Made by a program: the position numbers and the translations under genes. Shown here piece by piece: positions 1 to 64,000 of a stretch of DNA of 64,000 bases (position 1 is the stretch's first letter; every line of letters starts with the position of its first letter). The DNA is from Bdellovibrionota bacterium (lineage in GTDB: Bacteria > Bdellovibrionota > Bdellovibrionia > Bdellovibrionales > Bdellovibrionaceae), in NCBI GenBank assembly GCA_963170155.1, contig CAUJGP010000004.1:1-64000 (forward strand), in the 5' to 3' direction. The notes under the pieces were generated by a model. That model ran no database searches, was not told where the DNA came from, and worked only from the letters and a program-made list of their open reading frames with translations.

Positions 1-1058
1 TTGAGAGTCACCCCAAGGGTCGCTATGATAAAAGAGAATTCTCCAATTTGAGCTAAGCTCATCCCTGCCTGCACAGAGCTTTTAAAACTTTGCCCCGAAA
101 CAATAAATCCGATGGCCGTACTGATGAACTTCCCGATAATAGTAATAAAAGTTAAAAACATAATGACCCAGAAATAGTCTCCTAAAATTTTAGGATCGAT
201 CAGCATTCCCACAGACACAAAAAACACAGCGGAAAAAAGATCTTTCACGGGAAGAATAAGATGTTCCACGCGTGTTCCTTTAGGGGTTTCTGCCAAGAGC
301 GATCCCATCACAAACGCCCCAAGAGCAGGAGAGAACCCTACATGGCTGGCAATAATAACCATCATCAAACACAGCCCAATGGAAACAATGAGCATTGTTT
401 CATCAGAAAGCAGATCCTTAAATTTTTTGAGCATGAGAGGCAACAGGTAAATTCCCAACAAAAACCAAAGCACTAGAAAAAATCCCAACCTTAAAGAAGA
501 AGCTAGGAGCTCCATTCCTGAAGGTGCTTGGGTTGCCGCCACTGAAGAAAGTAAGACCAGCAATAAAATGGCAATCAAATCTTCTACAATTAAAGTTCCA
601 AAAACCAGTGATACGAACTTATTGCTTTTCAAACCCAGTTCATCAAAGGCTCGAACAATAATGGTCGTAGAGGAAATCGATAGAATCCCTCCTAGAAAAA
701 TACTATCCATCGTGGACCAATTTAGGAATTGGCCAACAAGATAGCCAATTCCTAACATCGAAAAAATTTCAAAACTGGCCGTAATCGATGCACTCTTGCC
801 CACTTGAGTTAGTTTTTTAAAACTAAACTCCAAGCCTAGACCAAACAACATGAAGATCACGCCAATCTCAGCCCATATCGTAATACTCTCGCTATCCTTC
901 ACTGTCGGAAGAAAAGTAAAATTAGGTCCCACCAAAAAACCTGCAATTAAATAGCCGAGAACAACCGGCTGATTTAGTTTTTTAAACACCAATGTCACAA
1001 TGGCAGCAGCGATTAGGATGAGCCCTAAATCGATAATCAAGTTTGGCAAATGAATCAT
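1..1058 (-). CDS. Kef-type monovalent cation:proton antiporter, C-terminus off the window
   Basis: I translated this myself from ATG at 1058; the frame stays open to base 1, so 352 N-terminal residues are present and the C-terminus is cut off. The protein is almost entirely hydrophobic, with about ten membrane segments. It has family-typical stretches such as NQPVVLGYLIAGFLVGP near residue 30, the FGLGLEFS segment, SISSTTIIVRAFDELG and GALVMGSLLAE-like FVMGSLLAET. These place it in the CPA2 (KefB/RosB) sodium or potassium/proton exchanger family of the inner membrane. An AAGGAG ribosome site lies 8 bases before the start. Whether the missing end carries a TrkA-N/RCK domain cannot be seen. It precedes secDF on the same strand's downstream side, with no obvious functional link. 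Confidence 0.9.
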   Translation of the reverse strand, partial: MIHLPNLIIDLGLILIAAAIVTLVFKKLNQPVVLGYLIAGFLVGPNFTFLPTVKDSESITIWAEIGVIFMLFGLGLEFSFKKLTQVGKSASITASFEIFSMLGIGYLVGQFLNWSTMDSIFLGGILSISSTTIIVRAFDELGLKSNKFVSLVFGTLIVEDLIAILLLVLLSSVAATQAPSGMELLASSLRLGFFLVLWFLLGIYLLPLMLKKFKDLLSDETMLIVSIGLCLMMVIIASHVGFSPALGAFVMGSLLAETPKGTRVEHLILPVKDLFSAVFFVSVGMLIDPKILGDYFWVIMFLTFITIIGKFISTAIGFIVSGQSFKSSVQAGMSLAQIGEFSFIIATLGVTL

Positions 1059-1087
1059 CTTATTACTTTTCTCCTTTTTACTCTTTT

Positions 1088-2044
1088 TTATTCTTTGTGA
1101 TGGCTCTGCTTCAGTTGTTTTTCCTTTCGCTTCTCCATGAAAAGAATCATAGGGTTAGCGACGAAAATGGTTGAATAAACAGAAACACCAAATCCCAGCA
1201 TCATTGCTAAAGCAAAATCCGAAAGCACAGGCCCGCCCAACAACCAAAGCGAAACCACCACAAACAACGTACAAACAACAGTGATGATCGTGCGCCCCAA
1301 ATTAATATTAATGGAGCGATTCACCACTTGGTAAAGCGACCAATCCGGATGATGTTTTGCAATGTCTCGAATACGATCATAAATCACTACCGTATCATTA
1401 CAAGAGTAACCTGCAACTGTGAGTAATGCAGCAATTGTATTGAGATTAAATTCTTTTTGCATCAAGACCCAAGCGCCCAGCACGACCACAATATCCAATA
1501 AAAGAGCACGCACAATCCCTGGAGCGAATCGAAAATCAAACCTCAGGGCAATATAAATAAAGATCCCCAAAGCCGCATAAAATAAAGAAATAAAAGCGGC
1601 TAACCGAAGTTGCTCTCCAGCGAGAGAGCCCACCACATCGGATCGTAAAATCAAGATTTGATCGGCTTCTCCTCCCGATTGAAGCACTTTTTCCACCTTC
1701 TTGGAAATCTCATTCAAAGCTTCAGAGGATTTCATTTTAATAAGAAATTGTGCCTCTTCTAACTTTCCAATTTGGACGACACTGGCATCATTGATGTCTC
1801 CTTGAGCAAGAATCTCTCTGACTTTATCGATGCTCCAGCTCTGTGGGGCTCGAATCTCAACCTCAGCTCCTCCCGCAAAATCAAGACCATAGTTAAGGCC
1901 TTTTGTGAAAATACCAATAATGCTTAAAATAACTACAAACGTAGAAAACCAAATAAAAGGTTTACTTATTTTTAAAAAATCGACATTTAATGTCGTTGGA
2001 ATAAAGTGTGTGAAATAAGGTTCTGATTTATTTTTAAGACTCAT
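1088..2044 (-). CDS. secF: SecF, protein-export membrane subunit
   Basis: This is the inner-membrane SecF half of the SecDF accessory complex, which uses the proton gradient to pull exported proteins out of the SecYEG channel. It has 318 residues, the usual length. It starts with a cytoplasmic N-terminus and TM1, followed by the GLDFAGGAEVEI motif typical of SecF (residues about 52-63). A short periplasmic domain follows, then five clustered membrane segments with the conserved GYSCNDTVVIYDRIRD signature near residue 212. Its ATG overlaps the secD stop as ATGA, so the two are translationally coupled. The identification is secure. Confidence 0.97.
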   Translation of the reverse strand: MSLKNKSEPYFTHFIPTTLNVDFLKISKPFIWFSTFVVILSIIGIFTKGLNYGLDFAGGAEVEIRAPQSWSIDKVREILAQGDINDASVVQIGKLEEAQFLIKMKSSEALNEISKKVEKVLQSGGEADQILILRSDVVGSLAGEQLRLAAFISLFYAALGIFIYIALRFDFRFAPGIVRALLLDIVVVLGAWVLMQKEFNLNTIAALLTVAGYSCNDTVVIYDRIRDIAKHHPDWSLYQVVNRSININLGRTIITVVCTLFVVVSLWLLGGPVLSDFALAMMLGFGVSVYSTIFVANPMILFMEKRKEKQLKQSHHKE

Positions 2045-3756
2045 ATACTAATCCTTTTTGGTTTAAGCTGAAGATAATAATCGAACATAAGCCTACAAAC
2101 GGTCACCGCACAGAAAAGCGTGGTGAAAATACCAATCAATAAAGTCACCGCAAATCCTTTCAGAGGACCGGTTCCAAAGTTATAAAGAACGAGGCCCACA
2201 ATTCCATGGGTGACATTGGCATCCAATATAGCAGCAAAGGCTCTTGAAAAACCATATTGAGTGGCGACCTGAGGATCTGCATCTTCCATAATCTCATCGC
2301 GGATACGCTCAAAAATTAGGACATTGCTATCAACACCCATTCCAATGATCAATGCCAGCCCGGCAATTCCTGGGAGGGTGAGCGTCGCTCCAATTCCTAT
2401 TAAAATAGTAAAACTAAAAAGCAAATTGAGAAGTAATGAAATCGTCGCAAAGAAACCGCTTAAACGATAATATCCAATCATAAAAATAAAAATTAAGAGG
2501 CATCCCAGGGTTCCCGAAATAATACCATAATGAATAGAATCCTGGCCGAGGGAAGGCCCAATCACTCGCTGTTCTTGAAGCTCAAGGGAGGCGGGTAAAG
2601 CTCCCGCTCGCAGGACAATAGAGAGGTTTTTAGCTTCGGTCATGGCATGATCATAGCCCGTCCCCCGACCAACAGAAATAACTCCCTTGCCAGCAATTTT
2701 ACTATTGATCACTGGAGCCGACTTCACTGCGCGATCAAGAACAATGGCTAATCTCTTACCGATATTTTCACCCGTCAGGCTTTCAAAACGCCGACCCCCC
2801 TCTGCTTTCATCGAAAAAGCCACTTCTGGTTCTCTGTATTGACCAAAGGTGACCTGTGCATCTTGCAAATCAGCGCCGGAAACCTGGGTCTCTTTATGGA
2901 GGAGATAAGGAAGAAGAGACAATCGACGATGTCCTTGGGTCTCTACTCGTTCAAATAAAATTTCACTAGTCTCTGGAATTTTTCCTTTGGCGAATAGATT
3001 TATTTTTTCAGTATATTCAGAAAGCTTAATCTCTTCACTCATTTTAAGATTGTGTTCTTGTTCAAGATGAGTCACTAACTCTTCCAAAGAGGCCTGTGGC
3101 ATTTGCTCGTCAACCAAACGAAACTCTAATTTAGCCGTTTGACCAATCAGTGCTTTTGCTTGATCAATATCTTTGACCCCAGGAAGCTCGACGACAATAC
3201 GATTCTGCCCCTTGGTGCTTATGGAAGGTTCACTCACACCAAACTCATCAATACGATTACGAACCACACGCACACTCTGATCTAATAAATTACGGCTCAA
3301 TTCGTTCGCATAAGAAGGAGAGTGCTCTACCAATAGTTTGCGATCCGAATCAAAATAAATATGGTAACGAGTACTGTTTTCTTTTAGACTTGTTTCCACT
3401 TGGGTTAAGACTTCAGAAGAGCCCAAAATCACGGCGGTTGGTGGTGATTCACTCTCTAAGTGGAAATCAAAATCAGCTGGACTCCCTTTCTCCTTCAAAG
3501 TTTTTCTGATGTTTTCTAACTGAGATTGAAGGGACTGGTGCAACGCTTTATTGACATCCACATAAAAGACTAAATAACTCCCACCCTGAAGGTCTAACCC
3601 CAAATTGACGACCGACTTAAATGGCCATTTTTGCGCCAATGGCTCAGGTAAAATATGAAATGTAGGCAAGACATAGGCTATTGAAAACAAAACCAGCAGA
3701 ATAAGTCCGATTATTCGGGTACGAGTGGCTCGAAGCCATAAACTTATTTTATTCAT
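2041..3756 (-). CDS. secD: SecD, protein-export membrane subunit
   Basis: SecD is the larger SecDF partner, with a big periplasmic P1 domain. I chose ATG at 3756 (571 residues) because AGAGGA sits six bases upstream; a TTG fifteen bases further up overlaps that ribosome site and is unlikely. Visible features are TM1 at about residues 10-30, GLDLQGGSYLVF near 52, the P1 base and head with VVELPGVKDIDQAKALIG, and a C-terminal six-helix block with the IGMGVDSNVLIFERIRDE signature near 470. It leads the secDF pair. The usual upstream yajC is not next to it. The 300 bases upstream have no gene and should contain the promoter. Confidence 0.97.
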   Translation of the reverse strand: MNKISLWLRATRTRIIGLILLVLFSIAYVLPTFHILPEPLAQKWPFKSVVNLGLDLQGGSYLVFYVDVNKALHQSLQSQLENIRKTLKEKGSPADFDFHLESESPPTAVILGSSEVLTQVETSLKENSTRYHIYFDSDRKLLVEHSPSYANELSRNLLDQSVRVVRNRIDEFGVSEPSISTKGQNRIVVELPGVKDIDQAKALIGQTAKLEFRLVDEQMPQASLEELVTHLEQEHNLKMSEEIKLSEYTEKINLFAKGKIPETSEILFERVETQGHRRLSLLPYLLHKETQVSGADLQDAQVTFGQYREPEVAFSMKAEGGRRFESLTGENIGKRLAIVLDRAVKSAPVINSKIAGKGVISVGRGTGYDHAMTEAKNLSIVLRAGALPASLELQEQRVIGPSLGQDSIHYGIISGTLGCLLIFIFMIGYYRLSGFFATISLLLNLLFSFTILIGIGATLTLPGIAGLALIIGMGVDSNVLIFERIRDEIMEDADPQVATQYGFSRAFAAILDANVTHGIVGLVLYNFGTGPLKGFAVTLLIGIFTTLFCAVTVCRLMFDYYLQLKPKRISI

Positions 3757-4066
3757 TAAAATTCCTCTCAAATAGTTTAATAGTTTTAATTTGTTTTTTT
3801 AAAAATTTTCAAATCCCAATTTTGGGTCAACTCACATCAACCGTGCTCTGATGGATATGAGCTTTTCATACCCCTCTTTGTTTCCATCGAACGATATCGA
3901 AAACCAATCTCGAGAAGATGGCTCAACTTGATTTGATTATTATTAATGTCAATTAAGATAGCTCTTTTCTGACGACAACAGCGAATCACGATCTCAAAAA
4001 AACTGCTAATCTTGGAGTTTTTTTAACAGAAATCAAAAGAGCTCGCCTCTCAAAGGCTTTGAAGGC
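3757..4066. other. Intergenic region upstream of secD
   Basis: No supported gene. The part next to secD is very A/T rich and is the likely promoter area. A short CCCAA-TT-TTGGG palindrome at about 3813-3824 lacks a T-run and is not a convincing terminator. No yajC-like frame was found. Confidence 0.5.
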
Positions 4067-4432
4067 CTAAATGAGTAAAATCTCATTAAATTGCAGTGGC
4101 CAAGGATGATAAGGAATCAAAGCATGGCTTTGCTTAAATGACTGAACCTCTTTTGACTTCACACATAAGGTTAAGAGCTCCAAGCCTCTTGATAAATATT
4201 TATCAAACACTGTCCAGGGCTTTGGAGATAACCATTCAAAACTTCTATTTTCAATTAAAGCTAAAATTTTACGAGCTGATGACTTTGCTACTTGAATTCG
4301 ATCTGTTTGATGGGAAAGTGACGAAATAAAAACCTGAGATTTATTTCCCGATACCCAAACTTCATCACCATCAATTTGGTAAATTGTAAAATTGAGTAAA
4401 TAAATAACAATTAATAAAACAGCCCTAAGCAC
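4067..4432 (-). CDS. Small hypothetical secreted protein
   Basis: An open frame of 121 residues from a GTG start. Its first 20 residues are hydrophobic (LRAVLLIVIYLLNFTIY), like a signal peptide or membrane anchor, followed by a polar domain with no motif I recognise. There is no clear ribosome site and no close partner, and the frame could be chance in an AT-rich area. Support is only the uninterrupted frame, the signal-like N-terminus and its separation from other genes. Confidence 0.4.
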   Translation of the reverse strand: MLRAVLLIVIYLLNFTIYQIDGDEVWVSGNKSQVFISSLSHQTDRIQVAKSSARKILALIENRSFEWLSPKPWTVFDKYLSRGLELLTLCVKSKEVQSFKQSHALIPYHPWPLQFNEILLI

Positions 4433-4804
4433 ATAAAATGCATATCAATCGCTATTTAAACTGTCACTCACATATATGAGTGATCTTTTATAATTAGCAA
4501 AAAAATGATGCGCCAAAATATAATTTGCTTATCTATTGAGCTAAAGCAATTTTTGGGCTTCGAGCGGCACAACAGAGGTCAATCGTGTCTCGTCAGAAAG
4601 ATACGGTCATCACTTGATAACCGTAAACTCTATGCTATTAAATAAATAGTATTCGTTTTTTGAGATCAACTTAAAACAAAACAGTTTTATTGAACTTTAT
4701 TAAACTTTATTGAAGCAATGGCTCTCTGCAAACCATGATGGTGTTCAAGAGTAGCCCTAGCAACAGTAAAGGCTGTAATACTCAGAGAGAGGAAAATCCA
4801 TTCA
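4433..4804. other. Intergenic region with two palindromes
   Basis: No gene seen. It contains a hairpin at 4464-4483 (TCACTCA, six-base loop, TGAGTGA) close to the start of the minus-strand small gene. A 24-base near-perfect palindrome lies at 4602-4625 and is listed separately. Just before 4720 there is a short run of repeated TTTATT(G/A)AA units. The plus-strand gene at 4805 probably has its promoter here. Confidence 0.5.
4602..4625. promoter_or_regulatory. Near-perfect 24-bp palindrome, operator-like
   Basis: The arms TACGGTCATCA and TGATAACCGTA match over 10 of 11 positions around a two-base centre. The size and shape fit a binding site for a dimeric repressor or activator. It lies about 180 bases upstream of the gene at 4805 and about 170 upstream of the minus-strand gene starting at 4432, so either could be the target. 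Function is inferred from symmetry alone. Confidence 0.4.
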
Positions 4805-5284
4805 ATGAATAAAACTATGCTTATGATTGCTACAATTACCACTTTGAGTGTGGCCTTGAACAGCCAGAGTTCTCTCTTAACTCCTATTGACCACGAGATC
4901 ATTGAAAAAAAAGTAAATGGCTCACTCGCTCAAACCACTTATGAACTTATGAATAACATTACAGCCCCTTTTTGCTTCAAAAAGGTCTGTCGTATCGAGT
5001 TTTATCAATCAACCTGTCGTATTGCTTCCAAATTACTCTCTTGCACTGTTTCTTACAAGACTATAGAGAATCCAAACGAACTGATAACAAGACATATTTT
5101 ATTTGAAACTGCGGAGGCCCTCTACCAAGTTTTCACTGAAATAAAATCACCAACATGTAACGACAGCGAGGATCCAGCTCTTGGTAAATGCACTAACTCT
5201 TTTGATTTGATTGAATGCTCTCGACCTGTGAGAGCCTTATCTCCTGATGAGTTTAACTGCTTGTTTAAATATCAGTCACACTGA
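4805..5284 (+). CDS. Hypothetical secreted protein with eight cysteines
   Basis: 159 residues from ATG. A GAGAGGAAA ribosome-site candidate lies somewhat far upstream. Residues 1-20 (KTMLMIATITTLSVALNS) look like a signal peptide. The mature part has eight cysteines (57, 62, 71, 80, 118, 129, 138, 152), enough for four disulfides, which fits an oxidised periplasmic or extracellular location. I recognise no domain. It is alone on its strand and faces the BON gene, with a shared hairpin between them. Confidence 0.6.
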   Translation: MNKTMLMIATITTLSVALNSQSSLLTPIDHEIIEKKVNGSLAQTTYELMNNITAPFCFKKVCRIEFYQSTCRIASKLLSCTVSYKTIENPNELITRHILFETAEALYQVFTEIKSPTCNDSEDPALGKCTNSFDLIECSRPVRALSPDEFNCLFKYQSH

Positions 5285-5426
5285 ATACCATTCCGTTCTG
5301 TCAGCTCTTCACCATCATTCATTCTGCTTGTATATCCTGCTTGTAAGACCACGAACTCTTTTACGGCAAGTCGTTTTTTAAAGCTTGAATTTTTACAATC
5401 TTGAACTGCGAAAAGGAACGGCATTG

Positions 5427-5451
5427 CGACCCCACACTAAGAGTGGGGTCG
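5427..5451. terminator. Strong hairpin between convergent genes
   Basis: A perfect nine-base-pair GC-rich stem (CGACCCCAC with GTGGGGTCG) around a seven-base loop. It sits between the plus-strand gene ending at 5284 and the minus-strand BON gene ending at 5458. Neither side has a clear T-run, so it may act as a bidirectional transcript-end stabiliser rather than a classic intrinsic terminator. Confidence 0.55.
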
Positions 5452-5457
5452 TAAACT

Positions 5458-5814
5458 TTATCTTCTAAGATGAAGGTTATTTTTCACAGAAGTAACGTGC
5501 TTGGCTCGTCGAGCAATGTCCACAGCACGATTGATGCCTTCTTGAGAATCAACAACTCCTGTTAACTCGACCACTCCCATTTTAGTTTCCACACTGATCT
5601 GATTGCTTTTCAAAAGAGGGTCTTTCAAAATCTCTGCTTTTACCGTTGTTGTAATAGCAGAATCCTCAACATAAGTTGCAGTCTTCTCACCGGCTCGATC
5701 CAGTTTTTGGCCTGCTCTTTCTGCTGGGCCCTTATCATGGTCAGCTCCCCATGCAAAAGCAGATGATAAACAAACCACTATGAAAACATTTCTTACTAAA
5801 CCCAATTTTTTCAT
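5458..5814 (-). CDS. Periplasmic BON-domain protein (OsmY-like)
   Basis: 118 residues. A signal peptide spans about residues 1-23, ending AFAWG-AD. A charged helix follows, then one BON domain from about residue 50 to the end, with the family pattern ITTTVKAEILKDPLL...GVVELTGVVDSQEGINRAVDIAR. BON domains bind membranes or phospholipid and are typical of osmotic-stress periplasmic proteins such as OsmY. It lies with DUF3309, DUF883, CsbD and DUF1328 genes, which supports a stress role. Confidence 0.9.
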   Translation of the reverse strand: MKKLGLVRNVFIVVCLSSAFAWGADHDKGPAERAGQKLDRAGEKTATYVEDSAITTTVKAEILKDPLLKSNQISVETKMGVVELTGVVDSQEGINRAVDIARRAKHVTSVKNNLHLRR

Positions 5815-5868
5815 TTTAACTCCTTATTGGTTACTTGGTTCATGCTATTTTTTAATTTCAAAAATAGT

Positions 5869-6027
5869 CTAAATTTTTCCCATTAATACTAAAATTAACA
5901 AAACGACCACAACTGCACCTATGCCCCCACTGGGACCATAACCCCATTGGCGGTTGTAAGGCCAAAGAGGTATAGCGCCGAGAAGCATCATCAGAAAAAT
6001 AAGAAGAAAAATCGTTCCAATGGTCAT
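5869..6027 (-). CDS. DUF3309 small membrane protein
   Basis: A 52-residue protein from ATG at 6027 with an AAAGGAG ribosome site eight bases upstream. The order is a hydrophobic helix (TIGTIFLLIFLMMLLGAIP), the central motif PYNRQWGYGPSGGIG, then a second helix ending VLLILVLMGKI. This helix, W-x-YGPSGG, helix layout is the DUF3309 family of tiny inner-membrane proteins, whose function is unknown. It sits directly upstream of the BON gene on the same strand and belongs with the stress cluster. Confidence 0.88.
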   Translation of the reverse strand: MTIGTIFLLIFLMMLLGAIPLWPYNRQWGYGPSGGIGAVVVVLLILVLMGKI

Positions 6028-6078
6028 GATACAACTCCTTTGTTTTTAATTTTTAACGCGATTATGAAGCGTCTCGCT

Positions 6079-6708
6079 CTAGAGAGCGAGAGGAAAAGAC
6101 ACACTGGCAAGCCACCCGTTATTCTCAAGGTTGACATTGCTAAACTCAGAATCACTAGCAAAGGGACCAACCTGCTCTAAAATTGTTTTTCCGTATTTTA
6201 ATTGGTTATACTCAACGTTCAAACTCAAAGACGCAACCTTGAAGCCTGTACCAATACGATAACCAGAAGCGTTTCTAAATCTAACATCAAAATTTCCGCT
6301 ACGCTCAGGATTCAACTCACCATCGACGACATAAGAAGCCCATAATCTCATACCAATGTTTGGCATTTGCATTCCGATAACAGGTCCCCAGTTCGCAGAA
6401 GTGGCTCTTGCTGAATAATGAACTGAAGAGTCTTTAAATTGAGGCATTCCATAACGAAAGTCTAAACCAAGAAAGAAAGCTTCATTTAAATGCGCTCCTA
6501 GTTTTGCTCCTAAGCCAAAACCATCGGAAGTTCCCGAAGAATTAGAAAACGGCCCTGGATAGTTAATATTTCCAGCACCTGTTTCATAAGTTACAGACGG
6601 TTCTACAAATAGTCCGCCAAAAACATCTGATTGTGCCTGAGCACCAAAACTGAACAAAGCTGCCAATCCAAAAGCAAGCGTTTGTGTCTTAAAATTCTTT
6701 ACCTTCAT
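6079..6708 (-). CDS. Outer-membrane beta-barrel protein
   Basis: 209 residues. A signal peptide ends ...FGAQA-QSD at about residue 26. The rest alternates polar and hydrophobic residues in short strands with glycine and aromatic residues (GFGLGAKLGAH, FFLGLDFRYGMP, NNGWLASVSFPLAL), and ends in a hydrophobic strand as outer-membrane barrels do. The likely topology is eight strands, OmpA/OmpW-like in size. The substrate or role is unknown. A palindrome shared with the 8817 site lies about 116 bases upstream of its start. Confidence 0.8.
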   Translation of the reverse strand: MKVKNFKTQTLAFGLAALFSFGAQAQSDVFGGLFVEPSVTYETGAGNINYPGPFSNSSGTSDGFGLGAKLGAHLNEAFFLGLDFRYGMPQFKDSSVHYSARATSANWGPVIGMQMPNIGMRLWASYVVDGELNPERSGNFDVRFRNASGYRIGTGFKVASLSLNVEYNQLKYGKTILEQVGPFASDSEFSNVNLENNGWLASVSFPLAL

Positions 6709-7010
6709 ATAATGATCCTTTGTTAGAGTTATTGTTTCTAAACGACATGGAAAAAGAGATATGCAAACAAAAAGCCAATTTAAAGTAACATAAAATCGTT
6801 TTAAGAAATTAACACAGTGATGGACGTTCTTTTTTTGAACGTTCCGAGGAAGAACTTACTCTTGGTGCAACGCAATGCTTTGTGCTCTCTTGATTCCAAG
6901 CCCATTCGATAGAATTGGGCTCAATAGCACAAAAACCTCCCATAAAAATGAAGAGATTCTATTCTAGACTTCACAGCAAAAGCCATAATGACTTTATACA
7001 CTTTATGTAC
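6709..7010. other. Intergenic region with operator-like sites
   Basis: No gene seen. It holds the 6824-6842 palindrome (listed separately) and a hairpin at about 6899-6921 (AGCCCA-TTC paired with GAA-TGGGCT, one bulged base). The promoter of the minus-strand barrel gene is expected here. Confidence 0.5.
6824..6842. promoter_or_regulatory. Palindrome ACGTTC-N7-GAACGT, copy 1
   Basis: Six-base perfect arms around a seven-base T-run. It matches the copy at 8817-8835 in 18 of 19 bases. It lies upstream of the minus-strand barrel gene. The repeated occurrence in intergenic space of one cluster suggests a common regulator; the regulator is unknown. Confidence 0.5.
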
Positions 7011-7574
7011 TTAAAGACCCTGTCCCTTAGGAGTTGGAGTTGGATTCGTAAATGAAGAAGATGAAGGTGTCGAAGATGTTTGGGTCGAAGTCGAGGGTGA
7101 AGTTGCTGATGGTGTGGGCGGCGACCCCTCTGGTTGAGTTTTCGATGGAGTTTCTAATCCCTCCAAGAAGCCTTTAATAAGTTGAGTCTTCAAGCTACCT
7201 AAATCCAAGCTCTTTAAAAAGAGCTCTTCTTCTGATGGTGTCGCAGTAGAACTCGCCTTTAATGGCTTGGAGCTAAATATCCGATGCAGAAAGAAGCTAC
7301 ATCCTCCCACGATCGCTATGAAAACCACGAATTCAATAATATACCCATATTCCAGTTGACTCATAATGATAGAAAAAGATCGTCCCATTTGATTCACAGA
7401 AAAAATGATAATAGATGCCAAAACAACGCCAACGAGAGCCTTATAAACAACTAAAGAAATTTCTTGTCGCAGAATATTTTTAACAATTTGAAGAGGAAGG
7501 AGAGACGGAGCCTCTCTTTTTCCTTTGATAACAAACGTAAATAAATAAGAAATCATTAATAATAGGTATTTCAT
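7011..7574 (-). CDS. Hypothetical membrane protein with Pro/Ser/Thr-rich tail
   Basis: I chose ATG at 7574 (187 residues) because AGGA lies six bases upstream; a longer reading from 7640 would run through the 7598-7621 hairpin. Two or three membrane segments can be seen (residues about 1-17, 45-65 and 78-98). A cytoplasmic or periplasmic helix follows, then a low-complexity tail rich in P, S and T (TPSATSPSTSTQTSS...). I recognise no family. Its place among DUF883/CsbD genes suggests an envelope stress role only by association. Confidence 0.65.
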   Translation of the reverse strand: MKYLLLMISYLFTFVIKGKREAPSLLPLQIVKNILRQEISLVVYKALVGVVLASIIIFSVNQMGRSFSIIMSQLEYGYIIEFVVFIAIVGGCSFFLHRIFSSKPLKASSTATPSEEELFLKSLDLGSLKTQLIKGFLEGLETPSKTQPEGSPPTPSATSPSTSTQTSSTPSSSSFTNPTPTPKGQGL

Positions 7575-7597
7575 AAATAATCCTGGAAAAGAAATCA

Positions 7598-7621
7598 ATG
7601 CGAGACTTTCAAGTCTCGCAT
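7598..7621 (-). promoter_or_regulatory. Hairpin in leader of the 7011-7574 gene
   Basis: A perfect ten-base-pair stem (ATGCGAGACT with AGTCTCGCAT on the plus strand) around a TTCA loop, 24 bases upstream of the chosen start codon. In the mRNA it would form a stable structure just before the ribosome site. It could be a leader element, a processing site or a terminator of an upstream transcript. No T-run follows. Confidence 0.4.
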
Positions 7622-7746
7622 GAAAAAAGAACACTCTCATTTATCACGGTAACCATCTTACTATAGGATCAATAAGCCACGATCACAAGAAACACCAAAT
7701 ATCGTAGCCCATCAACCGCAATAATAGCGATGACTGATCACACCAG

Positions 7747-8031
7747 TTAGTGGCGTCGACTCATCATAAGGCTTACCAGTCCTCCTGCTACTAAACCTGC
7801 AACGGCAGCAATAGCAACACTCTTCGCTGGATGTTCTTGGACATACTCTCGTCCTGTTTGCATGTAATTGGAAGCTGTTTTTTCAATTTCCATAGCACGC
7901 TCCCCTATAGTTTTACCTACATTATGAACCATTTTTTCTAAACCTTTTTCAGCGCCAGAGATTTTATTTTTAAACTCTTGTTGTGCGCCTGCATTCACTT
8001 TATTCAAGGTTTCTTCTGCATGATTTGCCAT
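7747..8031 (-). CDS. DUF883 (ElaB/YqjD-like) membrane-anchored protein
   Basis: 94 residues from ATG at 8031, with AAAGGAG upstream. The upstream in-frame codons read through that ribosome site and are not coding. The N-terminal two thirds is an amphipathic helical region, followed by a glycine-rich C-terminal anchor (AAVAGLVAGGLVSLMMSRR). This is the DUF883 layout. The E. coli members ElaB and YqjD are tail-anchored inner-membrane proteins that bind ribosomes in stationary phase. The preceding YVQEHPAKSVAIAA motif is characteristic. Confidence 0.92.
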   Translation of the reverse strand: MANHAEETLNKVNAGAQQEFKNKISGAEKGLEKMVHNVGKTIGERAMEIEKTASNYMQTGREYVQEHPAKSVAIAAVAGLVAGGLVSLMMSRRH

Positions 8032-8126
8032 AATACTCTCCTTTATTTCTTTGAATTTAAAGTTAACATTAAAATCGAACACCAATATTGTGGTATTTTA
8101 TTTAAAAAAATTTATTCCAATTAAGT

Positions 8127-8381
8127 TTATGTGTCTAATTTGCTCTTAATTCGATCTACGACTTGATCTTTTTTTTCTTCAAAACGATCAAAGATATCGC
8201 TCAGTTTTTTACGGTAAGTCTCTTGTCCTTCACCATATTTTTGCTGAATAAGGCCACCAATTTGTTGAAGATCACCTTGAGTTTTTTCTAGTTCGTCGTC
8301 TGTTATCTTACCCCAGGCCTTTCTCAATTCACCTTTAATCTCCAGCCATTTTCCTTTCACTATGTTCTCATTGATTTCCAT
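8127..8381 (-). CDS. CsbD-family stress protein
   Basis: 84 residues. The first half carries the CsbD signature (NIVKGKWLEIKGELRKAWGKITDDEL...), followed by a helical, highly charged second half. CsbD-type proteins are small, soluble, probably partly disordered and induced in general stress; their molecular role is unknown. The start has an AAAGGAG site. It is transcribed with DUF1328 upstream and DUF883 downstream. Confidence 0.92.
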   Translation of the reverse strand: MEINENIVKGKWLEIKGELRKAWGKITDDELEKTQGDLQQIGGLIQQKYGEGQETYRKKLSDIFDRFEEKKDQVVDRIKSKLDT

Positions 8382-8504
8382 CCTGTACTCCTTTGGTTAG
8401 GTGGTTAGGAAAAATTGTTTTAAATTAAAAGAAAACAAAATCTCCTTTTGGTTTATTTAATTATTCAATAATTTGAAATACTGAAGCTAAAACACTTATG
8501 AACT

Positions 8505-8687
8505 TCAGTTCTTACGATTCGCAATTCTTCCTGTGACAAGCGCAGCAACAATAGAAATAATAGAAATCACAAGAAAAACACCTAATAGCAACTTACCGAT
8601 TTCCATAGAAAGCCCCGCAATACCATTGGCACCAAAAATAAAAGCAACAATAGCTAGAATAAAAAAGGTCACAGCTAACCTAACCAT
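8505..8687 (-). CDS. DUF1328 (YtjA-like) small membrane protein
   Basis: 60 residues with two hydrophobic helices. The typical pattern is AVTFFILAIVAFIFGANGIAG followed by a second helix KLLLGVFLVISIIS and a short basic tail. This matches the DUF1328/YtjA family of inner-membrane proteins with unknown function. AAGGAGGA lies just upstream of the ATG. It is probably the first gene of the minus-strand stress operon (8505, 8127, 7747). Confidence 0.92.
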   Translation of the reverse strand: MVRLAVTFFILAIVAFIFGANGIAGLSMEIGKLLLGVFLVISIISIVAALVTGRIANRKN

Positions 8688-8816
8688 TGGAATCCTCCTT
8701 CTTACTTATTATTAATTATTTATTTTCATTTTATCTTAATAGTTTTATGTGATGTAGCAAAGTTAGTGCCAACAAGTTCTCTTATGAAATGGATCTAGCC
8801 GCATTCAGAGATAACC

Positions 8817-8835
8817 ACGTTCTTTTATTGAACGT
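8817..8835. promoter_or_regulatory. Palindrome ACGTTC-N7-GAACGT, copy 2
   Basis: Same arms as the site at 6824-6842, with spacer TTTTATT instead of TTTTTTT. It lies in the divergent promoter region between the DUF1328 gene (start 8687) and the plus-strand gene at 8973, so it could serve either direction. Confidence 0.5.
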
Positions 8836-8972
8836 AGCTAGGAGAGTTTTGTGAACATACTTCCCCTCCATTGTTTTTTATTCCCTTCTCTCTCTCTTTT
8901 TCTTTGGCCTCAGTTTTGCTTTATTATTTTCTGTCCAAATGTTGTTTTGACAACTTAAACAAAGGAGTCCTT

Positions 8973-9158
8973 ATGAAAAACAATAAAGAAAACAGAAACA
9001 ATATGGATAAAAATAATAAACAAATGCCATCTCGAACAAATCCAGATCCTAAAACTAGATATCAACCCAATGATGCTAATGAGCGTAAACAATTCAACGA
9101 TCAAGATAAGGAGTCCAATCACCGCAATACACCCAATGATTCTAGAAACAAAGAATAA
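8973..9158 (+). CDS. Small disordered hydrophilic protein
   Basis: 61 residues from ATG at 8973 with AAAGGAG directly upstream; longer upstream readings run through that site. The composition is almost only N, K, R, D, Q, P, S and E, with no hydrophobic core, so it should be intrinsically disordered. Such hydrophilin-like peptides often accompany CsbD/DUF883 stress genes. I recognise no family. It is followed 69 bases later by a lipoprotein gene, probably on the same transcript. Confidence 0.65.
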   Translation: MKNNKENRNNMDKNNKQMPSRTNPDPKTRYQPNDANERKQFNDQDKESNHRNTPNDSRNKE

Positions 9159-9227
9159 AAGAATTTGAAATACTTATTAAAACTTAATTTTAAACAAGCA
9201 AACAAACAAAACCAAAGGAGATTCTAT

Positions 9228-9824
9228 ATGCTATTAAAGAAACTGATTCTAACTCTTAACGTTGTCCCTTTTCTTCTCTTTGTAGGTTGCGCAGGCACAG
9301 TACACAAAGCAACGGATTCAGAAAATACGAAAGCGGCAATGGAAAAAGCAGGAGAGGGTCAAGAAGCCAATAATTCAGTTGCTCTACAAGCTAAAGCCCA
9401 TAACTTTGTTGAAATCGAGTTCGATCAAGGAAGCGCAGTCCTCACTGAAAGCGCAAAGACTTCTTTAAACTCTGTGATTGAGCAAGCGAGAACAGCGGGT
9501 AAAATCGATAAGGTTCTTGTTTTCTCTTGGGCTGACGAAGAATATCCTTCCAAAAACATCAAGAAGCTTTCGAAGAAACAACAAGAGTTGGCAGCAGACA
9601 GAAATGAAACTATTGAAAAGTATGTAAAAGGCATGCGAAATGTCAATGTTGACACCTATAGTATGGCTGAACAACCTAACACACTTTCAAAATGGTTTAA
9701 CACTTCTGATAGCAAATTGAAAAATTCGTTTATAGCGGCAGGTATTCCTACAAGTGCAACGTCACACTCGCAACAACATCCAAATAAAGCCTCTCACGCT
9801 GTTATTTTGATTCAAGTAGAGTAG
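9228..9824 (+). CDS. Lipoprotein with OmpA-like C-terminal half
   Basis: 198 residues from ATG at 9228, with AAAGGAG seven bases upstream. A lipoprotein signal ends at LFVGC (Cys21). After a linker, the segment NFVEIEFDQGSAVLTESAKTSL followed by AADRNETIEKYVKG resembles the start and helix of an OmpA-type peptidoglycan-binding fold. The second half is atypical, so I call it OmpA-like rather than certain. It probably sits in the outer membrane facing the periplasm. A strong terminator follows. Confidence 0.75.
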   Translation: MLLKKLILTLNVVPFLLFVGCAGTVHKATDSENTKAAMEKAGEGQEANNSVALQAKAHNFVEIEFDQGSAVLTESAKTSLNSVIEQARTAGKIDKVLVFSWADEEYPSKNIKKLSKKQQELAADRNETIEKYVKGMRNVNVDTYSMAEQPNTLSKWFNTSDSKLKNSFIAAGIPTSATSHSQQHPNKASHAVILIQVE

Positions 9825-9860
9825 TCTGAGCCTCTATACGAAAATCTTCTTGAACACTGT

Positions 9861-9894
9861 AATCCCGTCTCGCAAAGCGAGGCGGGATTTTTTT
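9861..9894 (+). terminator. Intrinsic terminator after the lipoprotein gene
   Basis: The stem AATCCCGTCTCGC pairs with GCGAGGCGGGATT over 13 positions (one G-T) around an AAA loop, followed directly by a run of T. This is a textbook Rho-independent terminator for the plus-strand gene. Its T-run touches the argS stop codon on the other strand. Confidence 0.92.
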
Positions 9895-11674
9895 ACATAC
9901 GCTCCGGCACAGAAATACCAAGCAAAGCTAAGCCCTCTTTTAAGACTTCTCTCGTAGCTTTAGCCAAAGCAAGACGATCTTGTTTCAACCCTTCAGATTC
10001 AGCCCGTCCAATGGGGCATTCATGATAAAACTGAGAAAAAAGTTTTGCGACTTCATAAAGATAATTACAAACAACATTGGGTCGATAAGTTTCTACCGCT
10101 TGAGCCATTTGAGAATTGAACTGGCCCAAAAGCATCATGAGCTGTAATTCCAAACTTTGCTTAAGATAATCCCCCTGAGAAAGCGGAATGTTCGTACCTG
10201 AAAATTTCCTCAGGATGCTTTGCACTCGTGCATAGGCATATTGAATGTAAGGGCCAGAATCGCCGTCAATCTTCAGCCACTCCGCCATATCAAAAACAAT
10301 TTTTTTATTGGGATCTATCTTCAACATCCCATACTTGATTGCTCCCTGAGAGATCACACTCGCTGTGGATTCAATTTCATCATTTGTCCACTCAGAACGG
10401 TAACGATCTAAATAGTTTTCTTTAACATGAGATTCCATCTGATGGATCAACTGAATCAAAGGCACAATATTGCCTTTTCGAGAACTCATGGCACCGTCCG
10501 GCAGTTCAACAAAATTGTATTGCAAGTGAAAACATTGATCCGCTTGTTTAAAACCCAAGCGTTTTAAACAAGCAAAAACCTGTTTAAAGTGAAGAGCTTG
10601 GCGCATATCAACGACATAGACGCTACGTTCGATCGAGTGCTCTTCAAATTTACGACGGGCCAACTCGATGTCTTTTGTGGAGTAAAGACCGTTTCCATCA
10701 GACTTTAAAAGCACGCAAAAACCAAGGTTTTCATCATTGAGGTCCATGCCAATGGCCCCTTCACTTTCCACTAACTTTCCTTCTGCAAAATATTTTTTTA
10801 CAGTTTTGACAGAATCAGAATCGACATCACTTTCCCAATACCAATGATCAAATTTAATGTGACACCATTGATAAATATCTTTCATCAAATCAATGGACCA
10901 CTGACGTGTTTCCAACCACAACGCATAAAACTCTCCAGAACGAGATTCAATTTGCTTTAAAATAGCAGAGAGTTTTTCACGATCATTGGCTTCTTCAGGA
11001 GTACCTTCATGATCTTCTAATAATAAATGAGCCTTAGAATACATACGTCCAAGCCATTCTCCCTTTCCAACGGAAGGAATAGGCTCTTGATTATGATACT
11101 TTAAAAACCAAAGACACTTCGCCACGTGGGTCCCCACATCGCCAGGAAAAGTGGTACTGATAATGGGAACTCCAGCATAGCGATTCAAACGCACCAAAGA
11201 ATCTCCCAGACACGCATTTCTCATGTGTCCCACATGGAGTTCTTTGTGCGTGTTTGGTTGTGAAAACTCAATCATTGTTTGCGGTGCTGATTCAAATAAT
11301 TTTTGTTTAAACCCTGCCCCTGTTAAGACAGGCTCCACAAGAGTCTTAAATAAAAACGGTCCTGAAAAAAAGAAATTCACGTAGGGACCAATGCTTTGAA
11401 CTCGATCGAAAGAACTTTGAGAAGAAGATTGTTGCTGTCTTTGTTGAAGCAATGCCGTGATCTGCTGAGCAATAACAGGTGGAGATGAACGTAATTTTTT
11501 TGCTAAAGGAAAAACGCCAAAAGCCAAATGCCCCATCTCTTGTTGAGGAGGAATGGTTAAAAGCGGATACAAGTCTTCGATAGTCAATGAAAGATCAGTC
11601 CAGTGACTTATCAGAGCTCGACGAAGCTCGTCTGCTAAGTTATGCTTTAAACAATCAAAAAGAAGTTTTTTCAT
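9893..11674 (-). CDS. argS: Arginyl-tRNA synthetase
   Basis: 593 residues, the usual length for this class I synthetase, which charges tRNA-Arg in the cytosol. Visible features are the N-terminal additional domain (residues 1-120), the HIGH-type motif HKELHVGHMRN near 150, a KMSKS-like MSSRKGN near 405, and the C-terminal DALR anticodon-binding domain with GDSGPYIQYAYARVQSIL at its start. It lies 55 bases after actF on the same strand with no clear terminator between, so it may be read through from the respiratory operon. Confidence 0.97.
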   Translation of the reverse strand: MKKLLFDCLKHNLADELRRALISHWTDLSLTIEDLYPLLTIPPQQEMGHLAFGVFPLAKKLRSSPPVIAQQITALLQQRQQQSSSQSSFDRVQSIGPYVNFFFSGPFLFKTLVEPVLTGAGFKQKLFESAPQTMIEFSQPNTHKELHVGHMRNACLGDSLVRLNRYAGVPIISTTFPGDVGTHVAKCLWFLKYHNQEPIPSVGKGEWLGRMYSKAHLLLEDHEGTPEEANDREKLSAILKQIESRSGEFYALWLETRQWSIDLMKDIYQWCHIKFDHWYWESDVDSDSVKTVKKYFAEGKLVESEGAIGMDLNDENLGFCVLLKSDGNGLYSTKDIELARRKFEEHSIERSVYVVDMRQALHFKQVFACLKRLGFKQADQCFHLQYNFVELPDGAMSSRKGNIVPLIQLIHQMESHVKENYLDRYRSEWTNDEIESTASVISQGAIKYGMLKIDPNKKIVFDMAEWLKIDGDSGPYIQYAYARVQSILRKFSGTNIPLSQGDYLKQSLELQLMMLLGQFNSQMAQAVETYRPNVVCNYLYEVAKLFSQFYHECPIGRAESEGLKQDRLALAKATREVLKEGLALLGISVPERM

Positions 11675-11729
11675 TCACCAGCAATGACCCGCTTTTTTAT
11701 ACCCCTTAAGATGGAGTACTTTTAAATTT

Positions 11730-12941
11730 TTAATAATTCACATGGTGATTAAGCGCTTCATGCATCCGTGGGTCTTTAATAGCGACAGGAGAGTTTTTCT
11801 CCAAAAATTTAAAGACTGAAAGCATGAAAACGCCAGCAACACCGGCAAAAACTAAGACCTCGATAACACCAAACTGCACAGAGTTATCATTGAAGTTAGG
11901 ATAAATCAGCCAGTACAAATCTAAAAATTGCATGACTAAAACACCCCAGCAAACTAACTTTAGAGTCCCTTCACTGCGCTTAACTCCTCGAGGTAAAAGA
12001 ATCAGAAAAGGAATGATAAAACGGAAAATCAATAGCGCCATTGAAATTCCTAACCATCCATTCTGAGAACGAAGAAGAAAAAACTCGGTCTCTTCAGGAA
12101 TATTCGCATACCAAATAAGCATAAATTGGCTAAAAGCAATGTAAGCCCAGAAAACAGTAAAACCTTTTAGATACTTTGCAAGGTCATGGATGTGCTCAAT
12201 ATTAATATAACCCTTCACCGCTCCGCTATTTACTAAAGCAAATGCAAATAAAATCATAGCTGCAAAAGTAGCTTGAATGAGACCCGAAAAACAATAAACA
12301 CCCCAAATAGTGCTGTACCAGTGGGGAAGGAGAGCCATTAGCAAATCGACACTAAAAAGACTAAACCCTAATGAAAATGCGAAAAGAAACGCAATACTCC
12401 ATGGGACAGCAGAATGCGTAAGTTGATCGTCTCCAGTTTTATCTTGTGTCAAAGAACGTCCCACAATCTGATGTCTAAAAAACCACATCAATAAACCAAA
12501 GCCAAAAAGCCGAATAAGAAAAAATGGATAATTCAAATAAGCTTTTTTAACATTTAAGAGAGCATCACTCGCCATTCTCTCTGCATCCGCCCAAGGATAA
12601 AGAGTCTTAAGGCCAAAAACGAGGATTAACCCTCCAACAAGCATAAAAGGAATAAAGGCTGTAAAAGACTCCCCGATTCTACGAACCGAAGAGCTCCATC
12701 CCGCTTTAGTGACGAAGTGAATGGCACTAAAAAAGAGTCCTCCGATAGCAAGACAAGAGAAGTAAAAGAAAGCGAGCAGAAAAGCGGGCCACACTTGATT
12801 TTGAAATTTGAAAATACCAACAATAAGGGCCAGCCCACCCAACGCTGCCGCTGCAACAGAAGCTGTTTTCACACCTGAGCTAGGTAAAAAAGGAGATGCT
12901 TGTAACTGAATTTGATGATGATCCGAATGATTGTTTGCCAT
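11730..12941 (-). CDS. actF: Alternative Complex III subunit F (membrane, quinol oxidation)
   Basis: ACIII oxidises quinol and passes electrons to a cytochrome c or an oxidase, replacing the bc1 complex. This 403-residue protein (ATG at 12941, directly after the actE stop) has about ten hydrophobic segments, no haem motifs and no cysteines typical of Fe-S. It fits ActF, the second polytopic subunit. Its position, last in an A-B-C-D-E-F gene order, is what fixes the identity. Upstream in-frame codons lie inside actE and are not used. Confidence 0.9.
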   Translation of the reverse strand: MANNHSDHHQIQLQASPFLPSSGVKTASVAAAALGGLALIVGIFKFQNQVWPAFLLAFFYFSCLAIGGLFFSAIHFVTKAGWSSSVRRIGESFTAFIPFMLVGGLILVFGLKTLYPWADAERMASDALLNVKKAYLNYPFFLIRLFGFGLLMWFFRHQIVGRSLTQDKTGDDQLTHSAVPWSIAFLFAFSLGFSLFSVDLLMALLPHWYSTIWGVYCFSGLIQATFAAMILFAFALVNSGAVKGYINIEHIHDLAKYLKGFTVFWAYIAFSQFMLIWYANIPEETEFFLLRSQNGWLGISMALLIFRFIIPFLILLPRGVKRSEGTLKLVCWGVLVMQFLDLYWLIYPNFNDNSVQFGVIEVLVFAGVAGVFMLSVFKFLEKNSPVAIKDPRMHEALNHHVNY

Positions 12942-12943
12942 GA

Positions 12944-13492
12944 CTAGTGAGTCCCCTTTTGAAGATGTCGAATGTATTGAACTACTGCCCAACGCCACTC
13001 TTCTTTTGGAATATGAGAAGCGTAAGGACCCATAATGCCCTGACCCACTTGTATGACATGGTAGATCTGGCCATCTTTCCAATTTTTGACTTTATCTGAG
13101 AAGAGAGAAGGGGGTTTTAACGCCATTTTCTCTCCCACTAAGCTCTTACCATCTCCTTTTTCCCCATGGCAAACAGCGCAGTGAATGTCATAATATTTCT
13201 GACCTGTAATCAAAACTTCAGAAGAAAAATCTCCGGCCAAGGGATTAGAATTATTCATAGCCCCTTCATAATCCATTGCAAAGCGATAAGGTTTAAAACC
13301 TACGGGCACAGTATTGGGAGGAGGAACTCGCATCCCTCGCGATGCCGGAGAACTCTCATCATACTCTTGAGATTTCACGGCAGGAGACTCCATCATATCT
13401 TGAATCAATTCTACATTTGGTTCTTTACCACCACTACAAGCTCCTAAAATAACGGCGAGTGAACCAACTGTTATTAATGTTGCCAATCTCAT
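12944..13492 (-). CDS. actE: Alternative Complex III subunit E, monohaem cytochrome c lipoprotein
   Basis: 182 residues. A lipoprotein signal ends at ILGAC (Cys19). The single haem-binding motif is CAVCHG near residue 112, and the distal region GQGIMGPYASHIP could supply the axial methionine. It is the membrane-anchored cytochrome c subunit of ACIII and faces the periplasm. It starts one base after the actD stop and is followed two bases later by actF. Confidence 0.92.
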   Translation of the reverse strand: MRLATLITVGSLAVILGACSGGKEPNVELIQDMMESPAVKSQEYDESSPASRGMRVPPPNTVPVGFKPYRFAMDYEGAMNNSNPLAGDFSSEVLITGQKYYDIHCAVCHGEKGDGKSLVGEKMALKPPSLFSDKVKNWKDGQIYHVIQVGQGIMGPYASHIPKEEWRWAVVQYIRHLQKGTH

Positions 13493-13493
13493 A

Positions 13494-14018
13494 TTAGTAC
13501 TCCGCCACTTTCTTCACTTCTGCTGCCCCCAGTTGTTTAAAAAGTTCTGTGATTTTATTTTCATCATACCCGACTTCACCCTTAGGGATAAATAATGCAA
13601 ATTTATGGCTCGTCAGATCGGGATCAATCAAAGGAGGGTTTATTTTTGGTAAACCACAAAGATAAAAAAGAGCAGCCACGGATAAAAGAGCCGCAAACAA
13701 AATAGTGAGTTCAAATATCACAGGAATAAAAGCAGGCAAACTAAACATGGGTTTTCCTCCCACATTGATAGGCCAGCTCACTGCGCTTGTCCACCAAGTT
13801 AAGAGCAAACCAGAAAGGCAGCCCATTAAACCCGCTACAAAAGTTACATACGGAATATTAGAGCGTTTGATCTCCATCGCCTCTTCCATTCCATGAACGG
13901 GATAAGGAGTAATGGTATCAAATTTTTTAAAGCCAAGACTCTGACACTTTCGTGCTGCTTCGAGAATTTTATCTTCCTCTAACCAAATTCCAGCAATACC
14001 TGATTGATATTTAGCCAT
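13494..14018 (-). CDS. actD: Alternative Complex III subunit D (DUF3341)
   Basis: 174 residues from ATG at 14018, overlapping the end of actC by eight bases; the upstream in-frame codons lie in actC. The order is an N-terminal cytoplasmic domain ([31 protein letters not shown]), two membrane helices at about 50-120, then a C-terminal domain. This is the DUF3341 architecture of ActD, which has no cofactor and helps pack the complex. Confidence 0.92.
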
Positions 14019-15375
14019 GGTGACCCCCCTTGACATCTTTACCTACATGAAGAACAGGCTTAACCTCAGCAATAGAAACCGCTGGGAATAACCTCAAATA
14101 AAGTAGAAAGAGCGTAAAGAACATCCCAAAACTACCGACCAGAATGGAGGTATCCATCCAGCTCCACCCATACATTCCCCAATTGGAAGGTAAAAAATCA
14201 CGATGCAATGATGTCACAGTGATAACGAACCGTTCGAACCACATTCCAATATTCACAAAAATAGAAACAACAAACATCACTGGAATAGATCGTCGGGCCG
14301 CTTTAAACCAAAAAATTTGAGGAGACAATACGTTGCAACTGACCATGATCCAATAAGACCAAGCATAAGGACCCAACGCTCGATTTAAAAAGGCGTAGCG
14401 CTCGTAAGGGTTTCCTGAATACCAAGCGATAAACATTTCAGAAGCATAGGCGTATCCAACAAGGAGTCCTGTCGTCATGATGATTTTATTCATCACTTCC
14501 ATGTGGTCAATCGTGATGTAATCTTTGAATTGAGGGAATCCCATGCGCACCAAAGTCATCAGCGTGATCACCATTCCAAAACCCGAAAAAATAGCTCCTG
14601 CAACGAAGTAGGGAGGAAAAATCGTGGTGTGCCAACCCGGTAAGTTTGACACAGCGAAGTCGAAAGAAACGATGGTATGCACAGATAACACAAGAGGCGT
14701 TGATAATCCCGCAAGCAGTAAATAGAGCATTTCATAATGGCTCCAATCACGAGAAGACCCTCTCCACCCCATTGATAAAATCCCATAAATCAACTTTCGG
14801 GTTTTATTTTGAGCCCGATCCCGAAGAGTGGCAAAATCAGGAATTAATCCTATATACCAAAAAACCATAGAGACTGTCGCATAGGTCGAAACCGCAAAAA
14901 CGTCCCATAATAAAGGAGATCTGAAGTTGGTCCACAGAGGTCCCCTTTGATTGGGATAGGGCAATAACCAATAATCAAACCACGGTCGCCCCGTATGAAG
15001 CAGAGGAAAGAGTCCCGCCGTCATAACGGCAAAAACAGTCATGGCCTCTGCCGTACGAGCGACAGAAGTTCTCCATTTTTGTCGAAAGAGAAATAAAATG
15101 GCTGAAATCAGAGTCCCTGCGTGCCCGATACCAATCCAAAAAACGAAGGTGACGATCATCGTCCCCCACCCAATAGGATTATTCACACCCAGAAGCCCGA
15201 TTCCAGTAGAGATCAAAATGCCAATGGAAATAATATAATAAATAAAAAGAGCTTTGGCGCTGAGAAACATCGCCAGCCATCCTCCGGAAGGCATACTCTC
15301 CACAGGAGCGCAGATATCATCAGAGACATCTTTCAGCGTCTTATTACCAAGGACTAATGGGTTACGCTTAATCAT
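14011..15375 (-). CDS. actC: Alternative Complex III subunit C (NrfD-like quinol-binding)
   Basis: 454 residues with about ten membrane segments. The family pattern ([40 protein letters not shown]-like [18 protein letters not shown]) marks ActC, the NrfD/PsrC-type integral subunit that binds and oxidises quinol and passes electrons to the Fe-S clusters of ActB. It overlaps actB by four bases (ATGA) and actD by eight, so translation is coupled. Confidence 0.95.
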
Positions 15376-18300
15376 GCGTGATCCCCTTTCTTCGCTTCTT
15401 CATGGTGTTGATGGTGAGGGGCATTGATCACCCGCTCACTATTATTTCTAATTTTAGTCATATAACGAACGGCTGGTGCTGCATGGAACTCTTCTAAAAG
15501 AGAATAACTTCTTGGATCTTCTTTAAAGAGCTGAGCCACTCGACTCTTAGGATCGTTCACATCACCAAAAACAATCGCTTCTGTTGGACATGTTTGTTGA
15601 CAAGCTGTTTTAACTTCACCGTCTTTGAGCGCTCGTCCTTCTTGTTTTGCTGTGTCTTTTGCTGTCTTAATTCGCTGAACACAAAAGGTACACTTTTCCA
15701 TTACTCCTCGTGTTCGTACTGTAACTTCAGGATTCAAAGCTAAAGCCTCAGACTTCTCGAGTGTCTTTCGATAATTAAACCAATTATAACGTCTTACCTT
15801 ATAAGGGCAATTGTTCACACAATAACGAGTCCCAACACAACGGTTATAAACCATTTCATTAAGTCCTTCATTACTATGTACCGTTGCCAATACGGGACAG
15901 ACTGTTTCGCAAGGCGCGTTATCACAATGCTGACACATGACAGGTTGAAACACTGTTTCTGCCTCAGAAGGATTTCCAGTGTAGTAACGGTCAATGCGAA
16001 TCCAATGCATTTCACGACCTTGAAGAACGTATTTTTTACCAACAATAGGAATATTATTCTCAGACTGACACGCAACCACACAGGCACTACATCCTGTGCA
16101 AACATTAAGGTCGACAGACATAGCCCACTTATGACCATCGTATCGATGGTGAGGCCAAATAGAAAATATTTTATGTTTATGAATGCCTGCTGATTTATCT
16201 TTTAAATACTCTTGAAGTGTCGCCTCAATAACAATCGCTCGGCCTTCCATTGTATGATGCCCTTGAACATTAGCCAGGGTGTACTTTTCTTTTGCTGACT
16301 TCATCGAGAGAGATTGGCCAGAGAAGTAACATCCTCCTTGTGTATGAGTCATTAAGTTGTAAGCATTAAAGCCAACACCATTTCCAATGCGTCCTGCGCG
16401 CGTACGACCGTATCCCAAAGCCATCGCCACGACATCATCGTGCAACCCTGGTTGAATGTGAACAGGAACCTTGATCCTTAGGTCATTCATCCCAACTTCC
16501 ACCTTATCACCTTCAGCCAAACCTAATTTTTCTGCTGTAGCAATAGAGATAGATGCATAGTTATCCCAAACGATTTTAGTGATAGGATCTGGCAGCTCTT
16601 GAAGCCAACCAATATTTGATAGCTCTCCTTGACCCAACTGCACAGTAGGATAAAGAAGGAGCTCAAACCCTTCTTGTTTATTTGGTTTGGCACCATAAAG
16701 TTTTTCCACACGAGCGGTTCGCACACTCTCACGCTCATTTTTCAAAGCTCCCACGGAGCCTTTTTGCAAGAGATCCAGCCAAAAATCCTCAAAAGAACCT
16801 TTGAATCCTAAAGAACTCAATAAGCGATCCTTCCAATAAATACGAACCATCTCATAATCGGATTCTGCTTTTCCTAATGCGCTTGAAATCTTTCCCCATT
16901 GTGAAAGCCCCAACAAAATACTGCGCGTGTCATACATAGGTTGAATTGTCGGCTGCTGAATAGCATAGATTCCAGTAAGAGCCTCACTATCACCCCAAGT
17001 CTCTACAGAATGATGATCAGGAGCCACAAAATCTGCTTTGATAGCTGTCTCATCCATGTGAGATCCTGTATAAATCACTGTTTCTACTTTTGTAAGAGCT
17101 GTAGCAAACCAATCTCCTAAATAATAAACAGGGTTCACACTATGAATCAGAAGCGTTTTCACTTTCCCTGCCATCATATCATCAACTAATTGATGAAGGG
17201 CTTGATGCGAACCTGTTAAAGCAACCTGGCTTTGTCCATAAACAACCGTATAGCCATCGTTACCAAGGGCAGAATTAAGAGCATTCACTGCCACCTGCAA
17301 TAAAAGCGCATCTTGATTTTGAGTCGCTGTTCCTCCAGCAACAACCAAAGACTGCCCCTTAGCCTTCAGTAAACTTTGAGCCACTTTTTCAAGAGCTTTA
17401 GGATCTGAGAAACCAAGTAGAGCACCCGCATTCTCAAAGGCAGAGAGTGCTTCTTTAAATTCTGTATTTGCAGCAAAACTTGAATGTCCCGCCTTAACAA
17501 CAACCTCGTAAAGAAGCCCCATAACCACAGTGAGCTGCTGAGAAGGTTTAATTTTAAACCGCTTATCAGCATTGGCTCCTGTCAAAGAATAGTGGGAATC
17601 AAAAACAACCAACTCACTCATTCCTTCAACATTTCTGCGACCTTCAGCAAATTGCTTATTAAAGGCGGTTGGCGTTAACCAAGTTCCTAAAAAGTCAGCA
17701 TCAACACTGACAATCACCTGAGCTCGATCAAAACGATACGATGGAACAAGCTTCGTTCCATAACTTGCCTCTTGCCCCAGAGCAATAGACTCAGGATTTG
17801 TTGGCTCCCAAACAATATGTTGAGCCCGAGTCTCTGTTTGAAAATCCTTTATCATTTGTCGAAGGGTTGGAGATGCCACTTGTCCTGTCAACAAAGTCAC
17901 ACCGCCATTTGCAACGGCGGCTCTTACTTTTTCATCTAACTGTCCCCATGTCACAGAAACAGTCTCGGCATTCGCACGGCCTTCCTTTTGCAAATTATGT
18001 TGAGGCGCTTGTAAACGATCAGGATCATAACAAGAAAGTAAGTGAGCTTGAGCTCTTGCGCTTAAAGCACCTCGACTGAAAGCATGCTGAGGATGACCTT
18101 CATATTTAATGGGCCGTCCCTCACGAGTCTTGACCAATAGACCAAAAGTCTCTGATCCATCAAACCAAGTTGAAGAATAATTTAAAGCCTGCCCTAAAGT
18201 GATTTCTTCAGGCTGTTTCGCATAAGGAACAATTTTTTGAACAGGCCGACGCAGACACCCTGCGGAACCAAGAGCTAAAGAGGCTCCCATCAGCTTTAAA

Positions 18301-18545
18301 AACTCTCTTCGAGCCCAGCCATCCGCCTTATCCTCTTCTTGAAGTGGTGAAGTTAAAAACTCCTGTTCCGCCAACTTTTGAAATTCGGGATCTTTTCCCC
18401 ATTGCTCCAAGCTATTCCAATAACGCTCATCACGTCCTGCCGTAGGCTTAGGACGCTTCGAAAGAATCTCTCGCTTTTGAGCTTCGATTTCTGGAGAATG
18501 GTCGTGATCGTGATTATGGTCGTGGTCTTGATGGTTCTCTGACAT
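15372..18545 (-). CDS. actB: Alternative Complex III subunit B, fused molybdopterin-like and Fe-S protein
   Basis: 1057 residues. The N-terminus is unusually His/Asp-rich (residues 5-16). A twin-arginine signal follows ([21 protein letters not shown] at 79-80), with Cys97 in a possible lipid-anchor position. A molybdopterin oxidoreductase-like domain fills about 100-750; in ACIII this lacks the cofactor. The C-terminal ferredoxin-like part has cysteine groups [37 protein letters not shown] and CTFC...CQQTCP for Fe-S clusters. It carries electrons from ActC to ActA in the periplasm. Start and stop are bounded by actA and actC. Confidence 0.96.
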
Positions 18546-18569
18546 AAACTTTTATCTCCCGCAATGCCA

Positions 18570-19148
18570 TTATTGGTGACAGGTCGTACAATTCAATGGA
18601 GCTTTATTTTCTGGCTGTCGATGACAATTAATACACCAACCCATCGATAAATCTGTAAATTGATAAACGGTCTTCATAGTATCAACGGCTCCATGACAGG
18701 TATTACAGCTGACTCCCTTTTGAACGTGGGCAGAATGATTGAACTGTACATGGTCAGGCAGCATGTGCACTCGAACCCATTCAATAGACGTATTTTTTTC
18801 ATAAGCCTCACGAATCTTAGCAATAAAAGGAGAATCCGTCTTGACTTGGATATGACAATTCATACACGTGCTCAACGCTGGAATATTAGAATGTTTTGAT
18901 CGCTCCACCTGATTGTGGCAATACTGACATTTGATCTGATATTGTCCCGCATGCACAGAGTGATCAAAAGGGATAGGTTGATCAGGCTGATAGTTTTTAT
19001 TGTAGCCAATTCCCGGCTGAAACTTGCTGCAAGCTCCGAATACAAACGATAAAACAATAACACCGAAAAAAAACACAAACCGACCCCAGGCGGACGCTCT
19101 CAAGCGCCCTTTTAGCAGAGAATTTCCCTGCATCGCTCTCTTCTGCAT
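18570..19148 (-). CDS. actA: Alternative Complex III subunit A, pentahaem cytochrome c
   Basis: 192 residues from ATG at 19148, which has GGGAAG five bases upstream; a GTG two codons earlier overlaps that site. It has an N-terminal hydrophobic anchor with a lipobox-like FGAC, then five CxxCH haem motifs (CQYCH, CMNCH, CNTCH, CINCH, CTTCH). This matches pentahaem ActA, the outermost periplasmic electron carrier of ACIII. It is first in the actABCDEF operon, and the 450 bases before it should hold the promoter. Confidence 0.94.
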   Translation of the reverse strand: MQKRAMQGNSLLKGRLRASAWGRFVFFFGVIVLSFVFGACSKFQPGIGYNKNYQPDQPIPFDHSVHAGQYQIKCQYCHNQVERSKHSNIPALSTCMNCHIQVKTDSPFIAKIREAYEKNTSIEWVRVHMLPDHVQFNHSAHVQKGVSCNTCHGAVDTMKTVYQFTDLSMGWCINCHRQPENKAPLNCTTCHQ

Positions 19149-19603
19149 AATCACTTCCCACTGTAATGATTTGGTGAAAAATTCATGGAACCCTATAAAT
19201 CCTTATATAAAAATGATTTTTTTAAATTGTCCACGATCTTTTTGAAAATTTATTGATAATGAAAGGCGGCATTTCAAAACACAGAGCCCTAGTGACTTCT
19301 CAACTCACTTTTATGACCTAAAAACAAGCAGACATGAAATCTTTTCTCTCACTCTCAATTCAGATGCGTTGAATGATTCATCAAAAAAGTTTTAATGAAG
19401 TCACTTAAAATACAAGAAAACAAAATTCTCTGCACGCGCCCTCAATCTGCAAAAAAAATAGACTGAATCTCTCTTATAAATTTAAATTCATATAAAAGAA
19501 TGGCTCGAATGACTTTGTGATCTTGATTTAACTTTGCTCTTATCTTTGAAGTCATTTGAAATAAAAAGTCAGGGATCTTTATGTTTATAGGCAAAAAAAA
19601 CTT
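19149..19603. other. Intergenic region upstream of actA
   Basis: No supported gene; the longest frames are about 20 codons. The region is AT-rich and carries the presumed promoter of the act operon. I see no strong palindrome or riboswitch-like structure. Confidence 0.5.
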
Positions 19604-20089
19604 TTACTTGCCGATTGCCACACGAAGTTGCAATCGATTCTCACGTCGTTTTTGAGCCTCACTCCAACGTCGCTCATCCTCTGGATTTTCTAGCAACAAT
19701 CCAGGAACAGGTGTCGGCTTGCCGTTGGAGCCAAGAGCAACAAAAGTCAAATAAGCGGAAGCAGTATGAAATTGATCTCCCGAAGTGGGGTTTTCAGCAT
19801 CCACACGAACGCCTACCTCCATGGAAGTTTTAGAAACGAAATTAACAGCGGCTCTGAGATTAACAACCCAGCCTTTATAAACAGGTGCAATAAAGCTAAG
19901 AGAATCAATACTTGCTGTCACAACCGTTCGACCGCAATGGCGTTGAGAACTGATCGCTGCTGCGATATCAATCCAAGACATAATAACGCCCCCAAAAATA
20001 GTATCAAGAGCATTAATATGAGAAGGCAATACAAGTTGGGTCATGATCACTTGAGAGTCACGCACAGACTTCGGAGTCAAATGATTCAC
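19604..20089 (-). CDS. Acyl-CoA thioesterase, hotdog fold (YciA-like)
   Basis: 161 residues. The pattern MTQLVLPSHINALDTIFGGVIMSWIDIAAA matches the first strand and helix of YciA/BFIT-type hotdog thioesterases, with the catalytic Asn-Ala-x-Asp segment. ASIDSLSFIAPVYKGWVV and TASAYLTFVALGSNGKP are the later family strands. It hydrolyses acyl-CoA in the cytosol; the substrate range is unknown. I kept the GTG start at 20089, but ATG at 20044 would also keep the domain whole. Confidence 0.88.
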   Translation of the reverse strand: MNHLTPKSVRDSQVIMTQLVLPSHINALDTIFGGVIMSWIDIAAAISSQRHCGRTVVTASIDSLSFIAPVYKGWVVNLRAAVNFVSKTSMEVGVRVDAENPTSGDQFHTASAYLTFVALGSNGKPTPVPGLLLENPEDERRWSEAQKRRENRLQLRVAIGK

Positions 20090-20144
20090 AACCCAACCTT
20101 TCTAATTTATACAACAAATCCTGTAGAGTTTACAGTCTTCGGAG

Positions 20145-20522
20145 TTATACGCCACCCATGGCGCCAATATCAGAGTTTCCTCGCCCAGCTACGATCGAGC
20201 TAACAGTTGCGCTCCCCGCAGGAATCGTCTGAGTCATGCTTGCAGCAGGTGCCGCTGGAGCCTGAGTTGCTTCCATGATTGGAGCTTCATTGCGAACTTC
20301 ATTCTCAACGAAACCAACATGAGGAAGACACCAAACGATAAGTTGAGCTCTTGATTTAACATTCATCTTTTTATAGATATTTGTTAAATGAAACTTGACT
20401 GTCTTTTCTGTTACAAACAGTTGATTTGCCACTTCCTTGTTAGACAAACCACGAGACACGAGTTCAGCAACCTCTGCCTCTCTATTTGACAGACCTTTTT
20501 GAATTAGGACATCCCTGAGCAT
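20145..20522 (-). CDS. LuxR-type HTH protein without a sensor domain
   Basis: 125 residues. Residues about 5-65 form a GerE/LuxR helix-turn-helix (LSNREAEVAELVSRGLSNKEVA, VTEKTVKFHLTNIYKKM), so it binds DNA. There is no receiver or ligand domain before it. A 45-residue tail follows, rich in Ala, Pro, Thr and Gly and probably disordered. The start has a strong GGGGAGGGAG site. It is divergent from cheY at 20802; a link to that response regulator is possible but not shown. Confidence 0.88.
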   Translation of the reverse strand: MLRDVLIQKGLSNREAEVAELVSRGLSNKEVANQLFVTEKTVKFHLTNIYKKMNVKSRAQLIVWCLPHVGFVENEVRNEAPIMEATQAPAAPAASMTQTIPAGSATVSSIVAGRGNSDIGAMGGV

Positions 20523-20801
20523 CCTTGCTCCCTCCCCTAATAATGTTAACTTGTTTTACATTTTTCTACACTTTGATTGCTACCGTTCTTAATATAATAG
20601 CGACCACCTATTTTTAAGTCTTACAGTTTTTAGGTCAAGCCGCAACAAATTCAATTTATCTTTTTTCAAAACTAGACCGAACACTTCACTCTTTTCGATA
20701 AAACCGGACCTCTAAATAATTTAAGTTTTCTTGTGAACAACCCGAGAAACCTCCCAACAGTGCATTCTTAAAAGCTTGATCGAAAAAAAAAAGGAGCCAT
20801 C

Positions 20802-21215
20802 ATGTTCTCTCAAGATTCAAGGTTCATCGTCATTGATGATTTTGCTACAATGCGAAAAATCATTAAAAAAGTCCTTAGTGAATTAGGTTACACAAATATC
20901 GACGAAGCAGAAGACGGGGCTAAAGCTCTTCCCATGATTCAAAAAGCGTCTAGCTCTGGTCAACCTTACCACTGTATTATCTCTGACTGGAATATGCCGA
21001 ATATGCAGGGAATCGATTTGCTCAAAGCTTGCAAAGCTGACGGAGCACTGAAAGACATCCCCTTTATGCTTGTCACTGCCGAAGGTGAACAAAAGCAAAT
21101 TGTAGAAGCCGCTAAGGCCGGTGTTTCAGATTATGTCGTCAAACCTTTCAACGCCCAAACATTGAAAGAAAAATTACAAAAAGTTTATGATCGTCACAAC
21201 GGCAAAGCCGCATAA
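20802..21215 (+). CDS. CheY-type single-domain response regulator
   Basis: 137 residues, a single receiver domain. Visible are the acidic pair in IDDF (residues 11-13), the phosphorylation site Asp62 in IISDWNMPN, the conserved Thr in FMLVTAEGE and the Lys in DYVVKPF. It closely follows the chemotaxis CheY pattern (NMPNMQGIDLLK) and so probably docks at the flagellar switch or a similar target. The next gene, 14 bases downstream, is a CheX-type phosphatase that would dephosphorylate it. Confidence 0.93.
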   Translation: MFSQDSRFIVIDDFATMRKIIKKVLSELGYTNIDEAEDGAKALPMIQKASSSGQPYHCIISDWNMPNMQGIDLLKACKADGALKDIPFMLVTAEGEQKQIVEAAKAGVSDYVVKPFNAQTLKEKLQKVYDRHNGKAA

Positions 21216-21229
21216 GGTAGGATAAACCC

Positions 21230-21736
21230 ATGGGAGCAGCACCAAATTCAAGTTCAAATATTTTTTTCGACAAGGCCTTATTAAACACCTTTGCGGACAG
21301 CATGATTAAAACTCTGGGAGACATGGCGCAAACCAAAGTCACACCTGGTAAGCCGAGTATTGAAAATAAAATCGGTGCCCTCAAAGGTGAAGTAGCAGGA
21401 ATTATCGGAATGGTGGCTGGAGGCGCTAAAGGCACACTCATCATCTGCTTTTCCACCAAAAGCGCTTTCAAAATTATTGAAAACATGTTGGGAGAAGTCC
21501 ATACCGATCTCACTCCCGAGGTGACAGATGCTGTTGGAGAACTCACAAACATGATTTACGGCTCCGCCAAAACCACTCTCAATAAAATGGGATATGAGTT
21601 TGAAATGGCCATTCCCACTGTCGTCACTGGAGACTTTCAAATTGGCGGAAGCCATACCGGCGTTAAACTCAGCATTCCTTTCATCATTGAACCTGATGCC
21701 GCCACGATTTACGTGGAAATCATTGTTCAACAGTAA
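21230..21736 (+). CDS. CheX/CheC-like phosphatase
   Basis: 168 residues. The signature EVTDAVGELTNMIYGSAKTTL near residue 100 contains the Glu-x2-Asn pair that CheC/CheX/FliY proteins use to dephosphorylate CheY-P. The C-terminus VKLSIPFIIEPDAATIYVEI is also typical. GGTAGGA lies before the start. Co-transcribed with the CheY gene, it forms a response-regulator/phosphatase pair. Confidence 0.88.
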   Translation: MGAAPNSSSNIFFDKALLNTFADSMIKTLGDMAQTKVTPGKPSIENKIGALKGEVAGIIGMVAGGAKGTLIICFSTKSAFKIIENMLGEVHTDLTPEVTDAVGELTNMIYGSAKTTLNKMGYEFEMAIPTVVTGDFQIGGSHTGVKLSIPFIIEPDAATIYVEIIVQQ

Positions 21737-21745
21737 ATTCAAGTC

Positions 21746-21776
21746 GGGGCTGGCAAAAGAATAAGCCCCTCTTTTT
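21746..21776 (+). terminator. Terminator after cheX-like gene
   Basis: GGGGCT pairs with AGCCCC (six pairs, 12-base loop), followed by TCTTTTT. It lies 10 bases after the stop codon and ends the cheY-cheX transcript. Confidence 0.7.
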
Positions 21777-21797
21777 AATGAGTATTGTTAATAAACC

Positions 21798-22607
21798 TCA
21801 ATTGGAACGGGGCAAAGAGTAATAAGAATCCCCACCAATAACTTTAAAACTATCGGTCTCTTGCAAAAAATTATTTTGCTTTCGGCCCCACCACCGCACA
21901 GGCCCATCTGCCAACTTTAACCAGCTGGTGGAATTGGGTTTGAGAAAAGCGGAGTTAATACTGGCGCCCACAGAAAGCATTTGCAAGACCCATGGAAACT
22001 CCACTTCTGCATTCGCATTGACACTGCGGCTACCGATAACAACTCGAAATCCAAGATCTAAAAAAAAGGGATTGTGACTAGCGCCATAACAAGATAAATT
22101 ATAAAGAAAACCTAATTTATTTAAAAACTCTTGATGACCCTGCCCTTGCATTTTTTGCTTAATAGCTCCGACCCACTCCGCGACATCAATAGTTCCGTCA
22201 TAAAAAGCTAGTTTTTCAGGTAAACCATGAACACCTAAAATCAAATCCACACCTTCAATAGAAGAATCCTTCAGTAATTCCACCACTGAGTCTTGGCTCG
22301 CAACAATGCGGGCGGCTTCTCCTGTGATTAAAATTTGTTTAGAGTAAAGGGATGAGAAAAATGGCATTCTTGTGGGAATAGACCACGTTAATCTTTCTAA
22401 AGTCCTATATAATGGCTGCAACTCTTTGAGCCCGCCCGCATCCAGCTCCGAAATAATCAAAAGCGCACGCCCTTTGGCAAAAACTGACGGAGAGATCATC
22501 AATCCCACCGCAATCAAAACAAAAATTATATTAAAAATAGGCTGAAATAAATAAACAACATAGAATGAGTTCCGCAACTTTAGATCTTTTTTTGTAAAAA
22601 TGGACAT
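21798..22607 (-). CDS. Exported protein with possible caspase-like (clan CD) fold
   Basis: 269 residues from ATG at 22607; an earlier in-frame start at 22724 is possible and neither has a good ribosome site. A long hydrophobic segment at about 16-44 acts as signal or anchor. In the mature part, DLILGVHG puts His127-Gly128 at the end of a hydrophobic strand, and LYNLSCYGA puts Cys173 at the end of another. GFRVVIGSRSVNA follows, as the G-x-x-x-VIGS segment does in CHAT and caspase-like peptidases. This His/Cys layout suggests a clan CD cysteine peptidase. I do not recognise a named family, so this is a hypothesis. Confidence 0.55.
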   Translation of the reverse strand: MSIFTKKDLKLRNSFYVVYLFQPIFNIIFVLIAVGLMISPSVFAKGRALLIISELDAGGLKELQPLYRTLERLTWSIPTRMPFFSSLYSKQILITGEAARIVASQDSVVELLKDSSIEGVDLILGVHGLPEKLAFYDGTIDVAEWVGAIKQKMQGQGHQEFLNKLGFLYNLSCYGASHNPFFLDLGFRVVIGSRSVNANAEVEFPWVLQMLSVGASINSAFLKPNSTSWLKLADGPVRWWGRKQNNFLQETDSFKVIGGDSYYSLPRSN

Positions 22608-22763
22608 ACAACAATCATGCTTTGAAAAAAGGCAAAAAACCAAATCATTTGCGATGCAACAAAAATTATTTATTAGAAGTCTGTTTGAGAACCAGGTGCT
22701 TGAAGCCAACGGCATGAAAGCCACACCTCAAAGAAACAATCTTAAGTGACGAAGCTCAGATCC

Positions 22764-23321
22764 TTATTCAATTTTAAATTGAGAAAAAAAGATCTCCTTC
22801 ACAATCCCCTGTTTTAAAATGGAATTGAGCGAAGCTGAAAATTGATCCTTAAGGAACAACTTTCCCTGAACAGTGGAAACATCATCATAGGACTTATTTT
22901 GTAGAATTCGGAGAACCTCATCTCGGACTCTTGCTTGATTGTCAGAATCAATCAATTCCTCATAACCCTCTCGATTCATCATCTCAACGCTAACCTCAAC
23001 TTCGATGGCTCTCACGGGATTGTCATTTAAATTTGCTTTGAATGAATCCAACGTAAAAATAAGAGGAAGTTTCTCCATTTCGTCTTGCTCAAACTTAAGA
23101 CGTTCAAAAGCCTGCTCTTCTGTATAAACAGGAGCATCCCACCCGATCGTACCTTTATAAGCGAAAAACAAACCGACGCCCAAAACAACGACATTAATAA
23201 CCACAAATGACATCGTAAAAATAAAACCAATCTGACTTGGTTTTTTATCTTGAACCTCTGTTTTTTTCTCTTCTGCCAAAGCACACCCCGCTCGTACCAG
23301 ACAACCCGTCCTTTTTGTCAT
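22764..23321 (-). CDS. FliL-like membrane protein
   Basis: 185 residues. A membrane helix at about 33-55 (FTMSFVVINVVVLGVGLFF) is followed by a periplasmic FliL-type domain (LPLIFTLDSFKANLNDNPVRAIEVEVSVEM... ending KEIFFSQFKIE). FliL proteins surround the flagellar stator and support torque. No other flagellar gene is near, but CheY/CheX genes lie 1 kb away. The start is uncertain: the ATG lacks a clear ribosome site, and the first 15 residues (with two Cys) may not be translated. Confidence 0.82.
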   Translation of the reverse strand: MTKRTGCLVRAGCALAEEKKTEVQDKKPSQIGFIFTMSFVVINVVVLGVGLFFAYKGTIGWDAPVYTEEQAFERLKFEQDEMEKLPLIFTLDSFKANLNDNPVRAIEVEVSVEMMNREGYEELIDSDNQARVRDEVLRILQNKSYDDVSTVQGKLFLKDQFSASLNSILKQGIVKEIFFSQFKIE

Positions 23322-23400
23322 CGGTATCTTTGTCTAAAAGCTTTATCCCTCCAATATTTATAGGAAAACCAAACCTTAACCCAGGAACTTATAAGACAAT

Positions 23401-23417
23401 TGTTTATTAAATAAACA
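23401..23417. promoter_or_regulatory. Perfect 17-bp palindrome in the fliL/gspG divergent promoter
   Basis: TGTTTATT-A-AATAAACA is perfectly symmetric. It lies 80 bases upstream of the FliL-like gene and 165 upstream of gspG, in the shared promoter region. The symmetry suggests an operator, although AT-rich palindromes of this size can also occur by chance. Confidence 0.4.
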
Positions 23418-23581
23418 TTATAGGGTGGTTCAAAAGAAATTAATTCGATTTAACAAAGATTTGTCAGGTACGATTTTTGAACTTAAGGATTCATGAAGCA
23501 AAAGGAGACGCCCCGCGTATTAAAAGGGCCATTGAAAAATTAAATAAAATAACTATATTAACGGAAACATTAGGAGAACCT

Positions 23582-24028
23582 ATGCAAACAAAATACAAAA
23601 CAATCTTCAATAATTCTCGTGGCATGACCCTTGTGGAAATTCTCATCGTGCTAGCTATTATCGGCTCCATTATGGCCGTAATAGGCGGACGAGTCATGAC
23701 GAGTTTGCAAAAGTCCAGGGTTAAACAAACAGGAATCATTATGAGCCAACTCTCAAGTGCGCTTGAACTGTATTACTCTGATTGCAATAAGATGCCTCAA
23801 AGCCTCAAGGCCCTGATAGAAAGCCCCGGAGATGAGGAATGTGCTGACTGGGGACCAACACCTTACGTCAAAAAAGATCTTTTAAAAGATGCTTGGAGCA
23901 GGGATTTTGTTTATGAATCAGATGGATCCACATTCTCTTTAAAAAGTCTAGGTAAGGATGGACGCGAAGGTGGCTCTCAATTTGATAAGGATCTCTCTTT
24001 TGATGAGAAGGATTCTTCAGATAAATAA
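23582..24028 (+). CDS. gspG: GspG, major pseudopilin of type II secretion
   Basis: 148 residues from ATG at 23582 with TTAGGAGAA upstream; the 35 codons before it in frame lie beyond that site. The prepilin leader ends SRG, cut before MTLVEILIVLAIIG with Glu at +5. The C-terminal part keeps the GspG pattern (YVKKDLLKDAWSRDFVYE, LKSLGKDGREGG), where the calcium-binding loop lies. It builds the periplasmic pseudopilus that pushes folded proteins through the outer-membrane secretin. It is the first gene of the local gsp series. Confidence 0.95.
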   Translation: MQTKYKTIFNNSRGMTLVEILIVLAIIGSIMAVIGGRVMTSLQKSRVKQTGIIMSQLSSALELYYSDCNKMPQSLKALIESPGDEECADWGPTPYVKKDLLKDAWSRDFVYESDGSTFSLKSLGKDGREGGSQFDKDLSFDEKDSSDK

Positions 24029-24157
24029 TCACTATAGCGAGACTATCTCTCTCAGCGAACACCAAAGAACTGGAGAGCAAACAAAAGCTCTGGGACCTTT
24101 TGAAATCTGACCATCTGCGCATTTGACGTTCCCAAGGACTCTTCTTAAACTGGTCCA

Positions 24158-24757
24158 ATGAATCGAATGCGCCACAATAAAAATGGCTTTACTCTCATTG
24201 AAATCCTCGTCGTCCTCGCCATCATTGCAGGGCTTGCAACGATTGGCGTTCGACGTATAAATCAAACAGAAAATCTAAAAACCTCTGTTCGAAGGCTCTC
24301 CACAGTCCTCAAAAAAACCAGAGCTTATGCCAAACTCACGAATAAAACATATCGTCTGGTCATTAAAACAGACCCCAAAGAAGCTGATAGTTACTGGATT
24401 GAAAGCTCCAATAAACTTCATCTCATCGACCCAAAAGCAGAGGATCACTTTAATAAGCTCTCTGATAAAGATAAAGAGACTGCTCAAAAAGAATTTCAAC
24501 CCGCAACGGACATCCTCTCCAAACCCAGAACAATCCCTGATGAATGGTCTTTTGAATTGGTAGAGTCAACCGGACACCCTGAAGGTAAAAAAACAGAACT
24601 TTCCTATATTTATTTTTTCCCGCAAGGAGTTTCTGAAGAGGCGATCATTCAAATTACAAATAAAAAAAAAACCACATGGACTCTCTATGTTCACCCTCTG
24701 ATCAGCCATCCTGAAATCTTTCAAGAAGCAAAAAGGCTTAAGGACTTTTCAAAATGA
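24158..24757 (+). CDS. gspH: GspH minor pseudopilin
   Basis: 199 residues. The leader is short (NKNG), then FTLIEILVVLAIIAG with Glu +5, and a GspH-like globular domain. It is a minor pseudopilin in the T2SS pseudopilus. A 130-base gap separates it from gspG, and its start has only a weak ribosome site; ATG at 24167 is an alternative. Its stop overlaps gspI by ATGA. The H assignment rests on position and size more than sequence. Confidence 0.85.
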   Translation: MNRMRHNKNGFTLIEILVVLAIIAGLATIGVRRINQTENLKTSVRRLSTVLKKTRAYAKLTNKTYRLVIKTDPKEADSYWIESSNKLHLIDPKAEDHFNKLSDKDKETAQKEFQPATDILSKPRTIPDEWSFELVESTGHPEGKKTELSYIYFFPQGVSEEAIIQITNKKKTTWTLYVHPLISHPEIFQEAKRLKDFSK

Positions 24758-25308
24758 AAAAAGCTCTGTTAAAACAAAAACGATGGCTTGAACGAATACC
24801 AACAGCCGCCCCGCTCAAACCGCAAGGGTTTTCTCTTGTTGAAGCTCTTATTTCAATGGTGATTATGGCAGGAGCTTTAATTCTTCTTTCCAATACCTGG
24901 GGAAGCGCGTTTCGGGCACAGAAAAAGGGAAAGCAACAATATGAAGTCTCCATCCTTTTAGAACGTAAACTGACCGAATTAGATCTCGAGTTTCGCGGAA
25001 AACCCCTGACGGAAATTCCTGACGAGCGCGAAGGGGATTTCAGTAAAAACTACCCTAATGCAAAATGGAAAATGACATCCAAAAAATTTGAGTTTCCAGA
25101 TGTTTCAGGCTTATTAAAAGCTCGGGATCAAGGCGCCGATGATATGTCTAATATGCTTTTTGCAAAACTACGAGAACACTTGAATCAGTCCATCAAAGAA
25201 GTCAAAGTGACTGTGATGGTCACAGAGAACAAAAAAACACGCGAATACAGCGCGGTCACTTTTTATGTTGATTATGACCAAAATATTTCTATTGGCGGCT
25301 TTCAATGA
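24754..25308 (+). CDS. gspI: GspI minor pseudopilin
   Basis: 184 residues with an unusually long basic leader (25 residues, rich in K and R) before G-FSLVEALISMVIMAG. Glu lies at +5. GspI forms the core of the pseudopilus tip with GspJ and GspK. It is coupled by ATGA overlap to gspH and gspJ. At 184 residues it is longer than typical GspI (about 120-130), with an added charged middle segment. Confidence 0.87.
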   Translation: MKKALLKQKRWLERIPTAAPLKPQGFSLVEALISMVIMAGALILLSNTWGSAFRAQKKGKQQYEVSILLERKLTELDLEFRGKPLTEIPDEREGDFSKNYPNAKWKMTSKKFEFPDVSGLLKARDQGADDMSNMLFAKLREHLNQSIKEVKVTVMVTENKKTREYSAVTFYVDYDQNISIGGFQ

Positions 25309-26252
25309 AAAAATCATCGGGCTTTACCCTTGTTGAAACCATTATCACCTTAATGATCATGTCAGTACTCACCATCATGGCGGCTCGAACGATCCAGCAA
25401 GCCTTTCATGCCCGTAATAAAATTCAAAACCAGATTGATCAAACCAGCCAAGTCAAAGACACTCTCCGATTGATGGAAAAAGACATCAACCTCGCCTATC
25501 ATCATCTTGACCTTCAGAAAGAACTCGCAGAAGAACTGGCAAAGACTCAAAAAAACCCTCAAAATCCAAGAATGAACCCTGGGCAATCGCCCCCCGGAAT
25601 GCCTCAATCTCCTGGTATGGGAGGAAGCTCAGCGCCTTCTTCCACTTCGAACAATCCTTACTTAAAAACAGAAAATCGCGTTAGCCCCACCACTCAATTT
25701 ATCGCCAAAGAGTCTGAAATGCACTTTGTCACCATGAACACCGTGCGACTCATGAAAGATTCTCCCCAAGCGGATTTTGGTGAGGTGTCTTACTACCTAG
25801 ACTCTTGTAAAATTCGTGCTGATAAAAGATTTGAATCCGGAAAATGCCTCTACCGACGCACTTCGCCTCTGGTGGATAGAGACCCCACCAAGGGCGGGTC
25901 AGCCACCCAACTCCTCATGGATGTCACTGATTTTCAACTAAGATATTATTCTCTGATCCAAAAAGATTGGAGAAAAGACTGGAACTCCCAAGAGGAAAAC
26001 AGCGATAACAACACCAAAAACCGTTACCCTGAAGCCATTGAAATCAATCTCACTGTAGAGCCTACTCCCAAAGATAAAAGCGAAAAAAAGAAAAAAATAA
26101 GCCTCCAATTGGTTGTTCCCATTCATTTTCCCAATAACAAAGATCCTAACACTCAAAATAACCAAAACTCGCCCTCTCAAAGAGGAGGTTTTTTACCCAA
26201 TTCACCGGGTGGAGCGAATTCTCCCGGCGACTCTGGAGGATTTGGTCCATGA
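25305..26252 (+). CDS. gspJ: GspJ minor pseudopilin with low-complexity inserts
   Basis: 315 residues. The leader is KKSSG, then FTLVETIITLMIMSVL with Glu +5, and the helix continues to about residue 75. A Pro/Gly/Met/Ser-rich insert follows at about 85-120, then the GspJ globular part, then a Pro/Asn/Gly-rich tail over the last 40 residues. Typical GspJ is about 200 residues and lacks both inserts. It is translationally coupled to gspI and gspK and should sit at the pseudopilus tip. Confidence 0.88.
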   Translation: MKKSSGFTLVETIITLMIMSVLTIMAARTIQQAFHARNKIQNQIDQTSQVKDTLRLMEKDINLAYHHLDLQKELAEELAKTQKNPQNPRMNPGQSPPGMPQSPGMGGSSAPSSTSNNPYLKTENRVSPTTQFIAKESEMHFVTMNTVRLMKDSPQADFGEVSYYLDSCKIRADKRFESGKCLYRRTSPLVDRDPTKGGSATQLLMDVTDFQLRYYSLIQKDWRKDWNSQEENSDNNTKNRYPEAIEINLTVEPTPKDKSEKKKKISLQLVVPIHFPNNKDPNTQNNQNSPSQRGGFLPNSPGGANSPGDSGGFGP

Positions 26253-27493
26253 AAAAAAACTTTCTTTCAAACTCCAAAGGAATTGCGCTTCTGCAAACGT
26301 TGTTTCTCGTCACATTGATCATCTTTATCGTGAATCAAGTGAATTTCGAAACCGCGGTTGAATATACCGTCAACGCTCAAGCACTCCACCAAATCAAAGC
26401 CTACCAAGCTGCCAAATCAGGTATGGAGATCAGTCTTTTGCGCATTAGCATTTACAATAAAGTGATGGATCAACTCACGAGCTCCATGGGTAAGGAGGCC
26501 GCCAGTAGCATGAGTCAAACACTCAATATGATTTATTCTTTTCCGCTGACTTGGCCGATGGTCCTGCCAGCAGAGGTTTCCTCCTTGGAAAAAGAAAGTG
26601 TGGAGAACCTCAATGAAAAATCTTTTATGGACAGCACTTTTGCGACACAAATCCAATCAGAAGATTTACTCAACATCAATGATTTAGATTCTCCCTTAGA
26701 AAGCCAAAGAGAACGTGTTAAAAATGCCCTTTTGGAATTATTCAAAGGAAAAATGGAAATAGATCGAGACTGGGCCGCTCGCAACCGCGATGTTCCCTTT
26801 GAAGAAATCATCAATAATATTAAAGATTGGATTGATCCAGACACTCAAAGCAGCTCCGGTGGTGATGAAAGGCGGTACTATGCCCGCCTTCGTGAATTAG
26901 ATCGCGACAATCTCGATCCCTACCCTCCAAATCGACACTTTCGTACCATTGATGAAATCCGCATGGTCCCTGGAGTGAATGATGAAGTTTTTGAGCTTAT
27001 TAAGCCGGGGTTTTCTGTCTTTGGCCCCATGGGGATTAATCCCAATTTGGCCGATCAAGGCGCCTTGAAATCCCTGCATAAATCCATCACGGACGCCGTC
27101 GCTCAAAAAATCATAAGCCGACGGGAAAATATGAATGAAGGTGGACCCTACCAAAATGCCGAAGATTTTTTTAGTTTTGTGAATCGACAAGACGGTGGAA
27201 GGATCACTCCCGAGGATCAAAGCAAGATTCCTCTGCGCTTCGGGAATCCCTGCAACTTCAGAATTCTATCCACCGGATCCAGTGGAAAAACAGTCGTCAC
27301 GATCACCGCCATCACCTATGATATTACTTGTTCACAAACAGAACTTTCGAGCGAAATGAGCAAGGCCAATCCCAACCCCAATCCTAATAATCCACAACAA
27401 CCGCCCCCCACAAATAATCCCTCTGGTGAGGGACGAAATAATCAAAAACGTCCTAAGGGTCCACCTCGAATCGTCTATTGGAATGAACAATAA
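26249..27493 (+). CDS. gspK: GspK pseudopilus tip protein
   Basis: 414 residues. The leader ends SKG, then IALLQTLFLVTLIIF; position +5 is Gln, not Glu, as is characteristic of GspK, the tip subunit. A large alpha-helical domain follows, with the family helix-hairpin-helix-like segments (GSGGDERRYYARL..., FRTIDEIRMVPGVNDEVF, PINPNLAD-like GINPNLADQGAL). The last 45 residues are a Pro/Asn-rich tail (NPNPNPNNPQQPPPTNNP) not usual in GspK. ATGA overlap with gspJ. Confidence 0.93.
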   Translation: MKKNFLSNSKGIALLQTLFLVTLIIFIVNQVNFETAVEYTVNAQALHQIKAYQAAKSGMEISLLRISIYNKVMDQLTSSMGKEAASSMSQTLNMIYSFPLTWPMVLPAEVSSLEKESVENLNEKSFMDSTFATQIQSEDLLNINDLDSPLESQRERVKNALLELFKGKMEIDRDWAARNRDVPFEEIINNIKDWIDPDTQSSSGGDERRYYARLRELDRDNLDPYPPNRHFRTIDEIRMVPGVNDEVFELIKPGFSVFGPMGINPNLADQGALKSLHKSITDAVAQKIISRRENMNEGGPYQNAEDFFSFVNRQDGGRITPEDQSKIPLRFGNPCNFRILSTGSSGKTVVTITAITYDITCSQTELSSEMSKANPNPNPNNPQQPPPTNNPSGEGRNNQKRPKGPPRIVYWNEQ

Positions 27494-27616
27494 GTCTCGA
27501 TGGTCTCGCCCAGTTCAGCAAAAATCAAAACCCTCTTTGCAAAAACTCAATCGGCTATTTTCGTCTCAAAATGATTCATACTGAACCTTTCCATTCTACT
27601 CAAGCAAAACAAAAGT

Positions 27617-27664
27617 TTTATTTATTCTCATAAATAAACAGATTTTATTTTTATTTTTATTTTT
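27617..27664. repeat. Inverted repeat and T-rich hexamer repeat upstream of the giant pilin gene
   Basis: Bases 27617-27638 form TTTATTTA-TTCTCA-TAAATAAA. Bases 27642-27664 consist of ATTTT followed by three ATTTTT units. The block lies about 80-130 bases upstream of the 27747 start, within a 250-base gap in an otherwise tightly packed gsp series, so it may be a separate promoter. The hexamer run could in principle vary in length. Confidence 0.5.
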
Positions 27665-27746
27665 GATCAACTTTTTAAAAACTTACTGTAAACTTAAACA
27701 ATAGGGTTTGAAAAAGTTCGTCAATCTCACAGACTAGGGGTTTACC

Positions 27747-30700
27747 ATGGTTAACAATAATGGTGAAACATCGTTAAAAAAAAGAAAAACCATCTTCATG
27801 AAAAAAAACTTCATCCACTTTAAATTCAAACCTCTTAATGACCATGGATACAATCTAGTTGAAATTGTGCTGGCTATGGCAGTGAGCGCCATCGTGCTTG
27901 GGGGAGTGATCAGCACCCTCAACGTCGTCACCTCAGGAAGCGCGCAGTACAACTTACTCCAAGCCCGCAATGAAGTTCTGAATAAAATTCGCATTCAAGC
28001 GATGAATCCTGCCAACCTTGTCGCCTCCGCTCAAATGACAGATAGCCTGGGTGCCGCGGGTGTCTCACCCGATTATGGACCGGAAAGCTCTCTTCTTCGA
28101 CCTGACCTTTTAAAAAAATGTCTTCCCGATATCAAAGATACAGAGTCCTTTGGTTGTAATAAGGCTGAATTTGAAGAACCTGGTAAAGGTTATTTATTTT
28201 ATCTTGCAGAAAATGCTTCAATTTCTCCTGAAAAAGCCGTCGCAGGAGAAGACATTTATTATCGCAATACCGGGATGAGATGCCCTCAAAAAGATGCCGA
28301 AAAACCTGAAAGCTGTCCATTAATGGCTCGAGTGTGGTTTGAACCGTTTTGCATGAACTTTGCAACCAGCTGTACAAAAGCCATGTCCCTCGCACTTCGC
28401 TATTCTATTGGGCTTCGTCCTGACTTCAAAACTGATTTAGCGGTGCCGAGCATCTCTGGAGAGTTTTATGTCCCTCTTCAAAAAGGGATTCAATTAAGAA
28501 ACCTTTTATCGGATCTTGATAGCCCTATTCTTCCTAACAGCAAGGGGCTTTTCATTGTTGAAAAATTCTATGGACATCCTGGACAATCGGTCAAGGGATT
28601 GCGCTTTGAAACACTTATCAGCAATCCTTATGGGCTTCTTTCCATGCGATTACAAATGCGATCCCTCACTGGATCTGAGGCAAAGATGTACGATGACTCT
28701 GTCATTCCTGAGGACTTGCTCGCAAAGTCTTGGACTGACATGCCCACTCCCGAAAATGAAGGCATGGGATCCTGGGCGGTCAATCTCTCGGGAGCGTACC
28801 CCAACCAAGTCTTTAATTTTGGCACACAAATCAATCCGGGAGCAAACTCTCGATCCATTCCCACCGCCTTTAAAATTGGTTCTGACAATATCCCTTTAGA
28901 TCCGAAGTATCGTTGGACTCTAAACGAAAGCCAGTCCGATTATTTAGCTCCTGCTTTTAAGTCAGGATTTTATCAATTTCGAGTGCTTGCTAGTGATGCT
29001 TTAGGAGGAGAAATGGAATCCACTAATTACATCACTGTGAGATTGGTCTCTATCCCTGAATACCAATACGTTAATCCTAACTTCACTCTTGATCGAGATT
29101 GCCAATCCTCTGCAGAATCATTTTCTATTTTTGTCGGAGACGATGAATCAATGACTTTTCGCTCTTTGAAAATCAATAACCAAAATTATCCGATCAACAC
29201 CTCTCCTCAAGCGAAAGATCGCATTGATTTTATTTTTCAAAAAAATCAACCAGCGGCTTCCTACCCGGTTACAATCACTATCAAAAATCGCTTTTCGGAT
29301 GCTCCACTGGAAAATAATTTCATTCCTCGAGTAGAAAGAACACAAGTAATTAACTTAACGGATATTCCTGCATCTACCAATCCGGGGATATCTCACGATC
29401 CACTCACGATGAAAATCAATGCCCATGGGAATGTCACTGTCCAGTTTTCTGCGGGAAACTGCTGCGATGCCACTCCTAAAGTGGAATGGAGCTATTTATG
29501 CTCCACCTACTTCACAGGCGGCGTTGCGGCTCTCTGCGCTTCCGGCACAGGACTTTCATTGCTGTCGGGTCCAAACACTTCTCAAATGAACTGCTCTGTC
29601 AGTGGAAACACACGATCTTGCTCCTCTACCATCTCGGTGAAAGCAGAAGGATACAGTCCGTCTATGACGACTCCACCGGCTAACATTAAAGCTGCGGTCG
29701 ATGTTCATAGTTCTGCCAGCGCCTGCGCACTCACTCCCACGGCCACATCTTTGTCTAAGCACGTCCCTATCGTGAATCTTCCGAATATTTATTTTTATCT
29801 TACTGAATCTTTATGGCTCGATCTTCCAGCAGGGCCTGCCACATCCTCTACCCCTGCTTTAGAAGCTGTTGTCCCTCGAGTGGTTGTTCGCAGTGATTTT
29901 CCACCAACAGTTTCAGTTCAAGTGAACGTTCTCAACGCTGAAACCAGCCAGGTATACTGCACCTTGGATTTTCCAGCGAGCACCTCTTCAACCACACCCA
30001 TTGACCGATTTTGCACTAATATTCCAACGAATTTTTCAGGGCAATTGATTTTGCAAAAAGCACCTTCGTCTTCTCATCTTATTAAAACAGAAATTGATCT
30101 TACCCAAGCGAGCCATGTGGCACGACTCGAAGGGAATATCACTCACCAATTCTGTCGCAGCGGAATCACTCATTTACTCGATCAGCCAGCCAAATATACC
30201 GTGCCAGCAACAATCCCCATGAATGACACGCCCTACAGCTACACGGTAGTCGATGGTAGTATCATTCAAGACTCTAAAAATGATACGGGACAATGGCTTG
30301 CGGGACGCCAAAAAAGCTTGCGCTGTTATGATGGATGGACCAATTACTCACCCTCAAGCTACCCTCATCATAAACAAGATTTTTATGATGTCTTTAATTA
30401 CAATAACTCAAATTCATCCAAAAGAAATAACTCCTTTCAATTGAGTTTTGCAACCTTTGAATTTCCATCCAACCCTCCCATCAACATCGATAAATCGACG
30501 GCCAATAGCCCTTATATATTTATGGTCCTTCAAGAAGGCTCTCCTGGCACGATTCGATGGAGTTATAGTGTGTCAAGTTCTGGTGACAAATCTGCGGCCA
30601 GTTCAGAAGCTCAGAGTTGGGAAATTATAACACCTCAAGTCTGCTCAGGATCTTCGAGTCTCAACAAAATCAAATTACTGAGAACACGAGTGAGCGTGGA

Positions 30701-30848
30701 AACAGGTAATCCCAACGTTATTATGAAAGCGGTCAACTCTGGAGCTAGTGTAGGAATGGTCAACCATGGTTATTATTCTTACTTGTTCATGTGCAACTAT
30801 GGACGCTGGCATCCATCCGGTAAAAGCTATAACAATTGGATTGACTAA
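27747..30848 (+). CDS. Giant pilin-like protein (1033 residues)
   Basis: A prepilin-type leader ends NDHG (Gly34), then YNLVEIVLAMAVSAIVLGG with Glu at +5, so a prepilin peptidase should process it. The pilin helix runs to about residue 95. A domain with cysteines 125, 137, 179, 190, 202 and 209 follows, including YYRNTGMRCP...CPLMARVWFEPFC. Further on, about 280-440 contains an Ig/cadherin-like strand pattern (FYQFRVLASDALGGE), then a long Ser/Thr-rich region with more cysteines. Ordinary pseudopilins have 120-350 residues. ATG at 27747 has AGGGG seven bases before it; ATG at 27798 would also keep the leader. It may be a tip adhesin or a secreted filament subunit. Confidence 0.85.
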   Translation: MVNNNGETSLKKRKTIFMKKNFIHFKFKPLNDHGYNLVEIVLAMAVSAIVLGGVISTLNVVTSGSAQYNLLQARNEVLNKIRIQAMNPANLVASAQMTDSLGAAGVSPDYGPESSLLRPDLLKKCLPDIKDTESFGCNKAEFEEPGKGYLFYLAENASISPEKAVAGEDIYYRNTGMRCPQKDAEKPESCPLMARVWFEPFCMNFATSCTKAMSLALRYSIGLRPDFKTDLAVPSISGEFYVPLQKGIQLRNLLSDLDSPILPNSKGLFIVEKFYGHPGQSVKGLRFETLISNPYGLLSMRLQMRSLTGSEAKMYDDSVIPEDLLAKSWTDMPTPENEGMGSWAVNLSGAYPNQVFNFGTQINPGANSRSIPTAFKIGSDNIPLDPKYRWTLNESQSDYLAPAFKSGFYQFRVLASDALGGEMESTNYITVRLVSIPEYQYVNPNFTLDRDCQSSAESFSIFVGDDESMTFRSLKINNQNYPINTSPQAKDRIDFIFQKNQPAASYPVTITIKNRFSDAPLENNFIPRVERTQVINLTDIPASTNPGISHDPLTMKINAHGNVTVQFSAGNCCDATPKVEWSYLCSTYFTGGVAALCASGTGLSLLSGPNTSQMNCSVSGNTRSCSSTISVKAEGYSPSMTTPPANIKAAVDVHSSASACALTPTATSLSKHVPIVNLPNIYFYLTESLWLDLPAGPATSSTPALEAVVPRVVVRSDFPPTVSVQVNVLNAETSQVYCTLDFPASTSSTTPIDRFCTNIPTNFSGQLILQKAPSSSHLIKTEIDLTQASHVARLEGNITHQFCRSGITHLLDQPAKYTVPATIPMNDTPYSYTVVDGSIIQDSKNDTGQWLAGRQKSLRCYDGWTNYSPSSYPHHKQDFYDVFNYNNSNSSKRNNSFQLSFATFEFPSNPPINIDKSTANSPYIFMVLQEGSPGTIRWSYSVSSSGDKSAASSEAQSWEIITPQVCSGSSSLNKIKLLRTRVSVETGNPNVIMKAVNSGASVGMVNHGYYSYLFMCNYGRWHPSGKSYNNWID

Positions 30849-31519
30849 TGAGAATCAATAATTCGCGGGGTGTTTCAGTACTACTCGTCATCATAGGTCT
30901 TGGCTTGCTCGCCATGATCGTCCAGAGCAATTTAGTTTCTGAATTTTTAAATCTTCAGAAGGATTGGAAAAATTCAACGACCTTTGCCAATAAATACCAT
31001 CTCCTTCATTCACTGTCGGAAGATTTAGCCCATGGAACTCCTCTTCAATTTTCACGTTATGACATCAACAACTCTTTAAGACAATGCCTCACGGCGCAAG
31101 CCTCTTGTGATGAAACTCAATTTTATGAAATGGCGCTATTTGCTCCCATTCTTCAGCAGAGCTTCCAAGGAGGACTGTGGCCACCAGCCCCGTTCGGAGC
31201 ACCCCTCATTGCAGGAGGAAAAAACAATTACGTCACACTTTATCGCAGTTCAGGAGATCGGTGTCCCCTTCAAAAAACAGCTGCGGATTCCTTTTGCCCT
31301 CTTCAAGCTATCGTTGAGTTTCGCCCTTTATGTGGTGGAAGCATTGATTTCCCCGCATTCAATACACCTCCCGGTCCTTGCACTCAACCAGCCACAGGTG
31401 TTGAAATCACAATCGGTGTGGCTCGACTTATGAATGGACGTCTTGTTTATCGCAGGAACGTAGATTCAGGAGGCGATGCCAAAGTGTATCGTTTTCCGGC
31501 AAGCCTCTTAAGAAACTAA
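30848..31519 (+). CDS. Pilin-like protein sharing a cysteine pattern with the giant pilin
   Basis: 223 residues, starting on the last base of the giant pilin stop (TAATG). The leader NNSRG precedes VSVLLVIIGLGLLAMIV; +5 is Leu, so it lacks the usual Glu, as tip subunits like GspK do. The core LYRSSGDRCP...CPLQAIVEFRPLC (Cys 139, 150, 162) has the same spacing as Cys 179, 190 and 202 of the upstream protein. The two are thus probably paralogous in this domain and may pair as a tip complex. No named family recognised. Confidence 0.82.
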   Translation: MRINNSRGVSVLLVIIGLGLLAMIVQSNLVSEFLNLQKDWKNSTTFANKYHLLHSLSEDLAHGTPLQFSRYDINNSLRQCLTAQASCDETQFYEMALFAPILQQSFQGGLWPPAPFGAPLIAGGKNNYVTLYRSSGDRCPLQKTAADSFCPLQAIVEFRPLCGGSIDFPAFNTPPGPCTQPATGVEITIGVARLMNGRLVYRRNVDSGGDAKVYRFPASLLRN

Positions 31520-31565
31520 GACCCACTCCTGATAAAAATTGAAATTTAGAGAAAGGATCTCCATC

Positions 31566-32048
31566 ATGTCTCCAACATCAGAACCCGCTTCAACAAAAGA
31601 TTCACGCAACAGCAAGAAAGCTTTCACACCTCATCGCTCCATGTTTCGATTTTTAATTTATCCCGGTAAACAACTCAAATATGCTTACTTTCATTTTCTT
31701 ATCGTGGGCCTCGCTGTTCTCATCGTCAACGCTGCCGCTTATTACAAATATTCTCAGCTCGTTCAGATCAACACTCATGTGGCTACACAAAGTTTATTGT
31801 ACGAATACATTACGTTTATTTCTCTGATCACCATTGTCACTCTTGTCCTCGTGGGTGTTTGCACCTTCTTCATTGTGATTATTTTTCTTCATCGGTTTGT
31901 AGGTCCAATGCTTCCACTTCTTCGACATCTAGAAGCGCTCCTTGCAAAAGACTATTCCTATCGAACCTTCCTGCGCTCCGACGACGAAATAAAGGAATTA
32001 GGACAAAAACTCAATGAAGTCTCAGAGCAATTACAAAAAAATAGATAA
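31566..32048 (+). CDS. Membrane protein with HAMP-like domain and no output domain
   Basis: 160 residues from ATG at 31566, with AAAGGA eight bases upstream. Two membrane helices (about 40-65 and 80-110) flank a short periplasmic loop. The C-terminal 50 residues match HAMP (GPMLPLLRHLEALLAKDYSYRTFLRSDDEIKELGQKLN). HAMP normally passes signals to kinase, cyclase or chemoreceptor domains, but none follows. It sits between the pilin pair and gspL, so a structural or signalling role in the secretion machine is possible but unproven. Confidence 0.8.
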   Translation: MSPTSEPASTKDSRNSKKAFTPHRSMFRFLIYPGKQLKYAYFHFLIVGLAVLIVNAAAYYKYSQLVQINTHVATQSLLYEYITFISLITIVTLVLVGVCTFFIVIIFLHRFVGPMLPLLRHLEALLAKDYSYRTFLRSDDEIKELGQKLNEVSEQLQKNR

Positions 32049-32284
32049 ACAATCTCACCTCGGGCAGTTCTAAAATCCAGTTCCTGATCATGACTCGCGA
32101 ACGAATCCAAAGAAGAAAGAATATTCCAGACAAACGTCTGCATCGCTATGCTCTCTCGTTCGCATAAAATATAAAAAACAGCAGGAATCTCACGCCCATC
32201 CGAAACTATGACTTCCCTTGGAACCCCATCCCATTGTATGGTGGAATGAGTACGGTAATGAATTAAAAATGAAATCAGATTCAT
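31958..32284 (-). CDS. Possible antisense small protein
   Basis: A 108-codon open frame from ATG at 32284. The first 78 codons fill the 275-base gap before gspL and read like protein (GVPREVIVSDGREIPAVFYIL); the last 30 overlap the 3' end of the HAMP gene on the opposite strand. No clear ribosome site, and it runs against the operon. It may be chance. Confidence 0.25.
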   Translation of the reverse strand: MNLISFLIHYRTHSTIQWDGVPREVIVSDGREIPAVFYILCERESIAMQTFVWNILSSLDSFASHDQELDFRTARGEIVYLFFCNCSETSLSFCPNSFISSSERRKVR

Positions 32285-32323
32285 ATTCCATGAATCTCCT
32301 AGAAATGATTTTAAGGATGAAAC

Positions 32324-34024
32324 GTGCGCACGGTTGGTATTGATATCGGCTCTTATTCAATCAAGGTTTGTATCATCAGCACCAGTAAAAAAGGTCTGTT
32401 CCTGGAGCAATACTTGGAACGCGCACTGGTGAGTGATAATCCTTATGATCGTAATATCGAAATCATTGAGTTTTTGCGAACAGAATTAGCGTCTCAAGAT
32501 CCAATGCAAACAAAATTTGTTTGCTCTATCCCTCAAGATCTTGTTAGTGTCCACACTAAAATTTTTCCCTTTAAGGATAGAATAAAAATTTTCCGTAGCC
32601 TGCCTTTTGAATTGGAAGAAGACACCCCCTTTAGCCCCGAAGAAACCATTTTTGATGGGCGCATTGTTCGCATCGAAGCCTCTCAATCAGAAGTGCTTGC
32701 CTGCGCTTGCCCCAAAGAGGTTATTAAAACACAACTGCAATTAATGACAGAATCCGGCATCACTCCTCATCTGCTCACACCCGAGGGATTGGGCTTTGCT
32801 AATCACTTTGAAAATTGGGTGATGCCCATTCCTACAACCAGCTCTATTTATGATCCCACAGTGCCTTCGGAAAGACCCATCCCTCCTCGCAACTGCGAAG
32901 CCGTTTTAAATCTAGGACATCGAAAAACGATTCTTTTGATTCTAGAAGGTGGAAAACTGGTGGATGTGCGAAGTCTCTCTTGGGGTGGAGAGAACATTGC
33001 AAAGGCTATTCAGGAAAAATATAATATTCCCTATCAGCAAGCCCTCAAGCAACTCCAAGAAAATTCTTTTATCCTCACAAGCCACGAAGGTGCGACAGAA
33101 GATCAAATTTATTTTTCCAACCTCATCTCCGGTGTTGTAATGGAGATGATTCGAGAACTCCGCCTCATACTTATGGAAGTCCAGGCTTCTGCCAACGTCT
33201 CCATCAACTCCATTCAAATGACCGGTGGAGTCAGTCGCGTGCAAAACCTTTCCGCTTTTCTCACTCAAGGAATAGAGCTTCCGGTCAATAAATTTTATGT
33301 TCTCAATAATTATCCCAATATGGGTTTTGAAAAAACCTCCTGGATCGAAGCAGGGTGTTCCACCGCTCTAGGGCTCGCCATTGAAGGATTAAGAAAACCT
33401 CGCAATCCTGCGGTTTCTTTCTTACGGGGCGAATTTGCGGTACAATCCCACGCTATCAAAAACTTCATGGAAACATGGGGGACGACTCTAAAGGTAGCGG
33501 CCCTCGGCGTTTTCATCCTGTATGTGTACAGCAGCTTTCGTGACTCCATGGCGTTATCTATGGTCGATGAAGCCGATATTGTCATGAAAGATCAAGCCCA
33601 AGCCATCGCCAAACTCAAAGGAGCCAAAGCTTCTGAAGCCGGTATTGAAAAATTCATTGCCAACAAAAGAAAATCCATCAAAGAGCTCAAAGATATTGAA
33701 AGCTATATTGGTATGAACTCCGCACTGGAGATCTTGAAAAAAATTAATGACGCCGCTCCAGGAAGATCCACGCTGCGCATGGAGGTTCGAAAGATGTCCA
33801 TCAAAGACTCCACCGTGAAAATGGAGGGCTATGTCTCCTCGGCGAAAGAAACTGCAATGCTGCAAGAGTCTCTTCGGAGTCTCGCTAAAGATTTAAAAAT
33901 TAAAACCATCCCTTTTCAAATTCAATTGCCTCCAGGAAAAATTGGCTTTGGCTTTGAATTCTCTGTGGACCGAAACGTGAGGGTTGCAAAAGATAAAAAT
34001 GCTTCAGGGAGTAAAACGGAATGA
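32324..34024 (+). CDS. gspL: GspL, inner-membrane assembly protein of type II secretion
   Basis: 566 residues from a GTG with TAAGGA seven bases upstream. The N-terminal 340 residues are an actin-like PilM/GspL domain (VGIDIGSYSIKV at residue 4, MTGGVSRVQNLSAF near 298). A membrane helix at about 387-402 and a periplasmic helical plus ferredoxin-like domain follow. GspL couples the ATPase GspE to the membrane platform and to GspM. gspE is not in the window. ATGA overlap with gspM. Confidence 0.9.
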   Translation: MRTVGIDIGSYSIKVCIISTSKKGLFLEQYLERALVSDNPYDRNIEIIEFLRTELASQDPMQTKFVCSIPQDLVSVHTKIFPFKDRIKIFRSLPFELEEDTPFSPEETIFDGRIVRIEASQSEVLACACPKEVIKTQLQLMTESGITPHLLTPEGLGFANHFENWVMPIPTTSSIYDPTVPSERPIPPRNCEAVLNLGHRKTILLILEGGKLVDVRSLSWGGENIAKAIQEKYNIPYQQALKQLQENSFILTSHEGATEDQIYFSNLISGVVMEMIRELRLILMEVQASANVSINSIQMTGGVSRVQNLSAFLTQGIELPVNKFYVLNNYPNMGFEKTSWIEAGCSTALGLAIEGLRKPRNPAVSFLRGEFAVQSHAIKNFMETWGTTLKVAALGVFILYVYSSFRDSMALSMVDEADIVMKDQAQAIAKLKGAKASEAGIEKFIANKRKSIKELKDIESYIGMNSALEILKKINDAAPGRSTLRMEVRKMSIKDSTVKMEGYVSSAKETAMLQESLRSLAKDLKIKTIPFQIQLPPGKIGFGFEFSVDRNVRVAKDKNASGSKTE

Positions 34025-34764
34025 ACCTGAACGACATTTTAGATCAACTCAAAGATCAACTTAAAACCACGTGGGATAAAATCCAAGAGTCTAGCGCTTA
34101 CCAACAAGCCATGGAAAAATATGAGGATCTTCCCTCTTCACAACAAAGAATGATTCGTCTTGGTGGAGGTGTGCTACTCATCCTCTTTATCCTGAGTCCC
34201 CCCATCTCCTCTCTTCTGAGCAGTCAAGAAGTCATTGAGGAATACGAACGCAAACGCACCATCACACGAGAACTCCTCCAAGTCGTCAGAGATTCAGCCA
34301 ATGCGCCCAATATCCTACCCGCGCCGGATCTGTTTTCGTTGCAAAACCGTTTTCAACAAGATCTACAAAATGATCGCTTACTCCCTGAACAAATTTATTC
34401 GATCCAATCTGACAGCGATAGCGGTAAAATTATTCCTCAACGGCTCAGTCTGGGAGCTTTATCTGTCAATTTAAAAAACCTCAATCTTCGACAAATCGTG
34501 GACATTGCCCATCGGCTCTCATCCGTGACATCCACCCTTAAAATGACAGAACTGGAAATGACCGCCAGCCCTGACAAGCCGGGATATTTTCACTTTACAT
34601 CAAAACTGGTGTCACTGAAAACCCCTCCGCCACCACCTCCCCCAGAAGTCGATGCTCCTCGACCCCGAGGATCCAGACCTCCGGGCGCTCAGCCTAAGAA
34701 CCAAAACTCCTCTGATGAAGAGAGTTCTATGGGCGGATCGAATCGTGAGGATTTCGAAGAATGA
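34021..34764 (+). CDS. gspM: GspM, inner-membrane platform protein
   Basis: 247 residues: a cytoplasmic helical N-terminus, a membrane helix at about 46-66 (RLGGGVLLILFILSPPISS), then a periplasmic domain. The order gspL-gspM, the length and the topology support GspM, although the family is weakly conserved. The tail from about residue 203 is unusual, with seven consecutive prolines and then P/R/S/E-rich sequence. ATGA overlaps on both sides. Confidence 0.82.
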   Translation: MNLNDILDQLKDQLKTTWDKIQESSAYQQAMEKYEDLPSSQQRMIRLGGGVLLILFILSPPISSLLSSQEVIEEYERKRTITRELLQVVRDSANAPNILPAPDLFSLQNRFQQDLQNDRLLPEQIYSIQSDSDSGKIIPQRLSLGALSVNLKNLNLRQIVDIAHRLSSVTSTLKMTELEMTASPDKPGYFHFTSKLVSLKTPPPPPPPEVDAPRPRGSRPPGAQPKNQNSSDEESSMGGSNREDFEE

Positions 34765-35720
34765 AAAAACCAGAGCTTTCTATTGTGATTAAAAGTTTAC
34801 GCAAACCTTTTTTATGGACTCTTCTTTTTACGCTCGTTTTCTTTGTGATCTTGTTCCCTACAGATGATCTGGGCGACTTGGTCTCTTCCAAAGTGTCTGA
34901 ACTCACTCAAAATCAAGTTTTCTTACAGTTCAATAATTTTAGTTTTAACTTAACGCCTCCTGGTGTTGAATTTACGGATATCTTTGTAGAAACCGCTTTT
35001 GCTCCTGGAATTAGTGCTGATGAAATCATTATTTCACCTTCTCTCGCTGGCATCATCACTCAAAAACCCTACGGAAGCGTTAAAGCCTTAGGCCTCCTCA
35101 ATGGAGAGCTACAAATGTCTGTCAAAAAAGGCCAACCCACAGAAACCGGTAATGACCGCCAAAGACTCGTTATCAATATGGAGGATCTTAGCTTAAACTC
35201 CCTTAAAGATTTCTTAAAATTGCCTTTAGCGATAGAAGGTAAACTCTCTCTTTCTGCTGATGGCCAAAGTGATTTAGAATTAAGTGAGCAGCCGGACGTG
35301 GATTTGAGCATTAATATTCAGAAGTTTTCTCTTCCGCCCGCCACATTGAACACCATGATGGGGCCCATTACGCTTCCGGATATGAAATTAGATCAAGTGC
35401 ACCTCAAAGGCCGCCTCTCCAACGGAAAATTCAATGTGGAAGTCGGAGACATCGGCAAGAAACAAAATGATCTCTTTGGAAAAATAAAAGGTTTTTGGAA
35501 CATCAATATTCTCATGATGAACGGTCGTCCCATTCCTCAATTTGGGTCTTATAATCTCGATATCAACCTCGTCACCAACAAAACTTTTCAAGCTAAAGCC
35601 AGTTTGTTTTTATCACTGCTCGATCAATACAAATCCAACACCGCGGAAGGCACGCGCTATCAATTCAAAGTTTCCGCACCGGACTTGCAAAACCCTCCCA
35701 GCATCACCGGCTCTAGATAA
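34761..35720 (+). CDS. gspN: GspN-like protein of the type II secretion cluster
   Basis: 319 residues: a membrane anchor at about 17-32, then a large beta-rich periplasmic domain similar in style to GspN and AsmA-type proteins (VFLQFNNFSFNLTPPGVEFTDIFV). GspN is an accessory protein found in some T2SS loci, of uncertain role. It closes the local gsp series and faces ftsI. The assignment depends on position after gspM and general fold. Confidence 0.75.
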   Translation: MKKPELSIVIKSLRKPFLWTLLFTLVFFVILFPTDDLGDLVSSKVSELTQNQVFLQFNNFSFNLTPPGVEFTDIFVETAFAPGISADEIIISPSLAGIITQKPYGSVKALGLLNGELQMSVKKGQPTETGNDRQRLVINMEDLSLNSLKDFLKLPLAIEGKLSLSADGQSDLELSEQPDVDLSINIQKFSLPPATLNTMMGPITLPDMKLDQVHLKGRLSNGKFNVEVGDIGKKQNDLFGKIKGFWNINILMMNGRPIPQFGSYNLDINLVTNKTFQAKASLFLSLLDQYKSNTAEGTRYQFKVSAPDLQNPPSITGSR

Positions 35721-35784
35721 AGAACTTAAAATATTCAATATCATTTCTGGAAACAAAAACATTCGAAGAATTATTTTCTTCTGT

Positions 35785-37881
35785 CTATTCCGTCAACCAA
35801 ACCTCAACCGTTTCTTTATCACGAAGAAGAGTGCCCTCTTCAGGTTGAAAACGCGAAACACGTCCCGAACCATGAATCTTAACATTAAAGTTGCGATGGT
35901 GAAATCGCTCATGCACCTCACGCAAAGTGAGAGAAGCAAGATTGGGCATGGATAAACGCTGGAGAAGGAGAGGTTCTTCACTGATATCCTCTTTCACTAA
36001 CAAATCGAGTTCTTTTGCTGGATCAACTATCCCAGGCGTTTTATCTGCAACCAAAGAAGGAAGAAGTCCTGCCGCCTGCTGCTCGTTCAGCCATCTTGGA
36101 GCCAACCCTTCATGCCTTACCGCGAAAGTGGCCACCCGAGAAAATAAAGGACCCGCGACCTGCGAACCATAGTACTGTTTCTTTGGAGAATCTACAGCGA
36201 CATAAATCACAAAACGCGGATTGTTCGCTGGAATCATTCCCACAAAACTTGAAATATAAGCGTTCGGCAAATACCCTAAACCTTTTGGATTTACTTTCTG
36301 AGCTGTTCCTGTTTTACCCGCCACCGGATAACCAGAGACAATGGCGCTAGATCCTGTTCCTCCGGTGACCACGACTCCAGCTAAAAGAAGCCGGAGGGTC
36401 TGAGCTTCGGCTTCAGTCAACACGCGACGGCCTTCTTCAATAGATCCAGATCCATCGAGCTGACTTCTCGTTGAAGATTCTCCTTTGCCAAAAACGGAAT
36501 CATGGGTATTTTCTAAAGCCTTTCTGAACTCGTTTTCTGCCCAAGAAATTTCTGTCTCCCAGGGAAAACTCCATGATTTTAATTTACTATTAATGGACTT
36601 GGTAATGCGGGGACGATTCATGATCCCTCCATTGGCGATAACGGCATAAGCGTTTGCAATTTGCAAAGGTGTCGCTGTCATTCCATGACCAAAAGAAACA
36701 TTGCTCAATAAGTGCTGACTCCAGCTTCCCCCTTGAATCACACCTCTGGACTCACCAGGCAAGTCCACTCCTGTTTTTTGTCCAAAACCAAAATCAAACA
36801 AAACTTGCTTTACCTTTTGTTCTCCTAATTCAAAAGCCATTTTAGCCATGCCAACGTTCGAACTAAAAGCCAAAATTTCACTGATGGTCAGCCAACCAAA
36901 ACGATGATGGGTATCCGCCTCTCGAATCCATCGCTGACCGATTTTTAATTTACCTCCCTCGCAGTCAAAACGCGTGTTGGGCTGCCAACCTTTTTGTTGT
37001 AAACCAGCAGCAATCACAAACGTTTTCATCGTGGAACCAGGCTCAAAAGCATCCAACATAGGACGATTGCGCCAAGGACTCGAGTGATGTGCTTCACCAC
37101 TTATCGATTTACCAACACCAGCTATCGCTAAGACTTCGCTGCTTCGAGCGTCCAAGATAACGCCCATGGCTCCTTGAGCTTCTTGCTCCAAAAGAGTTCG
37201 CTCGAGTTCCCGATGCAAGACATATTGCAACTCTCGATCCAACGTGAGCTGCACATCCGTTCCCTCTTCGACTTCAGTAACTAAGAGGCCATTCACCTGA
37301 ATAGGGCGTCCCCGTGCATCCCTGCGCACTTGCAGTTTTTTAGGATTCCCTTTTAACACGGAATCAAACTGCTTCTCCACTCCCTCCAAACCATGACCTG
37401 AACGTCCGACCACTCCAAGAACAGATTTTAAAATATCCTCATCAGGATAAATACGCTTAGGTTCCTCAATAAAACCCAATCCATGGATATTCATGGTTTT
37501 CACTTTTTCCATTTGAGTTAAAGAAAGCTGCCGCGCCACCCATACAAACCTTTTTTTCTTATCTTTCACTAATTTTAAAAATTGGTTTCCATTCACTCCG
37601 ATCGCTTTTTGCAATTGCTTCGCAATGGATTTACGCTGAACCCACAGGACTTGAGGGTCCGCATAGAGCGAATACGCCGGAGTGGATATTGCCAACTCCA
37701 CGCCCCTACGGTCGTAAATAGACCCTCGACGGCCTTCTATCTTGACGGTCGTCTCATATTGTCTGGCTTCCAAGCGTTCTAGTTTTTCATGAGGAAAAAT
37801 TTGTACAAAGAAAACACGCATGAGCAAAAGAGCCCAAACCGCCGCAAAAAAGGAAAATACAATTACAATTCTGGTCTTCAT
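35785..37881 (-). CDS. ftsI: FtsI/PBP3-type peptidoglycan transpeptidase with PASTA domain
   Basis: 698 residues from ATG at 37881, overlapping the ftsL stop as ATGA. It has an N-terminal membrane anchor, a PBP dimerisation domain (RRGSIYDRRGVELAIS), then the transpeptidase domain. The active-site motifs are EPGSTMK (Ser283, Lys286), SSN at about 340 and KTGTAQK near 545. The last 60 residues form a PASTA-like domain (MPNLASLTLREVHERF). It makes septal cross-links during division. PASTA on a division PBP is more usual in Gram-positives and deltaproteobacteria than in enterics. Confidence 0.96.
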   Translation of the reverse strand: MKTRIVIVFSFFAAVWALLLMRVFFVQIFPHEKLERLEARQYETTVKIEGRRGSIYDRRGVELAISTPAYSLYADPQVLWVQRKSIAKQLQKAIGVNGNQFLKLVKDKKKRFVWVARQLSLTQMEKVKTMNIHGLGFIEEPKRIYPDEDILKSVLGVVGRSGHGLEGVEKQFDSVLKGNPKKLQVRRDARGRPIQVNGLLVTEVEEGTDVQLTLDRELQYVLHRELERTLLEQEAQGAMGVILDARSSEVLAIAGVGKSISGEAHHSSPWRNRPMLDAFEPGSTMKTFVIAAGLQQKGWQPNTRFDCEGGKLKIGQRWIREADTHHRFGWLTISEILAFSSNVGMAKMAFELGEQKVKQVLFDFGFGQKTGVDLPGESRGVIQGGSWSQHLLSNVSFGHGMTATPLQIANAYAVIANGGIMNRPRITKSINSKLKSWSFPWETEISWAENEFRKALENTHDSVFGKGESSTRSQLDGSGSIEEGRRVLTEAEAQTLRLLLAGVVVTGGTGSSAIVSGYPVAGKTGTAQKVNPKGLGYLPNAYISSFVGMIPANNPRFVIYVAVDSPKKQYYGSQVAGPLFSRVATFAVRHEGLAPRWLNEQQAAGLLPSLVADKTPGIVDPAKELDLLVKEDISEEPLLLQRLSMPNLASLTLREVHERFHHRNFNVKIHGSGRVSRFQPEEGTLLRDKETVEVWLTE

Positions 37882-38237
37882 AAACTCGATTCCCAAGATT
37901 CTTTATTAAAAAAATTTTTAGACCCCGATGGCGACGATGACGTCTTTGATAAATGATTCAAGATAGGACTGGGTAGATGGATGATCTGATCAGAATGGGC
38001 TTGGTTCAAAGCGGTTCTTGCTTGAATTTCTTTTTCAATCTTCTGTGGTCGCAAAGCTTGAAGCCTTTGGATTTCAAGAACTCGTCGCGCTTCCATTTTT
38101 GTTTTTAATTCTTTGTTTAATTGAAGAAGATAATAACCTTGTCGCCGTTCTTCCATTTGCAAAAAAGCAATGGCAAAAAGAGAACTAAGAATCAATATCA
38201 GACTGACGAAACTTTTTATGGAATTTTTTGAACTCAT
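37878..38237 (-). CDS. ftsL: FtsL-like divisome protein
   Basis: 119 residues from ATG at 38237, inside the end of rsmH (53-base overlap). One membrane helix at about 8-27 is followed by a coiled-coil-like segment (EERRQGYYLLQLNKELKTKMEARRVLE), the FtsL plan. The low-complexity tail is Ser-rich. Gene order rsmH-ftsL-ftsI is the standard division cluster and makes the call; the sequence itself is poorly conserved in this family. Confidence 0.85.
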   Translation of the reverse strand: MSSKNSIKSFVSLILILSSLFAIAFLQMEERRQGYYLLQLNKELKTKMEARRVLEIQRLQALRPQKIEKEIQARTALNQAHSDQIIHLPSPILNHLSKTSSSPSGSKNFFNKESWESSL

Positions 38238-39123
38238 TTTCAAGTGGCCTTCCCTTCTGGAAAATTCTTAACTTGGCACTCCTTGCCCTTGAGTTCATTT
38301 TAACTTCTTCTTCCGTCGCTTGTATAACCTTTTTATTAAAACAAAACCCAGAAACTTCACCCTTGAAAATTTGTTTCACGATGCGATCCTCGAGGGAGTG
38401 AAAAGTAATCACTGCGAGACGTCCACCGTCCTTAAGTCCAGCCAAGCACTGACGCACGCCTTTATGTACGCCCTCTAACTCACTATTAACGGCCATTCGC
38501 AGAGCCATAAAATACTGTGTGGCAGGATGATGTCCCTTCACAGACCAACCATCCACTCGCTCAATTAAACCAGCCAACTGTTTAGTGCTTTCCCATTTCT
38601 TTTCAGATCGATCATGAATCAATGCGCGAACCACTCGATAGGGCCTTCGAATTTCACCCAACTCTTGAAAAATACGAATAAGCTCCTCTTCTCGCAGTTC
38701 ATTCAGTAATTCCGCCGCCGTTATTCCTTGAGACGTATCCATTCGCATATCCAAAGGGCCATCATGGTAAAAGCTAAAACCCCGAGGAGCTTCATCCAAC
38801 TGAGGAGAGCTCACACCTAAGTCCAGTAAAATAAAATCAAACAGACCCCATTGATCACTCCGAAAATCACGGTAATCAGAATGAATGATTTCTAAAAAGC
38901 CGCCCTTGATTTTATCAATCAAATTTGTATTTCCAAATTGCACAGCTTCAACATCCCGATCGAAAGCCAAAACACGAGCCTGAGGATAGGCTTCCATTAA
39001 GGCACGACAGTGCCCTCCTCTTCCAAAAGTACCATCAAACATTTTTTCTATTGTAGGTATTCCCTGAGTGGCTTGAATTATTTCTTGAAGCAAAACCGGA
39101 ACATGAGTCGTTACATGAGTCAT
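38185..39123 (-). CDS. rsmH: RsmH, 16S rRNA m4C1402 methyltransferase
   Basis: 312 residues. HVPVLLQEIIQ at the N-terminus, the SAM site GTFGRGGHCRALMEAYP near 30-46, DLGVSSPQLDEAPRGFSFYHDGPLDMRMD and TFHSLEDRIVKQIF near 245 are all diagnostic. It N4-methylates C1402 of 16S rRNA, fine-tuning the decoding centre. It opens the short division cluster. mraZ, which usually precedes it, is absent; a plus-strand gene starts 69 bases away. Confidence 0.97.
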   Translation of the reverse strand: MTHVTTHVPVLLQEIIQATQGIPTIEKMFDGTFGRGGHCRALMEAYPQARVLAFDRDVEAVQFGNTNLIDKIKGGFLEIIHSDYRDFRSDQWGLFDFILLDLGVSSPQLDEAPRGFSFYHDGPLDMRMDTSQGITAAELLNELREEELIRIFQELGEIRRPYRVVRALIHDRSEKKWESTKQLAGLIERVDGWSVKGHHPATQYFMALRMAVNSELEGVHKGVRQCLAGLKDGGRLAVITFHSLEDRIVKQIFKGEVSGFCFNKKVIQATEEEVKMNSRARSAKLRIFQKGRPLENEFKKFHKKFRQSDIDS

Positions 39124-39191
39124 AATAACTTGAAACTATTCTGCGATTAATTGCTTGGCAATCACTAAAAATCGAGTTTTAATTTCTGTAT

Positions 39192-40298
39192 ATGCATATT
39201 AAGTGCCCTAAGTGCGGATTTGATCAGCCTAAAGATACCTACTGTGCCAATTGTGGCATCGAGATGGATAGCTATAAACCCATCAAGCCTCCTCTTTGGA
39301 AACAGATTCTCAAAAGCCCCATTGTTCCTTTACTGATCTTTGTAGGCCTTGGATATGGTGCCTATCTTTATCTCAAAAATCCAAGTCAAGTGGAGTTCCC
39401 CCAACCTCGATCCCAGTTTTCTTATAGAGACACCCTTTCTGAATCTAAGAATGAAGCGCGTAAAGATCCTTCAGGAGAAAATCTTTACCATTCATCAACA
39501 GCCAACGAAAGCTCACCGAATGCGTCTCCTTCGGCACAATCGGAACCTCCTCACACATCCTCGCCTCAAAACGCTAGAGTCTCTCCGGCAACAACAACCT
39601 CATCCTTGCCGTCTCCTTCAAGCGCCAACACTCCTGAAACTACAGAGAGATCACCAAGACCAAAAGAAGATTCCGCTCTCTCTCAGCAAGAAACCACTCC
39701 TCCCATTGAATCCATCACGGGTCCACTCACGGTAGAGGTTCGTTTTATCGAAGCGCCGCAAAATGTGATTCAAGCTTTTCTCTCTGAAGCGTCTGAACAC
39801 GCGGGAGGCGATACTGGTGAAATGAATTTTGCCATTGTTAAAAATGCAGCCGCCTGGACAAACCATAAATCTTTTAAAGAACTCGATCACCTCAGCAAAA
39901 AAGTTCCTGAAGTCAAAAAAAAGTTGCAATGGTTCAGCGGAACCCATGAACCTCAAACAGGTGTTCCTTTTGGGTTTGATTTTCAGATTGCTGTTCAAGA
40001 ACGAATGGGGGGACATCTTGCTGGAGATCTCTTCATTTCCCGCTCTATGATGGAGTACAGTGGCGCTCAAATTGAAACCCGAAGAAAAGAATTCACCACT
40101 CACTTCGAAACAGACGTCGGATCATTGATCGGGCTCACGGGAGTTGTTCCCAGAATTCGTTACAAGGCAGAAGATCGAGATCTTTTACAAGACTCTTTGT
40201 TGAAAATATTTTTATCCCCTGATTTTCTCGAAAGAGAGTCTGATTTACTCATTCTCTTTCAATTCAAAGGTGAAACTAAAAATAATAAAAATTTATAA
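39192..40298 (+). CDS. Zinc-ribbon membrane protein with disordered linker
   Basis: 368 residues. Residues 4-22 form a zinc ribbon (CPKCGF...CANCG). One membrane helix lies at about 44-62 (PIVPLLIFVGLGYGAYLYL). An approximately 110-residue linker rich in S, P, T, N and E follows, then a folded C-terminal domain of about 190 residues that I do not recognise. The likely topology is zinc ribbon inside, linker crossing the periplasm. It is divergent from rsmH and sits between two groups of cell-wall genes, so an envelope role is possible. Confidence 0.8.
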   Translation: MHIKCPKCGFDQPKDTYCANCGIEMDSYKPIKPPLWKQILKSPIVPLLIFVGLGYGAYLYLKNPSQVEFPQPRSQFSYRDTLSESKNEARKDPSGENLYHSSTANESSPNASPSAQSEPPHTSSPQNARVSPATTTSSLPSPSSANTPETTERSPRPKEDSALSQQETTPPIESITGPLTVEVRFIEAPQNVIQAFLSEASEHAGGDTGEMNFAIVKNAAAWTNHKSFKELDHLSKKVPEVKKKLQWFSGTHEPQTGVPFGFDFQIAVQERMGGHLAGDLFISRSMMEYSGAQIETRRKEFTTHFETDVGSLIGLTGVVPRIRYKAEDRDLLQDSLLKIFLSPDFLERESDLLILFQFKGETKNNKNL

Positions 40299-40337
40299 TC
40301 ACTCCATGGGGATTGAACGAAACCGCTACTAAGCAAG

Positions 40338-41408
40338 CTATGAAATCACCTGCACTTCTGTTTCCAGCTGAATTTGAAAAGTTTCAAAAACCTTTGTTCG
40401 AATGCGTTCAGAAAGAGCTAAAATCTCATTCCCCGTGGCTGTTCCGTAGTTCACAAGCACTAAAGCCTGCTGGGAATGAACACCACAAGCCCCTTGCCGC
40501 CATCCTTTGAATCCACACTGCTCAATACACCAAGCCGCTGCAATTTTGTATTGTCCCGAAGCCTCAGGATAAGCAATGATCTGAGGGTGCGCTTGCTTCA
40601 ACGAAGAATAAAAATCAGCAGTCACCACAGGATTTTTAAAGAAACTGCCTGCATTTCCAAGCTCCTTGGGATCAGGTAACTTCGAGCGACGGATTTTTAT
40701 GACTGTATCAGAAATATCTTTGATCGTAGGGTGGGAAATTCCCTGATTTTTAAGTTCTATTTCGATGGCTCCATAATGAGTTCTTAAAATCGGTTTTTTG
40801 GAAAGAGTGAAGTTAACAGAGGTGATGATCCATCGTCCTCGCCCTTCTCGCTTAAAAATGCTATCACGATAAGAAAATTGACATTCTTCTTTTGAGAGAA
40901 TCAAAAATTTTTTTTGTTCGATGTCATAAATTTCAACGGCTTCAATCACGTCTTGAACTTCGACGCCATAAGCTCCAATATTTTGAATAGGAGCCGCTCC
41001 CACGGTTCCAGGAATGAGCGAGAGATTTTCAACCCCTCCCCAATTCTGCTGAACACAATGCAAAACAAATTTATGCCAATTCTCTCCCGCCCCCACCTTG
41101 AGAGAAACGCTCTCCGCTGTTTGTTTCAATATTTCTAACCCACGAATCTCATTTTTTAAAACAACCCCTGAAAAAGGTTGCACGAACAAAATATTGCTTC
41201 CCTCTCCTAAACATAAAAAGGGAAGCTTTGTTGAAGCGTTTCGTGTCACTTTGTTTTCCTTCTTCACTGGAACATCAAAGACGCTTTTTTGAAAAACTTC
41301 AATGAGCTCCTCTTTTGATGAAAAACGTATGAAATAACGAGCTTGTGCTTCAACACCAAAAGTATTCATCGACGAAAGATTGACATTTTCTTGAATGACC
41401 AAGGACAA
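40338..41408 (-). CDS. murB: MurB, UDP-N-acetylenolpyruvoylglucosamine reductase
   Basis: 356 residues. It reduces the enolpyruvyl group to lactyl with NADPH and FAD, making UDP-MurNAc. Visible are the NTFGVEAQARYF start, the FAD-binding GEGSNILF, the SYRDSIFK catalytic Arg region, GNAGSFFKNPV with the proton-donor Ser, and a final LETEVQVI with the catalytic Glu. The long internal region and C-terminus match type I (E. coli-like) MurB. It is separated from rsmH-ftsL-ftsI by one opposite-strand gene. Confidence 0.95.
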   Translation of the reverse strand: MSLVIQENVNLSSMNTFGVEAQARYFIRFSSKEELIEVFQKSVFDVPVKKENKVTRNASTKLPFLCLGEGSNILFVQPFSGVVLKNEIRGLEILKQTAESVSLKVGAGENWHKFVLHCVQQNWGGVENLSLIPGTVGAAPIQNIGAYGVEVQDVIEAVEIYDIEQKKFLILSKEECQFSYRDSIFKREGRGRWIITSVNFTLSKKPILRTHYGAIEIELKNQGISHPTIKDISDTVIKIRRSKLPDPKELGNAGSFFKNPVVTADFYSSLKQAHPQIIAYPEASGQYKIAAAWCIEQCGFKGWRQGACGVHSQQALVLVNYGTATGNEILALSERIRTKVFETFQIQLETEVQVIS

Positions 41409-41536
41409 CGGATTCTCCTCTTTGTTTTTCCATTTTATCGCATCAGTTCATTTTTGCACTCATTGACCCATGCCGACGAACAACCTTAAACCAGAGCATC
41501 ACATCAAACTATAACTGCCTCAACAAGAGAATCCTA

Positions 41537-43033
41537 TCACGAGCGCAGAGATGTTTCTTGTAAAGTTTGAGTTTGCTGCAATTCATTTTGAGGGAAATAA
41601 CAAATAAATTCACTTCCTTCTCCCAATTTACTCCGGACGGAAATCTGTCCCCCATGGGCAATCACCAAATGTTTCACAATCGCCAGTCCTAAACCCGTTC
41701 CACCCAATTCCCGCGAGCGTCCTTTATCCACTCGATAAAATCGCTCAAATAAGCGCCCTTGATGAACTTCAGAAATCCCTTGGCCTTGATCCTTCACTCG
41801 AACTTCAATTCCATTTTTGACGGGAAGCCATTGAAGCTCAATTTTTCCTTTCTCGGGCCCATACCGAATCGCATTCGAAACCAAATTGCGAAGAATCTGC
41901 TGAAGCTTTACCGCATCCGCAACCAAATGAGGGGCATGGTTAATAATAATAACATCCTGATTTTTTTCTTGAAGATGGCGAGCAAATTCTTCTTTAACAA
42001 TCTCGGAAATTTTTTGAGTATCATTGATCTCGATTTGTAATTCAGGTGCTGATTCCAGTTTTGAAATTAACAAAAGATCGTTCACTAAGTCCACAAGACG
42101 ATTGATATTGCGAGATAAAATAGAAGTAAACTGTTGAGCCCCCTCTAATTTTCCTGAATTGAGATCATCACTCAATAAATCGATATACCCTTTAATTGTG
42201 GTCAGTGGCGTACGCAATTCGTGACTGACATTGCTCAAAAACTCAATGCGCCGCCGCTCTAAGCTTTTGAGCTCCGAAATATCATGAAAAACAATGAGAG
42301 CCCCATAAATAATGCCCTCCTCCGGTCTTCGCAAAGCTGAAATAGAAACGGCATAGTCTTTTTCCCTTGCCTCTAACACAGACGACAGAAGAATGGTGAT
42401 TTCTCCTGTTTCACCATCGGTCAAAGCACGGTGGACTAAACTTAAAAGTTCTGGCTCCCTTATGATATCTGATAAATAAAAATTTTTTTGAGCTTGGTTT
42501 TGACCTAAAAAATGCTTGGCGAAGTGGGAGTTAAAAAAAACCAATCGTTGGTGGCCATCCACACTCACCACGGCATCCGCCATGGACATCATCAAGGTAT
42601 CGCTTTCCTCCCTGAGTTGGTCCAATTGATCGTATTTTTTTTTTAACTTTCGTCGCACACGATTTAAAGCCACCTCTAACTCATAAAACTCACCCTGTTC
42701 CTCTTCATACACTTCTTCTTCATCCAAGCGCGCGGCCTCCAGACTCTTACGATTGACCATGCCTCGAACTGTTTTAAGGATGTGAGAGAGGGGTTTCACG
42801 GATCGATAAGAAAGCCAAAGAGACAATACGACCACAAAAAGCAACATTCCCGTAAAAAATTTAAGAGCCCATAATCCAACCTGCAGGTACAACTCTTCTC
42901 GAATCGATGAGCTTAACTCAGAAACCACAAAGAGAGCACCAATCAAAAAACCCACGAAAACAACAAAAGTATAGGCCCACCATTGAACCCAAAAGTTTCT
43001 CCAAAAAATTTTTTTAGGAAAATACACTTTCAT
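41537..43033 (-). CDS. phoR: PhoR-type phosphate sensor histidine kinase
   Basis: 498 residues. Two membrane helices lie at about 18-40 and 56-76, followed by a HAMP-like linker and a PAS domain (SMADAVVSVDGHQRLVFFN, residues 150-168). HisKA follows with His271 in SNVSHELRTPLTT, and the HATPase domain has NLVSNAIRYGPEKG, the GQGISEVHQGRLFERFYR lid and GGTGLGLAIVKHL. With phoB and pst genes upstream it should phosphorylate PhoB under phosphate limitation. ATGA overlap with phoB. Confidence 0.94.
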   Translation of the reverse strand: MKVYFPKKIFWRNFWVQWWAYTFVVFVGFLIGALFVVSELSSSIREELYLQVGLWALKFFTGMLLFVVVLSLWLSYRSVKPLSHILKTVRGMVNRKSLEAARLDEEEVYEEEQGEFYELEVALNRVRRKLKKKYDQLDQLREESDTLMMSMADAVVSVDGHQRLVFFNSHFAKHFLGQNQAQKNFYLSDIIREPELLSLVHRALTDGETGEITILLSSVLEAREKDYAVSISALRRPEEGIIYGALIVFHDISELKSLERRRIEFLSNVSHELRTPLTTIKGYIDLLSDDLNSGKLEGAQQFTSILSRNINRLVDLVNDLLLISKLESAPELQIEINDTQKISEIVKEEFARHLQEKNQDVIIINHAPHLVADAVKLQQILRNLVSNAIRYGPEKGKIELQWLPVKNGIEVRVKDQGQGISEVHQGRLFERFYRVDKGRSRELGGTGLGLAIVKHLVIAHGGQISVRSKLGEGSEFICYFPQNELQQTQTLQETSLRS

Positions 43034-43755
43034 GAAACTCCTTCATCCTCACGAAATCGATAACCGATTCCGCGAGCGGTTTCTATGCGATGACCTATCT
43101 CTCCTAATTTTTTACGAAGTGAAAAAACATGGGTGTCCACCGTGCGGCCAATCACATTGATGCCTTCTCCTTGAGCGGCCTTCACCAATTGTTCTCGGGT
43201 AAAAACACGCCCCTCGTCCTTAACCATGGTCACCAAAAGCTTAAACTCTGTCGGGGTCAAAGATAGCTTTTCGGCCCCTATGGAAACTTCATAACTTTTG
43301 AGATTGATGTTCAATGATCCCGTTCTTAACCCATCACTGACAACGTCTTGACTTGAGCTCGTTGAAGACCCATTCCTTCTTCTAAGTAAAGCTCTCACTC
43401 GCGCCACCAAAACAGCGGCATCAAAAGGTTTCACTAAATAATCATCGGCACCGGCTTCGAGTCCCATCACAATTTCATCCGGCTCAGCCTTAGCAGTGAC
43501 GACAATGATCGGAACTTTTCTCCACTCTTCTTTTTTACGAGCGGCCTTCAAAAATTCAAAGCCACTTTGCCCAGGAAGCATCCAATCTAAAATCATCAGG
43601 CTAAAGGGAGGGCCTCCGAACTCTGTGGATCGATTTGAAAACTCTTCTATGCTGGAAAAAGAAGTCAGCTGATAACCCTGCCTTCGTAAAATAATCTCCA
43701 TGAGTTCTCGGATTTCATTTTCATCCTCGATGACTAACAGATGTTCATTGCCCAT
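43030..43755 (-). CDS. phoB: PhoB-type response regulator
   Basis: 241 residues. The receiver domain has the acidic pair ED (10-11), the phosphorylation site Asp57 in ILDWMLPGQSGFEFL and DDYLVKPFD. A winged-helix OmpR/PhoB domain follows (LTPTEFKLLVTMVKDEGRVFTREQL, VIGRTVDTHVFSLRKKLG). It should activate phosphate-starvation genes including this operon, and the direct repeat at 48371 is its likely site. Confidence 0.95.
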   Translation of the reverse strand: MGNEHLLVIEDENEIRELMEIILRRQGYQLTSFSSIEEFSNRSTEFGGPPFSLMILDWMLPGQSGFEFLKAARKKEEWRKVPIIVVTAKAEPDEIVMGLEAGADDYLVKPFDAAVLVARVRALLRRRNGSSTSSSQDVVSDGLRTGSLNINLKSYEVSIGAEKLSLTPTEFKLLVTMVKDEGRVFTREQLVKAAQGEGINVIGRTVDTHVFSLRKKLGEIGHRIETARGIGYRFREDEGVS

Positions 43756-43767
43756 TGATGTTTACCT

Positions 43768-44433
43768 CTACAATCGTGATTCTTTTCCATGACGAATATC
43801 TCGTCCTGAAGATGCAAAAATCACATCTTCAGCGATATTCGTGGCATGATCGCCAAGCCGCTCTAGGCTTCTTGCAATGGATATTAAATTCAAAGCTGGT
43901 TTAATATGTTCGGGACTTTTCTTCATCCACTCTTCAAGCCGTCGCAAAACAGCGTTCTTATTCTCATCCACACGGTCATCCATGAGCATAACCGCTTGAG
44001 CCATTGCTTCGTCCCCCTGAACAAAGGCATCCAAAGATTGTTTAACCATCGCTTTTACATCTAGTACCATCTGAGCGATCTCAGGGCTTTCCACAGGAAC
44101 ATTGGATTGAAGATAATCAAAACCACTGTATGCGATGTTAACACATTGATCTCCCATTCGCTCCAGATCCGTATTGATCTTAATCACCGCCACGATAAAT
44201 CGTAAGTCTCTGGCAACGGGACCTTGTTTCGCCAAAAGCTCAATACAAAAATTATCGATTCTCAATTGTTCATCATTAATTTTTTTTTCAATATCATGAA
44301 CTTTTTGAAAGCGAGAGCGATCCTCTTTCAGTAAAGCATCAACGGCTTCTTCCAGAGCTTTTTCAACATAAGCGCCCATCAATACCAAAATTCTTTTTAA
44401 TTCCTCAATTTTAACTTCAAAATGTCTTTCCAT
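43768..44433 (-). CDS. phoU: PhoU phosphate signalling regulator
   Basis: 221 residues, all helical, with the two PhoU repeats: LLAKQGPVARDLRFIVAVIKINTDLERMGDQ in the first, and ISIARSLERLGDHATNIAED in the second. The E(R/D)xGD motifs bind metal. PhoU links the Pst transporter to PhoR and keeps the kinase off when phosphate is ample. It lies between pstB and phoB. Confidence 0.96.
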   Translation of the reverse strand: MERHFEVKIEELKRILVLMGAYVEKALEEAVDALLKEDRSRFQKVHDIEKKINDEQLRIDNFCIELLAKQGPVARDLRFIVAVIKINTDLERMGDQCVNIAYSGFDYLQSNVPVESPEIAQMVLDVKAMVKQSLDAFVQGDEAMAQAVMLMDDRVDENKNAVLRRLEEWMKKSPEHIKPALNLISIARSLERLGDHATNIAEDVIFASSGRDIRHGKESRL

Positions 44434-44559
44434 GCATTCCCCTTATCTCTTTCTTCAGAGTCTCATTAAACCTCTGATGGGGCCAATTAACAACTTTTAT
44501 AACCGATTGGATAAAAACTATAAACAGAACTCTCTTTGCTCCTGTAAAGTTGAGTTGTT

Positions 44560-45366
44560 TTATCCAAATCGTCCCGTGATGTAATTTTCAGTTCTTTGAT
44601 CTTTAGGACAAGTAAAAACCTGAGTGGCTTCGCCGAACTCCACCATTTCTCCCATATACATAAAAGCGGTATAGTCAGACACGCGCCCCGCTTGATGCAT
44701 ATTGTGAGTCACCATGATAATCGTGACTTTCTTTTTTAACTCCATCACAAGTTCTTCAATGGCTCCCGTTGAAATGGGATCAAGGGCGGAGGTGGGTTCA
44801 TCTAGTAAAAGAATTTCTGGCTCAATAGCTAATGCGCGAGCAATGCACAGGCGCTGTTGCTGCCCCCCCGAGAGCCCTAAAGCCGACGAATCCAAGCGAT
44901 CTTTGACTTCATCCCAAAGAGCTGAATCTTTCAATGCCTGCTCGGCTCGCTCTAATAAAACTGATTTTTTCTTAATCCCTCGAACTTTAAGACCATACAC
45001 CGCATTTTCGAGAATTGATTTGGGAAAAGGGTTCGGTTTTTGAAACACCATCGAAATGCGCATACGAATCTCGATGGGATCAACCTTAGAATCCAAAATG
45101 TTCGTATTCCCGGGCTTAAGCTCGATGCGCCCCTCGTAACTGTTATCGGTGTACAAATCATGCATACGATTAAAGCATCTTAAAAGGGTTGTTTTACCAC
45201 ATCCGGAAGGTCCAATGAGAGCCGTTAAACGATTCTTATAGATCGGCATCGAAACTGATTTTAAAATTTGTTTCGGTCCGTAAAAAAACTTGAGTGCCTT
45301 GATATCGGCCTTTAGCTCCAATAATGAGGAGTCCATGGCCGCTTGAGGAAATAATTTTGTATCCAT
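44560..45366 (-). CDS. pstB: PstB, phosphate ABC transporter ATPase
   Basis: 268 residues from ATG at 45366, overlapping the pstA stop (TAATG). Walker A is [12 protein letters not shown], the signature [15 protein letters not shown], and Walker [23 protein letters not shown] is the PstB-specific segment after Walker A. The ATPase powers high-affinity phosphate uptake by PstSCA. Confidence 0.97.
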
Positions 45367-46274
45367 TACCACTTGATTCCTCTCCTAAAACGATAGCGCA
45401 AATAAATCGCCACCGCATTCATGAGTAAAGTTAAACTCAACAAAACAACACCTGTTGCCGCCGCATTGACATGAAACTCTTCTTGAGGGCGACTTACCCA
45501 ATTGAAAAGTTGAATGGGTAAAACAGTAAAGGCATCAGAAAGCCACTGAAAACTAATAAAGGGAGGATCGGCTATGAAGGGAGGATGGGGTAAAAATGCA
45601 ATAAAAGTGAGTGCTCCAATTGTAATTAAGGGAGCTGTTTCTCCAATAGCTCTCGAAAGCGCAATGATCACCCCCGTGAGAATTCCTCCACTGCTATAAG
45701 GGACCAAGTGGTCGCGCACCGTCTGCCATCGACTGGCTCCTAAGGACATCGATGCCTCACGAATGGTCTGGGGAATGGCTCGCAAAGATTCCCGTGTCGC
45801 CACAATCACAATGGGTAGAACCAATAACCCTAACGTTAACCCTGCCGTGAGAATACTATTTCCAAAACCAAACTCATAAACAAAAATTCCAAGAGCCATC
45901 AATCCAAAGGTGATTGAAGGAACTGCCGCTAAATTAACAATGTTGAGTTCTATGAGGATTGTGAACCAATTTTGAGGAGCATACTCTTCGAGATAAACTC
46001 CCGTCGCCACGCCTAAAGGAATTGCACAAAGAGCGGTGACCCCCATCACAGCCAGTGTTCCCACCCAAGCCGATAAAATCCCCGCCTTCGCAGGAAAGCG
46101 TGAAGGGAAATTAAGAAAAAAATCGGTGCTGAGCCGAGGCACTCCCGTTTTTGCCAAATCATAAAAAAGAACAAGAACAACCAATAAAGAAAATAATAAA
46201 GTGATGAATCCAAGCACTACGGCCAAACCGTTCCAGAATTTTTTCTTCTGAATTAACTTTTGAAAATCTTGCAT
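45366..46274 (-). CDS. pstA: PstA, phosphate ABC transporter permease
   Basis: 302 residues with six membrane segments and the binding-protein-dependent permease motif ([21 protein letters not shown]) near 175, plus [17 protein letters not shown] typical of PstA. It forms the phosphate channel with PstC. It lies four bases after pstC. Confidence 0.95.
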
Positions 46275-46278
46275 TTGA

Positions 46279-47193
46279 TCAATAAGCCTCTCTGAAAAAA
46301 CGCCTTAGCACAAACCCAATGACATTAAACACCATGGTGATGATGAGCAACGTTAAGCCCGCGACGTAAATACTTTGGTAACCGATGGAACCATGAGGCA
46401 AATCCCCCATACTCACCTGTACAATAAAGGCGGTGATGGTTTCTGACGGCTCCAGTGGATTCCATGTCAAGTTGGGTTGCATCCCTGCAGCGATGGCCAC
46501 CACCATGGTTTCTCCAATGGCACGAGAAATTCCTAAAATATAAGCTGAAGTGATCCCAGACAACGCCGCCGGAAAAACCACCTTGATCGCGGTCTCGATA
46601 CGAGTGGCTCCCATCGCGTAAGACCCTTCCCTCAAGTCATTAGGAACCGCACGCATGGCATCTTCAGAAAGGGAACTCACATAAGGAATGATCATCACTC
46701 CAATGACTAAACCCGCGCTGAGAACATTGAAACCAATTTCTGGAAAAAAATTTCTTAAAATAGGAGTAACAAACAACAAAGCAAAGTACCCATACACCAC
46801 GGTAGGAACTGCACTCAAAAGCTCTAAGCAAGGCTTAAAAATCTCTCGCGTGGGAGGGCTGACAAACTCTGAAAGATAAATAGCCGCAATGGTTCCCAAA
46901 GGGATTGCCACCATAAGGGCGATCAAAGCGGTGAGAAGGGTCCCACTCACGAGAGGGAGTATCCCAAAGCGAGCTTGATCGAACATCGGCGTCCACTCTC
47001 GCTCTGTTAAAAACTCTTTCAAGGAAACATGCTCAAAAAAAGGAATGGATTCTTTAATAAGGATTCCAGCAATGGCCACTGTCAAAAGAACACTGACAAG
47101 GGCCGCAGTAAAAAGAAGCGATTCAATCACAAATTCAGAAATTTTTTGATGAAAGCGCCGTCGCAGTGCCGCCTCTTTTTTACCGAGCTTCAT
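46279..47193 (-). CDS. pstC: PstC, phosphate ABC transporter permease
   Basis: 304 residues from ATG at 47193. A TTG two codons earlier has better spacing from AAAGGA and could be the true start. Six membrane helices, the permease loop LREGSYAMGATRIETAIKVVFP and ILGISRAIGETMVVAIAAG identify PstC. Confidence 0.95.
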   Translation of the reverse strand: MKLGKKEAALRRRFHQKISEFVIESLLFTAALVSVLLTVAIAGILIKESIPFFEHVSLKEFLTEREWTPMFDQARFGILPLVSGTLLTALIALMVAIPLGTIAAIYLSEFVSPPTREIFKPCLELLSAVPTVVYGYFALLFVTPILRNFFPEIGFNVLSAGLVIGVMIIPYVSSLSEDAMRAVPNDLREGSYAMGATRIETAIKVVFPAALSGITSAYILGISRAIGETMVVAIAAGMQPNLTWNPLEPSETITAFIVQVSMGDLPHGSIGYQSIYVAGLTLLIITMVFNVIGFVLRRFFREAY

Positions 47194-47263
47194 GGCCAAA
47201 CAAAAATCCTTTACCTTTATGATTTATGAAGCGCGCGATCTCGCATCGCTTATCCCCAAATAT

Positions 47264-48271
47264 CTACAGCTTTGTCTCTTTCTTTAAAAGTTCTTCCACT
47301 TTCATTCCAATTTCAGCGTGTCCCTTAAACACCGAACCCACTTGATTTTTACTTAAACGCTGTTGAGCTAATGCATAAGCTTTAGCAGGTAAAGCCACGT
47401 ATTTCACCTCAGGAACTAAGATTGACGCATTCTTTAAATAGAATTCAGCAAACTGCCGAACCTCTGCTCTTTTCAATGATCTTTCACTCACATAAAGAAA
47501 AAGTGGACGAGATAAAGGAAAATAGGTTCCATCCTCTACCGTTTCTCTGCTTGCTTTAACAGCAAGATTTTTTTTAGGCGCCTGATTCCCACCAATCACG
47601 CCTAACATCTTCAACTTTGTTTTGTTCTCTTCATAATAAGAAAGAGGGATGTAACCTAAACTATTCTTATCGTTAAAAACCCCTTGCACCAGAGTATTAT
47701 CATCTTCGCTGGCTGTATAATCACCACGGCTCGACTTCGCCTTTCCAACAATGGCTTCAGTAAAATAATCAAAAGTGCCTGAATCACTTCCTGCGCCATA
47801 AAGTTTCAGAGGCTCTTTTGGCCATGCAGGGTTAACCTGATTCCAATGTGTTATTTTACCTTGAGCCTCCGGAGACCAGATTATTTTGAGTTGCTCCACC
47901 GTCATTTCATTCACCCAAGTGTTCTTCGGATTAACCACAACGACAGTGGCATCAAACGCAATCGGTAATTCAATGTATTTTATTTTGCTCGTCGCACAGT
48001 CCGCCATTTCTTTTTCAGTGATTGGACGACTGGCATTTTGAAAATCCGTCTCACCCCGGCAAAACTTTTTAAATCCGCCCCCCGTTCCAGAAATTCCCAC
48101 AGTCACCCTTACAGCACCCTTTTTTTCTGTTTGAAATTCCTCAGCCATGGCTTCAGTCACGGGAAAAACCGTGCTAGATCCATCAATCTTAATAATGGCA
48201 TTGTTAGCCCAAATAAAATTGATATGAAAAAAACCGCCTAAAACTATCAATACGGTTAATAATCTTGTCAT
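47264..48271 (-). CDS. pstS: PstS, periplasmic phosphate-binding protein
   Basis: 335 residues from ATG at 48271 with AAGGAG seven bases upstream. A signal peptide ends near IWA-NNA, then IKIDGSSTVFPVTEAMAEEF and GISGTGGGFKKFCRGETDFQNASRPI, the phosphate-binding loops of the PstS family. It delivers phosphate to PstCA. It is the first gene of the pst-pho operon, with a Pho-box-like repeat 100 bases upstream. Confidence 0.96.
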   Translation of the reverse strand: MTRLLTVLIVLGGFFHINFIWANNAIIKIDGSSTVFPVTEAMAEEFQTEKKGAVRVTVGISGTGGGFKKFCRGETDFQNASRPITEKEMADCATSKIKYIELPIAFDATVVVVNPKNTWVNEMTVEQLKIIWSPEAQGKITHWNQVNPAWPKEPLKLYGAGSDSGTFDYFTEAIVGKAKSSRGDYTASEDDNTLVQGVFNDKNSLGYIPLSYYEENKTKLKMLGVIGGNQAPKKNLAVKASRETVEDGTYFPLSRPLFLYVSERSLKRAEVRQFAEFYLKNASILVPEVKYVALPAKAYALAQQRLSKNQVGSVFKGHAEIGMKVEELLKKETKL

Positions 48272-48370
48272 TTTAAACTCCTTATAAAATAGATTCAAAA
48301 AAGCTGACTAATTGCAAAAAATATTTTATTCCAACCCGCTCCTTGTATCCTGATTCGTCCACAACCGTCG

Positions 48371-48389
48371 TGTTAAGAATTTGTTAAGA
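48371..48389 (-). promoter_or_regulatory. Pho-box-like direct repeat upstream of pstS
   Basis: On the minus strand this reads TCTTAACAAATTCTTAACA: two TTAACA units with an 11-base period. PhoB/PhoP regulators bind 11-bp-spaced direct repeats, and TTAACA with a 5-base gap is the known PhoP box form of Bacillus. It lies 100 bases before the pstS start. The assignment is by analogy. Confidence 0.6.
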
Positions 48390-48676
48390 TTCCTGCTTTC
48401 CCTTTCATGACCCTTGACTCCCCATTATTTAGAAAATGGCGATTCACACAACATCCCTCACACTTTCCAAAAGTGATTTCTCTGGAGTGAGCAAAGTGAG
48501 TGATATAAGATGTCAAATTATCCCTTCGCACTAAGACCCACAGTCAACTGTAAATCTCAATTTTTATTAAAAAAGACATTGATCCGGAACAACCAAATCC
48601 TTTAATCTTTGAAAGACATCAAAACGATAAAAAATATTGATCAGTATTTAATCAATACTTAGGGGGTCGGTTCATC

Positions 48677-49186
48677 ATGATGCTTAAACTCTTCTTCATG
48701 AGTCTCTCTGTTCTTCTCTCTGAGCCCGTACTGGCAATAGACCTCACGAATGTGTTTGTTCAATCTCAAATCACTCAACTTCGAAAACACCCTCAAATCA
48801 GCGCTGACTCGCTCATGGACCTCAAGCGAGGCGATGAATTGCTGATTATCAAAAAAGAAGGGCTCTGGCTTCAAGTCAAGACTACAAACCAAAGAGAGGG
48901 TTGGATTCCTCAAATCCTCACTTCAACAATTAAGCCCTTGGAACCAATGCCATCATTTCAAGAAGCAAGCCCCATTAGCTCTCACACAAAAGCTTCGAAC
49001 CAACCTTCTAGAAACTCTGTTACCTCAGCATCGGCACGAGGACTTTCCGCAAGCGAAAAAAATGATTCCGGAGGAGATGAAAGTTTTCCCATCAATCGCC
49101 AAGCGGTGGAGGACTTAGACAAACTACGAATCACTCCTCAGCAAGTTAAAAAATTCAAGGATGAAGCTCAACTGATCAGCCAGTAA
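48677..49186 (+). CDS. Secreted protein with SH3-like domain
   Basis: 169 residues. A signal peptide runs to about residue 20 (SLSVLLSEPVLA-ID). A bacterial SH3-type fold covers about 22-82 (GDELLIIKKEGLWLQVKTTNQREGWIPQ), which in this class often binds peptidoglycan or peptides. A Ser-rich linker and a charged C-terminal helix follow. AGGGGG lies upstream of the start, and a small hairpin (48643-48659) precedes it. No enzyme domain. Confidence 0.8.
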   Translation: MMLKLFFMSLSVLLSEPVLAIDLTNVFVQSQITQLRKHPQISADSLMDLKRGDELLIIKKEGLWLQVKTTNQREGWIPQILTSTIKPLEPMPSFQEASPISSHTKASNQPSRNSVTSASARGLSASEKNDSGGDESFPINRQAVEDLDKLRITPQQVKKFKDEAQLISQ

Positions 49187-49640
49187 AAACTCAAGATATG
49201 AGTATCGTCCAGGAGAAAGGATACTCGACGTTCGCCTTCTCGATTTTCCCTCAACCAACAAAAAGTCAGTCTAGGTTTTCCTATCACAGACGAAGCTCGC
49301 TGCGTTACAAATCTTGTTTATTGATCGCATCTCTATCTCAAATTAACCTATGATTGCCCACTAAAGATTATTTCTTTGAATCTCATATTAAATTGAATGT
49401 GTTTATATTGATTTAATACGATTTTAAGAAGCATCTCGATCGTTTGTTGTCGTCGCGAAACTCTTTTTCGGTGTCGCTAAATTAGAAAAAGACGAAGCGC
49501 CCGCAACTCACATCGAACGGAGAGGTACTTCTGTACGTTGAAGTGACTGTCGGCAAAGCAATGAAACCTGTTTTTAATTTCGCGACACCAACAAGTTTTG
49601 ATCGTACTTTAACTTGTCATTAAATTATAAGGAGTGACAC
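49187..49640. other. Intergenic region with an inverted-repeat element
   Basis: No long gene. It contains a weak hairpin at 49200-49226 just after the SH3 gene and the large inverted-repeat element at 49470-49589. The promoter and TAAGGAG ribosome site of the barrel gene are at its end. Confidence 0.5.
49470..49589. repeat. Inverted-repeat element, about 120 bp
   Basis: GGTGTCGCTAAATTA (49470-49484) and its reverse complement with one mismatch (49575-49589) bound a GC-richer core. A related word, GTCGCGAAACTC, occurs just before the left arm, and a GTAC-TTCT-GTAC hairpin lies in the core. Pairing of the arms extends inward to about 19 positions. It may be an interspersed palindromic repeat or a structured RNA. 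Confidence 0.45.
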
Positions 49641-50237
49641 ATGAGAAAGATTTATCTTTTACCTTTATTCCTGCTATTCGCAGCTCAACCTTCAATGGCT
49701 TTATTTGAAATAAGAGCCGGTTATGGAATCCTTGCTTCTAAACCTGATTTTTCTGGTTTTTACAATGGCTCAACACCTTCTTTGGCTCCCAATGCTGGTT
49801 TTACTTTTGATGCTGTTGCCACAGTTCCTTTGGTCGGAATTGGAGGAGGCCTTCGCTTAGAAAACATGAGGGTTTCTACAAACTCCAGCACCCTTGATAT
49901 TGACAATCAACTGAGCAGGACGTCTTTAATCTTAAACTACCGCTTGATTGATACACTCTTTTATCTCGGTCCAATCTTAACTTACGGATTGAGTCACACC
50001 AACACTATAAAACTTAAATCTGGAGGCGCGGATCTCCATAAAATCTCTTCTGACAAAGTGAGCTCTCACAGCATAGGTATTGAAGCGGGAGCAAGCCTTC
50101 TCGGCTTCTTAGTTGGGGCTGAAGTTGGCACCATGTCCATGAAATATAAAGATGCGAAAGATTCTTTATCAAACCTCCAAAGTGACTTGGATATGTCAGG
50201 AACTTATGCCAAGATTTTTGTTGGTTTTGGTATCTAA
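49641..50237 (+). CDS. Outer-membrane beta-barrel protein
   Basis: 198 residues. A signal peptide ends SMA-LF (about residue 20). Alternating hydrophobic strands follow (FEIRAGYGILAS, GGGLRLENMRVS, FYLGPILTYGLSH, GFLVGAEVGTMSMKY), and the protein ends in TYAKIFVGFGI, a typical terminal strand. The likely topology is eight strands. AAGGAG lies upstream. The function is unknown. Confidence 0.8.
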   Translation: MRKIYLLPLFLLFAAQPSMALFEIRAGYGILASKPDFSGFYNGSTPSLAPNAGFTFDAVATVPLVGIGGGLRLENMRVSTNSSTLDIDNQLSRTSLILNYRLIDTLFYLGPILTYGLSHTNTIKLKSGGADLHKISSDKVSSHSIGIEAGASLLGFLVGAEVGTMSMKYKDAKDSLSNLQSDLDMSGTYAKIFVGFGI

Positions 50238-50424
50238 GCTTCAATGAGCGTGGACTTGATTTTTTAATGGATCTTACATTCTATCGCCTGATTCCAGCAT
50301 TCTATCAACAGACAAAAAACGACAAAGACCTCTGTGATGGGTTGAAATCAGGCGACAAATATTTTCTTAACTCTATAAACCAGCTCGTTATTATCGCAAA
50401 ACTTTCTTTCGCTGGGAACATTAC

Positions 50425-50919
50425 TTAGTGAGAAGCAATCGGTAATTGCACCTTAATCTCAACATCGTCTTTGACTCCCACACCCAAGTACTTCACGTTT
50501 TCAATACCAAATTGTTTTATTGAAAGCTTGAATGCCGCTTTCAGCATTTGACCGTCGACTTTGTAGTGTCCAGAAACAGGTTTTTCAATACCTTTAATTT
50601 TAATGATCCCTTTTCCTTTTCCCGACTCTCCCTCGCCCGAGACAAGTATGATTTCAGGAAACCGATCCGCCAGCAATCGCTCCTGTGTATGCTTATCACG
50701 GAGTGGAATTCCTGTTTTTAAGGTTTTTGTTTGCACCCTCACATTGGAAGCCATCACCTTGCCCCCATTCGTCTTTACAGAGCCTTGAACTTGAGATGTT
50801 TTTGCCGTATAAGAACCGACAGGAGAAAGTTTCACAACAACTTCCACGAGAGACCCTTCCGCTGCGTAAACAAAATTAAAAGTAAATGAATACAGCAGAA
50901 AACCAATTAAGAATTTCAA
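50425..50919 (-). CDS. YceI-family periplasmic protein
   Basis: 164 residues. A signal peptide runs to about residue 20 (VYA-AEG), then a lipocalin-like barrel typical of YceI: SPVGSYTAKTSQVQGSVK, then LRDKHTQERLLADRFPEI and a terminal VGVKDDVEIKVQLPI. YceI proteins bind long isoprenoid or lipid-like molecules in the periplasm. The usual H..... motif is partly changed, so the ligand is uncertain. Nearby is a reaction-centre-type cytochrome gene. Confidence 0.85.
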   Translation of the reverse strand: MKFLIGFLLYSFTFNFVYAAEGSLVEVVVKLSPVGSYTAKTSQVQGSVKTNGGKVMASNVRVQTKTLKTGIPLRDKHTQERLLADRFPEIILVSGEGESGKGKGIIKIKGIEKPVSGHYKVDGQMLKAAFKLSIKQFGIENVKYLGVGVKDDVEIKVQLPIASH

Positions 50920-51044
50920 GCAAACCTCCCCCTCGGATTTTTTCTCAACTTTGTTTTAGTTTAATGCAACAACACGTCAGAAATCAATGAAATCTTTATT
51001 TTGGATCTAGAACAAGCGTTCAAAATGGGTTTATAATATGACTT

Positions 51045-51581
51045 ATGGTAATTAAATTTCATTTAGATACTGATTCAAAAAAAGTGAAGACGTCATTACC
51101 TTTGTCGTCCTCCCTCGATCATCGGCCCTCTCCCAATTTCCCTCAAAGAGGGGCCAGTCTCTCATCTTCATTGCTGATAAAACCCCTACTATTGACCGCC
51201 ATTTTCTTTTTCTCATTTTGCAATTTATCATTCTCTAACCCATCCTCACCCTTAACCAACCAAAAAAAGGCCGTAGAAAAGAATCTAAAAAGCAAATTAT
51301 CCTTTGATAAAAAAGCAAAGGCCATTGCTGCTTTTAAAAAGTGGACGGACAAAGAAGTTCTCACCAATTCGGATAAACTCAGCGAAGACGAACTGACTGA
51401 AATCATGCAATACTCTAATTTGTTAAAGGCTTTAAATCCTACAAAATTGAATATTAAAAATTGCAACAAAGGCGCCAACTTAGTGCTCGAAGAAGACTTC
51501 AACCCTCTCAATAATAAACCCTCTCCTCCTGCCTTGACCATTCTTTCGTGGTTAAAATCTCTTTGCCCTAAAGGAAAATAA
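51045..51581 (+). CDS. Hypothetical secreted protein upstream of a cytochrome c
   Basis: 178 residues from ATG at 51045; the real start may lie further in, as residues 1-40 are hydrophilic. A hydrophobic segment at about 45-65 (KPLLLTAIFFFSFCNLSF) looks like a signal peptide. The mature part is helical and charged, with two late cysteines. I recognise no family. It ends four bases before the cytochrome gene, so both are likely co-transcribed. Confidence 0.55.
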   Translation: MVIKFHLDTDSKKVKTSLPLSSSLDHRPSPNFPQRGASLSSSLLIKPLLLTAIFFFSFCNLSFSNPSSPLTNQKKAVEKNLKSKLSFDKKAKAIAAFKKWTDKEVLTNSDKLSEDELTEIMQYSNLLKALNPTKLNIKNCNKGANLVLEEDFNPLNNKPSPPALTILSWLKSLCPKGK

Positions 51582-51584
51582 TTT

Positions 51585-52061
51585 GTGAACAAGCTCGGAT
51601 ATCTCGTGAACAAATTCATCCAAGCTTTCATCATCCTTCTCAACCATAGCTTATGGGTTTTGATTTTTTTCCTCTTTATCACCCCACTTCTCTACGTTTA
51701 TGCCACAACCCCTTCTTCAAATTCAGAATTTAACTCCAAATCAAGTATAGAATCCCCCACACCTGTCCTTCTCGCTAAAAATACTTTCTCTACAAAAGAC
51801 AAAGAGACCATGATCCATTGGTCACGCCAACTTGGAGTCACCTGCATCTATTGCCACAATTTAGATAATTTTAAAGATAACTCAAAGCTAACCTTCAAAA
51901 CCTCACTAAAACACCATCAGATGGTCAGAGTTCTGCAAGAAGAAATTTTTAGTGAACGGGACAAAGGAAATGCACTGAAAGTCAAAGTGGACTGTTACAT
52001 GTGTCATCGAGGCAAAGGAGTTCCAGACTATGTTGAACCCCCTGGGCAATTAACAAAATAA
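51585..52061 (+). CDS. Dihaem cytochrome c of the reaction-centre-subunit type
   Basis: 158 residues from GTG with AAAGGA ten bases upstream. A membrane helix spans about 20-40, then a periplasmic domain with two CxxCH motifs (CIYCH at 87-91, CYMCH at 137-141). The contexts GVTCIYCHNLDNFKDNSK and VDCYMCHRGKGVP match the PRC-C (photosynthetic reaction centre cytochrome c subunit) domain found in many non-phototrophs. There it carries electrons in unknown chains. A full reaction-centre subunit has four haems; this has two. Its stop overlaps the DoxX-like gene on the other strand by 12 bases. Confidence 0.88.
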   Translation: MNKLGYLVNKFIQAFIILLNHSLWVLIFFLFITPLLYVYATTPSSNSEFNSKSSIESPTPVLLAKNTFSTKDKETMIHWSRQLGVTCIYCHNLDNFKDNSKLTFKTSLKHHQMVRVLQEEIFSERDKGNALKVKVDCYMCHRGKGVPDYVEPPGQLTK

Positions 52062-52427
52062 AAGAGCTAAGTAATTTTTATTTTTAAAGGCCAGGAAAAC
52101 ATGGGCCAAAAAAATCAGGATTGGCATTAAAACTTCACGTTTGTTCAAAATTAAATGATACAATATGATATTAAACCAAATGGGAGTGAATACGAGCCAA
52201 GCCAGACCACTTTGGACACCCATAATCCAAGCCAACCCCACTCCCAATTCAATCACCTTGACAAGAAATAAAACATATTGAGTTTCTTCCAATGCTATGA
52301 GGAACTTCAAGGCCCTCTCGGAAGGGGTTGGAATCGGCAATTTTTTTATAAAGCCATCAACGCCCATCGCAAAATAATACAACCCTATTACTATTTCTAA
52401 CAGCCGCTCAATACTTATTGCTTCCAT
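52050..52427 (-). CDS. DoxX-like small membrane protein
   Basis: 125 residues with four hydrophobic helices. The layout (ERLLEIVIGLYYFAMGVDGF, then VIELGVGLAWIMGVQSGLAW) follows DoxX-type inner-membrane proteins. The function is unknown; some family members work with quinol oxidases or thiol chemistry. Neighbours are a cytochrome c (convergent) and leuS (divergent). Confidence 0.7.
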   Translation of the reverse strand: MEAISIERLLEIVIGLYYFAMGVDGFIKKLPIPTPSERALKFLIALEETQYVLFLVKVIELGVGLAWIMGVQSGLAWLVFTPIWFNIILYHLILNKREVLMPILIFLAHVFLAFKNKNYLALLFC

Positions 52428-52665
52428 GGTCTTTCCACTACAAAAAACTCTGCAAGAGATCTTGAAACTTTAAAAATGTTCACGTCTTTACCCTCATCAC
52501 CCTTATCATACCAATGAAAGACCTTTTTAAGAGGCAAGACAAACCCCTGTTTTATTCTCTTGGAAAAAATCGAATAAAAAGTTCGTCATCTTGAGCTTCT
52601 CAATTTGTCAAATCTGCGAAAACCCATTATTGTGTCTTGAAAAATCAAAGGGGAGTTTTCTCAAA

Positions 52666-55062
52666 ATGTCTTACAATCATCATGACATCGATTTAAAATG
52701 GCAACAAAAATGGGCTAAAGCAAAAGCCTTTCAAGTCGAAATAGATTCTTCAAAGCCTAAATACTATGCTCTTGATATGTTCCCCTACCCCTCAGGATCG
52801 GGTTTGCATGTAGGCCATCTGGCTTCCTACACCCCAACGGATATTGTCGCCCGTTATAAAAGAGCCTGTGGGTACAACGTTCTTCACCCTATGGGATACG
52901 ATGCTTTTGGACTCCCAGCAGAACAATATGCAATTCAAACGGGTGTTCATCCCGAAGTCACAACCCAAAAAGCGATCATCAATTTTCGCCGCGTTTTACA
53001 ATCTTTTGGTTATAGTTTTGACTGGAATCGCGAAATTTCAACCTGTGATCCTTCCTATTACAAATGGACTCAATTTATCTTCTCGAAACTCTTTGAAAAA
53101 GGACTTGCCTACCAAACTGAAGCTCCCGTGAATTGGTGCCCAGCGCTCAAAACAGTCCTTGCCAACGATGAAGTGATCGATGGCAAAAGTGAAAGAGGAG
53201 GACACCCTGTTATTCGCAAGCCCATGAAGCAATGGATGCTTAAAATCACAGACTATGCAGAACGCCTTCTTCAAGATTTAGATTTAGTGGATTGGCCTGA
53301 AAGAACAAAAGAGGCCCAACGTCACTGGATCGGAAAAAGCGAAGGGGCTCAACTCCACTTCAAATTAAAAGGCCATTCTGACGATACTTTAGAGGTCTAC
53401 ACCACTCGTCCCGATACTTTATTCGGCGTTTCTTTTATGGTGCTTGCCCCTGAGCATCCCTTGATTGAAAAAATCACTCCCACTGAATCTCTTCAGCCCG
53501 TGCGCAACTATATTCAACAAACCACCGCCAAGAGTGAAATCGATCGCAAAGCTTCGACTCATAAATCAGGTGTATTTACTGGAGCCTATGCCCTTCATCC
53601 CTTCACCAATCAAATGCTGCCCATTTGGATTTCCGACTATGTCTTAATGGACTACGGAACGGGGGCCATCATGGCTGTTCCTGGTCATGATGCTCGGGAC
53701 TTTGAGTTCGCAACCACTTTTGATTTACCCATTCTTCGCGTGCTGGAAGGAGGAGAACTCCCTTTTGAAGGTGATGGCACTCTCGTCAACTCCGAGTTCC
53801 TCAACGGCCTTGAAAAATCCGTTGCCATTGCAAAAGCGATCGAAAAATTAGAAGCTTTAGAGGTCGGCAAAAAGAAAATTCAATACAAACTCAGAGACTG
53901 GTTATTCAGTCGTCAAAGATACTGGGGCGAACCATTTCCACTTCTTCATACCTCCAATGGTGAAACCAAAATAATTCCTCTTAATGAGCTTCCCGTCGTG
54001 CTTCCTGAAGTTGCCGACTATGAGCCTACAGAAACAGGAGAAGCTCCTCTCGCGCGCTCCAAAGAATGGATGCAATACAAAGGTGAAGCTGGAAGTGGCC
54101 TCCGTGAAACAGACACCATGCCAGGTTCAGCAGGATCAAGTTGGTATTTTTTACGCTACATCGATCCCCATAACACTCAACAGCCTTTCAGTGAAGAAGC
54201 GCAAAAATATTGGATGCCCGTGGATTTTTACTTGGGCGGTGCTGAACACACTGTTGGACACCTTCTTTACTCTCGCTTTTGGCACAAAGTTCTCTTTGAT
54301 ATAGGACTTGTCTCTACACCTGAGCCCTTTAAAAAATTAGTTCATCAAGGGCTGGTACTCGGCCCTGATGGCGAGAAAATGTCAAAATCGCGAGGGAATG
54401 TCGTGAACCCCGATGAGGTGCGGGATCAATTTGGCGCTGATGCCGCTCGCTGCTATATCTCCTTTATGGGTCCTTTGGATAAGGACAAACCTTGGGCTAC
54501 CAATGGAATTGATGGTGTTCGTCGGTTTTTAGATCGTGTCTGGAGATTAGTGTGCGATGATCAAGGCCAAGTGCATGCCAAGGACCAAGAACTTCCCCTG
54601 TCTCTTGAAAAGTTGATGCACAAAACAATTAAAAAAGTCACCGACGATATCGAAGCGCTTAGCTTTAATACGGCTTTGAGCGCCATGATGATTTTCACCA
54701 ATGAGCTCTATAAGGCTGAATTAAAACCCACAGTCGCTCTCAAAACCCTGGCTCAATTAATGATGCCGTTAGCCCCGCATATTGCAGAAGAGATTTGGGA
54801 AAAACTGGGTGGAGACGGTTTTGCCTCCCTGGCTCCCTGGCCTCAATACAAACAAGAATTAGTTATCGACAACACGGTCGTCATGGCCGTCCAAGTCCTG
54901 GGAAAAACCAGAGGGACCATTGAAATCTCTCTCGAAGCATCTCAGGAAGACGCCCTCCAAGCCGCCACAGCCCTCTCCACGGTACAAACCGCCTTGGCAG
55001 GACAACCCATTACCAAGGTCATTTACAAGCCAGGAAAAATTTTAAACATTATTACAAAATAA
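52666..55062 (+). CDS. leuS: Leucyl-tRNA synthetase
   Basis: 798 residues from ATG at 52666, which begins the conserved MSYNHHDIDLKWQQKW; codons before it are not expected in LeuS. The HIGH motif is PYPSGSGLHVGHL (about residue 41), the CP1 editing domain is at about 220-400 with TTRPDTLFG and GTGAIMAVPGHDARD, and KMSKS is in GEKMSKSRGNVVNPD near 570. The anticodon-binding domain closes the protein. It charges tRNA-Leu in the cytosol. Confidence 0.97.
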   Translation: MSYNHHDIDLKWQQKWAKAKAFQVEIDSSKPKYYALDMFPYPSGSGLHVGHLASYTPTDIVARYKRACGYNVLHPMGYDAFGLPAEQYAIQTGVHPEVTTQKAIINFRRVLQSFGYSFDWNREISTCDPSYYKWTQFIFSKLFEKGLAYQTEAPVNWCPALKTVLANDEVIDGKSERGGHPVIRKPMKQWMLKITDYAERLLQDLDLVDWPERTKEAQRHWIGKSEGAQLHFKLKGHSDDTLEVYTTRPDTLFGVSFMVLAPEHPLIEKITPTESLQPVRNYIQQTTAKSEIDRKASTHKSGVFTGAYALHPFTNQMLPIWISDYVLMDYGTGAIMAVPGHDARDFEFATTFDLPILRVLEGGELPFEGDGTLVNSEFLNGLEKSVAIAKAIEKLEALEVGKKKIQYKLRDWLFSRQRYWGEPFPLLHTSNGETKIIPLNELPVVLPEVADYEPTETGEAPLARSKEWMQYKGEAGSGLRETDTMPGSAGSSWYFLRYIDPHNTQQPFSEEAQKYWMPVDFYLGGAEHTVGHLLYSRFWHKVLFDIGLVSTPEPFKKLVHQGLVLGPDGEKMSKSRGNVVNPDEVRDQFGADAARCYISFMGPLDKDKPWATNGIDGVRRFLDRVWRLVCDDQGQVHAKDQELPLSLEKLMHKTIKKVTDDIEALSFNTALSAMMIFTNELYKAELKPTVALKTLAQLMMPLAPHIAEEIWEKLGGDGFASLAPWPQYKQELVIDNTVVMAVQVLGKTRGTIEISLEASQEDALQAATALSTVQTALAGQPITKVIYKPGKILNIITK

Positions 55063-55196
55063 AATTTATTAAATAAAAAAGCCATGCTCAGGATCTAACC
55101 CTTCTTAGAGCTATTCAGAGATCTTGATACAAAGAATAGGAAATACGTATTGCACCATCTCAAGTAAAGACAAAGAGATGGTGTGTTGATTAGGTT

Positions 55197-55826
55197 TTAA
55201 TGAATCTTCGTATGGAGCATTTTGATTTTTAAAAATTTAAAAAAAGACTTTAATGAAATTTTTCGCAGAGGGAGATGATAAATTTTCTTCCTCCTGAAAA
55301 AAGAGGCTCGAGGTTTTTTCTCTGTATCAATGAGAAACAAACCTCTTTGATGATCGTATTGAGCTTTAAAGTAAATGCCTGATGATTCCAAATAATCTTG
55401 CACGACAATGGATGTTTTTTGAGCTGTAGTATCCTGATAGGCTGACATGTTCAAAATCATGGAAAAACGATAGCCTAAACCATTCAACTCATTTTCGTTT
55501 ATAAAATAAATGTTTTTAAGCCCTAGCTCTGTGGCTCGCAAATTGGATAATGATCGAAGAAAATTTGATTCTTGAATTCCAAAAAATAAAATGTTCGGAT
55601 ATTTTGCAGCAACCTTCAATAAAAAACCCCCATCACCACTATTTATTTGTAAGACGCGATCTTCTGACAATAGATGTAAAGCCATGTGGCATAGGTAAAG
55701 CAAGTGAATGGGATCGTCTTTACCTCCCCACTCTCCCACATGTCGGTGAGGGGTCTCTTGTTTTTGGTTTGTAAGCCAACCTAGACAGCGAGAAAAAAAA
55801 CTTTCATCATTAAATTGAGGAATCAT
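55197..55826 (-). CDS. Methyltransferase-like protein
   Basis: 209 residues from ATG at 55826, with AAGGAG five bases upstream. RVLQINSGDGGFLLKVAAKYPNILFFGIQESNF looks like motif I and II of a Rossmann SAM-dependent methyltransferase, with LGLKNIYFINENELNGL following in the place of motif III. The family's usual acidic residues are weak, so it could be a degenerate or non-catalytic member. It is divergent from a TPR/winged-helix gene. Confidence 0.55.
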   Translation of the reverse strand: MIPQFNDESFFSRCLGWLTNQKQETPHRHVGEWGGKDDPIHLLYLCHMALHLLSEDRVLQINSGDGGFLLKVAAKYPNILFFGIQESNFLRSLSNLRATELGLKNIYFINENELNGLGYRFSMILNMSAYQDTTAQKTSIVVQDYLESSGIYFKAQYDHQRGLFLIDTEKKPRASFFRRKKIYHLPLRKISLKSFFKFLKIKMLHTKIH

Positions 55827-56022
55827 AAACACTCCTTACGCAAGTAAATCTCTTTAACTATTCTGCTCCCCTCCCTTGATGATGACGATAGATAAATTTT
55901 GTCGCGTTATCGATGAATCCTCTTTTTTTTCAACTCTTTAGCAGACTTGTTTCACTTTGATACCGTTTAGTCGATGATAAGCTCTCTTTAAACTTTTATG
56001 ATAGAATCACCGATAGGAAACC

Positions 56023-57585
56023 ATGAAAAATGTTTCCGCTAACATCGGCATGATGGACCGACTAATCAAAAATGCAAAACTCAAAGAAGCTCATTATATT
56101 TTTAAAAAATTCGAAAATAAAAAAATACCACGCAAGTACCTGGTGGAGCTATGTCATCTCGCTCGAAGACTCAATAAACCCTATCAAATTATCAAATGGC
56201 TTCATCCCTACGTTCGTTCTGAGAAATCAAATATCCCTAAAGCCACGGAGGCAGAGCTTTCTCTTTACGTCATAGGATTGGCGCGAATTGGAGCCTATAA
56301 AGAAGGTTCAGAAATTTTAAAGCAACTTGATCAAAATACGCCTGATGTTATTCTCAGTCTGGCTCAACTGAACGTGTATCAATGGAGGTATACAGAGAAC
56401 ATCAGAATTCTCAAACGGTATTTAAAACATCTTGATAAAAAGAGTTATTCTTACCACATGATTCAGGTGAATCTCTTTGCTTCTTTGGTTGCCGACAGTC
56501 GCTGGAACCAAGCCGATACCCTTAAACAAGAATTATTAAATATAAAAGAAACTCTATCAACTCCTCTTTTAAAATCCAATATTCTTGAAATCTATGCCCA
56601 AAGCCAAATTCAGAGGGGACAGTACCAAAAAGCCCTCGCTTCTCTTCAAGAGGCCGCAAAAATTTTAAAGTTCACAAATAGCCCTTATGAACTATTCATT
56701 GAAAAATGGTCCCTCATTATAAAAATGCTGACACAACGATCATACAAAGCTGCAGCCATGCGCCAAGTACAACAAAAAGCAATTTTTCAATCAGATTATG
56801 AAACCTTGCGGGATTTAGATTTTTACCAGGCCCTGGCAACCAAGGATCTGGATTTATTCATCCATGTTTATCGAGGGACTCGGTTTACCAATTACCGCAA
56901 GAAAATGATAAAGATTTTTCAACCCAATTGTTCCTTAAGAACAATCACTCAGAAAAAGACTTTCTCCTTCACCTTACAAAAAAAACCAACCCATCGTATG
57001 AGAACTCTTCCCAAAAGAATCAAAGGTGGCCAAGAAAACCTCCTCCACGACGATCACAAAAAATCAATCCTTTACGAGAAAGTCAGGACTGATGAAATCA
57101 CGACTAAACAAGATTCTTTCCTTGAAACTCTGGACTTTTCTCAACTGTCCCTAAGACCCCTTGGCAAAAAAATGTTAAAGACGCTTTTAAGTGATTTCTA
57201 TCACCCTATTCAATTAGGCGAAATGTTTCGAGCGCTCTACCCCAATGAACATTTCCATCCTGTCACGTCCAAAGATCGCCTTTATAAAATTTTTTCTTAC
57301 TTAAAAAAAGAAATTCTCCTTCAAAGTTTACCTATCGCCATTCAATGGTCCAAAAATCAAATTCAATGGATGCCTCAAAAAAATTTCGTTCTACATTACG
57401 GAGATTCATCAAAAATAGATTCTAAACTCTCATCCTTGAAGCAAAATCTCCCTCCTCGTTTTAACATTCATGATGTCAAAAAAATTTTAAACAAATCCCA
57501 GAGAACCTGCGAACGCCATATCAATATTTTAATCGCAAAAGGATTACTGAAACGTTTGAAACCTGGCACTTTTGAAATTAAATAA
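56023..57585 (+). CDS. TPR-repeat protein with C-terminal winged helix
   Basis: 520 residues with no signal peptide. Residues about 10-260 are helical repeats of TPR style (AHYIFKKFENKKIP, GAYKEGSEILKQL, GQYQKALASLQEAAKIL). A basic middle and two winged-helix-like segments follow, the last being FNIHDVKKILNKSQRTCERHINILIAKGLLK (residues about 478-508). This points to a DNA-binding regulator that reads protein partners through TPRs. I do not recognise a named family. It is divergent from the methyltransferase-like gene across a 196-base gap. Confidence 0.7.
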   Translation: MKNVSANIGMMDRLIKNAKLKEAHYIFKKFENKKIPRKYLVELCHLARRLNKPYQIIKWLHPYVRSEKSNIPKATEAELSLYVIGLARIGAYKEGSEILKQLDQNTPDVILSLAQLNVYQWRYTENIRILKRYLKHLDKKSYSYHMIQVNLFASLVADSRWNQADTLKQELLNIKETLSTPLLKSNILEIYAQSQIQRGQYQKALASLQEAAKILKFTNSPYELFIEKWSLIIKMLTQRSYKAAAMRQVQQKAIFQSDYETLRDLDFYQALATKDLDLFIHVYRGTRFTNYRKKMIKIFQPNCSLRTITQKKTFSFTLQKKPTHRMRTLPKRIKGGQENLLHDDHKKSILYEKVRTDEITTKQDSFLETLDFSQLSLRPLGKKMLKTLLSDFYHPIQLGEMFRALYPNEHFHPVTSKDRLYKIFSYLKKEILLQSLPIAIQWSKNQIQWMPQKNFVLHYGDSSKIDSKLSSLKQNLPPRFNIHDVKKILNKSQRTCERHINILIAKGLLKRLKPGTFEIK

Positions 57586-57730
57586 CCAGCACCTCAAACT
57601 GAATTTGCGAAGCTGCTGAATTGGAAAAGGGAAACCGACCCATTCAAAATAAATGAAAGCATAGTTCCTTTACGTTAGAATCAGGCTTGAGAAAAGCAAC
57701 AAAAAATCTCTGGTCGATTTTGCGAGACAA

Positions 57731-58768
57731 CTATTTCAGCGCATCACGGATTAAGGCCGAAGCCTGATCCATCGCCCACACGACCACGGCAATAACAATG
57801 ACAATGGTTCCCACTTCATTCCACATAGCCTGTCCTTGATACTTAATGAGCATGGTCCCAATACCACCGCCACCTACAAATCCAATAATTGTGGCCATAC
57901 GAACATTCGTGTCCCAACGATAAACTGTAAAAGAAATATAAGGAAGAATGACTTGAGGGACGATCGCAAACCAAATCGTTTGAAGAAAAGAAGCTCCCGT
58001 GGACTGAACACCTTCAATGGGCCCTTCACCCACCGACTCTACCATTTCGGAGTATTGCTTTGCCAGAGAGGCGATCGAATGAATCATCAAAGCCATCATC
58101 CCGGCAAAAGGTCCAATACCCACCCACACCGAGAAAATAATCGCCCAAATCAAAGCTTCAATGGAGCGTATAAAATTAAAAAGAGTGCGAAGAGTTAAAT
58201 AAATCACAAAGGCTACAGGATGTTTCATGATGTTCTTGGCACAGAAAAAACTAAGAATAAAAGCCACAGGAATCGCAAAGGCCGTAGCAATGAAGGCCAT
58301 AAAAATAGTAACAATAACATTCACGATTGCCTGAGGCAGAATTTGCCAGTTGGGATCAAAGAGCGCGTAAAAAAGATGAATCGCTCCTCGAATACCCCGT
58401 TCGTCCAACAACTCCCAAAGATCAGCCTTGGTGATCAAACAACCTATCCACAAAGTTAGAATTAAGGAGATGATGAACTGCCATCCCCAAAAAGTATAAA
58501 ACAAATTATGTTGAGAACGTAAATGCTTACGAGAAGGAGGAGAAAAAGTTAATTCCCCTAAAGTCACAATTCGAAATTTCAAAAATAACTCACTGATGAG
58601 TGCTCCAATCACCATCAGACCGCCCCATAAAAGAGCATAAAACTTCATATCCCGTAAAATCTGTTCTTCTTCAGGAGCTTGGAATAAGATCAAAGCCACC
58701 ATAACAACAAAAGCAAAATTTAAAGAATCAAATAACAAACGCCGAAATCGATATTGATCTATAACCAT
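57731..58768 (-). CDS. phnE: PhnE-type ABC transporter permease
   Basis: 345 residues with six or more membrane helices. The permease loop KQYSEMVESVGEGPIEGVQSTGAS near 235-260 and FRSIEALIWAIIFSVWVGIGPFAG match PhnE. It forms the channel for phosphonate or a related phosphorus compound. Upstream genes on the same strand encode the ATPase and binding protein. The N-terminal 90 residues, with two extra helices, are longer than in E. coli PhnE. Confidence 0.9.
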   Translation of the reverse strand: MVIDQYRFRRLLFDSLNFAFVVMVALILFQAPEEEQILRDMKFYALLWGGLMVIGALISELFLKFRIVTLGELTFSPPSRKHLRSQHNLFYTFWGWQFIISLILTLWIGCLITKADLWELLDERGIRGAIHLFYALFDPNWQILPQAIVNVIVTIFMAFIATAFAIPVAFILSFFCAKNIMKHPVAFVIYLTLRTLFNFIRSIEALIWAIIFSVWVGIGPFAGMMALMIHSIASLAKQYSEMVESVGEGPIEGVQSTGASFLQTIWFAIVPQVILPYISFTVYRWDTNVRMATIIGFVGGGGIGTMLIKYQGQAMWNEVGTIVIVIAVVVWAMDQASALIRDALK

Positions 58769-58807
58769 AAACTATAAAACCCCGTGCTCCCTTGGTTCCT
58801 ATGCACT

Positions 58808-59590
58808 TCAGTTCACATGCACTTCTTTTGCGCCTTCACCATAAATTCTTGCAAACCACTGCTCATCAATATCCTGAGGGCTTCCCTCATAAATAATCTC
58901 TCCCTCTTTGAGAGCGATCACCCGCGTGGCATATTGTCGAACTAAACTTAAAAAATGCAGATTACAAACAATTGTAATTTTGAGCTCCTCATTAACCTTC
59001 TTCAAATACTCCATCACGGTGTGACAGGTGGCTGGATCCAAGCTGGCTACAGGCTCATCGGCTAAAATAATCTTGGGGTTTTGAGAAAGAACCCGTGCAA
59101 TCGCCACCCGCTGCTGCTGTCCGCCTGATAAATTATCTGCTCGTAAATGGGCTTTTTCAGCAATTCCCACCAACGATAAATGTTCTATCGCTTTTTTACG
59201 ATCCGCTTCTGAAAACCAACCTAGAAGACTTTTCCAAATAGGCGTGTAGGCCAAACGCCCCAAAAGAACATTTTTTAAAACACTGAACCGAGGCACTAAA
59301 TTAAAGTGTTGAAAGATCATTCCAATCTGCTGACGAATACGGCGAACACCCGCTCCTTTGACCTGGGCGATATCTTCTTTTCCATGATCAAACAAAATGC
59401 TGCCAGAAGTGGGATCATGGAGACGATTCAAACAACGTAATAGAGTGGACTTCCCCGAACCTGATAATCCAATAATAACTAAAAATTCGCCTTCCCGTAC
59501 ATCAAAAGAAACACCCTTCAGGGCTTGCACTCCATTGGGGTAGGTCTTCACAAGGTTTTTTATAGACAAGATCACTTTACTAGAATCCAC
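58808..59590 (-). CDS. phnC: PhnC-type ABC transporter ATPase
   Basis: 260 residues from a GTG at 59590 with GTGGAG five bases upstream; in-frame codons before that have no ribosome site. Walker A GLSGSGKSTLLRCLNRL, signature [15 protein letters not shown], Walker B IILADEPVASLDP. The VKTYPNGVQALKGVSFDV start is the PhnC pattern. It powers uptake through PhnE. Confidence 0.93.
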   Translation of the reverse strand: MDSSKVILSIKNLVKTYPNGVQALKGVSFDVREGEFLVIIGLSGSGKSTLLRCLNRLHDPTSGSILFDHGKEDIAQVKGAGVRRIRQQIGMIFQHFNLVPRFSVLKNVLLGRLAYTPIWKSLLGWFSEADRKKAIEHLSLVGIAEKAHLRADNLSGGQQQRVAIARVLSQNPKIILADEPVASLDPATCHTVMEYLKKVNEELKITIVCNLHFLSLVRQYATRVIALKEGEIIYEGSPQDIDEQWFARIYGEGAKEVHVN

Positions 59591-59673
59591 TGTGACTCCA
59601 CTTTCACCCACCAAAAACAAAGGTATTTTTTAACAATAACTTTTTCTTTTGTTAGGTCTTCAATGCTTTATTT

Positions 59674-60576
59674 TTACTTTTTCATGACTTCTTCAGAGAG
59701 TTTTCCCAAAGAAAGAACGGATTGATAATCCACATCCGTGACTTGCTTAAAGTCATCTACACCATAAATGGCTTTAAGCGCTGTTTTCCCCTCCTCGGTC
59801 TTCACATATTTCAAAAGGGCCTCTGTAATTTTAAGCTTAATGGGCTCGGGGAGCGTCGCACGAAACACAATAGGATCATTGAGAATGGGTTCAGACAATT
59901 GCAGGATTTGTACTTTTTCTTCCACATCAGGATATTGAGTTTTCACTAACCGCCGTGCATCTTCGATTTTACCTTCATAGGCTGGGCTGTAAAAAGTGGC
60001 TCCCCCTTCGACTTGACCGTTGTACACCATAGCAACCACGTTATCATGTTTCATAGCAAAAACTGTTTCACCTGGCTCAACGCCCTTGTCTCGCAGCATT
60101 TTTAGCGGCAATAAATAGCCTGAGGCTGATGCTGGGTCGACAAATGCAATCTTCTTACCTTTAAAATCAGATAAAGATTTGATCTTGCTTCCTGCTTTGA
60201 CAATGAACTGTGACTGATAGGTGTTGCTTCCATGTCTTACAACCGTTAAGCGAGCTTCTGCTTTGTGCTTGGTGTGCGCTAAATAATATCCATAAGTATT
60301 TAAGGCCGCAACATCCGCTCGATCCGTTCCAAAGGCCTCGACCACAGCAATGTAACTCTGGGGAATAGAAACCTCAAATTTGTAACCCGTTTCTTTTTCT
60401 AAATAATCTTTTGTTTTTTTAGAAGAGTCTTCAATAACCTTAATATCAACAGAAGGAACAAAGAATAATTTAATAGGATTCTTTTCAGAGCCAACTTCAG
60501 CCCGCTTTCTCTCGCAGGAGATAAGGCCAGTACTGAGCATTGTGATCAATCCCCAAAAAACGACATGTCGTCCCAT
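59674..60576 (-). CDS. phnD: PhnD-type substrate-binding lipoprotein
   Basis: 300 residues from ATG at 60576, with AGGAGGAG upstream. A lipoprotein signal ends at LISC (Cys21). The binding-protein fold shows PSVDIKVIEDSSKKTKDYLEKETGY, DRADVAALNTYGYYLA and KGKKIAFVDPASASGYLLPLKML, all typical of PhnD/phosphite-type solute-binding proteins. The exact ligand (phosphonate, phosphite or other) cannot be read from sequence. It leads the phnDCE operon. Confidence 0.92.
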   Translation of the reverse strand: MGRHVVFWGLITMLSTGLISCERKRAEVGSEKNPIKLFFVPSVDIKVIEDSSKKTKDYLEKETGYKFEVSIPQSYIAVVEAFGTDRADVAALNTYGYYLAHTKHKAEARLTVVRHGSNTYQSQFIVKAGSKIKSLSDFKGKKIAFVDPASASGYLLPLKMLRDKGVEPGETVFAMKHDNVVAMVYNGQVEGGATFYSPAYEGKIEDARRLVKTQYPDVEEKVQILQLSEPILNDPIVFRATLPEPIKLKITEALLKYVKTEEGKTALKAIYGVDDFKQVTDVDYQSVLSLGKLSEEVMKK

Positions 60577-60951
60577 TAAAAACTCCTCCTGCTGATGATT
60601 TATAGCATTTGCGTCAACAATACTTTCATAAAAATTATGCACCGAGCAAAGTCTTTGATCTTAGCCCCTCTCCACAAAGCAAAGAAGTCTGGAAGGCTTA
60701 ACAAATATTAGTGTTTCTTCCAAGAAGACATCTCGAATAACGCTTTGAAGCAAAATATTATTCATAATTTGAATACCTTCTTTTCAGGACTGAGATGCCT
60801 CTTTTTTAGAAACTATTAATTTTAGGTTTTTAAATTCAATTTTTAAAAGCGATGGACTCAAGATAGCTTTATTTTGTACGATAAGTCTTTGGACCTTAAT
60901 GGACCACCGAGGGCCATTCATCCGGTCTCAACTGGAAGAGGAGGAAAGATT
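60577..60951. other. Divergent promoter region between phnD and an M23 peptidase gene
   Basis: No gene seen. One CTTAACA word at about 60698 resembles half of the Pho-box-like repeat upstream of pstS but lacks a good second half. No strong hairpin. Confidence 0.4.
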
Positions 60952-62271
60952 TTGCAAGTTCACGTTTTAGCTATTGTTACAAGGTTCGTTCAAATCGTCT
61001 CAACCCTCATTCGTCCACTCCAAGAAATTCTCAGACGCGCTTCATCCAGCTCTCACACCACAAAAATGATCTGCATAGCCTCTTTAGTTGCCCTTTTTAT
61101 TTGCACTCAATCCCATGCTCCTCATTATCGACGCTTTCAAGATCAAAACCTAGAAGCCTCTCCTCTTAATTATACCTTCCCTTTTGCTATTGAAAAAAAT
61201 GCCACGCTTTACTCTGAACTCGTTAACCAAGGTTTTTCAGGCCAAGATGTTGAGCATATCTTAAAGTTATCAAAGCCCATCTTCGATCTTTCAAAGCTAC
61301 CCGTTGGCTTACGATATCGACTCATTTATAGCCATAATCCCGTGGTCAGCTGGGGAGGAATTGAGTTTCAAATAAGTCCGACCCAACTCCTGACTTTTTC
61401 TCTCAACCAAGAGCGAAAATGGATGGTCAAACAATATCATTATAAGACTCAAACAAGGATTGTCAGCTTCACTGGAAAAGTGATCAATTCTCTTTGGGAA
61501 TCCGCGCGACAGGCGAAAATGAACCCTCAACTTATTGCCCAACTCACTGATATCTTTGGATATGAACTGGATTTTTCTCGTCAAGTGACAGACAGTGATT
61601 CTTGGCGGTTAACGGCGGAACAACACTACATTGGTAGCCAAATCATTGGTTGGGGACGTATCCTTGCCGCAGAATATAACAATAACTCCAATACTTACTC
61701 AGCCACTTATTATGAAAAACCAGGACGCCTCAGAGGGTATTTTGATCCTAATGGACAATCTCTTTCACGAAGTTTTTTACGCTCTCCCATTGAGTTTGCC
61801 AGAATCTCCTCTGGTTTTAGTAAGAGACGCTTTCATCCTAAACTAAAAGTTTTTAGACCTCATTTAGGAGTTGATTATGCTGCCCCCACGGGCACTCCAG
61901 TGCGAGCTTTGGGCGATGGTCTTGTTCTCCAAGCGAATCATACACCCAGTGGTGGTAAAACCATCGCACTCTCTCATGGCAGCACCTACAAAACCCGTTA
62001 TCTCCACTTGAGTGGCTTTGCTGCCAAAATTCATCCAGGAACGAAAGTCAAACAAGGCCAAGTCATTGGTTACGTGGGTTCCACGGGACTATCAACAGGT
62101 CCTCACCTTCACTTTGAGTTTTATGAAAACAACCACTATGTGGATCCCCTCAAAGTCTCTCTCCCCGCCGGAGAAGGTATCCCGGCTGATTTAGCTGCTG
62201 ACTTCAATGCAAGAAGCCACCTTTTGCTCAGCCAACTGCCTCCTTTGCCACGTCATATTGTGCAAAATTAG
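60952..62271 (+). CDS. M23 peptidoglycan endopeptidase
   Basis: 439 residues from a TTG that has AGAGGAGG seven bases upstream; the 26 codons before it are less likely to be coding. A membrane helix near residue 40 (CIASLVALFICT) anchors it. A middle OapA/DipM-like substrate-binding region follows, then the LytM domain at about 300-410 with the zinc ligands in HLGVDYAAPTGTPV (H, D), HLSG and GPHLHFEFYEN. Such enzymes cut cross-links in peptidoglycan for growth or division. All metal ligands are present, so it should be active. Confidence 0.92.
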   Translation: MQVHVLAIVTRFVQIVSTLIRPLQEILRRASSSSHTTKMICIASLVALFICTQSHAPHYRRFQDQNLEASPLNYTFPFAIEKNATLYSELVNQGFSGQDVEHILKLSKPIFDLSKLPVGLRYRLIYSHNPVVSWGGIEFQISPTQLLTFSLNQERKWMVKQYHYKTQTRIVSFTGKVINSLWESARQAKMNPQLIAQLTDIFGYELDFSRQVTDSDSWRLTAEQHYIGSQIIGWGRILAAEYNNNSNTYSATYYEKPGRLRGYFDPNGQSLSRSFLRSPIEFARISSGFSKRRFHPKLKVFRPHLGVDYAAPTGTPVRALGDGLVLQANHTPSGGKTIALSHGSTYKTRYLHLSGFAAKIHPGTKVKQGQVIGYVGSTGLSTGPHLHFEFYENNHYVDPLKVSLPAGEGIPADLAADFNARSHLLLSQLPPLPRHIVQN

Positions 62272-62424
62272 GAGAAATGGATCAGGCTCCACTTCGGCAT
62301 TCACAAGAATACTCCACTGACTATTTTTTCTAAGAGACCTTTTCGATTATCAGTTCTTAGAAAAGTAAATTACAGTTCCCTCCTGGATATCTAAAGTAAA
62401 GGGAATGTTATTCCGATCTTAAGA

Positions 62425-63450
62425 GTGGTGATTCAGTCTAGATCATTTCTTTTAATCCTTGTGCTTTTAGTGGTGCATGCCACGCACGCCACGAGTCCCT
62501 GCACAGTAACAACCCAAGGGTCAACGGGCACTGGGACAGGCACCTCGTCACGAACTCGCATCATCAACATATCAAACGATCGGGCAGTCATGCTCATTGG
62601 CCAAAATCACGGCGATAGACTCGAGCTGCGCAAATTGAAGGATTTCGTCAATAATAAAAGTGACAGTAACGACCTCTGGCTTTGGACCATGGAATCAATC
62701 TTAAAATCAAATAGCCGCGCAATTCAACATGCCTCTGAGGAAGTAGACTATGTCGCAGATCTTCTTAAAAAGGATGCCTCAATAAAATTCGTCGGACTGG
62801 AGATGACTGATGAAACGCTCGCTGACCATGTTCGATATAGTGAAAAGTTCCGTGACGACCTAAACAAAGAGATGTCGCGAAGAAAGCTCTCCCGGCAAAG
62901 GAAGCCTTTCCTTGTGGGATTCGCTGGCTCAGTCCCCTATCTGAAAATGATAAAGCCTGGCCTCATGAAGGGCCGAGTATTATTTGGTTTGGAGGGACAA
63001 AAGGAGGCTGATGATCACAGGCAGGCGTTGGCAAAGTACGACCTCACCCTTAAGAAGCTCAAGCAACAGATTGATTGGCAATCTATAGATGGACAAGAGT
63101 TCGCAGGTAAAGTGCGTGAAACCGAGGGTGAACTTCTAGCTCTTTATCCCACTTACTCTCCTAATCTTGACAGTATGATCCTTGAAGCCGCACTTAGCAA
63201 AACTCCCGAAAGATACAAAAAATTCATTTCGAATTGGATTGCAGCCTCACTGGAAGAAATGAAAGCAATGAAAAAACGTGATGAGAAAATTGCGGAGTCC
63301 TTATTCTCAAAAGACGGATCTACCATTGGAATAATGGGTTTGGCTCATCTTGAGTCAGTTACATCAAAGTTGTTGGATCTCTGCAAACGAGAAATAAGCC
63401 GAACAAATGTAATTTCAAGTCCGAAAGGCCCAGCAAAGGGTGTTCAATAA
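62425..63450 (+). CDS. Secreted TraB/GumN-like protein
   Basis: 341 residues from a GTG. A signal peptide runs to about residue 22, then a Thr/Gly/Ser repeat (STGTGTGTSS). The pattern VMLIGQNHGD (His62), KFVGLEM (Glu126), Arg285 in KKRDEKIAES and TIGIMGLAHLESV (His308) is the TraB/GumN/Tiki putative metalloprotease layout. Two His, one Glu and one Arg are conserved. Base composition is more GC-rich than its neighbours, which suggests transfer. No neighbour explains its target. Confidence 0.65.
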   Translation: MVIQSRSFLLILVLLVVHATHATSPCTVTTQGSTGTGTGTSSRTRIINISNDRAVMLIGQNHGDRLELRKLKDFVNNKSDSNDLWLWTMESILKSNSRAIQHASEEVDYVADLLKKDASIKFVGLEMTDETLADHVRYSEKFRDDLNKEMSRRKLSRQRKPFLVGFAGSVPYLKMIKPGLMKGRVLFGLEGQKEADDHRQALAKYDLTLKKLKQQIDWQSIDGQEFAGKVRETEGELLALYPTYSPNLDSMILEAALSKTPERYKKFISNWIAASLEEMKAMKKRDEKIAESLFSKDGSTIGIMGLAHLESVTSKLLDLCKREISRTNVISSPKGPAKGVQ

Positions 63451-63784
63451 TTTCTTGTTTCAAATGCTGGAACAGCCAGCATTTGCGTTGGCTAAATGAA
63501 TTCAGTGTGATTTTCTTAAAATCTTGAAAACCGTTCTAAAAAGCATAGGCCTCTTCTGCAACATACGAGAAGCCCACGTATTCATAGCTGACTCTAATTA
63601 AAATTTAAAACGTTAAAATCATGTAAAACTGATCCCAAAAACGGTGTCATTGATACATGATTAACCGGCCACGTGAACTTGTTTTAGCAAGAACAAGTGC
63701 GGTATTACAAGCTGGAGTTGGAAGCATTGATGGGCGTAAGAATGCAACTAGAAAAGGTTTTAAAAATAAAGATTCATCGCTCGT
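63451..63784. other. Intergenic region with hairpin and a tiny open frame
   Basis: It contains the 63461-63485 hairpin and, near its end, a 49-codon frame listed separately. Otherwise I see nothing. Confidence 0.4.
63461..63485 (+). terminator. Hairpin after the TraB-like gene
   Basis: A perfect ten-pair stem CAAATGCTGG / CCAGCATTTG around AACAG, 11 bases after the stop codon. No T-run follows, so termination may need Rho, or it may only protect the mRNA end. Confidence 0.55.
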
Positions 63785-63806
63785 TTATGACTTGAAAATA
63801 AACTGA
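63657..63806 (+). CDS. Tiny open frame, possible gene fragment
   Basis: 49 residues from ATG (MINRPRELVLARTSAVLQAG...), without a ribosome site. It overlaps the end of the minus-strand gene by 22 bases. It may be a small basic protein, a decayed remnant or chance. No family recognised. Confidence 0.2.
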   Translation: MINRPRELVLARTSAVLQAGVGSIDGRKNATRKGFKNKDSSLVYDLKIN

Positions 63807-64000
63807 AGAAGCTGATTAATTTTATCGAGCCATAGAGGATTGGATAAAAAGTGATAAAGAGAAAAAAGCAAATAGGCTGAAAGATAAAGACTTAATGTGA
63901 CTGACACAAAAAATAAAGCATACATCCAACGTGGGATTTCTTTAGCTACAGGATGAGAGTCGGTCACAACTCCTTCATCTTGGAATTTCTTTCCCTTGAG
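63785..64000 (-). CDS. Membrane protein C-terminus, truncated by window edge
   Basis: The frame is open from base 64000 to its stop at 63785 (about 71 residues). The visible part is KGKKFQDEGVVTDSHPVAKEIPRWM, then a membrane helix (YALFFVSVTLSLYLSAYLLF) and a short tail. A GTG at 63967 with AAGGAG very close could start a 60-residue protein, or the gene may begin outside the window. The helix after an IPRW segment recalls the N-terminus of small oxidase subunits, but this is too weak to assign. Confidence 0.5.
   Translation of the reverse strand, partial: LKGKKFQDEGVVTDSHPVAKEIPRWMYALFFVSVTLSLYLSAYLLFSLYHFLSNPLWLDKINQLLQFIFKS

Follow-up and report, generated by a model that had tools for sequence, protein, structure and literature searches.

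The locus described here raises the question why two pilin-like genes lie between gspK and gspL of a T2SS locus and which machine their products would serve. The window, i.e. the whole stretch of 64,000 nucleotides that was analysed, belongs to a Bdellovibrionaceae genome of 2.85 Mb (G000). The original prediction had placed two paralogous, cysteine-patterned pilin-like proteins between gspK and gspL, and the open reading frames, BLASTP and profile searches confirmed this. It had further proposed a tip complex or a surface adhesin. The prepilin features of the proteins, their six-cysteine head and the beta-rich distal part of the larger one argue for such a function.

Organization of the locus

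The stop codon of the large pilin P0001 and the start codon of the small pilin P0002 share one base (TAATG). Directly after the pair follows a third gene, which had been left out of the original prediction and codes for a protein with two transmembrane helices and a HAMP-like C-terminus (Table 1). The HAMP match of 21 bits lies under the Pfam cut-off of 25. The G+C content of the cassette (0.40-0.46) resembles that of its surroundings. Because a promoter and terminator scan around the cassette yielded signals at chance level, solely the 253-bp gap between gspK and P0001 (27493 to 27747) suggests a separate transcription of the cassette. The T2SS genes of this genome appear to be split: the gspG-N-type genes are located within the window at 23567-35720, and a second contig (G000:C27:47415-52086) carries genes for a GspC-like protein and an ATPase of the GspE/PilB-like type.

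Table 1. Features of the pilin cassette and its borders in the window
Feature	Position	Strand	Remarks
gspK	26249..27493	+	T2SSK_1st E 3.5e-9; flanks the cassette upstream
Large modular pilin P0001, 1033 aa	27747..30848	+	Leader to G34, helix ~37-104, six-Cys module, beta-rich domains ~256-1033
Six-Cys module of P0001, Cys125-Cys209	28119..28373	+	Cys positions; HMM match 28020-28427 E 5.1e-37 (query includes the P0001 module)
C-terminal beta-strand-rich region of P0001	28512..30845	+	Without Pfam family; low-confidence model; proposed display/adhesive part
Small pilin P0002, 223 aa, without Glu+5	30848..31519	+	
Six-Cys module of P0002, Cys80-Cys178	31085..31381	+	HMM match 31067-31339 E 2.6e-6
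Third cassette gene, protein with two TM helices and HAMP-like C-terminus, 160 aa	31566..32048	+	HAMP E 4.2e-4, 21 bits
gspL/PilM-type gene	32324..34024	+	PilM_2 E 4.4e-20; flanks the cassette downstream

N-termini and architecture of the pilins

Prepilin-type N-termini had been claimed for both proteins and were found in both. The motif of P0001, G34/YNLVE, carries a glutamate at position +5 (E39), and that of P0002, G8/VSVLL, consists of a glycine and a hydrophobic helix without Glu+5. G34 and E39 are kept in all orthologues of P0001, in line with a type IV prepilin (class III signal), while Glu+5 is absent from every orthologue of P0002 as in GspK-type tip subunits. Thus, the predicted asymmetry, which resembles that of body and tip pseudopilins, holds across the orthologues. 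An alternative start of P0001 at 27798 would result in a 17-residue leader like those of the orthologues; the start at 27747 has the stronger Shine-Dalgarno sequence. P0001 displays the architecture of a modular pilin, i.e. an N-terminal six-cysteine pilin module followed by about 780 residues of beta-rich domains.

Pfam and NCBIfam held no family for P0001 or P0002 apart from a sub-threshold prepilin motif in P0001 (N_methyl, 13.2 bits with a cut-off of 21.2). Specifically, neither protein matched the GspG-K families in these databases or, even at E<=1, the Tad families, including minor pilins of the TadE/F/G class. The PilY1 beta-propeller of Pfam (PF05567) was not matched by P0001; its profile had zero matches in 10 genomes, where the control likewise gave none anywhere. 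A sequence search of known structures with the pilins returned nothing significant. The predicted models reached a pLDDT of 62 for P0002 and 50 for P0001. A fold search with the P0002 model gave no match at E<=0.001, and the folds matched by the P0001 model, of the Ig, cadherin and glycan-binding kinds, did not exceed a TM-score of about 0.2; we take these matches as 'beta-rich' only.

The shared six-cysteine module

The C-x10-C-x11-C spacing reported for both proteins is exact, with Cys 179/190/202 in P0001 and 139/150/162 in P0002. The shared upstream pair is present as well, yet the common set comprises six cysteines and not the five that a count of three plus two had implied: 125, 137, 179, 190, 202 and 209 in P0001, and, in the same order, 80, 87, 139, 150, 162 and 178 in P0002. 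All six are kept in 9 large and 8 small orthologues with a constant distance of 12 between Cys4 and Cys5. The small pilin of locus L024 has one additional cysteine within the membrane helix. The total number of cysteines is even in every large protein (16-24), which is compatible with disulfides.

P0001 and P0002 matched each other by BLASTP with an E-value of 4e-6 and in a profile-profile comparison with 1.5e-4 at a probability of just 52%. An HMM of the large modules scored the small modules at 7.6-24.4 bits, and shuffled sequences with fixed cysteines at up to 5.4 bits. The reverse search of large modules with an HMM of the small ones was weaker (10.7-22.9 bits; shuffles up to 11.9-13.3 bits, with the best of about 930 at 11.9 bits). 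A wider six-cysteine profile built from 12 proteins, with no small subunit among them, retrieved the small pilins of G000 (2.6e-6), G023 (9.3e-9) and G355 (4e-9) as well as those of G029 and G035. Throughout the 2.85 Mb of G000 it matched just two proteins, P0001 and P0002. Judged by sequence comparison P0001 and P0002 are paralogues, and the result with the wider profile is the strongest evidence. Both models contain a long N-terminal helix, a cysteine-bearing loop and a beta-sheet that begins right after Cys4, the first main strand spanning residues 192-201 in P0001 and 152-161 in P0002 at low confidence. Thus the order of elements agrees, yet models of this quality do not suffice as proof of a common fold.

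Distribution of the pair

Among 369 Bdellovibrionota genomes the full-length pair was present in eight, G000, G023, G029, G035, G059 and G095 of the same order, and G350 and G355 (locus L024) of the same phylum outside this order. Divergent relatives were detected in G016 and at a second locus of G095. The large and the small gene are neighbours in all eight full-length genomes, where they overlap or lie within about 40 bp of each other; in most cases there is an overlap or a distance of a few bases. The named matches are confined to Bdellovibrionaceae and Bdellovibrionales; the lineage specificity suspected initially is supported. The two genes travel together through this bacterial group, most of whose members are predators. 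When genomes are compared in pairs, the identities of the large pilins correlate with those of the small ones (r=0.98), although common ancestry alone also raises r.

The cassette is 38% identical to that of G023 and 35% to that of G059. Because these values track the identities of GspK and GspL to the same genomes (37% and 35%), an ancient presence with loss and relocation would fit the sequences as well as transfer. Cargo of a mobile element or phage was discarded: viral contigs, plasmids and phages held no match, the window contains no tRNA, and the border repeats are short and imperfect (a 20-nt pair with 75% identity).

Relation to the T2SS

The original prediction had the structure built by the secretion machine. 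This part is unsupported, because linkage to gsp genes is not conserved: one of the eight full-length pairs, that of the window, is part of a T2SS locus, and no gsp gene was present in the stretches read around the other seven. The original prediction had made gsp linkage in relatives its own yardstick, and by it the T2SS link fails. A caveat is G022, where a different six-cysteine pilin of 375 aa is located inside the gspK-gspL gap. This gap was surveyed in 119 genomes of the order that carry gspK and then gspL on one contig. Its median length was 91 bp with less than 400 bp in 103 genomes; it was longer in the remaining 16, including the window with 4833 bp, and the long gaps that were inspected mostly contained unrelated genes. 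In G017, the closest genome by gspK/gspL identity (49-50%), the reading frames of both genes are separated by 5 bp. Since seven pairs have no gsp neighbours and long gaps mostly hold unrelated genes, the cassette entered, or stayed in, a permissive joint of the gsp operon. In genus g6 (L098, L099; G005, G029, G088) the gspL-M-N block is located upstream of gspF-K and not downstream, about 8-9 kb before gspK.

If the pair extended the T2SS pseudopilus, it would form an alternative tip on GspG and aid in the secretion or selection of particular substrates. The gene position in the window, a Glu+5 asymmetry like that of GspJ and GspK and the six-cysteine pilin in the gap of G022 agree with such a role, and the machine exists in nearly every genome of the order (133 of 141). 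Yet this near-universality makes co-occurrence of T2SS and cassette non-discriminating, and nearly all relatives possess a T2SS without the pair. Furthermore, the other seven pairs reside away from gsp genes, the gaps of relatives are filled mostly with unrelated genes, and a distal module of about 780 residues would fit poorly beneath the secretin. Thus we consider a T2SS extension unlikely; on the synteny evidence a T2SS component was dropped as first choice.

The HAMP-like third gene

The third gene was found at the equivalent position in G023, G029 and G035. Locus L024 (Bdellovibrionales RIFOXYD1; 5069-12623) comprises two large pilin genes, a single small one and two HAMP-like genes, a row which indicates that the trio acts as a single cassette. 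Altogether, a HAMP-like gene adjoins the pair in five of eight genomes; the family is common within the order (131 of 141 genomes).

This neighbourhood, and the joint duplication of the HAMP-like and the large gene in L024, would also suit pilin-like proteins that are never polymerised, i.e. membrane-anchored adhesins or receptors signalling with the HAMP-like protein, or a DNA-uptake pilin. However, three of the eight genomes lack the HAMP-like neighbour, and the prepilin motif of the large subunit with its Glu+5 is retained in all orthologues, so that we regard this explanation as quite improbable.

The wider family of six-cysteine pilins

At E<=1e-4 the six-cysteine module was detected in 59 of the 369 genomes of the phylum. 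We read 18 additional loci besides others; in all 18, picked mostly for more than one match, two or three six-cysteine pilins are located side by side. No pilB, pilC, pilT or gsp gene was present within the stretches read there. An exception is L080 (G139), where a six-cysteine pilin follows pilC-pilS-pilR. Several six-cysteine pilins scored above the cut-off of N_methyl, the family of type IVa/T2SS prepilins.

Other family members recur with other C-terminal modules: Laminin_G_3, RCC1, TSP1, Calx-beta, Big_9 (Ig) and S74, the phage tail-fibre chaperone, which we take to be IPR030392. S74 is attached to all three six-cysteine genes of G351 and of G336. These Peptidase_S74 triads, at L142 7219-13001 (G351:C23) and L154 5890-10470 (G336:C9), belong to two genera. 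S74 domains trimerise in fibres, and for this reason three tandem pilins with one S74 each are suggestive; they possibly form tail-fibre-like heterotrimers borne by a pilus. In G010 the modules are RCC1 repeats and, on a partner pilin, the lectin-like Laminin_G_3; both of its clusters, L143 7061-10813 and L144 7665-11385, contain an RCC1 repeat protein and L143 the Laminin_G_3 pilin. Calx-beta was found in G132, thrombospondin-1 and bacterial Ig modules in G005. Here, the triad L108 3907-8125 (G005:C22) codes for proteins of 242, 264 and 540 aa, the last with the TSP1 repeats, and comes immediately after the cheY-cheX genes that are also present at 20802-21736 of the window. G002 has thrombospondin-1 on a pilin-like protein of 593 aa at a locus with weaker six-cysteine matches. 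This locus, L075 4941-12010 on a single contig of 2,657,893 bp, carries three large prepilin-like genes that are scattered within 8 kb; thrombospondin-1 repeats are on the one that was tested. From its sequences, the family looks like a carrier with interchangeable display modules.

The candidate machine

PilT was above cut-off in all eight genomes tested, and the window genome has a type IVa pilus machine of its own, encoded by a pilB-pilT-like-pilC-pilS-pilR locus. No physical link of the cassette to type IVa pilus genes was found in the eight full-length genomes. Prey entry of B. bacteriovorus involves pilus retraction (PMC11003981). Because of this retraction, the presence of PilT in eight of eight genomes and the pil locus of G000, the type IVa pilus is preferred.

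A tip complex of a different, Tad/Kil-like filament, comparable to the Myxococcus KilLMN tips, has in our estimate an even smaller chance than unpolymerised pilins, because no Tad family was among the Pfam matches of P0001 and P0002 even at E<=1 and several six-cysteine pilins surpass the cut-off for type IVa/T2SS prepilins. The general plan would fit, however: unlinked paralogous clusters of two or three minor pilins, in which one large subunit ends in a variable domain and disulfides are numerous. On structural grounds, Kil-like tips have been proposed for Bdellovibrio (PMC12075869).

Thus we favor, with moderate confidence, the view that the pair is a minor-pilin tip cassette that forms an adhesive cap, probably on a type IVa pilus.

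Discussion

P0001 and P0002 would be synthesized as prepilins and cut after the conserved glycine, with the N-terminal helices anchoring them in the inner membrane. The six cysteines of each pilin probably form disulfides in the periplasm, and the two proteins may pair via the shared pilin module into a heteromeric cap. Like GspK, P0002 without Glu+5 would cap the filament, and P0001 with Glu+5 would reside beside it and connect the cap to the shaft. The chain of beta-domains of P0001 would then be shown at the tip, where it might bind prey, surfaces or polymers. The machine would most likely be the cell's own type IVa pilus, and the HAMP-like membrane protein may assist the cassette or serve as its sensor.

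In the open-access literature we found no description of the six-cysteine pilin family. Modular pilins as such are known and widespread, and PilB of Streptococcus sanguinis with its grafted module is a proven adhesin (PMC8179133). PilB and PilC of S. sanguinis, CofB and TcpB share with the present proteins a pilin module with a large grafted C-terminal module and a predicted location at the tip, and the partner modules are partly on the published list (PF13385 lectin-like; IPR030392). In contrast, the pilins reported here use a specific six-cysteine module outside Pfam and NCBIfam, the large one is always paired with a small six-cysteine pilin, and the distal module of P0001 is unnamed.

Myxococcus kills prey with a Tad pilus that has four interchangeable tips made of minor pilins (PMC12075869). 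Unlinked minor-pilin clusters, a variable end on the large subunit, predicted disulfides and a predator lineage are common to both systems; KilLMN, however, is of the Tad class with three subunits, and tip1-4 were reported to be restricted to Myxococcota by sequence. Myxococcus further possesses three type IVa minor-pilin/PilY1 clusters (PMC13190605), which likewise provide alternative tips from genes away from the main pil locus. There, PilY1 is separate and accompanied by four minor pilins, whereas here the display part is fused to the pilin and two or three pilins are present. The GspI-GspJ-GspK tip resembles the cassette in having a subunit without Glu+5 beside subunits with Glu+5 and in the gene position of the window, yet the cassette has no T2SS linkage in relatives and no sequence match to the GspI/J/K families. 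The MAT fibres of B. bacteriovorus, some with S74 (PMC10769870), also represent predator proteins for binding that are large, mosaic and diversified, and some six-cysteine pilins share the S74 domain; MAT fibres are trimeric, however, and pilins are unmentioned in that study.

Tentatively, we consider the possibility that Bdellovibrionota keep dispersed, interchangeable pilus-tip cassettes on one six-cysteine scaffold, each with a different binding module (lectin-like, RCC1, thrombospondin-1, Calx-beta, Ig, S74 or the unnamed one of P0001). Mutants in single adhesins of Bdellovibrio-group predators are masked by redundancy (PMC11003981). The six-cysteine module with swappable ends in cassettes of two or three genes provides concrete candidates for prey recognition by type IV pili. 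If the view of a repertoire were true, the cassettes would act like the receptor-binding proteins of phages and set which prey or surface is gripped.
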